Positions 1 through 33,868 of a stretch of DNA of 33,868 nt are shown piece after piece. Position numbers and translations under genes: made by a program. Below the pieces are notes generated by a model that ran no database searches, was not told the origin of the DNA, and saw nothing but the letters and a program-made list of their open reading frames with translations. The stretch is from positions 1 through 33,868 of the forward strand of contig CAIQNV010000094.1 of NCBI GenBank assembly GCA_903873295.1, read 5' to 3'. Numbering within the stretch: position 1 is the first letter of the stretch; each line of letters opens with the position of its first letter. The stretch comes from an uncultured Elusimicrobia bacterium (GTDB lineage: Bacteria > Elusimicrobiota > Elusimicrobia > Elusimicrobiales > UBA9959).

Positions 1-89
1 AGCAGCGCCAGGTGCAGCGTGGCGAAAGGCCCCGACAATACATTGGTAAGGTCAAGCACCCTCACTCCGGAAAGGATCTGTTTGCTCAT
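1..89 (-). CDS. CaiB/BaiF (class III) CoA-transferase, N-terminus only
   Basis: The first 29 residues are visible; the rest runs off the left edge. They begin MSKQILSGVRVLDLTNVLSG and continue PFATLHLAL, the characteristic N-terminus of class III CoA-transferases (consensus GVRVLDLT-x-VLAGP-x-AT). The ATG at 89-87 follows an AGGAG ribosome binding site. It lies 21 bases downstream of the lyase gene, so it is probably the third gene of that operon. Known members move CoA between succinyl-CoA and substrates such as 3-hydroxymethylglutarate, citramalate, carnitine or formyl/oxalyl groups. The neighbouring HMG-CoA-lyase-type gene suggests the transferase makes the lyase substrate; this is inference. 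The substrate cannot be read from this fragment. Confidence 0.8.
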   Translation of the reverse strand, partial: MSKQILSGVRVLDLTNVLSGPFATLHLAL

Positions 90-110
90 GCGCGTGTGCT
101 CCTTAGTGAA

Positions 111-1028
111 TTAAACCGCGGTTTGGGTACGAATTGGCCCCGTCTTGTACACGAATCCCTGCATGTCGCGCTCAAAATGCGCGGCCGCGTCCCGGGCTAC
201 CGCAAGCAGGCGGTCCAGGCTGACGTCTTTGCGCAGGCCTTCCAGTTGGAGGACATGCACAAAATCCTCGGTGGCCACGTTGCCCGCCGCGACCTTAGTG
301 AAAGGGCAGCCGCCGAGGCCGGCGAAGGAGGTCTCGAACGAACTCACCCCCGCCCGAAGGGCCGCGAACATATTGGCCATGCCCAGGCCGTAAGTGTTGT
401 GGAAGTGGCAGGCGCATTCAATGCCGGGGTCGAGCGCCAGGACTGCGCCGAAAAGGCGCTCTACCTGGGCCGGATGGGCGTGCCCCGCGGTGTCGGCAAG
501 GCTGATGTTCCGCAGGCCCGCTTCGACATAGGCGCGGACTATCTTCAGCACGCGCTCTTCGGAGATAAGGCCCTCGAAGCCGCAGCCGAACGCGGACTGG
601 ACGGAGAGCTGCACTTTTTTGCCGGCGGCCACGGCCGCTTTCGCCGCGCCGATAATGCGCGTCACGGCTTCATCGGTCCCCATGCCGGTGTTCTTAAGAC
701 TGTGGGTTTCGCTGGCGGAGGCGCCCAGGCAGAACATCTCAACGCCGCAGGCGAGCCCCCGCTCCAGGCCCTTCTCGTTCAGCACCAGCCCGGACAGGAT
801 CGCCCTGGGCTTTTTGTGCGCCGTGAAACGCCGGAAAAGCTCGTCGGTGTCCGCCATCTGCGGAACTTTCACGGGATGTACGAAGGAGCCGACCTGGATA
901 ATGTCCATGCCGGATTCCAGCAAGCCGGAGAGCCAGGCCGCCTTCTTTTCAAGAGGGACGACCTGGCTTTCCATCTGCAGGCCGTCCCGCAGTCCGACCT
1001 CGTGCAGCAGGAGTCCTTTCGAGGTCAT
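111..1028 (-). CDS. mvaB: Hydroxymethylglutaryl-CoA lyase family enzyme
   Basis: A 305-aa TIM-barrel metallolyase of the HMG-CoA lyase family, which splits HMG-CoA into acetoacetate and acetyl-CoA. Visible motifs are the N-terminal VGLRDGLQ with catalytic Arg14-Asp15, the metal histidines in CHFHNTYG (His208, His210), and the C-terminal GLGGCPFTKVAAGNVATED with the mobile-loop Cys241 and Asn250. An ATG at 1046 would add six residues; I chose 1028 because it gives an ATGA overlap with the upstream dehydrogenase stop and matches the family N-terminus. It sits between a dehydrogenase and a class III CoA-transferase. Citramalyl-CoA lyases of the same family, also paired with class III transferases, are an alternative, so the substrate is open. 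Confidence 0.85.
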   Translation of the reverse strand: MTSKGLLLHEVGLRDGLQMESQVVPLEKKAAWLSGLLESGMDIIQVGSFVHPVKVPQMADTDELFRRFTAHKKPRAILSGLVLNEKGLERGLACGVEMFCLGASASETHSLKNTGMGTDEAVTRIIGAAKAAVAAGKKVQLSVQSAFGCGFEGLISEERVLKIVRAYVEAGLRNISLADTAGHAHPAQVERLFGAVLALDPGIECACHFHNTYGLGMANMFAALRAGVSSFETSFAGLGGCPFTKVAAGNVATEDFVHVLQLEGLRKDVSLDRLLAVARDAAAHFERDMQGFVYKTGPIRTQTAV

Positions 1029-2161
1029 TTCGCTGCTACCACGCATTTGTCAGCGATAGCTTTTGCCATGTCGATAGTGGTGGCGGAGCCGCCCATATCG
1101 TAGGTGCGCACTTTGCCTTCCGCTATCACTTCGGCCACCGCGTCTTCTATAAGTTTCGCCTTGGCCGCTTCGCCCAGCCAGTCCAGCATCATCTTGCCCG
1201 CGAGGATCGTGGCTATAGGGTTCACCTTATACATGCCGGCATACTTCGGCGCCGAGCCGTGGGAGGGTTCGAACACTCCGAGTTTCGTGCCGATATTGGC
1301 CGAGCAGCCGAAGCCCAGCCCGCCCACCATCTGCGCGCTCAGGTCCGAGATGATGTCTCCGTAAAGGTTCGGCGCCACCAGGACGTCGTAGCTGAACGGG
1401 TTCTTGAGCAGCCACATGGTCATGGCGTCGATATTCGCGTCGTCCATCCTGATCTCGGGATAATCCTTCGCCACGGCTTTCGCCATCTCGAAGAACAGCC
1501 CGTCCGTGGCGCGCACGACATTAGCCTTGTGCACCACCGTGACCTTCTTGCGGCCGAACTTGCGGGCGAATTCGAAGGCGGCGCGCACGATGCGCTCCGA
1601 CCCCTTCTTGGTGTTTATCTTGCAGGAAATAGCGTACTCGTCGCTCTTCAGGCCTTTGAAAGCCTTGAACGCCGGGGAGAGTTCTGAAAGCACGTCGCGC
1701 AGTTTATCCGGGACGGTGTTGAATTCCACGCCCGCGTAGAGGTCCTCGGTGTTCTCGCGGAAGACGACGATGTCTATCCCTTCTTTATAATTAAGCGGGT
1801 TCTTCGGATAGGCCTTGCAGGGCCGCAGGCAGATGTAGAGGTCGAAGGTCTGGCGCATGCGCACTATGGGCGAGCGGTAAACCAGGCCTTTGCCCTGCAG
1901 CGCGGGGATCAGCTCTTTCTCGGCGTCCTTCACCGGTTTCGAGGTGATAGCGCCGAACATGGCGGCGTTCACATTATTGAGCAGGTCTATGGTCCGGCTC
2001 GGGAAAGAATCGCCTTCCTTGCACCAGAACTCCCAGCCGATATCGCCGTGTATGTATTCGGCGTCAAGCTCAACGCGGTCGAGGACTATTTTCGCCGCTT
2101 CCATCACTTCCACGCCCACGCCGTCCCCCGGCAGCCACGCTATCTTGTATTTTTTGTTCAT
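1025..2161 (-). CDS. Isocitrate/isopropylmalate dehydrogenase family (probable NAD-dependent isocitrate dehydrogenase)
   Basis: A 378-aa beta-decarboxylating dehydrogenase. It opens with the nucleotide-site loop WLPGDGVGVEV, has a substrate-binding MRQTFDLYICLRP stretch, the VFRENTEDLYAGVEF motif, HKANVVRATDGLF, and the metal/cofactor block around NLYGDIISDLSAQMVGG with EPSHGSAPKYAG. The length and the RQTFDLY-x-x-LRP and ENTEDLYAG motifs resemble NAD-type isocitrate dehydrogenases more than LeuB, but homoisocitrate, isopropylmalate or methylmalate-type substrates are not excluded. It is first in a minus operon with the lyase and class III CoA-transferase, has its own candidate promoter, and its stop overlaps the next start. 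GGAGGTG lies about 10 bases before the ATG. Confidence 0.85.
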   Translation of the reverse strand: MNKKYKIAWLPGDGVGVEVMEAAKIVLDRVELDAEYIHGDIGWEFWCKEGDSFPSRTIDLLNNVNAAMFGAITSKPVKDAEKELIPALQGKGLVYRSPIVRMRQTFDLYICLRPCKAYPKNPLNYKEGIDIVVFRENTEDLYAGVEFNTVPDKLRDVLSELSPAFKAFKGLKSDEYAISCKINTKKGSERIVRAAFEFARKFGRKKVTVVHKANVVRATDGLFFEMAKAVAKDYPEIRMDDANIDAMTMWLLKNPFSYDVLVAPNLYGDIISDLSAQMVGGLGFGCSANIGTKLGVFEPSHGSAPKYAGMYKVNPIATILAGKMMLDWLGEAAKAKLIEDAVAEVIAEGKVRTYDMGGSATTIDMAKAIADKCVVAAK

Positions 2162-2229
2162 ACTCCGGACACCTCCGTTAGAATCCTGCGCCCCGTCTTT
2201 TCGGGTTACCCGGGACCGGGCACATGGCT

Positions 2230-2259
2230 ATACTATCACAAGCCTATTTCACTAGTCAA
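2230..2259 (-). promoter_or_regulatory. Candidate sigma70-type promoter for the dehydrogenase-lyase-transferase operon
   Basis: Read on the minus strand: TTGACT (2259-2254), an 18-base spacer, then TAGTAT (2235-2230). Transcription would begin near 2223, leaving a leader of about 60 bases before the ATG at 2161. The leader holds small GC-rich inverted repeats (CCCGG/CCGGG near 2209-2220). This suggests the operon can be expressed separately from the atoDA-like genes behind it. Prediction by eye only. Confidence 0.5.
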
Positions 2260-2263
2260 TTAC

Positions 2264-2917
2264 TTAAAAACGGCCGAGTTTCTCCGCAATTATAAGTCTG
2301 GCTCCGGTGTTCCTTATCACTTCCTCCACCGTCGTGTCCTCAGCGATCTCTTCCAGCACCAGCCCCTCCGGTGTAACCCTGATAAAGGCAAGGTCCGTCA
2401 CGATAAGGTTCACTTCCCCCGCCGCCGTCAGCGGCAGCGTGCACTTCTTGACTATCTTAGGGGCGCCGTGCTTGTTCACATGCTCCATCGCTATCACCAC
2501 GATCTTCGCGCCGACGGAGAGGTCCATGGCGCCGCCGATGCCGGGGACGAATTTCCCCGGGATGGTATAGTTGGCGAGGCTGCCTTCCTCGTCCACTTCC
2601 AGGGCGCCCAGTATCGTAAAGTCCAGGTGCTTTCCGCGTATGATAGCGAATGACATGGACGAATCGAAACAGCAGCCTCCAGGGACGATGGTGGCCGGAT
2701 GGCCGCCGGCGTTCACAAGGCTGGGGTCCTCCTTCCCGGGCGCGGGAGCCGGGCCCAGGCCGATGAAGCCGTTCTCGGAATGTAAAAGTATCCCTTTGCC
2801 TTCGGGGATAAAATCCGTGACCAGCGTGGGGATCCCGATGCCGAGGTTCACGATCGCGTTCTCCGGCAATTCCGCCGCTATCCGCTTTGCTATCCGGGCT
2901 CTCTTCTTATCTTCCAT
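2264..2917 (-). CDS. atoA: 3-oxoacid CoA-transferase subunit B
   Basis: A 217-aa beta subunit of a class I CoA-transferase (AtoA/ScoB type). The signature SENGFIGLG is present, with the catalytic glutamate at Glu48 that carries the CoA thioester intermediate. The NLGIGIPTLV N-terminus, NAGGHPATIVPGG and the GGAMDLSVGAKIVVIAMEH stretch are typical. Length is normal for a separate subunit. Its start overlaps the end of the alpha subunit by 11 bases, so the two are translationally linked. The pair would move CoA between an acyl-CoA (succinyl-, acetyl- or butyryl-CoA) and acetoacetate. Acetoacetate is the product expected from the neighbouring lyase, which argues for one pathway. The exact acyl donor cannot be read from sequence. 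Confidence 0.9.
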   Translation of the reverse strand: MEDKKRARIAKRIAAELPENAIVNLGIGIPTLVTDFIPEGKGILLHSENGFIGLGPAPAPGKEDPSLVNAGGHPATIVPGGCCFDSSMSFAIIRGKHLDFTILGALEVDEEGSLANYTIPGKFVPGIGGAMDLSVGAKIVVIAMEHVNKHGAPKIVKKCTLPLTAAGEVNLIVTDLAFIRVTPEGLVLEEIAEDTTVEEVIRNTGARLIIAEKLGRF

Positions 2918-3587
2918 TGCTGTCCCCCTTGGCGGCTTTTGAAACCGGCACCAGTATATCGACGAAAACGCAGGGGAAGGTCACCTTTTCCGGGTCAAGT
3001 TCCCCCGGCGGCACTATCTCCTCCGTTTCAAGTATAACGCAGTCCGCCGCCATGGCCATGGCGAGGCTGAAATTCTTCGAGGAGCCCGGCGAGAAGGCGT
3101 TGCCGTAGCTGTCGGCCCTGGCCGCCCTGACGATGGCGAAGTCCGCTCTCAGCGGTTTTTCAAGCAGGAACCTGTGCCCGTCTATGGTCAGTACTTCCTT
3201 GCCCTGCTGTATAGCGGTGCCCAGCCCCGTGGGCGTCAGAACTCCGCCGAGGCCCGCGCCGGCGGCCCTGATCCGCTCAACGAAAGTTCCCTGCGGCACC
3301 AGCTCTACTTTCAGCTCGCCGGAATTCATTTTATCGCCTATTACCCTGTTCATCCCGATATAGGAACCGATAAATTTGGAGACCCTTCCCGCCCGGACCA
3401 GTTTGATGATGCCGGTCTCTTCTTTTTCGGTGTCGTTGGAGATAATAGTGAGGTTCTTCACGCCCTTTTCAAAGAGGGCTTCCAGGACGGGCACCGGCCG
3501 TCCGCATGAAATAAAGCCGCCCACCATTATAGAGGCGCCGTCTTTTATACTTTCAATAGCCTGCTGTGGAGTCTTGACAGGTTTCAT
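2907..3587 (-). CDS. atoD: 3-oxoacid CoA-transferase subunit A
   Basis: A 226-aa alpha subunit of a class I CoA-transferase. It shows VGGFISCGRPVPVLEAL near the N-terminus (the GGF-x-x-x-G-x-P signature), then TIISNDTEKEETGI, VELVPQGTFVERIRAAGAG, and the ADFAIVRAARADSYGN stretch that contacts CoA in this family. I chose the ATG at 3587 because GGAGGAAAG lies directly before it. A longer open frame reaching 3725 adds 46 residues with no family similarity and would run into the divergent mrp start. It is the first gene of the atoDA pair and faces mrp across a 114-base divergent intergenic region. Confidence 0.9.
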   Translation of the reverse strand: MKPVKTPQQAIESIKDGASIMVGGFISCGRPVPVLEALFEKGVKNLTIISNDTEKEETGIIKLVRAGRVSKFIGSYIGMNRVIGDKMNSGELKVELVPQGTFVERIRAAGAGLGGVLTPTGLGTAIQQGKEVLTIDGHRFLLEKPLRADFAIVRAARADSYGNAFSPGSSKNFSLAMAMAADCVILETEEIVPPGELDPEKVTFPCVFVDILVPVSKAAKGDSNGR

Positions 3588-3618
3588 CTTTCCTCCGGCC
3601 GCGAAATTGCTACACCTG

Positions 3619-3624
3619 ATTATA
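3619..3624 (-). promoter_or_regulatory. Candidate -10 box for atoDA
   Basis: A perfect TATAAT lies on the minus strand inside an AT-rich island (3617-3646) in the divergent atoD/mrp intergenic region, 31 bases before the atoD start with a good ribosome binding site between them. No convincing -35 is seen at the normal spacing. The same island holds GATAAT at 3640-3645 on the plus strand, a weak candidate for mrp. Confidence 0.4.
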
Positions 3625-3701
3625 ACAAAATTTTTATATGATAATGGTGAAGCCGGCTTCGCGTTCGCGGCGCGGAAATACTGCGCACAATCCGAGGTAT
3701 T

Positions 3702-4517
3702 ATGCACAAGGTAAACATTGACCATAGAGCGTCGCTCATCAGGGAGAACCTGGCCCGCATCGGGCGCAAGATCCTCGTCATGAGCAACAAAGGCGGCGTC
3801 GGCAAAAGCACCATCGCCGTCAATTTCGCCGGCCTTCTCGCCGCCCGCGGGCTAAAAACCGGCCTGCTCGACATAGATATCCATGGCCCCTCCGTCGCCC
3901 GCATGACCGGCCAGGAAGGCAGGGCTCACGTTTCAGACGGGAAATTCATAGACCCGCTGGAAGCGGCGCCTAACCTTAAGATCCTTTCCATGGGCTCCAT
4001 AATGAAAGCCGGCGACGCTCCGGTGATCTGGCGCGGCCCCCTCAAGCTCTCCGTCCTCAGGCAGTTCCTTTCCGACGTGAACTGGGGCGACCTCGACGCA
4101 CTGATGATCGACGCCCCGCCCGGCACCGGCGACGAGCCGCTCACCATCTGCCAGCTTATCCCCGAGATGACCGGCGCGGTGGTCGTCACCACCGGCCAGG
4201 CCGTGGCCCTCATGGATTCCCGCAAAGCCGTGAATTTTCTTAAACAGGTCGGCATCCCCGTGCTGGGCATACTTGAAAATATGACCTCTTTTTGCTGCCC
4301 GCACTGTAACAAAGAGATAAATCTTTTCAAGACCGGCGGCGGCCGCCGGGCCGCTGAGGAAATGGGGGTGCCTTTCCTCGGCAGCGTGCCTTTCGATCCG
4401 GCCATGGTGGATGCCGGCGACGACGGCAGGATCTATGCCCTGGAAAATCCCCTGGCGCCGCCTTCCGCCGCCATTAAAGCCGCCCTGGACGCCGCGCTGT
4501 CAGGAATAAAGAAATGA
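3702..4517 (+). CDS. mrp: Mrp/ApbC family P-loop ATPase, Fe-S cluster carrier
   Basis: A 271-aa cytoplasmic P-loop NTPase of the Mrp/NBP35/ApbC family, which binds and transfers [4Fe-4S] clusters. It has the deviant Walker A SNKGGVGKST (residues 28-37), DIDIHGPSVARM in switch I, MIDAPPGTGDEPL, and the C-terminal cluster-binding CxxC (Cys199-Pro-His-Cys202). The N-terminal DUF59 domain of longer Mrp proteins is absent, as in archaeal and many bacterial short forms. GAGG lies four bases before the ATG. It shares an ATGA overlap with the following secreted protein. This organism has several Fe-S proteins nearby (the DUF1667 unit and the Hyf-like complex) that would be plausible clients; that link is inference. 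Confidence 0.92.
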   Translation: MHKVNIDHRASLIRENLARIGRKILVMSNKGGVGKSTIAVNFAGLLAARGLKTGLLDIDIHGPSVARMTGQEGRAHVSDGKFIDPLEAAPNLKILSMGSIMKAGDAPVIWRGPLKLSVLRQFLSDVNWGDLDALMIDAPPGTGDEPLTICQLIPEMTGAVVVTTGQAVALMDSRKAVNFLKQVGIPVLGILENMTSFCCPHCNKEINLFKTGGGRRAAEEMGVPFLGSVPFDPAMVDAGDDGRIYALENPLAPPSAAIKAALDAALSGIKK

Positions 4518-5356
4518 TGAAAATATTCCTTCTCCTCGCCCTGCTCGCCTCAACGGCCCGCGCTGAATTCCAGCCCTTCGGCGTACAGGCTCCCGAGCTC
4601 CCCCCCATAAACTTCTGCGCCTCGGGAAAACTGCTCGTGTTCCTGGGCAGTTGCTCGCCCGGCGGCAAGATGAAGGATGTGATAAGCGCCAAAGCCTGCG
4701 GCGACGTTGCGTCAATGCTCTCCGGCGGCCTTCCCGTGCTGTATCCTAACGCCGAAGTGGAAAGCTACACCGGCCTTAGCGCGGACGAGGTTATGGCCGG
4801 CCTGATGCGCCCGGGCGTGCTCGGCTTTTTTTTCGTCGGGGAGGGCGACACTAAAGGCGCTTTTATAACCGGCCCTGAGCGTGAGCGCGTTTACCCGGAT
4901 ATTTCGGGCTGCATGTCCGATTATGACCTTTACGGCGGCTTCACCTCGCACAGCAAGTATTCCCCCTCCCTGCCGGCGCCCAAGGCCGACAGGGCGCTGG
5001 TGATAAGCCGCACACAGACCATCTTCGGCGGCGGCGGGGCCGTGGCGGACTCCTGGCCGAAGCTGTGCAAGCCGCGCCTCAGCCTGGTCTATCCCACGCG
5101 CACCTTCGCCGGCCGCATGAAAGACGATGTTAAGAAATTTTTGAGTCTGCTGCAGGAAGAGAAGCGCAGGCACGTCCTTAAAACTCTGGCCGTGATCTGC
5201 GACAATTGCGCCGGCCACGTGGCGGCCAACGACGAGCTCGCGCAGTTATGCCCCCCCGCCTCCGCCGTCTGCAAGCTCCGCAAGATCACTCCCGGCTCCG
5301 AAGAGTTTATCCTCAAAAACTACTGCCGGGCTCTCGCCCCGGCCCCTGCCAGATAA
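4514..5356 (+). CDS. Secreted cysteine-rich protein of unknown function
   Basis: A 280-aa protein I do not recognise. It begins with a clear Sec signal peptide (hydrophobic residues 3-14, likely cleavage after ARA at residue 17). The mature part has about ten cysteines, including a CDNC pair (within VICDNCAGH), which suggests disulfides in the periplasm or outside the cell. No catalytic motif or membrane segment is visible after the signal peptide. Two ATG codons are available (4514 and 4517); the first overlaps the mrp stop as ATGA. The overlap implies co-translation with mrp, but a secreted partner for a cytoplasmic Fe-S carrier makes no obvious functional sense, so the pairing may be incidental. 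Confidence 0.75.
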   Translation: MMKIFLLLALLASTARAEFQPFGVQAPELPPINFCASGKLLVFLGSCSPGGKMKDVISAKACGDVASMLSGGLPVLYPNAEVESYTGLSADEVMAGLMRPGVLGFFFVGEGDTKGAFITGPERERVYPDISGCMSDYDLYGGFTSHSKYSPSLPAPKADRALVISRTQTIFGGGGAVADSWPKLCKPRLSLVYPTRTFAGRMKDDVKKFLSLLQEEKRRHVLKTLAVICDNCAGHVAANDELAQLCPPASAVCKLRKITPGSEEFILKNYCRALAPAPAR

Positions 5357-5359
5357 ATC

Positions 5360-5548
5360 TTTAACCTGAAAGTTGCAATTGCAACTTTCCGCCCGCATAG
5401 CGGGCGCCCTTCGGGAGGTATACACCTCGTCGGGCCTGGCGCGCATAGCGCTTAGCCCTCCGCCCGCTTCGCGGGGAATCCTGCAGCATAATTCTGCTCC
5501 CTGATTCTCATAATGAGAATGATGATAAACTGCAGGACTCAGGTTAAA
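5360..5548. repeat. Nested inverted-repeat element (possible structured RNA, MITE or terminator complex)
   Basis: This fills most of the 198-base gap between two convergent genes. Outer 10-base arms are TTTAACCTGA (5360-5369) and TCAGGTTAAA (5539-5548). Inside are, in order: a perfect 22-base palindrome (5368-5389, core TTGCAATTGCAA); CGCCCGC-ATA-GCGGGCG (5390-5406); CCC-TTC-GGG (5407-5415); GAGGT-ATAC-ACCTC (5415-5428); GCGC-ATA-GCGC (5441-5451); CCCGC-TTC-GCGGG (5463-5475); and an 8-base arm pair TCCTGCAG/CTGCAGGA (5479-5486, 5530-5537) enclosing ATTCTCAT-A-ATGAGAAT (5504-5520). The arrangement is a multibranched fold. No open frame or U-tract terminator is evident. Confidence 0.7.
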
Positions 5549-5554
5549 TGTTGA

Positions 5555-6280
5555 TCAGTCAGCTTCCCATGCTTTTAGAACGGCCCGCTCTTCTTCGGCG
5601 GAAACCACTTTCTTGAAGCGCGCACCGGAGACGCCGTGCACGCGCGCCTGGCACTGGGGCCAGGCGGCGTCGCGCTCGACGCGGCCGTCGACGAGGCTGA
5701 GGTAAAAGCCGCCTTTGGCTTTCGGTTTAGGGAAATGTGAGGCAGACCGCGGTTCAGGCCCGGCCAGCTGTCCGGAGCCGGGCTCCAGCAGCGAATAGCC
5801 GCAGCCGACTGCGGGGCCTTCGTAGAGACCTGCCTTTGCCCCCTTGGCAAAGGCCACCGCTATAGCGTCGCAGCGCTCGTTGATCTCGTGGCCGGCATGG
5901 CCTTTAACGTGCCTCCAGGCCAGCCGTCTTTTGCGGGCCTGGGCGAGGGCGTCGAGCCGCTCCCAGAGGTCGCGGTTGACCACAGGCTTGCCGGCCGCCG
6001 TCAGCCAGCCGTTGCGCTTCCAGCCTCCGAGCCATTTGGTGACGCCGTTTATCAGCAGGCTGGAATCGGTGTAGAGCCTGACCGGCTCGGGCCGGTCCTG
6101 CACGGCGCTGAGCGCCGCTATCGCCCCCAGCATCTCCATCCGGTTGTTCGTGGTCGGCCGCGCTCCGCCGCCGGACTCGCTGACGCGGTTCTCCGGAAAA
6201 ATGATAACGGCGCCCCAGCCGCCAGGCCCGGGATTGCCCGAGCAGGCGCCGTCGCAATAGATGAAGATAGTCTTGTCCAT
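5555..6280 (-). CDS. rnhA: Ribonuclease HI with C-terminal viroplasmin-like domain
   Basis: A 241-aa protein; a plain bacterial RNase HI is about 155. Residues 1-145 are a complete RNase HI that cuts the RNA strand of RNA-DNA hybrids. It has YCDGACSGNPGPGGWG (Asp10), NNRMEM (Glu49), YTDSS (Asp72), KGHAGH (His128) and ERCD (Asp138), so all catalytic residues are intact. After a Gly/Pro-rich linker (about 150-188), residues 190-241 contain GFYLSLVDGRV, WPQCQARVHG and VSGARFKK. This resembles the hybrid-binding/caulimovirus-viroplasmin fold found at the N-terminus of eukaryotic RNase H1, here at the C-terminus. The first gene is at the right; it ends facing the 5360-5548 repeat. Confidence 0.9.
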   Translation of the reverse strand: MDKTIFIYCDGACSGNPGPGGWGAVIIFPENRVSESGGGARPTTNNRMEMLGAIAALSAVQDRPEPVRLYTDSSLLINGVTKWLGGWKRNGWLTAAGKPVVNRDLWERLDALAQARKRRLAWRHVKGHAGHEINERCDAIAVAFAKGAKAGLYEGPAVGCGYSLLEPGSGQLAGPEPRSASHFPKPKAKGGFYLSLVDGRVERDAAWPQCQARVHGVSGARFKKVVSAEEERAVLKAWEAD

Positions 6281-6299
6281 CTCCTGAGCGCCGCGGCTT

Positions 6300-6527
6300 T
6301 TACCGGATCTTCCTGGCGAAGCCCTCTTTGACGGTGGTGTTTATGAAGGTGCCCAGGCCCTTCCCCGCGATCGCAAGAGCCTTCATTTTGCTCACATTGC
6401 CCATGCCGGCGCTTTGGTTGCTGTAGATATACACCGAATGATCCGCGAACCGGATCGTGACGGAATCCTTAATGATCTTATACTCCGTAACGTCGGACTT
6501 GCCGCTGAGATTTAAATATTTGTCCAT
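6300..6527 (-). CDS. Small conserved-type protein, KTSC-like
   Basis: A 75-aa basic protein with no signal peptide or membrane segment. The pattern VTIRFADHSVYIYSNQSAG followed by KMKALAIAGKGLGTFINTTV resembles short beta-strand-rich proteins of the KTSC type, where a hydrophobic 'F-x-dg-s-x-Y-x-Y' strand pair precedes a helix and a G-x-G-x-N/T loop. The match is by pattern only. The ATG is supported by GGAG eight bases upstream. It stands alone between RNase HI (20 bases downstream) and a 206-base gap. A weak TTCACC-N17-TATTTT lies upstream. Function unknown. Confidence 0.7.
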   Translation of the reverse strand: MDKYLNLSGKSDVTEYKIIKDSVTIRFADHSVYIYSNQSAGMGNVSKMKALAIAGKGLGTFINTTVKEGFARKIR

Positions 6528-6733
6528 TTTTTGTCTCCTTGCTTAACTTCTCTCTTGCTGCCTAAAATAAACTATGCGCTTCTGCCGGTGAAAAAAAACT
6601 GCTCCGACCGCCTTTCCCCGGGGCATAAGGCCTATAAGGGCAACTGGCCAGTATAGGGTAAGTATATAAAACAGGCCGCCTGACCGGATAGCACTTTCCG
6701 GCAGCGGGGCCGGGTTCTAAGGAGGAATAGGCC

Positions 6734-7309
6734 CTAAATTTCGATGACCCCGAGCCGTTTTAATTCCCAGAAACACTTCATGGTCGCGGCGACATCCGCG
6801 GCCGCGTTATGCGCCTCTTCAAAACCTTTTTGGAACAATTTGTCATGAAGTTCTGAAAGCTTCGGCCATTTATTGCCGTAGGGTCCGGGCAGCGCGCAAT
6901 AATCCGTAGCGCTCTGCATAGTGCAGATCTTCCTTTTGGCCGGCAGGCTGTCCGGCATATTATTCCTCAGGAATTCAGCGCCGACGATCTTCTCGTCGAA
7001 ACTCATGTTGTGCGCGACCAGATAGTCCGCCCGGCCGACCGCGGCCTGGAATTCCAGCAGGACGGCCAGCAGGTCCTCCCCCTCTTTTTGCGCCCGCTCC
7101 GTGGTTATCCCGTGTATCCGCGCCGCCTCGGCGGGGATCGTAAAGCCGGCCGGCTTGATTATAAAGTCTCCGCCGGAAACCCTTGTTCCTCCGCCGTCGG
7201 AGAGCTGATAAGCCAGTTGGATCATCCTGGGCCAGTTGTCCAGGTCGGTTATAGGCGCCTTCCAGTTCCGCGGAAGCCCGGTTGTTTCGGTGTCGAAGAA
7301 TAAATACAT
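6734..7309 (-). CDS. DEDDh 3'-5' exonuclease, DnaQ/epsilon-like
   Basis: A 191-aa exonuclease-fold protein. All five DEDDh residues are visible: Asp6 and Glu8 in FFDTETTGLP, Asp105 in HNMSFDEKI, and His167 plus Asp172 in EEAHNAAADV. No polymerase, UvrC or helicase domain is attached, so it is a standalone exonuclease; it could proofread, act in RNA or oligonucleotide turnover, or in repair. It starts 12 bases after psuG and is probably transcribed with the pseudouridine genes, though its function there is not obvious. The ribosome binding site before the ATG is weak. A 206-base gap (6528-6733) follows, in which I see no gene or convincing signal apart from the upstream region of the next gene. 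Confidence 0.88.
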   Translation of the reverse strand: MYLFFDTETTGLPRNWKAPITDLDNWPRMIQLAYQLSDGGGTRVSGGDFIIKPAGFTIPAEAARIHGITTERAQKEGEDLLAVLLEFQAAVGRADYLVAHNMSFDEKIVGAEFLRNNMPDSLPAKRKICTMQSATDYCALPGPYGNKWPKLSELHDKLFQKGFEEAHNAAADVAATMKCFWELKRLGVIEI

Positions 7310-7321
7310 AAAATGAGCTCT

Positions 7322-8239
7322 CTACGCGCCCAAGCCGCACGCTATCTCCGCCGCCAGAGAGGCATTGGCTTTTATAAGGGCGATATTCGTCTCAAGCGAT
7401 TTTCCGCCGGTCGCGTGCGCTATCTTTTCAAGCAAGTAAGGCGTTATCCTCTTGCCGGTTACTCCGAGCTTGTCCGCCTCGCCGAGCGCGAGCGAGATAG
7501 CCTTTTCTATCATCGCCGGGTCGGCCTCGAATTCCGCCGGCACGGGATTTGCGATCACAACGCCTCCCGCCAGCCCCGCGTCCCACTTGCACCGGAGAAG
7601 CCGGGCGATCTCGATGGGGCTGTCAAGGCGGCAGCCGGTCTTAAAACCCGAGGATCTTGTATAGAAGGCGGGGAAGTCGTCGGCGCGGTAGGAAATTACC
7701 GGCACGCCCAGCGTTTCCAGTATTTCCAGCGTCAGCCCGATATCCAGTATAGCCTTCGCCCCGGCGCAGACGACGGCCACGCTGGTGCGCGCGAGCTCCG
7801 AAAGATCGGCGGAGATATCGAAGGTGTGCTGCGCGCCGCGATGCGCCCCCCCTATTCCTCCGGTAGCGAAAACCTCTATGCCCGCGAGCTGCGCCGCTAT
7901 CATCGTCCCCGCTACCGTGGTGGCGCCGGGCTTTTTTCCGGCCAGCGCCGCCGGGATGTCCCGGCGGGAAACCTTGGCCGCGCTTTGCCCCGTTTTGCCG
8001 AGCTCGTCAATTTCCGCCGGGGAGAGGCCCGCGACTATTTTTCCGCCGAGAATGGCGATCGTGGCGGGAACGGCGCCGCGGGCGCGGACAATGTCCTCGA
8101 CCGCCAGCGCCGTTTTTACGTTCTCGGGATACGGCATGCCGTGGCTGATTATCGTGGACTCCAGCGCGACAAGCGGCCGCCCGTTCCGCCTGGCGGCGCT
8201 GACTTCTTCGCCGAGGAATAAATATCTTTCAAGGTTCAT
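7322..8239 (-). CDS. psuG: Pseudouridine-5'-phosphate glycosidase
   Basis: A 305-aa enzyme that reversibly splits pseudouridine 5'-phosphate into uracil and ribose 5-phosphate, breaking the C-C glycosidic bond. Family landmarks are VALESTIISHGMPYP (Glu27), KVSRRD (Lys89, the Schiff-base lysine position), GTTVAGTM-like GATTVAGTMIAA, FATGGIGGAHRGA, and the C-terminal SLETNIALIKANA. The length matches the E. coli protein. The ATG overlaps the PsuK stop as ATGA, so kinase and glycosidase are translationally coupled, as expected for a two-step salvage or catabolic route for pseudouridine released from RNA turnover. Confident call. Confidence 0.95.
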   Translation of the reverse strand: MNLERYLFLGEEVSAARRNGRPLVALESTIISHGMPYPENVKTALAVEDIVRARGAVPATIAILGGKIVAGLSPAEIDELGKTGQSAAKVSRRDIPAALAGKKPGATTVAGTMIAAQLAGIEVFATGGIGGAHRGAQHTFDISADLSELARTSVAVVCAGAKAILDIGLTLEILETLGVPVISYRADDFPAFYTRSSGFKTGCRLDSPIEIARLLRCKWDAGLAGGVVIANPVPAEFEADPAMIEKAISLALGEADKLGVTGKRITPYLLEKIAHATGGKSLETNIALIKANASLAAEIACGLGA

Positions 8240-9153
8240 AGGTTCCCGGGACCGCCCTGCGGCTCATTAAAAACGGCGGCCGAAACGGCCCCGCTGACAG
8301 AGGCTTCGCTTCGGCAGGTCAGGGCCGCGGCCGCAAGACCGGCGAGCGCGCAGCGCCGCGGGGATAAACCCTTGAGCAGCCCTAAATAGAAGGCGGCGAA
8401 AAGCGCGTCGCCTGCCCCTGTTACATTTTCCGCCCTGACCTTTGGCGCGGTAAAATGTTTTTCAACTCCGCGGGACAAAACATGAATGCCTCCGGAGCCG
8501 AGCGACACCACTATGTTCTTCGCGCCGCGGCCCGCGAGCAGCCGGGCGCATTTCTTTGCCAGCGCGCCGGAGACGCGGTTCTGGCCGGTGAGGAGCCCGG
8601 CCTCCGACAGATTGGGTTTGATGAATTCGCAGCCGGCCAGGGCTCCGGCGAGGCGGAGCGATTTTCCGTCCGAGACGGGTTCAAGCGCGTACCGGAGCCC
8701 GGCCCGCGCGCATAAGCGGGCGAGGTGCGTGATCGTGGCCGCGCTGAAATTCGCGTCTATCACCGCCGCGTCGAACGACGCGAGATCAAGGCGCAAGCCG
8801 TCGATGTCTCCGGAAGTGACCGCTTCGGCCGCCATGTCGCAGAAGCCGGTCAGCAGTCCGCCATCCGGCTTCAGGGCGGCGACGTAGACCCCGGTCCTCG
8901 CGGAAGGGATCGTTCTGGCGGCAATGCCCCTCCGGCGCAAATTGGCCTTAAGATAAGCGCCCCACGGGTCTTTCCCCAGCGGCGTGACCAGCGTGGTCCG
9001 GCACCCGAGCAGCGTAAGATTGGCGGCGATGTTCGCCCCCACGCCCCCGGCGCTGAAGCGCACGTCGGAAGCGATAGAGGTGCGGGCCCTCGCCGCGCCG
9101 CGCGGGCGGGCGGTGATGTCTAAATTGCAGCCGCCAAAAACCGCTATTTTCAT
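8236..9153 (-). CDS. psuK: PfkB-family kinase, probable pseudouridine kinase
   Basis: A 305-aa ribokinase/PfkB-fold sugar kinase. The N-terminal FGGCNLDI and the GGVGANIAANLTLLG motif bind the sugar. KPNLSE (residues 179-184) and TGAGDALFAAF with catalytic Asp249 form the phosphotransfer site. The direct ATGA overlap with psuG identifies it as the kinase that makes pseudouridine 5'-phosphate; on sequence alone it could be read as another nucleoside or sugar kinase. The gene begins one base after the BtpA-like stop, without a clear ribosome binding site, so its translation probably depends on the upstream gene. Confidence 0.9.
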   Translation of the reverse strand: MKIAVFGGCNLDITARPRGAARARTSIASDVRFSAGGVGANIAANLTLLGCRTTLVTPLGKDPWGAYLKANLRRRGIAARTIPSARTGVYVAALKPDGGLLTGFCDMAAEAVTSGDIDGLRLDLASFDAAVIDANFSAATITHLARLCARAGLRYALEPVSDGKSLRLAGALAGCEFIKPNLSEAGLLTGQNRVSGALAKKCARLLAGRGAKNIVVSLGSGGIHVLSRGVEKHFTAPKVRAENVTGAGDALFAAFYLGLLKGLSPRRCALAGLAAAALTCRSEASVSGAVSAAVFNEPQGGPGNL

Positions 9154-9154
9154 T

Positions 9155-9955
9155 TTATTTTCTGAGGCTGCGCACTTTTTCCATGAAGGCCGCGACCCGC
9201 TTAGCGTCCAGCGGGCTCTGCCACCGGCCGTCTTTCTTGAAATGCGAGCCCACTATAAGCGCGTCGGCTGCCTCCAGATATTTGCCGACATTTTCCAGGG
9301 TGACCCCGGAGCCGACAAGGACCGGTATCGCCACGGAGGACTTTACGGCACGGATGTCCTCAAGGGAAGCCTCCGCCCCCGTGCGCTCTCCGGTAACGAT
9401 CAGGGCGTCGCTCAGAAAGAATTCCGCCGCCCTGCCGGTTTCGCCGACCGGGATGTCCGCGGTTATGGCGTGGGAGGAATGCTTCTTTTTGATATCGGTG
9501 AAAACTTTGATCTTTTCCGCGCCTATGCTTTTGCGGTAGCGCAGCAGTTCCCCCGCATCCGAGCCGATGAGCCCCTCGTCGGCCACGTGGGCGAAGACGA
9601 AACCTTCGGCCCTGATGAAATCGAGCCCCGCCGCGGACGCCGCCGCCAGCGCCTGTATATTTCCGCCGGCCAGGATCTGAATGCCGCAGGGCAGGCCGGA
9701 CGCGTTCTTAACCTCGTTCCCGATGACGGCCATGGCGGCGGTTATTTCGTGCCCGGCGCCGCGGTTCAGGTAGGGTACGTCGTGCATATTCTCCACCGCG
9801 ATCATATCCACGCCGGCGTCTTTGTATATCCGCGCCTCGAGCAGCGCTTTTCCCCTGACCGCGGCGAAGTCGCCGGCGTAGCGCGGAGTGCCCGGCAGGG
9901 CCTGCGCGTGGATCATTCCTATGACGGCTTTTTTTAGTCCGAAAATATTTTGCAC
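9155..9955 (-). CDS. BtpA/SgcQ family TIM-barrel protein
   Basis: A 266-aa protein of the BtpA/SgcQ family, recognised by FGLKKAVIGMIHAQALPGTPRY, the VDMIAVENMHDVPY strand-loop, FIRAEGFVFAHVADEGLI, and VLVGSGVTLENVGKYLEAADALIVGSHFK. The last is a phosphate-binding-type loop of a TIM barrel. BtpA was linked to photosystem I accumulation in cyanobacteria, but most bacterial homologues sit in sugar or nucleoside clusters and have no settled reaction. The start is GTG at 9955, supported by AAGGAG seven bases upstream. It is the first gene of the psuK-psuG operon, which suggests a step on ribose phosphate, uracil or a pseudouridine derivative; that is inference. Confidence 0.88.
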   Translation of the reverse strand: MQNIFGLKKAVIGMIHAQALPGTPRYAGDFAAVRGKALLEARIYKDAGVDMIAVENMHDVPYLNRGAGHEITAAMAVIGNEVKNASGLPCGIQILAGGNIQALAAASAAGLDFIRAEGFVFAHVADEGLIGSDAGELLRYRKSIGAEKIKVFTDIKKKHSSHAITADIPVGETGRAAEFFLSDALIVTGERTGAEASLEDIRAVKSSVAIPVLVGSGVTLENVGKYLEAADALIVGSHFKKDGRWQSPLDAKRVAAFMEKVRSLRK

Positions 9956-9995
9956 CGTGCGCTCCTTGGCTTTCAGGCGGAAAGTTCCGGCTGAA

Positions 9996-10027
9996 GCCCC
10001 CCCTGGCGGGGCGCGTTCCGCGCGGAA
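9996..10027. promoter_or_regulatory. Possible operator/hairpin in the divergent btpA-MATE intergenic region
   Basis: GCCCC (9996-10000) and GGGGC (10008-10012) form a short hairpin. It is followed by a perfect 12-base palindrome TTCCGCGCGGAA (10016-10027), which looks like a dimeric regulator site. It lies 60 bases before the btpA start and 80 before the MATE start. No regulator gene is adjacent. The rest of the 153-base gap holds the MATE promoter candidate and nothing else I can support. Confidence 0.3.
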
Positions 10028-10108
10028 TACACCTATGATACCAAAAGCGGGACGTTTTCAGGAATTTTGTGACGCGCGCTCCGCGACTTTGTATTATATT
10101 GTGACCGC

Positions 10109-11509
10109 ATGAAAGATTTTACTACCGGCCCGGAGGGGCGCCTTATCTGGGACTTCACGGTGCCGATGCTTATCGGCAATGTGTTCCAGCAGTCCTATAA
10201 CGTCATAGACAGCGTCATCGTGGGCCGGGCCATAGGGAAATCGGCCCTGGCGGCGGTCGGAGCCAGCTTCCCGATCTTATTCCTGATGACCGCGCTGATC
10301 ATCGGCGTCACGATGGGTTTCTCCATCGTTATCTCCCAGTATTTCGGCGCAAAGGACATGGCGCGGGTGCGCAGGGCCATAGACACTTCTTATATCTTTC
10401 TTTTCTTCGCCTCGCTCGCCGCAACGGTCCTCGGCCTGGCCGCTTCCGGGCCCATCCTGCGCTTTCTGCTGACTCCGGAAGAGATAATGCCGCAGGCCGT
10501 GATCTTTCTGCGCATCATGTTCGCCGGCATACTTTTTCTGTTCGGCTATAACTCCATAAGCGCCGTGCTGCGCGGCCTGGGTGATTCCAAAACCCCGCTT
10601 TACTTCCTTATTATCTCCACTCTCCTCAACGTGATGCTGGTCATGCTGTTCGTGCTGGTCTTTAAATGGGGGATCGCGGGATCGGCCTGGGCCACGGTCC
10701 TGGCGCAGTCGGCCTCTTTCCTTATGGGGGTGGTCTACCTGAACCGGACGCACCCGGTGCTGACTTTCCGCCTAAGAGGGCTGGAGTTCGACCGGGAGAT
10801 CTTCAGGAAGAGCCTGGCAATAGGCCTGCCTACCGGGGTCCAGCAGGTGCTGGTGGCCGTCGGCATGATGGCGCTTTCCCGGATCGTGAACGGCTTCGGG
10901 ACCGACGCCATCGCCGCCTTCACCGCCGCCGGGCGCATAGACACTTTCGCGGTGATGCCGGCCATGAATCTCTCAGCCGCCATCTCCAGCTTCGTGGGGC
11001 AGAATATCGGCGCCGGCAAGCTGGACCGGGTAAAGCACGGCCTCCGCGCCGCCCTTCTCATCTCCGGGGCGATCTCGCTCGGCACGACCCTGGCTATCGT
11101 TATCTTCAAGTGGCATCTGATAGCGCTGTTCAACTCCGACCCGGCCGTCGTGGCCATCGGGACGCGCTATCTGCTTATCGTCGGAGGTTTCTATATCGTC
11201 TTCTCGAGCATGTTCGTACTGACCGGGGTTTTGCGCGGCGCCGGGGACGCCCTCATCCCGATGTTCGTCACCATACTGGCGCTTTGGGGCATCCGCATAC
11301 CGGTCTCGGCCTGGTTATCGGGAAGGATAGGAACCGACGGGATCTGGTGGGGTATTCCAATAGCCTGGACGGCCGGGCTGCTGCTGCTGGCGGCCTATTA
11401 CAGGACCGGGCGCTGGAAGCGCGGGGCGGCGGCGCAGGCTCCTGCTGCCGGCCCCCCGCCGCCCTCTCCCGACGACGACGAATCCGAATGGAACGTGTCT
11501 AAATTTTAA
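10109..11509 (+). CDS. MATE family efflux transporter
   Basis: A 466-aa inner-membrane protein with about 12 hydrophobic segments in two related halves. The MATE hallmarks are visible: the N-terminal IWDFTVPMLIGNVFQQSYNVIDSVIVGR and the second-half counterpart IGLPTGVQQVLVAVGMMALSR, plus the SAAISSFVGQNIGAG stretch. It exports drugs or metabolites in exchange for Na+ or H+; the substrate cannot be assigned. The last 30 residues form a Pro/Ala-rich, acidic cytoplasmic tail (PPPPSPDDDESEW) not typical of the family. No ribosome binding site is present; TATATT (10095-10100) lies only eight bases before the ATG, so the mRNA may be leaderless. The stop overlaps the convergent TIGR03545 gene by 11 bases. 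Confidence 0.93.
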   Translation: MKDFTTGPEGRLIWDFTVPMLIGNVFQQSYNVIDSVIVGRAIGKSALAAVGASFPILFLMTALIIGVTMGFSIVISQYFGAKDMARVRRAIDTSYIFLFFASLAATVLGLAASGPILRFLLTPEEIMPQAVIFLRIMFAGILFLFGYNSISAVLRGLGDSKTPLYFLIISTLLNVMLVMLFVLVFKWGIAGSAWATVLAQSASFLMGVVYLNRTHPVLTFRLRGLEFDREIFRKSLAIGLPTGVQQVLVAVGMMALSRIVNGFGTDAIAAFTAAGRIDTFAVMPAMNLSAAISSFVGQNIGAGKLDRVKHGLRAALLISGAISLGTTLAIVIFKWHLIALFNSDPAVVAIGTRYLLIVGGFYIVFSSMFVLTGVLRGAGDALIPMFVTILALWGIRIPVSAWLSGRIGTDGIWWGIPIAWTAGLLLLAAYYRTGRWKRGAAAQAPAAGPPPPSPDDDESEWNVSKF

Positions 11510-13256
11510 ATTTAGGAAGCTTGAACTTTGCCGGGACGAGGCCTTTCAGCAGCTTGTCCCCCCCTCCGGTGACTTTAGCCTCCGCGTCTTTGAGCTTTTC
11601 GTCCAGCTCCGCCTTCTTTGAAGCCGTCAGGCCGTCGAGCTTATCGCGGTAGGGCTTAAGGGCTTCGTCGATCTTCTTCCGGGCTTCGTCCTGCGCTTTT
11701 TTCGCCTCCGCGCCCAGCGCTCCGCCGAAGGCTTTTGACAGCGCGCCGGCAAGGTCGGTCTTTATCGAAAGCTTCGGGCTTTTAATGGTCCCGGTTATGT
11801 CGCTTTCTATCAGCGCCGAAGAGAGTCCGGTGAAAGCGGCTTCCACCGCGGACCTGAGCGGGGCGGCCTTGATATTCCCGGCGTCGGGCCTGAAGGAAGC
11901 GCCGGCAAGGCGGAGCGCCGCCCGGCCGTCGAGCTTCTCCCCCGCGGTCTTAAGGCTGCCGTCAAAAGCGCCGGTGGCGCCGGTCACTTCCAACTGAAAA
12001 GAGGCCGGGGAGCCCAGCTTTAATTGTCCGACCGGCATTCCGGAATAGGAAAGCGCGGACTCCGTTCTTATCTCCTCTCCGGTAGCGTCGACGGAGCATT
12101 TTAAGTCCAGCCGCCGCGCGCCCTTCGCCCCTTTTATCAGGGCTGTGGCGGGCCGCCCGTAAACCTGCGGCTGGGTGGTAAGGCCTTCTATCACGCCGCT
12201 GTAGGAGAGCGGGTCCTCCAGGCCGAGCTCGCCGGTGAGGGACAATCTGCGCACCAGCATCGTCGGGTAGCTTTTCTCTTTAGGGAAATGGACCACGCGG
12301 CCGCGCGGCGCTTCGTTCTTCAGCACGCCCTTGGAATTCGCCGGCATATACTTTTTGGCCAGGGTCAGCCATTTCATGGCCAGGGCGGTTTTCTCGGCTA
12401 TCAAGGGACCGGCCAGCATGCGCGCTATGGACTGCGTGTCCAGCGAGGGCAGTTTCATTTTGGCCATTACGGCGGCGAGGTCCTTCTTGCGCGCTTCGTC
12501 CAGCCCCTTGATTGAATCCTTCAGCTTCGCCGCGTCGGCCTCTATCTCCTGCTTGTCTTTCTTGAATTCGCCGGTGAGCTTGTTTATCTCTTTTCCTATC
12601 TCGGCGTAGTCTTTGGCCTGCTTGGCGAAGTTCTTTTCGCTTTTCGCCTTCTCGTAGCGGGCTTTCAGCGCGTCCAGTCCGTCCTGGTATTTCTTCGCGT
12701 CGACGCGGGCCGCGAGCCCCTCGTAATCCTTCCGGCAGCTTTCCTCCAGCTGTTTGGCCAGCTTGACGGATTCGAGCCCGGCCGGATCCACCTTGTAATC
12801 GCCAGCCGTCTCCGCTTTAACGTCGGAAGCCCGGTCCAGCGCGAAATCCTTCGACTCTTTCTTCAGGCTCTCCACCAGCTCGGAGGGCTCTTCCCTAATA
12901 AAGAGCAGTTTCCCCGAGGTTTTTCGCGTGGTGCCGAAGCGCAGCCCCGCGAGCGAGGCGTTCTCCACCACCAGCTTCTTTTCCAGCAGCGGCGCTCCCT
13001 CGGCGGAAAAGGACAGCTCCGAGAATTCCACGAGGTTGCGGTAATCGTCTTTCGAGTCGGCCACGGCAAAGCCGCCCAGCCTCAGCGACGGGTGCAGGAA
13101 GGTCGTGCGGAGGGAGGCTATTTCTACTTTGGCCTTCGCGCCCTTTTCAAGGCCTTTTATCATGCCCCACTTCAGCAGCGGGTCGAAAGCGAAGAAGAAA
13201 AAGGCCCAGACTAACGCCAGCAGTATCAGGCGGGGCAGGAGGTATGATTTGCGCAT
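11499..13256 (-). CDS. TIGR03545 family envelope protein
   Basis: A 585-aa protein with one N-terminal membrane segment (residues 8-27) and a large, probably periplasmic, remainder. The first third (KAKVEIASLRTTFLHPSLRLGGFAVAD... NLVEF... ENASLAGLRFGTTRKTSG) matches the conserved TIGR03545 pattern and resembles AsmA-like proteins. Residues about 160-265 are Lys/Glu/Ala-rich and likely coiled coil, as are about 515-565. It is read one base after the TIGR03546 gene, and the two families are usually found together. Function is unknown; an AsmA-like role in lipid or envelope handling is a guess from the fold-like pattern. Confidence 0.85.
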   Translation of the reverse strand: MRKSYLLPRLILLALVWAFFFFAFDPLLKWGMIKGLEKGAKAKVEIASLRTTFLHPSLRLGGFAVADSKDDYRNLVEFSELSFSAEGAPLLEKKLVVENASLAGLRFGTTRKTSGKLLFIREEPSELVESLKKESKDFALDRASDVKAETAGDYKVDPAGLESVKLAKQLEESCRKDYEGLAARVDAKKYQDGLDALKARYEKAKSEKNFAKQAKDYAEIGKEINKLTGEFKKDKQEIEADAAKLKDSIKGLDEARKKDLAAVMAKMKLPSLDTQSIARMLAGPLIAEKTALAMKWLTLAKKYMPANSKGVLKNEAPRGRVVHFPKEKSYPTMLVRRLSLTGELGLEDPLSYSGVIEGLTTQPQVYGRPATALIKGAKGARRLDLKCSVDATGEEIRTESALSYSGMPVGQLKLGSPASFQLEVTGATGAFDGSLKTAGEKLDGRAALRLAGASFRPDAGNIKAAPLRSAVEAAFTGLSSALIESDITGTIKSPKLSIKTDLAGALSKAFGGALGAEAKKAQDEARKKIDEALKPYRDKLDGLTASKKAELDEKLKDAEAKVTGGGDKLLKGLVPAKFKLPKFKI

Positions 13257-13257
13257 C

Positions 13258-13770
13258 TTACACGCTCCTCTTAAAGTACCAGTCGAACAGCCAGGAGGCT
13301 TTGAGGGCTTTCGCCAGTTTGGAGCCCATCACGCGTTCGCGGAATTTTTCGTTATAGAAAACCCCGAAGCGCTTTCCGCCGAGATATACAGGAGCGAGCA
13401 GGACGGCTCCGAGAGCGAGCCCCCCCGGCACCACCGTGTTGTTGAAGCCGGTCCAGGGCAGCACGGGAATATTGTAAAGCTTCGTCCAGAGCGGCCGCAG
13501 GGCTTCGCTGGTCAGCAGGGCGTAGCCTATCGGGTCGGTGAGCCTGTCCAGCAGCGGGTTCAGCAGGCTCACCGCCACAGCGGAGAGCAGGGCCATCGGG
13601 ATATTCACGCGGGTCGCCATCAGCAGCACGATGAGCAGCTGGGCGGTCAGCGTGGCTTTAGGCATCAGCCCTATAAGAAAGCCGAGGGCTATACCGGCGC
13701 CTATCTGGCGCGGGTCGGTATCGCTGGTAAGTCCCTGGATGAATTGGCGCAAAAGTCCTATTGGGTTCAT
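13258..13770 (-). CDS. TIGR03546 family membrane protein (DUF2062-like)
   Basis: A 170-aa inner-membrane protein with three or four hydrophobic segments. The motif DPRQIGAGIALGFLIGLMPKATLTAQLLIVLL is typical of the TIGR03546/DUF2062 group, followed by NIPMALLSAVAVSLLNPLLDRLTDPIG. It is the upstream partner of the TIGR03545 gene (one-base gap), which is the standard arrangement for the two families. The ATG is preceded by TATATT six bases upstream and by TTGCCG a further 18 bases up, which suggests the transcript starts at or next to the start codon. Function unknown. Confidence 0.87.
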   Translation of the reverse strand: MNPIGLLRQFIQGLTSDTDPRQIGAGIALGFLIGLMPKATLTAQLLIVLLMATRVNIPMALLSAVAVSLLNPLLDRLTDPIGYALLTSEALRPLWTKLYNIPVLPWTGFNNTVVPGGLALGAVLLAPVYLGGKRFGVFYNEKFRERVMGSKLAKALKASWLFDWYFKRSV

Positions 13771-13776
13771 CCCTTT

Positions 13777-13806
13777 AATATATTAAAAGCGGCATGGGGA
13801 CGGCAA
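13777..13806 (-). promoter_or_regulatory. Candidate promoter of the TIGR03546-TIGR03545 pair, leaderless spacing
   Basis: On the minus strand: TTGCCG (13806-13801), an 18-base spacer, TATATT (13782-13777), then six bases to the ATG at 13770. A start site seven bases after the -10 coincides with the A of ATG. The -10 is part of the 14-base palindrome TTTAATATATTAAA (13774-13787). Confidence 0.5.
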
Positions 13807-13825
13807 GGCGAAATTAAATTAGTTG

Positions 13826-13831
13826 TATAAT
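13826..13831 (+). promoter_or_regulatory. Candidate -10 box of mntP, leaderless spacing
   Basis: A perfect TATAAT ends six bases before the ATG at 13838, so initiation seven bases downstream would fall on the start codon. No -35 is evident at 16-18 bases. No Mn-responsive yybP-ykoY-type leader can fit, since almost no leader would exist. Confidence 0.45.
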
Positions 13832-13837
13832 TCAGTC

Positions 13838-14413
13838 ATGAAACTTATCGAGATACTTTTCATCGCGCTGGGACTTTCCATGGACGCTTTCGCCGTTTCG
13901 GCGGCGAGCGGCGCGACCATGAAGCGGCTGCATATTCCGAACGCGCTCAAGATGGGGCTTTTCTTCGGCGGCTTCCAGGCGCTGATGCCGGTACTGGGCT
14001 GGGCGGCCGGCCTGAGCATGAAAAATCTCATCGCGGACTGGGACCACTGGATAGCTTTCGGCCTGCTTTCCGCCGTGGGCGGCAAGATGGTTTACGAGGC
14101 GTTCAGGATGAAGGAGGAGGAAGAATGCGCCGGGGAGAAAAGCTGCCCCTTCAACACCGGCACGCTCACCGTGCTGGCCATCGCCACCAGCCTAGACGCG
14201 CTGGCCGTCGGGCTTACCTTTTCGATGCTGCGGGTTTCGATAATAGCCCCCGTGCTGGTAATAGGGCTGGTGACCTTCCTGATGTCGGTGGCCGGGGTCA
14301 AGCTGGGCTCAACGGGCGGCCATTTCTTCGAGCACAAGATGGAGGCGGCGGGAGGCTTCATCCTCATAGCCATAGGCCTTAAAATACTGGCCGGGCACCT
14401 CGGTTTCTTCTAG
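13838..14413 (+). CDS. mntP: MntP-type manganese efflux pump
   Basis: A 191-aa inner-membrane protein with six hydrophobic segments, which exports Mn2+. Both halves carry the acidic MntP signature: ALGLSMDAFAVSAASG in the first helix and AIATSLDALAVGLTFSML in the fourth, with the paired aspartates that bind the metal. A short loop with a Glu-rich, two-cysteine stretch (KEEEECAGEKSC) joins the halves, as in the family. I chose the ATG at 13838 rather than an upstream TTG at 13823, because the family begins at the first helix and a -10 box occupies the upstream bases. The stop overlaps the convergent GAF gene by a few bases. Confidence 0.92.
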   Translation: MKLIEILFIALGLSMDAFAVSAASGATMKRLHIPNALKMGLFFGGFQALMPVLGWAAGLSMKNLIADWDHWIAFGLLSAVGGKMVYEAFRMKEEEECAGEKSCPFNTGTLTVLAIATSLDALAVGLTFSMLRVSIIAPVLVIGLVTFLMSVAGVKLGSTGGHFFEHKMEAAGGFILIAIGLKILAGHLGFF

Positions 14414-15105
14414 CCCTTTTTGTCTTTTTCCTTGAACCACTTCTGTTTGCCGTACAGCAGCTGCATGCACTCGTCGCAGAGGCCGTGCGTGAATCTGGCG
14501 TTCGACCGCTCCTCCAGGTAGACTTCCACCTTCTGCCAGAAGCCCTTGTCGTCGCGGATCTTCTTGCACTGCGCGCAAATAGGGATCAGCCCCTGCAGCG
14601 TGCGCATTTCCTTCGCCGCTTCCTCTAGCTGGATGTTCTTCGCTATCAGGGACAGATGGTTGGTGATGATCTCGCTGAACTCCTCCATCAGCCTTACGAT
14701 AGCCCCGTCGAACTGGTTCTGTTTGCGGTCGTAGAGACAGATGCTTCCGAAGATCTCGCCGTCGGCCTGGAACACCGGCACTCCGGCGTAGGCTATGTAG
14801 CCGGCCCCGGCGTCCGCGCTGTCCTTCCATAAATAGCTTTTGCCGGCGTCGGGCACTATCAGCTTCTCCTGCGACTCTATGACCGTCGCGCAGTAGGTCC
14901 TTACTCCGGGTATCATCTTTATAACGTCGCCCTGTTTGAAGGGTTTGTCCGGGCCCTGGCTTGTGCCGATGATCCTGATGTTCCCGTCCTCGACGACGTT
15001 TATGGTGGCGGCGGGGACCCCCGCGATCTGGGCCAGCAGGTCGGCGATGTTCCGCCATTTAAGCACGGCTATATCGGGAATGCGCAGTTTATTTATGTCG
15101 GGCAT
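14410..15105 (-). CDS. GAF-domain sensor with C-terminal four-cysteine module
   Basis: A 231-aa cytoplasmic protein. Residues about 15-160 form a GAF-like sensory domain (CATVIESQEKLIVPDA, YIAYAGVPVFQADGEIFGSICLYD). A short helix (about 155-172) leads into a C-terminal module with Cys177-Cys180 and Cys210-Cys213 plus His207 around IRDDKGFW and FTHGLC, probably a zinc-binding fold. There is no kinase, cyclase or DNA-binding domain, so output must pass through protein contacts. It lies eight bases after the response-regulator gene and has GAGG before its ATG. The same C-terminal module ends the PAS protein at 18811-19779. Confidence 0.8.
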   Translation of the reverse strand: MPDINKLRIPDIAVLKWRNIADLLAQIAGVPAATINVVEDGNIRIIGTSQGPDKPFKQGDVIKMIPGVRTYCATVIESQEKLIVPDAGKSYLWKDSADAGAGYIAYAGVPVFQADGEIFGSICLYDRKQNQFDGAIVRLMEEFSEIITNHLSLIAKNIQLEEAAKEMRTLQGLIPICAQCKKIRDDKGFWQKVEVYLEERSNARFTHGLCDECMQLLYGKQKWFKEKDKKG

Positions 15106-15113
15106 ATGACCTC

Positions 15114-15557
15114 TTATAGCGCCAGTTTCGAAACCGATACCCAGTACTGCTCGAACTTTCGCGCGAGCTCCAGGAATTCCTCCAGCGAGGCGGGCTTGGT
15201 TATGTAGGAAGCGGCCCCGTTCTCGTAGCTGCGCGCGATATCCTCGCGCCGGGACGAGGTGGTGAGCATCACCACCGGTATCCGCCGGAGCAGCGGGTCC
15301 GCCTTGAGGCGCTTCAGCAGCGCTATGCCGTCCATCAGCGGCAGAGTGATGTCCAGCAGTATTATGGACGGGCGCAGCGGCTTCTGCCCTGCACGGCTGC
15401 CCGAGCCCGAAAGCAGGTCAAGGGCCTCCTGGCCGTCCCTGGCGATATGCACGGCGGAGATGAACTTGAATTCCTTGAAAGCCTGCCGGGAGATAAGGAT
15501 GTCGTCTTCGTTGTCTTCAACAAGCAGTACGCTCAGCTTTTCGCCTTCAGATGTCAT
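15114..15557 (-). CDS. Single-domain response regulator, Rcp1-type
   Basis: A 147-aa CheY-like receiver with no output domain. It shows LLVEDNEDD (acidic pair Glu14-Asp15), the phospho-acceptor Asp69 in IILLDITLP, Thr99-Thr100, and Lys121 in ITKPASLEEF. The NEDD-ilisrqAF helix and the C-terminal FEQYWVSVSKL are typical of Rcp1-like regulators that serve phytochrome-type or hybrid kinases. A longer reading from 15638 adds 27 unrelated residues; 15557 is preceded by GGAGGAGCG and is preferred. No histidine kinase is adjacent, so the partner is elsewhere; the downstream GAF protein may be the listener. Confidence 0.9.
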   Translation of the reverse strand: MTSEGEKLSVLLVEDNEDDILISRQAFKEFKFISAVHIARDGQEALDLLSGSGSRAGQKPLRPSIILLDITLPLMDGIALLKRLKADPLLRRIPVVMLTTSSRREDIARSYENGAASYITKPASLEEFLELARKFEQYWVSVSKLAL

Positions 15558-15707
15558 CGCTCCTCCAGAACCAGGGAAAATTTCCGCCATATCGGCGGTC
15601 TGCCGGTATCGCCGCGGGTAAAGACTTCGCCTCATCATTTTATAATAAAAAACGGTGAATTTCCCGCGGATCCTCCGCCCGCCGCTATAACCTGTCCCGG
15701 AAAATAG

Positions 15708-15713
15708 TAAAAT
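15708..15713 (+). promoter_or_regulatory. Candidate -10 box for the GlpA-like operon, leaderless spacing
   Basis: TAAAAT ends seven bases before the ATG at 15721, with no ribosome binding site in between. The 163-base divergent gap (15558-15720) also carries an AT-rich run around 15639-15650 that could serve the response-regulator gene. No -35 is convincing for either direction. Confidence 0.35.
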
Positions 15714-15720
15714 AAAAGCG

Positions 15721-17151
15721 ATGAATGCTGATGTGTTAATAGTGGGCGCGGGAGTTACAGGCGCCGCGATCGCGAGGGAGCTCTCCCGCTACAAGCTCAG
15801 GATCCTCCTCCTTGAAAAGGAAGCGGAGCCCGCTTTCGGCGTTTCCAAGTCCAACAGCGGCATCATCCACGCCGGCACCCAGAATTCCCCCGCCTCCGTA
15901 AAAGGCTGGCTTTGCGTGGAAGGCAACCGCCTGATGCGTGAGGAGATCGCCGCCGATCTGGGCCTGAACTTCGTGCAGTGCGGCCAGCTGATAGTTATTT
16001 TTGACCTTGCGGACCTCCCCGAGCTGGAAAAGATCAGGGAGGAAGGCGAAGAGCTGGGCGTGAAGGGCCTGGAGTTGAAGGACCGCGCCTGGCTGAACGC
16101 CAATGAGCCTAACCTGGGTCCCGAAGTGAAGGCCGCGCTGCTGGTGCCTTCGGCCGGTATAATAAGCCCTTACCGCTTTGTCTACGCTTTGGTGGAGAAC
16201 GCCGTAAAGAACGGCGCCGAGCTGAAGACCTCCCGGAAAGTCTCCGCCATACGGCCGCTGGAAGGCGGCGGGTTCGAGGTGGTCGCCGGCGGCGAAGTTT
16301 TTCGGACGCGCTTCCTGGTGAACGCCGCCGGGCTTTACGCGGATGAGCTCTCGGCCCTGGCCGGGGCCCCGACTTTTAAGATCACCCCGCGCAAGGGCGA
16401 GGAATACCTGCTCGATAAAAAGCGGGAGCATATCGTCAACCGCATAATTTTTCCGTTGCCGTCGAAGACCTCGAAGGGCATCCTGATAATAAAGACCTCG
16501 GACGGCAACCCCATGATAGGCCCGACCGCCCACGACACCCCGGACAAAGAAGATCTCTCCACCTCGGACGAGGGGCTCGCGGAAGTGCTGGCCGGCGCGC
16601 GCCGCATGGCGCCTTCAATTTCAAAAAGCGACATAATAGCCTATTTCTCCGGCCTGCGCCCCGTGTCGGGAAAGGATTTCATCATCCGTCACGAGGATTC
16701 CGTACCGGGCCTTATCAACGCCGCCGGCATCCAGTCTCCGGGGCTCACCTCCGCGCCGGCCATAGCCGTGATGGTGGCCGGCATCCTTAAAGAGCACGGT
16801 CTCGGCCTGGAGCCCAAAGAAGAGTTCCACCGCCTGCGGCCGCGCCCCGTCCATCTTTTTCAGGTTCCGCTCGACGAGACCCGCCGCCTGATCGGGAAGA
16901 ACCCGGCCTATGGCGACATCGTCTGCCGCTGCGAACTGGTTTCCGCTCAGGAAATACGCGAGGCTTTAAAGCGCGGGGCGCGCACGCTCGACGGCGTTAA
17001 ATTCCGCACCCGCGCGCAGGCGGGCCGCTGCCACGGCGGCTTCTGCACCACGCGCATAATGAAGATCATGCAGGAGGAGCTGGGCTTTCCGGTCACCGCG
17101 GTGACCAAGCGCGGCCCCGGTTCCGAACTGATAAAGGATGAGAGAAAATGA
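15721..17151 (+). CDS. GlpA-like FAD-dependent dehydrogenase with C-terminal BFD-type [2Fe-2S] domain
   Basis: A 476-aa flavoenzyme. Residues 4-30 form the FAD-binding Rossmann motif (VLIVGAGVTGAAIARELSR). SKSNSGIIHAGT and the C-terminal SGLRPVSGKDFII... NAAGIQSPGLTSAPAIA belong to the glycerol-3-phosphate dehydrogenase / 2-hydroxyglutarate oxidase superfamily. Residues about 398-460 are a BFD-like domain with Cys402, Cys404, Cys437 and Cys442, expected to bind [2Fe-2S]. No membrane segment is present. It starts a plus operon with a small protein, a second flavoprotein and a DUF1667 protein, the layout of anaerobic GlpA/GlpB-type units; the natural substrate (glycerol 3-phosphate or another 2-hydroxy compound) is not proved because no glycerol kinase or facilitator lies nearby. 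Confidence 0.87.
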   Translation: MNADVLIVGAGVTGAAIARELSRYKLRILLLEKEAEPAFGVSKSNSGIIHAGTQNSPASVKGWLCVEGNRLMREEIAADLGLNFVQCGQLIVIFDLADLPELEKIREEGEELGVKGLELKDRAWLNANEPNLGPEVKAALLVPSAGIISPYRFVYALVENAVKNGAELKTSRKVSAIRPLEGGGFEVVAGGEVFRTRFLVNAAGLYADELSALAGAPTFKITPRKGEEYLLDKKREHIVNRIIFPLPSKTSKGILIIKTSDGNPMIGPTAHDTPDKEDLSTSDEGLAEVLAGARRMAPSISKSDIIAYFSGLRPVSGKDFIIRHEDSVPGLINAAGIQSPGLTSAPAIAVMVAGILKEHGLGLEPKEEFHRLRPRPVHLFQVPLDETRRLIGKNPAYGDIVCRCELVSAQEIREALKRGARTLDGVKFRTRAQAGRCHGGFCTTRIMKIMQEELGFPVTAVTKRGPGSELIKDERK

Positions 17152-17381
17152 ACGTTATTTATCTGCGCCACGGCACGGCCAAAGCCCGCAAATTCATCAA
17201 TAAAAAACTGCGCGGCGGAGAGGAGGCCTCCATTTACGACATAGAGGCCGGCGACTGCTGCCTGGCCCCCTCCCCGGCGAAGCGGCGGGATTACCTGGTG
17301 ACGTTCCTCGGCGACCTTTCTCCGGAGATGCTCGCTTTCATCTACCGCAGCGGGCAGTGGACAGCGCTGAGCCGGAACTAA
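17148..17381 (+). CDS. Small basic protein of unknown function inside the GlpA/GlpB-like operon
   Basis: A 77-aa protein I do not recognise. It has no signal peptide, membrane segment or metal motif, apart from a CC pair at residues 37-38. Its start overlaps the stop of the flavoenzyme as ATGA and it is followed 26 bases later by the second flavoprotein, so it appears to be a genuine part of the operon. GATGAGAG lies before the ATG. The opening YLRHGTA recalls a phosphohistidine phosphatase (SixA) but nothing else of that fold follows. It could be a small accessory or assembly subunit. Confidence 0.6.
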   Translation: MNVIYLRHGTAKARKFINKKLRGGEEASIYDIEAGDCCLAPSPAKRRDYLVTFLGDLSPEMLAFIYRSGQWTALSRN

Positions 17382-17407
17382 GCTGTCGACGCGGCCGCGT
17401 TATATTT

Positions 17408-18385
17408 ATGAAGGAAAGAGAACTCGTTATTGTGGGCGGAGGGCCGGCGGGGATGGCGGCGGCTCTGGCCGCGCGCGCCGCCGGCGTGGAGGACGTGCTC
17501 CTGCTCGAGCGCGATCAGCACCTGGGCGGCATACTCAACCAGTGCATACACCCGGGCTTCGGCCTGCACCATTTCAAAGAGGAACTCACCGGCCCCGAAT
17601 ACGCCGACCGCTTCGTGAAGCAGGTGGAGGAGGACGGGGGCATAGAGGTCAGCCTGCGCTCGTTCGCCGTCAAGCTCACAAAAGATAAAGAGCTTTCCTA
17701 TCTGCGCCCCGGCGCCCTCGAAGAAGTTAAAGCCCGCTCCATTATCCTGGCCACCGGCTGCCGAGAGCGCACCCGCGAGATGATCCAGCTGCCGGGCACG
17801 CGGCCCGCGGGAATTTACCCCGCCGGCCTGGCGCAGAAAATGGTCAACATGGAGGGCTGGCTTCCGGGCAGGGAAGCCGTGATCGTGGGCTCCGGCGATA
17901 TAGGCCTGATAATGGCGCGGCGCATGGCGCTGGAAGGCATAGCTGTAAAAGCGGTGATAGAGATACAGAAGACCAGCCGCGGCCTGGTGCGCAACGTGGT
18001 GCAGTGCCTCGAGGATTTCGGCATTCCGCTTTATCTGCAGCACCGCGTTTCGATGATACACGGCCGCGACCGCGTTGAAAAGGTGCTCGTGGTAAAAGTG
18101 GACGAAGAGCTTAAAGACATTCCCGGCACGGGTTTTGAAATAGCCTGCGACACCGTGCTGGTTTCAGTCGGGCTCATTCCCGAGAACGAGCTGCTTGAGA
18201 TGGCCGGCGCGGAGATAGACCGCAAAACCAATACGCCGGTAGCGCCGGAGGTGAACCTTACCTCCGTGCCGGGCGTTTTCGCCTGCGGCAACGCCTGTAA
18301 AGTTTACGATCTGGTGGACTGGGTCACCCGCGACAGCGGGCTGGCCGGGAAAATGGCGGCGGAGTACCTGGGGAGCCTGAAATGA
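17408..18385 (+). CDS. FAD/NAD(P)-dependent oxidoreductase, GlpB/NoxA-like
   Basis: A 325-aa two-dinucleotide-fold flavoprotein. LVIVGGGPAGMAAALAAR (residues 7-24) binds FAD, VIVGSGDIGLIMARR is the second Rossmann motif for NAD(P), and FACGNACKVYDLVDWV is the C-terminal FAD contact. A QCIHPGFG stretch with Cys46 follows the FAD site, and ILATGCRERTREMIQLPGTRPAGI is typical of the proteins that accompany GlpA-like enzymes and DUF1667 proteins. An in-frame ATG at 17357 would overlap the previous gene and add 17 unrelated residues; I prefer 17408. No ribosome binding site is visible there. It probably passes electrons between the GlpA-like subunit and NAD(P) or a quinone; the direction is not known. 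Confidence 0.87.
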   Translation: MKERELVIVGGGPAGMAAALAARAAGVEDVLLLERDQHLGGILNQCIHPGFGLHHFKEELTGPEYADRFVKQVEEDGGIEVSLRSFAVKLTKDKELSYLRPGALEEVKARSIILATGCRERTREMIQLPGTRPAGIYPAGLAQKMVNMEGWLPGREAVIVGSGDIGLIMARRMALEGIAVKAVIEIQKTSRGLVRNVVQCLEDFGIPLYLQHRVSMIHGRDRVEKVLVVKVDEELKDIPGTGFEIACDTVLVSVGLIPENELLEMAGAEIDRKTNTPVAPEVNLTSVPGVFACGNACKVYDLVDWVTRDSGLAGKMAAEYLGSLK

Positions 18386-18744
18386 GCCGCCTGATGACCT
18401 GCATCGAATGTCCGAAGGGCTGCCGGCTCGAGCTGGAGACCGACGGCTCCAGGCTGATAAGCGTAGAGGGCAATGAATGTAAGCGCGGCATAACCTACGC
18501 CCGGCAGGAGATCGAGGCCCCCGTGCGCACGCTCACTACTTCCGTTCTGACGCGCGGGCTTGAGCTTAAAATGCTGCCGGTGCGCAGCTCGAAGCCCATC
18601 CCGAAGGGGAAACTTTTCGCGGCCATGGACGCCGTGAAGCTGATAACCGTGACCACCCCCGTAAAGGCCGGGGCCGTGATCGCTCCCGATTTTCTGGGCC
18701 TTGGCGCCGACCTGGTAGCCTGCCGGAGACTGAATAAACTTTAA
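18382..18744 (+). CDS. DUF1667 protein, probable Fe-S subunit
   Basis: A 120-aa protein of the DUF1667 family. It opens with Cys7-x2-Cys10-x3-Cys14 followed by Cys33, a ligand set that looks suited to an iron-sulfur cluster or zinc. The TTSVLTRGLELKMLPVRSSKPIPKGK core is the conserved family block. It overlaps the second flavoprotein by ATGA. Members nearly always accompany a GlpA-like dehydrogenase and a GlpB-like oxidoreductase, so it is likely the third subunit of the complex. A 66-base gap separates it from the convergent PAS gene, without a clear terminator. Confidence 0.88.
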   Translation: MSRLMTCIECPKGCRLELETDGSRLISVEGNECKRGITYARQEIEAPVRTLTTSVLTRGLELKMLPVRSSKPIPKGKLFAAMDAVKLITVTTPVKAGAVIAPDFLGLGADLVACRRLNKL

Positions 18745-18810
18745 GAGGCTTCCGGTTTTAGCAAGGGTCCGGGCCTATCATGGGGTTGCCCATTCCGCCG
18801 CGCAGGGGCC

Positions 18811-19779
18811 CTACTTTTCCGCGTCTTTGAACCAGCTTTCTTTTCCGTAAAGTTCATTCATGCACTCTTTGCAGAGGCCGTGCGTAAAGCGGGCTCCGGA
18901 GTGCTTTTCCAGATAAACTTCGACTTTCTCCCAGAAGCCCTTGTCGTCGCGTATTTTTTTGCATTTGGCGCACATCGGGATAAGGCCGCGCAGCGTGTCG
19001 ACTTCCTTAAGGGCCTCTTCCATTTTCTTGCGCTCCGTAATATCGCGGGCTGAGGCTAAAACATATTCCCGTCCCTCGATCTCCGCGCGGTTTATGCCTA
19101 CCTCTACAGGAAATGAACTGCCGTCCGCGCGGACGTGCCGTCCCTCTATCAGCAGCGTCTCGGAGGCGGCTATCCGGGCTCTCAGCTTTTCCCAGTCCCC
19201 GGGCGCGCGCGCAATAGCCTGGATATCGGGCACTCCCATGCGCAGCAGAGTTTTGCGCGGGTAGCCCAGCCGGCGGCAGGCGGTTTCATTTACGTCCAGG
19301 AAAGCGCCGTCCTTCGGGTCGACGATGAAAATAGCGTCGCTGGAGTTTTCCAGCAGCTTGCGGAACAGGGCCAGATCGCTGTTCGCTTTCTTCAGCGCGG
19401 TGATATCGTTTATCACGCCTACCAGCACGTCTTCCCCGTCCTCGTTCCTGAACACCTGCTTGCGCGTGATTATGGTGTGCCTGACCCCGGCGGAATCCGT
19501 GAAGAACTCCTCGTTGACGTTCTCACCGCGCGTCTTGAAAACCTGGTCGTCGCGCTCCCAGAAAACCTCGGCCTGCTCCTTTGGAAAAAAATCGTGGTCG
19601 CTTTTTCCCAGCACCTCTTCAACGCGGCGGCCCATGAACTCGCAGAACGCCTTATTAAGGTAGATCCAGCGGTGCCTGCCGTCCTTTACAAACACAGGCG
19701 ACCCCACGGAGTTGAGGATCTGCGACAGAAGTTCCGGCACGGCCAGCACGGTCTTTGACTTTTTTATATCTTTTTTCAT
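18811..19779 (-). CDS. PAS-PAS sensor protein with C-terminal four-cysteine module
   Basis: A 322-aa cytoplasmic protein. Residues about 16-130 form a first PAS domain (VFVKDGRHRWIYLNKAFCEFMG... SDHDFFP... VLVGVINDIT) and about 137-255 a second (DAIFIVDPKDGAFLDVNETACRRLGY... SARDITERK). A short coiled segment leads to Cys270-Cys273 and Cys303-Cys306 with His300, in the same CKKIRDDKGFW-KVEVYLE-FTHGLC module as the GAF protein. There is no kinase, cyclase or effector domain. Its ATG has AGGGGGAAAT before it. It is a single-gene unit divergent from the Hyf-like operon, which it might regulate by contact with other regulators; that is a guess from position. Confidence 0.82.
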   Translation of the reverse strand: MKKDIKKSKTVLAVPELLSQILNSVGSPVFVKDGRHRWIYLNKAFCEFMGRRVEEVLGKSDHDFFPKEQAEVFWERDDQVFKTRGENVNEEFFTDSAGVRHTIITRKQVFRNEDGEDVLVGVINDITALKKANSDLALFRKLLENSSDAIFIVDPKDGAFLDVNETACRRLGYPRKTLLRMGVPDIQAIARAPGDWEKLRARIAASETLLIEGRHVRADGSSFPVEVGINRAEIEGREYVLASARDITERKKMEEALKEVDTLRGLIPMCAKCKKIRDDKGFWEKVEVYLEKHSGARFTHGLCKECMNELYGKESWFKDAEK

Positions 19780-19818
19780 ATTTCCCCCTGCGCTCTATTT
19801 TATATAAAAAATGACCGT

Positions 19819-19848
19819 TTGACATACCGCCCTATATTTTTTTACATT
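19819..19848 (+). promoter_or_regulatory. Candidate promoter of the Hyf/Ehr-like operon
   Basis: TTGACA (19819-19824), an 18-base spacer, then TACATT (19843-19848). Transcription would begin near 19855, giving an 80-base leader that contains the stem-loop at 19874-19902. The upstream half of this gap (19780-19815) is AT-rich (TATATAAAA) and may hold the divergent PAS-gene promoter. Confidence 0.45.
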
Positions 19849-19873
19849 ATAAATACAGCCGCAATTAGTTTTT

Positions 19874-19902
19874 CGCGGGCAGGCTTTCCTGAACCGCCCG
19901 CG
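19874..19902 (+). promoter_or_regulatory. Stem-loop in the leader of the Hyf/Ehr-like operon
   Basis: CGCGGGC (19874-19880) pairs with GCCCGCG (19896-19902), with AGG-CTTT-CCT able to pair inside the loop. It lies between the candidate promoter and the first gene. There is no U-tract after it, so it is not a standard terminator; it could affect mRNA stability or bind a protein. Confidence 0.4.
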
Positions 19903-19934
19903 GCTTAAATTTGCACAAGGTTCTTTTAACTTAA

Positions 19935-21902
19935 ATGCTCCTGGTCCTGCTTTCTATAGTGATCCTTATTTCAAGCGCTTCGCTGGCGCTCTGCCTTGGC
20001 CGGAACGCCTCCCGCGCCCAGGACGCCGGGGCCTATGGCGCCGCCGCGGCCTCAGCGGCCGGCCTTATCCCGGCGCTTCAGGTCCTTCTAACGGGGACCG
20101 CCGAGACAATTTCCTTCCCCTGGCCCGTCCCGCTCGGCTCCTTCACTTTCACCCTCGACCCCCTTTCGGCCTTCTTCCTGGTCCCGCTCTATATCCTAAC
20201 CGGGCTCTCCGCGGTCTACGGCGTGGATTACCTTAAAAATTACGCGGGCAGGAAGCCGCTCGGCCTGGCCTGGGCGGCCTTCAATATCCTTACGGCGGCT
20301 ATGGTCCTGGTGTTTACGGCGGGAAACGCCGTGCTTTTTATGCTCGGCTGGGAGCTCATGGCGGCGGCCTCCTTCCTACTGGTGCTTTTTGAGCACGAAA
20401 AACCGCAGGTGCGCCGGGCGGCCTTTATTTATCTTACGGCCGGCGGGGCCGGCGCGCTTATGCTGCTCGCGGCCTTCAGCCTGCTCGGGGCGGGTTCCGC
20501 GGCGCTCGATTTCTCCTCCTTCCCCTCCCCCTCCCGCGGCATAGCTTCCGCGGTGTTCCTGCTGGCGCTTTGCGGCTTCGGGCTGAAGGCCGGGTTCATC
20601 CCCCTGCATGTCTGGCTGCCCGAGGCGCATCCCGCCGCGCCCAGCCAGGTCTCGGCCGTCATGAGCGGCATCATGATAAAGACCGGGATCTACGGCCTTA
20701 TCCGCGTGCTGGGCTTCATTAAACCATGGGAGGAATGGTGGGGCTGGACTCTCCTTATAATAGGCGCGGTTTCCTGTCTGCTGGGGGCGCTCTTCGCTCT
20801 GGCGCAGCATGAGCTCAAAAGGGTTCTGGCTTATTCAAGCATAGAGAACATAGGAATAATCCTCCTGGCTTTAGGGCTGGGCATGGCGGGCGCGGCCTGC
20901 GGCGCCGACGCGCTGGCCGGGCTGGCTTTCGGCGGGGCGCTGCTGCACGTCCTGAACCACGCGCTTTTCAAGGGCCTGCTGTTCATGGGGGCCGGCTCGG
21001 TGCTGCACGGAGCGGGCACGGCCGAGCTTGAGGCGCTCGGCGGGCTTGCGAAGCGTATGCCCCGCACAGCGCCTCTTTTCCTGGCGGGTTCGGCGGCAGC
21101 CTGCGCCCTGCCGCCGCTGAACGGTTTCGCCGGTGAGTTCCTCGTCTACCTCGGGGCCTTCCGCTCCCTGAACTCGGCGGGGTCAACGGCTATAGCCGGG
21201 GTAGTTTCGGGCCTGGCGCTGGCCTCCGCCGGGGCGCTGGCCGCTGCGGCGTTCACCCGCGCCGGCGGCGCCGCTTTTCTCGGCGAGCCCCGCACCGAGC
21301 GTGCCGCCAAAGCGCGGGAGGCGGGCCCGCTGATGCTCTTCTCTATGCGCGCGCTGGTCCTGCTCTGCCTTTTATGCGGCCTGGCGGCCCCCCTGCTGCT
21401 CGCTCCGCTGGGCCGGGCCGTCGCCTCGGGTTTCGGACTTTCCTTCTCCGCCGCCGCCGCGGGGGCCGCTTCCGTCCCTCTCCTTTATGTTTCAGCCGGG
21501 GGGCTTCTGCTCCTGGCCCTGATCGCCCTGGCGGCGGCCAGGCGGAGCGCTTTTCTCGGCGTAAAAATGCCCGCGGCAGGCCCGACCTGGGACTGCGGCT
21601 ACGCCGCCCCGTCCGCGCGGATGCAGTACGGAGCCTCCTCCTTCTCCCAGCCGCTCACGGATTTCTTCCAGCCCATACTGCGCAAGCTGGGCCAATACCC
21701 GGTGATCTCGGAATATTTCCCGGGCCGGGCGTCTTTCTCGAGCGAAGCGCAGGCTGTTTTTTTTAACGCGGTTTACCTCCCGGCGGCGGTGCGCATAAGG
21801 AACCTGGCTTTCAGGTTCAGCTGGCTGCAGCACGGGAGACTGCAGCTTTACATAATGTATATAGTCGTCACTCTTCTGGGGCTTCTGCTATGGAAATTAT
21901 AA
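19935..21902 (+). CDS. HyfB-like antiporter-type membrane subunit (NuoL/M/N family)
   Basis: A 655-aa inner-membrane protein with about 16 hydrophobic segments. The proton-channel core is intact: GWELMAAASFLLVLFE with the conserved glutamate, PLHVWLPEAHPAAPSQVSAVMSGIMIKTGIYGL with its key lysine, and LAYSSIENIGIILLALG. The C-terminal extension after about residue 540 with the CGY motif (TWDCGYAAPSARMQYGASSF) is typical of HyfB/HycC-type subunits rather than NuoL. It would pump H+ or Na+ when the peripheral arm transfers electrons. It is the first of six linked plus genes. No clear ribosome binding site precedes the ATG; it overlaps the next gene by 13 bases. Confidence 0.9.
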   Translation: MLLVLLSIVILISSASLALCLGRNASRAQDAGAYGAAAASAAGLIPALQVLLTGTAETISFPWPVPLGSFTFTLDPLSAFFLVPLYILTGLSAVYGVDYLKNYAGRKPLGLAWAAFNILTAAMVLVFTAGNAVLFMLGWELMAAASFLLVLFEHEKPQVRRAAFIYLTAGGAGALMLLAAFSLLGAGSAALDFSSFPSPSRGIASAVFLLALCGFGLKAGFIPLHVWLPEAHPAAPSQVSAVMSGIMIKTGIYGLIRVLGFIKPWEEWWGWTLLIIGAVSCLLGALFALAQHELKRVLAYSSIENIGIILLALGLGMAGAACGADALAGLAFGGALLHVLNHALFKGLLFMGAGSVLHGAGTAELEALGGLAKRMPRTAPLFLAGSAAACALPPLNGFAGEFLVYLGAFRSLNSAGSTAIAGVVSGLALASAGALAAAAFTRAGGAAFLGEPRTERAAKAREAGPLMLFSMRALVLLCLLCGLAAPLLLAPLGRAVASGFGLSFSAAAAGAASVPLLYVSAGGLLLLALIALAAARRSAFLGVKMPAAGPTWDCGYAAPSARMQYGASSFSQPLTDFFQPILRKLGQYPVISEYFPGRASFSSEAQAVFFNAVYLPAAVRIRNLAFRFSWLQHGRLQLYIMYIVVTLLGLLLWKL

Positions 21903-22807
21903 AGCCCCTCCTCCAGTGCCTGGCGGCGCTCCTGCTTTCCCCGCTGCTGGCGGGAGTGATAAACCGCGTAAAAGCTTTTTTCTCCGGCCGCCGGGGCCAG
22001 CCGCTGCTGCAGCTTTATTTAGAGCTTTATAAACTTTCCCGGAAGACCCCCGTTTACAGCCGCACCACCACCTGGGTTTTCAAGGCCGGGCCTGTTATCG
22101 GCTTAAGCGCGCTGCTGGCGGCGCTGGCCGTTCTTCCCTTTGCCGGCCGGCCTTCCTTTCTGACCTTCGAAGGAGATTTTATTTTTCTGCTCTATCTGCT
22201 CGGGCTTGCCCGCTTCGTCACCGTGCTGGCGGCGCTGGACACGGGCTCGGCCTTCGAAGGGATGGGCGCCAGCCGCGAGATGCAGTTCGCCGTTTTCGCC
22301 GAGCCGGCTTTTTTTCTGGGCCTGGCCGCGCTGGCCCGCGTCACCGGGCAGGGCTCGCTGGCTGGGATGTTCGGCGCCCTTACCGGGGAGAGCTGGCGCA
22401 CCGCGGCGCCGGTGCTCGCGCTGCTGACCGCCTCTTTCTTTATAGTCCTTCTGGCGGAAAATTCCCGCGTGCCGGCCGACGACCCCAACACCCACCTCGA
22501 GCTGACGATGATACACGAGGCGATGGCGCTGGACCACAGCGGGCCGGAGTTGGCGTATATCCTCTACGGGGCGGCGCTGAAGCTCTGGCTTTTCGCCTCG
22601 CTTATAGCCTGCATGGTGCTGCCGCGGCACAGCGGTTCCTGGGTTTTGGACTCCGCCCTGTTCGGCCTGGCGCTGCTCGGTATGGCGGCGGCGGTGGGCG
22701 TGGTGGAATCGATCATGGCCAGGCTGCGGCTTACCAAGGTCCCGTATCTGCTTATTACGGCTTTCGCTTTTTCGTCGCTGGCGCTTATATTTCAATTGGG
22801 GAGGTGA
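21890..22807 (+). CDS. HyfC/NuoH-like membrane subunit
   Basis: A 305-aa inner-membrane protein with about eight hydrophobic segments, of the complex I subunit 1 / HycD-HyfC family, which joins the membrane arm to the electron-transfer arm. Visible signatures are GVINRVKAFFSGRRGQPLLQLYLELYKLSRK near the N-terminus, LDTGSAFEGMGASREMQFAVFAEPAFFL, and the acidic loop ENSRVPADDPNTHLELTMIHEAMALDHSGPELA, where the carboxylates thought to relay protons or contact quinone in complex I are present. It overlaps the HyfB-like gene by 13 bases. A 71-base gap with an imperfect inverted repeat follows before the HyfE-like gene. Confidence 0.92.
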   Translation: MEIIKPLLQCLAALLLSPLLAGVINRVKAFFSGRRGQPLLQLYLELYKLSRKTPVYSRTTTWVFKAGPVIGLSALLAALAVLPFAGRPSFLTFEGDFIFLLYLLGLARFVTVLAALDTGSAFEGMGASREMQFAVFAEPAFFLGLAALARVTGQGSLAGMFGALTGESWRTAAPVLALLTASFFIVLLAENSRVPADDPNTHLELTMIHEAMALDHSGPELAYILYGAALKLWLFASLIACMVLPRHSGSWVLDSALFGLALLGMAAAVGVVESIMARLRLTKVPYLLITAFAFSSLALIFQLGR

Positions 22808-22878
22808 ATTTAAACACGAAGTTCACAAAGCATAGAACGGAGAAAGAAAGACGATATAAACTTTGTGGTTAATTTAAA
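22807..22878. repeat. Imperfect inverted repeat flanked by AATTTAAA inside the Hyf/Ehr-like operon
   Basis: AATTTAAA occurs at 22807-22814 and again at 22871-22878. Between them, CACGAAGTTCACAAAG (22815-22830) is mirrored by ACTTTGTGG (22860-22868), so CACRAAGTT-type arms face each other. The 71-base spacer interrupts an operon whose other junctions overlap, and the following HyfE-like gene has no ribosome binding site, so the repeat was probably inserted here. It is extragenic and too short to encode anything. Confidence 0.55.
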
Positions 22879-23544
22879 ATGCATACTTTCGCCGAACTGA
22901 TCATAGTTTTCGTGATACTGCTGGACCTGGCGCTGGCGGTGACGGGCTCGCTTTCCTCCTGCATAAGGCTGGTGGCCCTGCAGGGCGTGGTGGCCGGGCT
23001 GCTGCCGCTGCTGGCCGGCTCCGGCGCGCCGCACGCGCGGGCCGTGGTTTTCGCGCTGGTCATCGTCACCCTCAAGGGCGCGGTTTTCCCCAGGCTGCTT
23101 ATGCGGGCGCGGGACAAAAGCGGCGCCCGCAGGGATGTCGAGCCGCTTATCAGCTACCCGGCCTCCATCCTGCTCTGCCTCGGGGCCTTCATCGCCTCTT
23201 CATGGCTGGGCTCCCGCCTGCCGCTGCCGCAGGCGGGCGTGGCCTGGATAGTGCCGGCCTCGCTGGCCACTATTTTCACGGGCTTCCTGCTCATCACCAC
23301 GCGCAGCAAAGCCATCACCCAGGTGCTGGGCTATCTGGTAATTGAAAACGGCATCTATATCTTCGGCCTCGCGCTGTTCGTTGAACAGCCGCTGATGGTG
23401 GAGCTGGCCATACTGCTCGACGTGTTCGTGGCGGTTTTTGTGATGGGCATAGCCATCTTCCATATCAGCCGGGAATTCGACCATATAGACACGGCGGAGC
23501 TTTCCGAGCTGAACGACTGGCGCCGCGGGGAGTACGGCAAATGA
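22879..23544 (+). CDS. HyfE-like (NuoK-related) membrane subunit
   Basis: A 221-aa inner-membrane protein with about seven hydrophobic segments. Residues about 130-205, with YLVIENGIYIFGLALFVEQPLMVELAILLDVFVAVFVMG, are a NuoK-like module with the buried glutamate. The N-terminal part (LDLALAVTGSLSSCIRLVALQGVVAGLLPLL) matches hydrogenase-4 component E. The ATG has no ribosome binding site, as AATTTAAA directly precedes it; the repeat in the gap probably separated the gene from its original signal. It overlaps the HyfF-like gene by ATGA. Confidence 0.87.
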   Translation: MHTFAELIIVFVILLDLALAVTGSLSSCIRLVALQGVVAGLLPLLAGSGAPHARAVVFALVIVTLKGAVFPRLLMRARDKSGARRDVEPLISYPASILLCLGAFIASSWLGSRLPLPQAGVAWIVPASLATIFTGFLLITTRSKAITQVLGYLVIENGIYIFGLALFVEQPLMVELAILLDVFVAVFVMGIAIFHISREFDHIDTAELSELNDWRRGEYGK

Positions 23545-25064
23545 TCGCAGCCCTGATGCTCCTGCCGCTGGCCGCCGGCATACTGGCCTTCATTATAAGG
23601 AACGATAAGGCCCGCCGCGCCTTGCTGCTGTGGACGGCGAAGGGGCATTTCCTGCTTACCGCGCTTATGGTCTATCTTCAGGCCGCCTATGGGATAGTTT
23701 TCGATCTCCATGCGGGCTTTATCCCGGCCTTGTATCCGCGGGTCTCCGGCGCCGTCTGGTTCGCTTATGACGCGCTGGGCGTGCTCTTCCTCGGGATTAC
23801 CTCGCTGCTCTTCCTGGGCGCCTCTCACTACGCGGTAACCTATCTGGCCGCCGAGAAGCGCGACCCCGGCGAGGATGCGGACGACGGTTTTATTTTCAAC
23901 AACGCGCCCGAGGCGGTTTTTACCGGTTGCCTGCTGCTGTTCCTGGCGGCTATGACGGCGGTCACCGCCAGCCGCCACATGGGCCTGCTCTGGGCCTCGG
24001 TGGAGGCCACCACCCTGCTCAGCGCGCCGCTTATCTATTTCCACAGGCACAAGCGCTCGCTGGAGGCTACCTGGAAATACCTGCTCATCTGCTCGGTCGG
24101 CATCGCGCTCGCCCTGATGGGGAACCTGTTCCTCGGCGCCGCCGGCCTTAAGAGCGGCGCGGGGCTGGACCTCGCCGGCCTGCTTTCAAAAGCCGGTGCG
24201 CTGGATAAACCTTTGTTAAAGGCGGCCTTCCTGTTCCTGTTCGTAGGCTACGGCACCAAGATGGGACTTTCCCCCTTCCATACCTGGCTGCCCGACGCGC
24301 ACAGCGAGGCCCCCGCCGTGGTCTCCGCCCTGCTTTCCGGGGCGCTCTTGAACTGCGCTTTCCTCGGCATTCTGCGTGTTAACTCCGTCTGCGCTTCGGC
24401 CGGCCTCGCGGCTTTCACCGGCGGCATACTTATTCTTTTCGGGCTATTCTCAATTCTCACTGCGGCGCTCTTCATGCTCGGACAGCGGGATTACAAGCGC
24501 CTGCTCGCCTATTCCAGCATCGAGCACATGGGCATACTGGCGCTGGGCATAGGGCTGGGCGGCGGCGCGGTCTTTGGCGCCATGCTGGGCGCGCTCAGCC
24601 ATTCGCTCGCCAAGGCGGGGTTGTTCTTTACGTCGGGCGTAGTGCTGGCCGCCGAAAAAACAAAGCGCATAGCCGACGTGCGCGGCCTTTGGCGCCGCGC
24701 GCCGCGCACCGCCGCGCTCTGGCTGGCCGGCTTCTTCCTTATAACCGGCACGCCCCCCTCCGGGATTTTCCTGGCCAAGTTTATAATTCTCCGTGAGGCC
24801 GTGGCGCTTAAACATTACTGGCTGGCCGGCGCTTACCTGGGTTTACTGGCCATCCTCTTCGCCGGTATGGCTTCCGTTTTCATTTCCATGACCTTCGGCG
24901 AACACGAGGCAAAACCGGGCGAGAAGCCTTTTGCCGAACCGTCCGGCATGCTGGGTCCGGCAGCGGCCTTCTTCGCCTGCGTTATACTTGCCGGAGTATT
25001 TATCCCCGGCTGGCTGAACGACCTGCTCGCGGCCGCGGCGCGGGATATAGGCGGCAAACTATGA
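23541..25064 (+). CDS. HyfF-like antiporter-type membrane subunit
   Basis: A 507-aa inner-membrane protein with about 14 hydrophobic segments, the second antiporter-like subunit of the complex. GLLWASVEATTLLSAPLIYF carries the first conserved glutamate, and SPFHTWLPDAHSEAPAVVSALLSGALLNCAFLGILR is the HyfF form of the channel motif, with asparagine where HyfB has lysine. LAYSSIEHMGILALGIGLG and SLAKAGLFFTSG follow. The C-terminus lacks the long lateral helix of NuoL. It overlaps both neighbours by ATGA, so its stoichiometry is tied to them. With HyfB this gives two candidate ion channels; no HyfD gene is present. Confidence 0.92.
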   Translation: MIAALMLLPLAAGILAFIIRNDKARRALLLWTAKGHFLLTALMVYLQAAYGIVFDLHAGFIPALYPRVSGAVWFAYDALGVLFLGITSLLFLGASHYAVTYLAAEKRDPGEDADDGFIFNNAPEAVFTGCLLLFLAAMTAVTASRHMGLLWASVEATTLLSAPLIYFHRHKRSLEATWKYLLICSVGIALALMGNLFLGAAGLKSGAGLDLAGLLSKAGALDKPLLKAAFLFLFVGYGTKMGLSPFHTWLPDAHSEAPAVVSALLSGALLNCAFLGILRVNSVCASAGLAAFTGGILILFGLFSILTAALFMLGQRDYKRLLAYSSIEHMGILALGIGLGGGAVFGAMLGALSHSLAKAGLFFTSGVVLAAEKTKRIADVRGLWRRAPRTAALWLAGFFLITGTPPSGIFLAKFIILREAVALKHYWLAGAYLGLLAILFAGMASVFISMTFGEHEAKPGEKPFAEPSGMLGPAAAFFACVILAGVFIPGWLNDLLAAAARDIGGKL

Positions 25065-26512
25065 AAGTGGAACATCTCTCGGGCTTCGACTTCGGCGCCG
25101 CCGAGCTGGATCCCTCGATCTTCTTCGAGACCGCGGCCTCCCGCCTGGCCTCGGGCGGCAGGGCGCTGGCCTATTTCGCCCTGCCCGAAGGAGAGGCGCA
25201 CCGCCTGGTGATGGCGGTGGGCTTCGACAGGGAGGGCCGCATAGAGGTTTACTCGACACAGGCTTACGGGCCTTTCAGGGCGCTGACGCCCTCTTTTCCC
25301 CAACTGCATCTTTTCGAGCGGGAGATCTTCGAGCAGGCCGGGCTGAAGCCCGAGGGCCATCCCTGGCTGAAGCCCATCCGCTTCAATACCCCGGGCGCGG
25401 TGCCGGGCGTGGCCGATTATTTCACCGTGCACGGCAGCCAGGTTCACGAGGTGGCCGTCGGGCCGGTGCACGCCGGAGTTATCGAACCCGGGCATTTCCG
25501 CTTCCAGTGCCACGGCGAGCGCGTCTTCCACCTAGAGATAATGCTGGGCTACCAGCACAGGGGCCTGGAGAAGAAGTTCATAGGCGGGCCGGACGGGCGC
25601 TCGCTGCATTACGCTGAAACCCTGGCCGGCGATACGACCATCGGCCACGGCTGGGCTTATTGCGGCGCCGTGGAAGCCCTCAGCGGCGTGAACGTGCCGC
25701 CCCGGGCGCAGATCCTGCGCGGAATAATGCTTGAGCTGGAGCGGCTGGCCAACCATACCGGCGACCTTGGAGCGCTGGCCGGCGACGTGGCCTATCTGCC
25801 CGCAGCTTCTTTCTGCGGCCGCCTGCGCGGGGATTTCCTGAATATGACCGCGCTTGTCTGCGGCAGCCGCTTCGGCCGGAATATGCTCAGGCCCGGTGGA
25901 GTGAATTTCGACCTGGACGCCGCTCTTATACACGAGCTTAAGCTGCGGCTGGAAAACACTTTCCGCGACGTGCAAAGCGCCGTCTCGCTGCTCTGGGAGA
26001 CCGGCTCGGTGGCCGACAGGTTCGAGGACACCGGCGTGGTATCAAAAGAGGCGGCCGAAGGTCTCGGGCTGGTCGGCCCGGTCGCGCGGGCCTCGGGAGT
26101 GGGGCTTGATACGCGGCGCAATTTCTCAAGCGGGCCTTACGAGGGCTTTACGCTGGGCGTCTCGGGCAGCGGGGACGTCTATTCGCGGGCTTATGTCCGG
26201 TGGCTTGAGATACAGAAATCCGCAGAGCTTATCGCCGGCTGGCTGGACGCCCTGCCCGCGGGCCCCGTCGAGGCGGAATGCGGCTGCCTTAAGGCGGACA
26301 GCGCCGCGGTCTCGCTTGTGGAGGGTTGGCGCGGCCAGATCTGTCACTTCGCGCTTACCGGGCCCGGCGGGAAGTTCAGACATTACAAAATCGTGGATCC
26401 ATCCTTCCATAACTGGCAGGGCCTGGCGCTGGCGCTCAGGAACGGCGAGATCTCAGATTTTCCGCTCTGCAACAAGAGCTTCAATCTTTCCTACTGCGGG
26501 CGTGATTTATGA
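25061..26512 (+). CDS. NuoC-NuoD fusion, hydrogenase-large-subunit-like protein without the [NiFe] cysteines
   Basis: A 483-aa protein. Residues about 15-115 are a NuoC/HyfG N-terminal domain (FPQLHLFEREIFEQAGLKPEGHPWLKP), and the rest is the NuoD/hydrogenase large-subunit fold (HGERVFHLEIMLGYQHRGLEKKF, VNVPPRAQILRGIMLELERLANHTGDLGAL). In group 4 [NiFe] hydrogenases two CxxC motifs bind the metal. Here the first position reads AGDTTIGHGWAYCG (residues 189-202) and the C-terminus ends ISDFPLCNKSFNLSYCGRDL, with only Cys470 and Cys479 and no CxxC. It therefore cannot hold a standard [NiFe] site. It ends at Leu483 without the C-terminal processing extension. Assigned to Ehr-like complexes; its redox partner is unknown. 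Confidence 0.88.
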   Translation: MKVEHLSGFDFGAAELDPSIFFETAASRLASGGRALAYFALPEGEAHRLVMAVGFDREGRIEVYSTQAYGPFRALTPSFPQLHLFEREIFEQAGLKPEGHPWLKPIRFNTPGAVPGVADYFTVHGSQVHEVAVGPVHAGVIEPGHFRFQCHGERVFHLEIMLGYQHRGLEKKFIGGPDGRSLHYAETLAGDTTIGHGWAYCGAVEALSGVNVPPRAQILRGIMLELERLANHTGDLGALAGDVAYLPAASFCGRLRGDFLNMTALVCGSRFGRNMLRPGGVNFDLDAALIHELKLRLENTFRDVQSAVSLLWETGSVADRFEDTGVVSKEAAEGLGLVGPVARASGVGLDTRRNFSSGPYEGFTLGVSGSGDVYSRAYVRWLEIQKSAELIAGWLDALPAGPVEAECGCLKADSAAVSLVEGWRGQICHFALTGPGGKFRHYKIVDPSFHNWQGLALALRNGEISDFPLCNKSFNLSYCGRDL

Positions 26513-27246
26513 TCAAGGCTTTAATGGCGCGCTGGAAGCAGGGCTATCGGACTATGGAATTCCCGTCGGCCGGCCTGATGCTGCCGCCGCGCGGGCTGGG
26601 CCTGCCCAAGCTGAAGCCGGGCCGGCTGGAGAAGGCGGCGGCGGCCTGTCCCTATGGGGCGCTCACCGCCGGTGAAAAGCCCGGGTTGGACATGGGCCGC
26701 TGTATTTTTTGTGGAGCCTGCGCCAATGCGGCGCCTGAGGCGGTGGAATTTACGCGGGAGTACAAGCTCTGCGCGTCCGGGCGCGGCGCCCTGGTTATTA
26801 CGGATGAGGATTTCAGGCGGGCGGAAAGTCTGGGGGCCGGGCTGCGCAGGCTCTTCGGCCGCTCTTTCAAGCTGCGGCAGGTGAGCGCCGGCGGCTGCGC
26901 CGCCTGCGAGGCGGACTGCAATGTTCTTCAGACCATCGGCTGGGATCTCGGCCGTTTCGGCGTGCAGTTCGCGGCCTCGCCCCGCCACGCGGACGGGCTC
27001 CTGGTGACGGGTCCGGTTACAAAGAATATGGAGCTCGCTCTGCGCAAGACTTACGCGGCTATGTCCTCTCCCAAAGTCGTTATCGCCTGCGGCGCCTGCG
27101 CTATCTCCGGCGGTCCCTACGCGGGCCACGAGGAATGCGCCGGCATCCCGCCGGAGATCCCGGTGGACCTCTATATCCCCGGCTGCCCCCCGCATCCCCT
27201 GACCATCCTGGACGGCATCCTGCGCCTTATCGGCAGGGTTGAATGA
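26509..27246 (+). CDS. NuoB/HyfI-like Fe-S subunit fused to a one-cluster ferredoxin domain
   Basis: A 245-aa cytoplasmic electron-transfer subunit. Residues about 25-90 are a reduced HyfH/ferredoxin domain with Cys47-Pro and Cys65-x2-Cys68-x2-Cys71. Together these can bind one [4Fe-4S] cluster; the ligands of a second cluster are replaced (ANAAPEA). Residues 120-245 are NuoB/HyfI-like, with Cys130, Cys133, Cys197 (in ACGACAISGGPY) and Cys226 (PGCPPHP) to bind the cluster closest to the membrane arm. It overlaps the large subunit by ATGA and ends the operon, 14 bases from a convergent kinase gene. Electrons probably enter at the ferredoxin domain; the donor is unknown. Confidence 0.9.
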   Translation: MIKALMARWKQGYRTMEFPSAGLMLPPRGLGLPKLKPGRLEKAAAACPYGALTAGEKPGLDMGRCIFCGACANAAPEAVEFTREYKLCASGRGALVITDEDFRRAESLGAGLRRLFGRSFKLRQVSAGGCAACEADCNVLQTIGWDLGRFGVQFAASPRHADGLLVTGPVTKNMELALRKTYAAMSSPKVVIACGACAISGGPYAGHEECAGIPPEIPVDLYIPGCPPHPLTILDGILRLIGRVE

Positions 27247-27260
27247 AGGATTTAAGTCCG

Positions 27261-28748
27261 CTACAACGGCGCTTGCTTGGGCGAGTTCACTGTAAAGTAA
27301 AAGGCGGCGCCTTTGTCCTCGGCGGCTTCAGCCCAGATCCTGCCGCCGTGGCGCTCGACGATGCGGCGCACCGTGCTCAGGCCCACTCCGGTGCCGGGGT
27401 ATTCGTCCGGGGAGTGAAGCCGCTGGAAAGGCTGAAACAGCTTGTCGGAGTATTTCATGTCGAAGCCTTTGCCGTTGTCCTTTACGAAATAGACCGTCTC
27501 CCCGCCCCTCTCCGCCGCGCCGAACTCTACCACGGCGTTCTCGGTTTTCCGCGTGAATTTCCAGGCGTTCTCCAGCAAATTGCTTATTACCTCTCCCAGA
27601 AGTCCGGCGTCGCCGCTGATATATAAGCTTTTCGCTGCTTCGAATTGCACGGCCCTGCCGGGTTCGTCCTCCAGCAGGCGCCTGACGGCCTCCCGGGCCA
27701 GCTCGCTTAAATCCACTTTCTCGAATTTTATCTCCTGACGCATTATGCGGGAAAGTTTAAGCAGATCGTCCACCACTGTCGTCATCTGTATACAGCCCTT
27801 GCGTATCCTGGCCAGGTAGTCTTTGGCATTTGCATTTATCGTCCCGGCGCATTCCAGTTCAAGCAGAGCGCTGAACCCGTCTATGCGCCGTATGGGGGCG
27901 CGCAGGTCGTGCGAAGCCGAGTAATTAAAAGCCTCAAGCTCCTCGTTAGCCAGCTTCAGTTCCTCTGTCCTGGCCGCTACTTTGACTTCCAGCGTGTTAT
28001 GCGCCTGCCTCAGCGCCTCCTCGGCGAAGTCGCGTTCGCGAATGCGGGCTTCCAGGCCCGAAAGCATGGCGTCAAACCCGGCGGCCAGCTCGCCTATCTC
28101 GTCCCCGCGGTCCAGACCGGCGCGCATGGAATAGTCTTTCGCCTCCGCCACCTCCCGGGCCAGCCCCGCCAGTTTAAGGATAGGAACCGAGACCAGGCGC
28201 TGCGCCAGCGTGGAAATAAAAAGGGAAAGAAAAGTTATGCAGACAGCCAATACCCCAAGTATCTTTATCTTAGTGGAGATCCGGCGTGAAAGCTCGGCGG
28301 TGGAGGCGTTTATGGAGAGAGTCCCGTAGTTCAAGCCTTTATATACCATCGGCTCGAAAATGTCCAGCGCCCCGCCGTTCTGCGGCCGCGGAGCGTGGGC
28401 GGCGGAAATGTCCGGCGGAACCTCTGTCGGATACGCGCCGGCGCGGGAATAATAGGCGAACAGTTTGCCGTTCTTGCCGTATATCGCTGAATGGTTTATT
28501 TCAGCCATCAGCGAAAGTTTTTCCAGGGTCTGCCGCGCCTCGTCCGGGTAGTTGAAAGCCAGGTCAGCCACGCACTGCTCCGAGTACATCTTTGCGATAA
28601 GCGTGATGTTTTTGACAAGTTCCCGGCTGAGGACTCTTTTGTCCAGCGCCGTTATCGCGGCGAACCCGGCAAGCACGGAGGTCACGGCTATGCCCGCCAT
28701 CAGCAGGGTGAGCTTGGCGGAGATGGGGATATCTCTGAAGCGTTTCAC
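27261..28748 (-). CDS. Membrane sensor histidine kinase with CHASE8-like periplasmic domain
   Basis: A 495-aa kinase. Two membrane segments (about 12-34 and 160-182) bracket a periplasmic CHASE8-like domain (SEQCVADLAFNYPDEARQTLEKLSLMAEINHSAIYGKNGKLFAYY). HAMP spans about 183-236, a coiled coil about 240-272, and the HisKA domain has His280 in NYSASHDLRAP. The ATP-binding domain shows NLLENAWKFT, DNGKGFDM, and GTGVGLSTVRRIVERHGG. Start is GTG at 28748, overlapping the YfiR-like stop (GTGA). In the YfiN system the same CHASE8-HAMP input drives a cyclase and is controlled by periplasmic YfiR; here it is joined to a kinase. The RR at 31437-31907 is a plausible phosphate receiver. Confidence 0.9.
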   Translation of the reverse strand: MKRFRDIPISAKLTLLMAGIAVTSVLAGFAAITALDKRVLSRELVKNITLIAKMYSEQCVADLAFNYPDEARQTLEKLSLMAEINHSAIYGKNGKLFAYYSRAGAYPTEVPPDISAAHAPRPQNGGALDIFEPMVYKGLNYGTLSINASTAELSRRISTKIKILGVLAVCITFLSLFISTLAQRLVSVPILKLAGLAREVAEAKDYSMRAGLDRGDEIGELAAGFDAMLSGLEARIRERDFAEEALRQAHNTLEVKVAARTEELKLANEELEAFNYSASHDLRAPIRRIDGFSALLELECAGTINANAKDYLARIRKGCIQMTTVVDDLLKLSRIMRQEIKFEKVDLSELAREAVRRLLEDEPGRAVQFEAAKSLYISGDAGLLGEVISNLLENAWKFTRKTENAVVEFGAAERGGETVYFVKDNGKGFDMKYSDKLFQPFQRLHSPDEYPGTGVGLSTVRRIVERHGGRIWAEAAEDKGAAFYFTVNSPKQAPL

Positions 28749-29308
28749 GGGCCTTCCTTGCCGTACACGGCCGCGGCTAGGGGCATCAGTTTTGAACTGA
28801 AGATAAGGCCGCTCCTGCGGGAGGCTTCCAGGTTCAGCTCGAAACGGAGGCGTCCTTCTTTTCTGTATACTGCTACATGGGCGCCTTTCTCGGCGAATCT
28901 CTTCCCGTCGCCTATAATAAGCACCGCCCTGCCGGCGGCGGAAGCAAGAATTTCATCCAGACGTCGGTGTTCGCTGTTAGCGATGAAAAGCAGATGGCAT
29001 GCTCCCAGCGGGTCTCCGGGTTCGACATGGTGCAGCACGACAGCGCGCCCTTTTATGGTCCTGGTCCGCGCCAGGTCTTCGAGGTAATGCCCGAACGGGT
29101 CCGTGCCGGCTATCGTTATCACGAAAGGAGCCTCCGGCCCGCTGAAAGCTCCGGCCGGCCATTCCACGAACTCCGCTATCCTTTCCAAGAATTCCGCCTT
29201 AACGCGGTATTCGGCGAAATCGACGGCAGGAACGGGCGACAGTAAAGTCGTAAGAAGCAGGGCACAGAGCGCGGCAGCCCTTAAAAGCTTGCGAATAATA
29301 AAACTCAA
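28745..29308 (-). CDS. YfiR family (DUF4154) periplasmic protein
   Basis: A 187-aa secreted protein. Residues 1-29 are a signal peptide. The mature protein has the family opening YRVKAEFLERIAEFVEWP, then FVITIAGTDPFGHYLEDLARTRTIKGRAVVLHH, CHLLFIANSE and VLIIGDGKRFAEKGAHVAVYRKEGRLRFELNLEASRRSGLIFSSKLM. Known YfiR restrains a membrane cyclase from the periplasmic side and releases it on envelope stress. There is no ATG; the only start compatible with the signal peptide is TTG at 29308, with GGAAG upstream. It lies between a TonB receptor gene and the kinase, with a GTGA overlap to the kinase. Confidence 0.88.
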   Translation of the reverse strand: MSFIIRKLLRAAALCALLLTTLLSPVPAVDFAEYRVKAEFLERIAEFVEWPAGAFSGPEAPFVITIAGTDPFGHYLEDLARTRTIKGRAVVLHHVEPGDPLGACHLLFIANSEHRRLDEILASAAGRAVLIIGDGKRFAEKGAHVAVYRKEGRLRFELNLEASRRSGLIFSSKLMPLAAAVYGKEGP

Positions 29309-29357
29309 AGTTCACTTCCGTTCCGGCGTTTCAGCCGGGCTTGCAAAATTCTCGGGC

Positions 29358-31418
29358 TCAAAACCGCCACGAGGCGTTCACGAGCACGCGCCGGTCATTA
29401 AGAGCGTTGCGGTTCTCATAAGCGCTCCGCTGGTCTTCGGTATAGGGAGTTGAACCGAGGCCGAAATAACTATTGCTGCCGTCGGATACAGGATATTCAA
29501 TATGTCTCTTGTCAAGCAGGTTCAGGACCGTCAGTCCTAACTCTATTGCCCCGCCGCTGTAATGGACCGAGTAGGTCAGTTTTGTGTCCAGCGTCGTATA
29601 GCTTCCGATGTCCATAAAGCGGGTGATTCCGTCTTTGCAGGGGATCCCGAACTGCGCTTTCCTGGCGCCGACATAGTGCGCGACCAGACTGCCTGCCAGC
29701 CCGGAGTCCGTCTCGTAAGTGAACCCGAGGTTCGATTTTATCTGCGGCACGCTCAATTGCTGTCCGTCTATAGCCGCGAGGTAGTTCAAATCCTGGTACG
29801 AGACATTGCCGAAGGTCTGCAAGGCATTGATGGGCGCCCAGCGCAGCTCTGTTTCGGCGCCGTTGATATTCAAGCCCTGCAGATTCTCGTAGCGGAGCGG
29901 ATTCGTGTAGCCCAGATACGGCGCAATCTGTTTTTGCAGGAGGATAAGATCCCGGACCTTGTAACGGAACAGGCCGAACCGCAGTGAAAGGCGTTCATGG
30001 AGCAGGCCCTGGTAAGACAGTTCCTGATAGTTGATCCGCTCCGGCAGGCGCCGGCCGCCCGGATATTCCGCCTGGCCCTCTACGATGGTAGGGGAGCTAA
30101 CGGATAAAGCGTAGGTTTCCAGGACGGACGCCTTACGAAAAGCGGAGCCGGTGCCGTAACGCAGCGAGTGGCCCTCGCCCAGGGAAAGGACAGCGGCGCC
30201 GCGCGGAGAGAACATGCCGTACATGTCTTTGTGCTTGTCATAGCGCAGCCCTCCGGTGAGGGAGAGGTCCTCCCCCGGCCATACTTCAAGCTGTCCGTAC
30301 CCGGCGTAAAGGCTGTCGTTCAAGCGCGGGTGGGCAAGATACGCCGATTCCACATGGGCCGATTCACCGGTCAAGCCGGCGGTCAGGCGCAAGCTCTCGC
30401 CCAAGCGGCTCCAATAACGGGCTTCGCCGTTCTGCCTTCGCGTCAGATACGGTTGGAGTCCTTCGTCGCGTTTATAGGAGGATTCAAGCTGCGCCTCAAG
30501 GCCGGCGCGGTCCCCGAAATCGCGCTCGTAAATCAGTTGGGCATAGCCGTTGCGGGTCGGCGTAGGGTTATTGGCGGCCTTCCCTGGTGTGCCTGAGAGG
30601 TCCGGATTACTAAGCACACCGGAGACGATCCCTCCCCGCAGCGACAGCCGGCGGTCCCGCCCGGCCGGCAGATCAGCCCGGAGGGTCACCCTGGAGAGCT
30701 CCGACCAGTCCTTGAGCTTCGCGGCCCCTCCGATGGTGGAAGGGGGAATGGGCTGCACGGTTTCTCCGACGTCGCCGGGTTCGCGGTTACCCCAGCCCTC
30801 AGTCTTGTCTGTCGCAGCCGTCAGCGCGAAGGCGAGCTTGCCCAGCGACCCGCCGTAGGACGCGGAGTAACCCTGGTCCTTCTTATTCCCGGCCTGCGCT
30901 CCCACCCGCACCCCCCGGCGCCGGGACGCCGGCTTGGTGAAGATCTGGACGATCCCTGAAAACGCGTTAGCGCCGTAAAGGGCAGAGTTAGGGGAGAGAC
31001 TGACCTCCACCCGCTCAATATCTTCAAGGAGGACCGGCAGCTCTTTCCAGCGCACCGCGCCCGAGAAGTCATCATTGACGCGGTGGCCGTCCAGCAGAAC
31101 CAGCATTTTTGCGTTCTCTAAGGTGTTGAGCCCGCGCGCGCCGACCTCTATCTCGGTGTCCCAGGCCGTCATTATGTCCAGTCCGGGGACATTGCGCAGC
31201 AGATCAACTACGCTTGCCGCGCCGAGAGTACGGATGTCCCGCTGCGTCAGCACGAAAAGCGTGGCAGGGGCCGCTGTCAGCGGCTGCGGGAACCTGGAAG
31301 CTGTCATGACCTCCAGGTTCAAAAGCTGCTCAAGGCTGAGGTCCTTGAGCTCCTGCGCGTGCAACGCGCCGCCTGCGGCGGCCGCGAGGACGGCAAATAC
31401 AATAATGGTTTTCTTCAT
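29358..31418 (-). CDS. TonB-dependent outer-membrane receptor
   Basis: A 686-aa outer-membrane beta-barrel. Residues 1-21 are a signal peptide (ending ALHA). Residues about 25-150 form the plug domain (LEQLLNLEVMTASRFPQPLTAAPATLFVLTQRDIRTLGAASVVDLLRNVPGLDIM, IEVGARGLN, MLVLLDGHRVND, SPNSALYGANAFSGIVQIFT). The barrel follows and ends in VLVNASWRF, the C-terminal aromatic needed for insertion. No N-terminal signalling extension is present, so contact with the YfiR-like protein would be through the periplasm. The neighbouring YfiR, kinase and response-regulator genes are on the same strand and closely spaced. The ligand cannot be inferred. A G-rich ribosome binding site precedes the ATG. Confidence 0.92.
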   Translation of the reverse strand: MKKTIIVFAVLAAAAGGALHAQELKDLSLEQLLNLEVMTASRFPQPLTAAPATLFVLTQRDIRTLGAASVVDLLRNVPGLDIMTAWDTEIEVGARGLNTLENAKMLVLLDGHRVNDDFSGAVRWKELPVLLEDIERVEVSLSPNSALYGANAFSGIVQIFTKPASRRRGVRVGAQAGNKKDQGYSASYGGSLGKLAFALTAATDKTEGWGNREPGDVGETVQPIPPSTIGGAAKLKDWSELSRVTLRADLPAGRDRRLSLRGGIVSGVLSNPDLSGTPGKAANNPTPTRNGYAQLIYERDFGDRAGLEAQLESSYKRDEGLQPYLTRRQNGEARYWSRLGESLRLTAGLTGESAHVESAYLAHPRLNDSLYAGYGQLEVWPGEDLSLTGGLRYDKHKDMYGMFSPRGAAVLSLGEGHSLRYGTGSAFRKASVLETYALSVSSPTIVEGQAEYPGGRRLPERINYQELSYQGLLHERLSLRFGLFRYKVRDLILLQKQIAPYLGYTNPLRYENLQGLNINGAETELRWAPINALQTFGNVSYQDLNYLAAIDGQQLSVPQIKSNLGFTYETDSGLAGSLVAHYVGARKAQFGIPCKDGITRFMDIGSYTTLDTKLTYSVHYSGGAIELGLTVLNLLDKRHIEYPVSDGSNSYFGLGSTPYTEDQRSAYENRNALNDRRVLVNASWRF

Positions 31419-31436
31419 TCTTGCCCCCCACCCGTT

Positions 31437-31907
31437 TTACGGCTTGCCGCCGGCTTTTGTGTTTTCCTGCTGCGGCAGGCGCACTATCAGGAACCAGAAC
31501 TCCTCCACCTTCCGTATTACTTTCGTAAACTCCTCCATGGTAACGGGCTTGGAGATGAAGCAGTTCGAGTGGTTCTTATAAGTTTTAACAATATCGTCTT
31601 CAGATTTGGAAGTTGTAAGTATGACGACCGGTATGGCCGCGAACAGCGGGTCGCTTTTTATTTTTTCCAGCAGTTCATGCCCGTTCATGCGCGGCAGGTT
31701 CAGGTCGAGCAGAATGATGTCGGGCCGGGGCGCCGCGGCGTATTTCCCCTCCCGGCGCAGGAAAGCCATCGCCTCCACTCCGTCCGAAGCCACGCTCAGG
31801 TTATTCGCCACCTTTCCGGTTTTAAACGCCCGCGAGGTCAGGATGACATCGTCTTCATTGTCCTCTACCAGCAGAATTTCTATCGGAGTGCAATTGTGCT
31901 GTTTCAT
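31437..31907 (-). CDS. Single-domain response regulator, Rcp1-type
   Basis: A 156-aa CheY-like receiver without an output domain. ILLVEDNEDD (Glu15-Asp16), Asp68 in IILLDLNLPRMNG, Thr98 and Lys120 in ISKPVTMEEFTKV are the catalytic set. Its C-terminus (VEEFWFLIVRLPQQENTKAGGKP) has a short Lys/Gly tail. It is the first gene of the minus block followed by the TonB receptor (18-base gap), YfiR-like protein and kinase, so it is the natural candidate to receive phosphate from that kinase. GGAG lies before the ATG. It resembles the regulator at 15114-15557 more than a CheY of the chemotaxis type. Confidence 0.9.
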   Translation of the reverse strand: MKQHNCTPIEILLVEDNEDDVILTSRAFKTGKVANNLSVASDGVEAMAFLRREGKYAAAPRPDIILLDLNLPRMNGHELLEKIKSDPLFAAIPVVILTTSKSEDDIVKTYKNHSNCFISKPVTMEEFTKVIRKVEEFWFLIVRLPQQENTKAGGKP

Positions 31908-32121
31908 GATTTCTCCGTGACGAGATTATTAGCGCGTTCCGGGGCAGTTCCGCGGCAGGCGCGCCGGGGGTCTCAAGAGCCGACAATAACTGAAAGTCCC
32001 TTTCTCCGATTATACGAAAAACAGCAACCTCCGTCATCGCTTTCTTGCGGGCTTTTTCTGGGCGTCGGTCATTTATGGATCGGCGGGGTTTGATGAGAAG
32101 CGGATTTCCCGGATCCTTCTG

Positions 32122-32149
32122 TTGACAAAGGCTTTTGAAGTTGTATAAT
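32122..32149 (+). promoter_or_regulatory. Near-consensus sigma70 promoter of the secreted Cys-His protein gene
   Basis: TTGACA (32122-32127) and TATAAT (32144-32149) are both perfect hexamers with a 16-base spacer, expected start near 32156. It lies in a 273-base divergent gap (31908-32180) that otherwise holds only the upstream region of the response regulator. It is the strongest promoter-like sequence in the window. Confidence 0.75.
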
Positions 32150-32180
32150 TGGGGTAAGCAGGCTGAGTTGAGGAATGTCA

Positions 32181-33116
32181 ATGTTTAAATTTCTTCTTCC
32201 CCTTTTGTTCCTGGCGCCAGGAGGAACTTACGCGGGCGAACCTGAATTCAGGCTTGCGGCCGTCACGCTGGCGACTCTCGGGGACATTCCCGCTCTCTCC
32301 GTTCCCGCCGTCTCCGTCCCGCTGCGCGGGGAAGCGCGCCCGGACAAAAAATATTTCAATTCCTATATTTTAAAATCTGTCGACTACCTTTCGTCGAAAT
32401 ACGGCCTGTTGGGCTATGACATCAGCTCCATACTTACGCACGACATAGAGTACTACACCTTCGGCACCATCAAGGCCCGCCACGCTCCGCTCACTATGTG
32501 CGTGGCCGCCCAGATGGAGATCATCCTCACCGCCTTTGAGCTCTACGCCAAGGAGACCGGCGATTATTCCGTTTACAGCTACCTCCCTAAGCGCAGCTTC
32601 GAGGGCCTCGCCGTAACCGACCTTAAAGGGCATATCTGGGTGAACCCCGCTTTTAACGCCAACGGCACCGCCGACGCGCTGATCAACTTCGGGATGGGCG
32701 AGCGCCGCCCTTTCGAGAAGCTGACGCCCGGCGACTTCGTTAATATCAACCGCACCACCAAAACCGGCCACGCGGTGACTTTTATGGGGTATATCAACTC
32801 CACCGGGAAGATGCAGCCGCAGTATAATTCCACTGTGGTCGGCTTCAAATACTTCTCCTCCCAAGGCCATGTTGAGGCGGGCCAGGGCGGCTTCGATTAC
32901 CGCTATGCCGTCTTCAGCAAGTTCGGCTGCCCGGAGATGCCTTACAAAAGGGACTGCGAGGTTATCTATTCCGCCGACCAGAAGATGCTCAACACCGGCA
33001 CTATGCTCAGCCCCGAATTCTGGACCGGAGTAAAGCCCCAGGCCAACGATCAAACCGCCGGAGAGAGCACCGTGCTGAACCGCGCTTTCTTCAACGGCAT
33101 TACTACCGACGACTAA
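32181..33116 (+). CDS. Secreted protein with possible papain/CHAP-like Cys-His pair
   Basis: A 311-aa exported protein. The signal peptide covers residues 1-18 (cleavage at TYA-GE). I chose the ATG at 32181 over the one at 32175 because GAGG (32170-32173) is then seven bases away. Cys107 sits at the start of a helix (MCVAAQMEIILTAFELYA), and about 77 residues on comes PGDFVNINRTTKTGHAVTFMGYI with His197. That arrangement, a helix-capping Cys and a GDF...GHAVTFMGYI strand pair, is the hallmark of CHAP, NlpC/P60 and C39-like cysteine hydrolases. The third catalytic residue cannot be assigned, so hydrolase activity is inference. It has a strong promoter and a good terminator and appears to be a single-gene unit. 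Confidence 0.7.
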   Translation: MFKFLLPLLFLAPGGTYAGEPEFRLAAVTLATLGDIPALSVPAVSVPLRGEARPDKKYFNSYILKSVDYLSSKYGLLGYDISSILTHDIEYYTFGTIKARHAPLTMCVAAQMEIILTAFELYAKETGDYSVYSYLPKRSFEGLAVTDLKGHIWVNPAFNANGTADALINFGMGERRPFEKLTPGDFVNINRTTKTGHAVTFMGYINSTGKMQPQYNSTVVGFKYFSSQGHVEAGQGGFDYRYAVFSKFGCPEMPYKRDCEVIYSADQKMLNTGTMLSPEFWTGVKPQANDQTAGESTVLNRAFFNGITTDD

Positions 33117-33139
33117 GACCTTTCCGGCGCATAAAATCA

Positions 33140-33171
33140 AACTGCCGGGCGCGTGCCCGGCAGTTTTATTT
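33140..33171. terminator. Bidirectional intrinsic terminator
   Basis: AACTGCCGGGC (33140-33150) pairs perfectly with GCCCGGCAGTT (33155-33165) around a GCGT loop. It is followed by TTATTTAG on the plus strand and, on the minus strand, by TGATTTTAT. It separates the convergent secreted-protein and GNAT genes and can stop transcription in both directions. Confidence 0.9.
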
Positions 33172-33184
33172 AGCGCCGCATCGC

Positions 33185-33694
33185 TTAGCGGGTTTTCGCA
33201 AAAAGCAGCAGGTCCACCGGCTTGCCGTGTTTCATGCCGTGCTTCCTGATCAGACCTTCGTACTTGTAGCCGCCGTTCTTAAGGACGCCGGAGGAGGCCT
33301 TGTTGGCCGGCGCCACATAGGCGTATACCCGGCGCAGGCCCAGCTCTTTGAAGGCGTAGGCCGTGACCATCTTCACGGCGGCCGTAGTTATCCCGCAGCC
33401 CCAATGCTCCGCCGCCAGCCAGTAGCCTATCTCGGCCCGGTGGCCCCTGATGCCCGAGAGGCCCACGCTGCCTATCACCTGCCCGTCCAGGTCTATGACA
33501 AAGTTCCGCTCCGCCTTTTCTTTTTTTCGGTCGTTCTCTATATTACGCTTTACCCATTGCCGCGCGTGCTCAATTTTGTAAGGGTACGGGATATTCTGAG
33601 TATAGCGCTCTATCTTTTTACTGCTTATGTTCGCGGCCAGCGAGGGTTCGTCGCCCTTGCGGAAAGGCCTGAGCGTGAAGTTGATCTCGTTCAT
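33185..33694 (-). CDS. GNAT N-acetyltransferase, RimJ/RimL-like
   Basis: A 169-aa acetyltransferase of the RimJ/RimL type. It has LRPFRKGDEPSLAANI at the N-terminus, FVIDLDGQVIGSVGLSGI, AEIGYWLAAEHWGCGITTAAVKMVTAYAF (the acetyl-CoA loop, here WGCGITT in place of the usual R/Q-G-x-G-A) and LRRVYAYVAPANKASSGVLKNGGYKYEGL. Members acetylate protein N-termini or small amines; the target is not known. The ATG at 33694 overlaps, as ATGA, with the stop of an upstream coding-like tail, and no ribosome binding site is present, suggesting it was coupled to a gene now disrupted. Confidence 0.9.
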   Translation of the reverse strand: MNEINFTLRPFRKGDEPSLAANISSKKIERYTQNIPYPYKIEHARQWVKRNIENDRKKEKAERNFVIDLDGQVIGSVGLSGIRGHRAEIGYWLAAEHWGCGITTAAVKMVTAYAFKELGLRRVYAYVAPANKASSGVLKNGGYKYEGLIRKHGMKHGKPVDLLLFAKTR

Positions 33695-33740
33695 AGGGCC
33701 GCGGCCTTATTGGCTTCCAGCAATTTCTTAATAGTGTCCC
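33691..33740 (-). pseudogene. C-terminal remnant of a gene cut by the right-hand element
   Basis: On the minus strand the frame before the GNAT start reads DTIKKLLEANKAAAL and stops at TGA (33693-33691), overlapping the GNAT ATG. Going upstream, an in-frame TAA appears 24 codons before this stop, within sequence that looks foreign. The helical, Lys/Ala/Leu-rich tail and the ATGA overlap look like the end of a real gene whose body was displaced. The boundary (33740) is approximate; a chance open frame is possible. Confidence 0.35.
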
Positions 33741-33776
33741 ATAGTCGTACATGAACCCGGTATTAGGGTAAAATAA

Positions 33777-33808
33777 GACCCACCAAATCCTGCAAGAAGA
33801 GGTGGGTC
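33777..33808 (+). promoter_or_regulatory. Hairpin covering the ribosome binding site of the terminal gene
   Basis: GACCCACC (33777-33784) and GGTGGGTC (33801-33808) are perfect inverted repeats. The right arm contains the ribosome binding site (AGAGGTGG) for the ATG at 33812. Pairing would hide it, a device known in transposase genes to block translation of read-through transcripts. Confidence 0.5.
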
Positions 33809-33811
33809 AAA

Positions 33812-33868
33812 ATGGAAATACGAGTGACACTTGAGTGTGTAATCAGTATACAAGACGGGGAAACCAAT
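33812..33868 (+). CDS. Start of an unidentified gene, possibly a transposase
   Basis: Only 19 codons are visible, MEIRVTLECVISIQDGETN, open to the window end. The codons (ATA, CGA, ACA, CTT, GTA, AGT, CAA) are AT-richer than anywhere else in the window, which suggests transfer. AGAGGTGG lies about eight bases before the ATG. TAAAAT (33768-33773) could be a -10 box. The upstream SD-masking hairpin and the apparent truncation of a neighbouring gene fit an insertion sequence. The family cannot be named from 19 residues. Confidence 0.4.
   Translation, partial: MEIRVTLECVISIQDGETN

Follow-up and report, generated by a model that had tools for sequence, protein, structure and literature searches.

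The six-gene operon at positions 19935-27246 of the window, the 33,868-nucleotide stretch of Elusimicrobia DNA that we analyzed, most likely encodes an energy-converting hydrogenase-related (Ehr) complex, as judged from the gene set and from a predicted large subunit that lacks the Ni/Fe CxxC pairs. Ehr complexes are known but uncharacterized (PMC6349859, PMC10284858, PMC7304191, and PMC10432482; earlier literature, cited in PMC6688271, includes Coppi 2005 and Marreiros 2013); they span several phyla, and the parts of this literature drawn on here give no proven substrate. The gene letters EhrABCDLS are those of PMC6688271 and PMC4704411.

The ORFs for the four membrane subunits, the large subunit (EhrL), and the small subunit (EhrS) are all on the plus strand, in an order common to relatives of the operon. 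They overlap by 4 bases at E/F, F/L, and L/S and by 13 bases at B/C, and 71 bases separate C from E. An earlier note on this DNA had proposed a six-gene Hyf/Ehr-like operon; the ORFs lie where it placed them, and the Pfam (Proton_antipo_M twice, NADHdh, Oxidored_q2 below the cut-off, Complex1_49kDa, and Oxidored_q6) and NCBIfam identities agree with it (Table 1). In NCBIfam, EhrL matched NuoD models, frhA (1.3e-4), and, very weakly, a model for nickel hydrogenases (4.7e-6; 25.8 bits, the cut-off being 600); it had no match to Pfam NiFeSe_Hases at E 0.001. Its best PDB match was HycE (7z0s_E; 4e-40), which was also the top Foldseek match (TM 0.86 by query). NuoE/F/G-type NADH-oxidizing domains were found neither among the six genes nor in the flanking genes scanned. 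The operon contains no gene for an electron donor.

Table 1. Features of the ehr operon in the window
Feature	Coordinates	Strand	Evidence
HyfB-like antiporter-like membrane subunit, 655 aa	19935..21902	+	PF00361 1.7e-52; best NCBIfam hydrogenase 4 subunit B 8.4e-173 (below cut-off)
HyfC/NuoH-like membrane subunit, 305 aa	21890..22807	+	PF00146 6.6e-30
HyfE-like membrane subunit, 221 aa	22879..23544	+	hydrogenase 4 membrane subunit 1.8e-15; Oxidored_q2 4.5e-5 (both below cut-off)
HyfF-like antiporter-like membrane subunit, 507 aa	23541..25064	+	PF00361 8.5e-52
EhrL large subunit, NuoC-NuoD fusion type, 483 aa, without [NiFe] ligands	25061..26512	+	PF00346 6.9e-33
First remodeled ligand region of EhrL, residues 189-198 (AGDTTIGHGW)	25625..25654	+	HycE VCGICGFAH aligned with LAGDTTIGH
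Second remodeled ligand region of EhrL, residues 470-483 (CNKSFNLSYCGRDL), also the C-terminus	26468..26509	+	HycE SLDPCYSCTDR aligned with SFNLSYCGRDL
EhrS small subunit, 245 aa, ferredoxin domain fused to NuoB/HyfI-like domain	26509..27246	+	PF01058 4.6e-25

In alignments with E. coli HycE and HyfG and with group-4 hydrogenases of Elusimicrobiota, the Ni/Fe ligand columns are occupied in EhrL by A189, T192, S477, and G480. The cysteines of EhrL are at positions 150, 201, 252, 267, 407, 409, 428, 470, and 479; Cys201, Cys470, and Cys479, which the earlier note had singled out to be checked as Ni ligands, all fall on non-ligand columns. In a wider set of 109 EhrL rows (86 distinct; L031 ends before the second ligand site), none had CxxC at either site, and a single first cysteine was kept in two distinct rows (L054, duplicated as L014, and L032). 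These data bear out the claim that EhrL lacks both motifs, and the replaced ligand columns together with the selection described below led us to reject a hydrogenase. The C-terminal processing extension is missing, as had been noted, but its lack is not diagnostic of [NiFe] loss because L123 and L124, two cousins with all four cysteines, stop at the same position and are also without it. Maturation genes had likewise been described as absent. The scanned genes of the window included none. A genome-wide check, however, identified HypD and HypF on another contig (C129), and three further large subunits of this genome, whose cysteines are intact, account for them.

The main EhrL set comprises 81 rows. 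Throughout this set, the old [NiFe] site carries an invariant signature of D191, W423, C470, S477, and G480 (81/81 rows). G190 is also invariant in the first region (81/81), where A189 is kept in 73/81 and T192 in 77/81 rows, and C479 in the second region is kept in 80/81. Outside the main set, L061b, L092b, and L125-L127 have Ala, Ser, or Pro in place of C479, and L092b also has Val in place of C470. In complex I, a His and a Tyr of NuoD hold the quinone. The corresponding positions in EhrL are Ile141 and Gly190 (81/81 rows each), which is evidence against a complex I-type site for quinone, one of the acceptors put forward earlier; with both ligands missing, we rejected such a site. A conserved replacement pocket in which, judging from the alignments, the complex I quinone ligands are also replaced is new here, and its invariant residues are named targets for testing. 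The predicted EhrL model had a mean pLDDT of 83, with values <50 for residues 107-124, 133-144, and 471-483; given the low value of this C-terminal segment, the pocket is beyond modeling.

The remainder of the complex is well preserved. The earlier note's complete membrane-proximal cluster was recovered in EhrS, in which the N2-type ligands C130, C133, and C197 are present in 80/80 and C226 in 79/80 rows. A ferredoxin [4Fe-4S] motif (C47, C65, C68, and C71) is present in 80/80 rows, while all four cluster-I cysteines are missing in the window's clade (24/24 rows), leaving one ferredoxin cluster. The retention of ion-pump subunits also held up: E140, K218, K249, H338, H342, and E401 of the HyfB-like subunit and E155, K179, K240, and K358 of the HyfF-like subunit are each kept in 72-74 of 74 family rows, E156 and D181 of the HyfE-like subunit in 71/71 and its E175 in 70/71. 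H202 and H209 of the HyfC-like subunit are found in 71/71 rows; E. coli HyfC, HycD, and NuoH differ at both positions. In 24 gene comparisons within the window's clade, dN/dS was 0.055-0.161, indicating strong purifying selection.

In trees that included HycE, MbhL, and Nuo but lacked named group 4f sequences and named Ehr sequences from the literature, 31 Ehr rows lay on one side of a branch with support of 100/100, forming one clade apart from these references. The 22 rows without CxxC grouped with support of 98/97, and their sister was the four-cysteine pair L123/L124, so placed that EhrL likely descends from a cysteine-bearing form. No HypD or HypF matches were found in the genomes of L123 and L124, an observation that is new here; the cysteines of these cousins may therefore hold a cofactor other than a normal [NiFe] site. 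They may represent a step between hydrogenases and the CxxC-less machines of the complex I superfamily. Published Ehr sequences, e.g., from Nitrospira, are placed near group 4f in the part of PMC10284858 used here.

With modest confidence, we favor an Ehr complex that is a ferredoxin-driven ion pump, its remodeled pocket reducing an acceptor other than H+; donor, acceptor, and pumping are all inferred. Electrons would reach EhrS from reduced ferredoxin or a comparable low-potential carrier and would travel via the [4Fe-4S] clusters to the pocket that formerly held Ni-Fe. There, a small acceptor would be reduced beside D191, R424, and W423, and the energy would move H+ or Na+ through the HyfC-, HyfE-, HyfF-, and HyfB-like subunits in the manner of complex I and Mbh. 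A PTS-type HTH-EIIA protein probably controls the operon or the complex in many relatives. Glycerol-3-phosphate oxidase-like genes (15721-18744), a candidate electron donor that we set aside, are linked to the operon in 16/24 loci of the window's clade and 0/57 outside it, some loci being too short; in the window, an opposite-strand PAS gene lies between them and ehr.

A search for conserved neighbors, as suggested in the earlier note, was successful chiefly outside the window's clade. The 80 loci used for it were the best-scoring among 455 matches obtained with the window protein. Of the 42 testable loci outside the clade, 38 carry an HTH_17-PTS_EIIA_2 gene together with the operon (it is missing in L066, L079, L080, and L086); 15 of the 57 outside-clade loci were untestable, 11 because hyfB was missing (of these, L108 does have the HTH-EIIA gene) and 4 because they had too little DNA. 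The gene was found in 13/15 genomes with a close large subunit versus 2/134 others in a first genome sample and in 19/27 versus 2/167 in a second (p 6e-15 and 4e-18), with cut-offs set after seeing the lists (EIIA >180 and >150 bits, respectively; L >560 bits) and with G070, G102, G103, G073, and G074 also among the 80 loci. A strong match was missing in 8/27 genomes with a close large subunit and in 27/27 with weaker ones. The likely phospho-His is present in 41/41 HTH-EIIA sequences, and HPr in 41/43 genomes tested. This association is new here; we found no published Ehr-EIIA link in the open-access PMC literature. The partner offers a handle on when and why the Ehr complex is used and may show how such machines are controlled. 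Neither the window locus nor its genome yielded an HTH-EIIA gene, which therefore tells us little about how this operon is controlled. That the window's clade has apparently dispensed with both this gene and the cluster-I cysteines, yet remains under constraint, is also new.

The operon-linked HTH-EIIA gene could also point to a redox-gated ion transporter, in which the clusters and pocket would act as a sensor of redox state or of a ligand and control the gating of the antiporter-like subunits, with no catalytic turnover. A precedent, which also bears on PTS control in the reading favored above, comes from E. coli, where PtsN in its unphosphorylated form binds a K+/H+ antiporter and inhibits it (PMC11808508). 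The clade-wide loss of a ferredoxin cluster from a complex still constrained elsewhere would suit such gating and is also compatible with a reduced demand for incoming electrons. However, N2-type ligands and a pocket that are almost invariant over several phyla suit catalysis at least equally, and we regard gating as unlikely. A short complex I, i.e., a ferredoxin:quinone oxidoreductase that quinone would enter where HyfC meets EhrL, is rather unlikely too. Homology to NuoB, NuoCD, and NuoH, two further NuoD-like matches in the genome (C45 and C87), and a UbiA-family prenyltransferase in 47/50 genomes, the window's included, are consistent with it, although that family also has non-quinone enzymes, 3/50 genomes lack a match, the NuoD His and Tyr are replaced, and PMC6349859, in the part drawn on, describes Ehr genomes without identified quinone pathways.

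Archaeal Mbs, a related machine without the full Ni/Fe cysteine set, reduces sulfur compounds. Similar sulfur-compound or thiol reduction, in which C470 and C479 would form the working pair, would accord with the conservation of both residues in the main set, but their replacement outside it counts against a working pair. MbsL, moreover, has one cysteine per pair, a pattern seen in Ehr only as the first cysteine of two distinct rows, and groups with Nuo, away from the Ehr rows, on a long branch; with the cysteine pattern so different, we rejected Mbs-like chemistry as improbable. A decaying or cryptic hydrogenase, for which the likely descent from a cysteine-bearing form might argue, is dismissed because of the low dN/dS, with identical replacement residues in nearly all rows and no HypD match in 11/50 Ehr genomes (many of these may be incomplete) also against it.

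Returning to the favored ion pump, a broader generalization is possible, if doubtful: Ehr complexes would be a class of PTS-controlled ion pumps, driven by redox reactions, whose former Ni-Fe(CN)2CO site was converted into an acceptor pocket, recognizable by D/E191 and W423, for organic or other small molecules, and this change would have preceded cysteine loss.

Compared with known systems, the window operon resembles respiratory complex I (NuoB/CD/H/L/M/N) in its core subunits, N2-type ligands, and pump Lys/Glu residues but has neither the NADH module nor the quinone His and Tyr. With 6u8y, which we take to be Mbs of Pyrococcus furiosus, it shares a group-4-like large subunit without the full Ni/Fe cysteine set; MbsL as printed for 6u8y has one Cys per pair, whereas EhrL has neither. 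In contrast to group 4 [NiFe] hydrogenases, the four Cys ligands in two CxxC motifs are replaced in EhrL, although the genome does have hyp genes. E. coli Hyf (hydrogenase 4) and Hyc (hydrogenase 3/formate hydrogenlyase) share the HyfB, C, E, F order, and HycE is the best match in sequence and fold; the window operon differs from them in having no HyfA, D, or J counterparts, CxxC pairs, protease gene, or formate dehydrogenase and in joining the HyfH and HyfI parts in one gene. Relative to the Ehr relatives compared, EhrS has one ferredoxin cluster instead of two, and a search of locus and genome gave no HTH-EIIA gene, but the window operon has the same six gene kinds as EhrABCDLS, with antiporter-like subunits and a group-4-type large subunit without Ni/Fe cysteines.

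The six-gene operon encodes a working complex under selection. Its genes overlap slightly or, in one case, are separated by a 71-base gap, and the gene that follows is on the opposite strand. Based on profiles, they encode four membrane subunits (HyfB, HyfC, HyfE, HyfF) together with a large subunit of the NuoD/HycE type and a small one of the NuoB type, with NCBIfam scores under the curated cut-offs and a weak match for HyfE. Comparing the window with four relatives (24 comparisons), we obtained dN/dS values of 0.055 to 0.161 for the six genes, and the Lys/Glu residues of the antiporter-like subunits as well as the acidic residues of HyfC and HyfE were nearly invariant; these observations speak against decay of the operon. 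Among solved structures, the large subunit is closest to the formate hydrogenlyase subunit HycE (7z0s; 4e-40), and the same chain was the top Foldseek match of its AF2 model (mean pLDDT 83, pTM 0.88; TM 0.86 by query).

The earlier note had claimed that the large subunit lacks the CxxC ligands of the Ni/Fe site. An alignment of the window and 80 further Ehr (energy-converting hydrogenase-related) rows with E. coli HycE, HyfG and NuoCD and Elusimicrobiota group-4 hydrogenases bears this out: the HycE ligand columns are occupied by Ala189, Thr192, Ser477 and Gly480. Among the 81 Ehr rows, D191, W423, R424, C470, S477 and G480 are invariant, C479 is present in 80, and G422 varies in 3; residue 189 varies among A (73 rows), S (7) and C (1), and 77 rows have T at 192. 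No CxxC was found at either site in a wider set of 109 rows, which comprises 86 distinct sequences because the window's genus entered by two routes, and in which L031 is truncated before the second site. The first ligand cysteine persists in locus L054 (= L014) and the divergent L032. E142, common to hydrogenases, is retained, and the NuoD His and Tyr, which hold quinone, are replaced by Ile141 and Gly190 in 81/81 rows.

In a 42-row tree, for which the program flags long branches, a branch with 100/100 support separated the Ehr rows, 31 in all, from [NiFe] group 4, Nuo and MbsL. In a 32-row tree, the 22 rows without CxxC grouped together (98/97), and their sister was L123 plus L124, two loci drawn from the sample of the phylum of genome G070. 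Their gene order is that of Ehr operons, and their large subunits contain all four cysteines (RICGVC, CYSC) and terminate at the same residue as the rows without CxxC. The missing C-terminal processing extension, previously read as a mark of site loss, is therefore not diagnostic. Neither of their genomes, G196 (one 4,406,153-base contig, genome about 4.4 million) and G178 (in pieces, possibly incomplete), gave HypD or HypF matches. Rows without CxxC carry an acidic residue (D; E in L126/L127) at one of the two positions that the N-terminal pair of cysteines once flanked, and have EGWRG or ESWRG in place of EAPRG/ESPRG; both features are absent from L123/L124 and HycE. These sequence differences point to an old Ni/Fe pocket that was rebuilt rather than left empty.

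Features of the window and of relative ehr loci
Feature	Coordinates	Description	Motifs
Window, ehr operon	19935-27246	six genes, one strand	
Window, gene after operon	27261-28748	opposite strand	
Window, upstream gene set	15721-18744	glycerol-3-phosphate oxidase-like FAD protein, FAD/NAD oxidoreductase, DUF1667 protein	
Window, adjoining genes	27261-31418	minus strand; CHASE8-HAMP histidine kinase, YfiR-like DUF4154 protein, TonB receptor	
Window, P-loop NTPase	3702-4517	NUBPL/Mrp-type, iron-sulfur	
L123 (G196)	9038-10645	six-gene ehr-like operon, four-cysteine large subunit without C-terminal extension	
L124 (G178)	1801-3411	as L123	
L126, L127 (G004)	2824-4580, 3903-5758	second subtype without CxxC, same-genus genome	DGEAAFAH, NKSFNLSYPGNDL
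L054, L032/L128		large subunits without CxxC, first ligand cysteine retained	CGDASIGH, CGDTAIAH
HTH_17-PTS_EIIA_2 gene (L060-L116)	e.g. L060, 3284-3967	heading or within ehr operons outside the window's clade	

The small subunit has a complete N2-type site (C130, C133 and C197 in 80/80 sequences, C226 in 79/80) and one ferredoxin cluster (C47, C65, C68 and C71 in 80/80). By cysteine count, the other ferredoxin cluster is complete in 48/56 rows outside the window's clade, six of the remaining eight being Omnitrophota, and has lost all four cysteines in 24/24 rows of the clade (window and L037-L059). The L126 small subunit, which is truncated by the contig end, seems to lack the ferredoxin motif.

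The window's genome contains HypD and HypF, and on contigs C121, C143 and C101 it encodes three further large subunits whose cysteines are intact. HypD was present in 39/50 genomes and UbiA in 47/50, absences that are soft because the completeness of most genomes is not told. The gene set upstream of the operon was tied to ehr in 16/24 clade loci and 0/57 outside. Elsewhere, ehr operons are doubled in tandem (L061, L092) or accompanied by a second hyfB-like gene (L069, L074, L081, L085, L104, L105, L109, L110).

Outside the window's clade, an HTH_17-PTS_EIIA_2 gene accompanies the ehr operon in 38/42 testable loci, directly upstream in 35 of the 38 (gap 17-79 bases); it lies between two hyfB genes in L085 and between hyfB and hyfC in L128. 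With cut-offs picked after the lists were inspected and genomes that are not independent, strong EIIA matches were found in 13/15 genomes with a close large subunit versus 2/134 others in the G070 phylum (149 genomes, >180 bits; Fisher p 6e-15) and in 19/27 versus 2/167 in the G073 phylum (194 genomes, >150 bits; p 4e-18), where 0/27 genomes with weaker large-subunit matches had one and counting any large-subunit match gave 19/54 versus 2/140 (p 3e-10). The match shared contig and strand with the large subunit for 11/16 copies in the G070 phylum (that in G103 runs off the contig end) and for 17/19 matches in the G073 phylum. The likely phospho-His is present in 41/41 HTH-EIIA sequences, and HPr in 41/43 genomes tested. 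No HTH-EIIA match was found in the window's genome or in 20/21 other genus members searched; in the one exception, G012, the gene sits inside a divergent ehr.

The six-gene complex is very likely an Ehr, though the tree rows included no published Ehr sequence. In such a complex, a low-potential carrier would supply electrons, an acceptor would take them in the rebuilt pocket, and the membrane arm would pump ions. We found no link between Ehr and PTS proteins in the open PMC literature. Ehr complexes without CxxC are already described, with a function that is unknown or proposed to be redox-coupled charge transfer (PMC6349859, PMC10284858, PMC7304191, PMC10432482), and PMC6688271 brings up pH homeostasis in connection with an ehrABCDLS complex. 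By contrast, PMC4704411 places an ehrABCDLS cluster among hydrogenases likely reducing ferredoxin.
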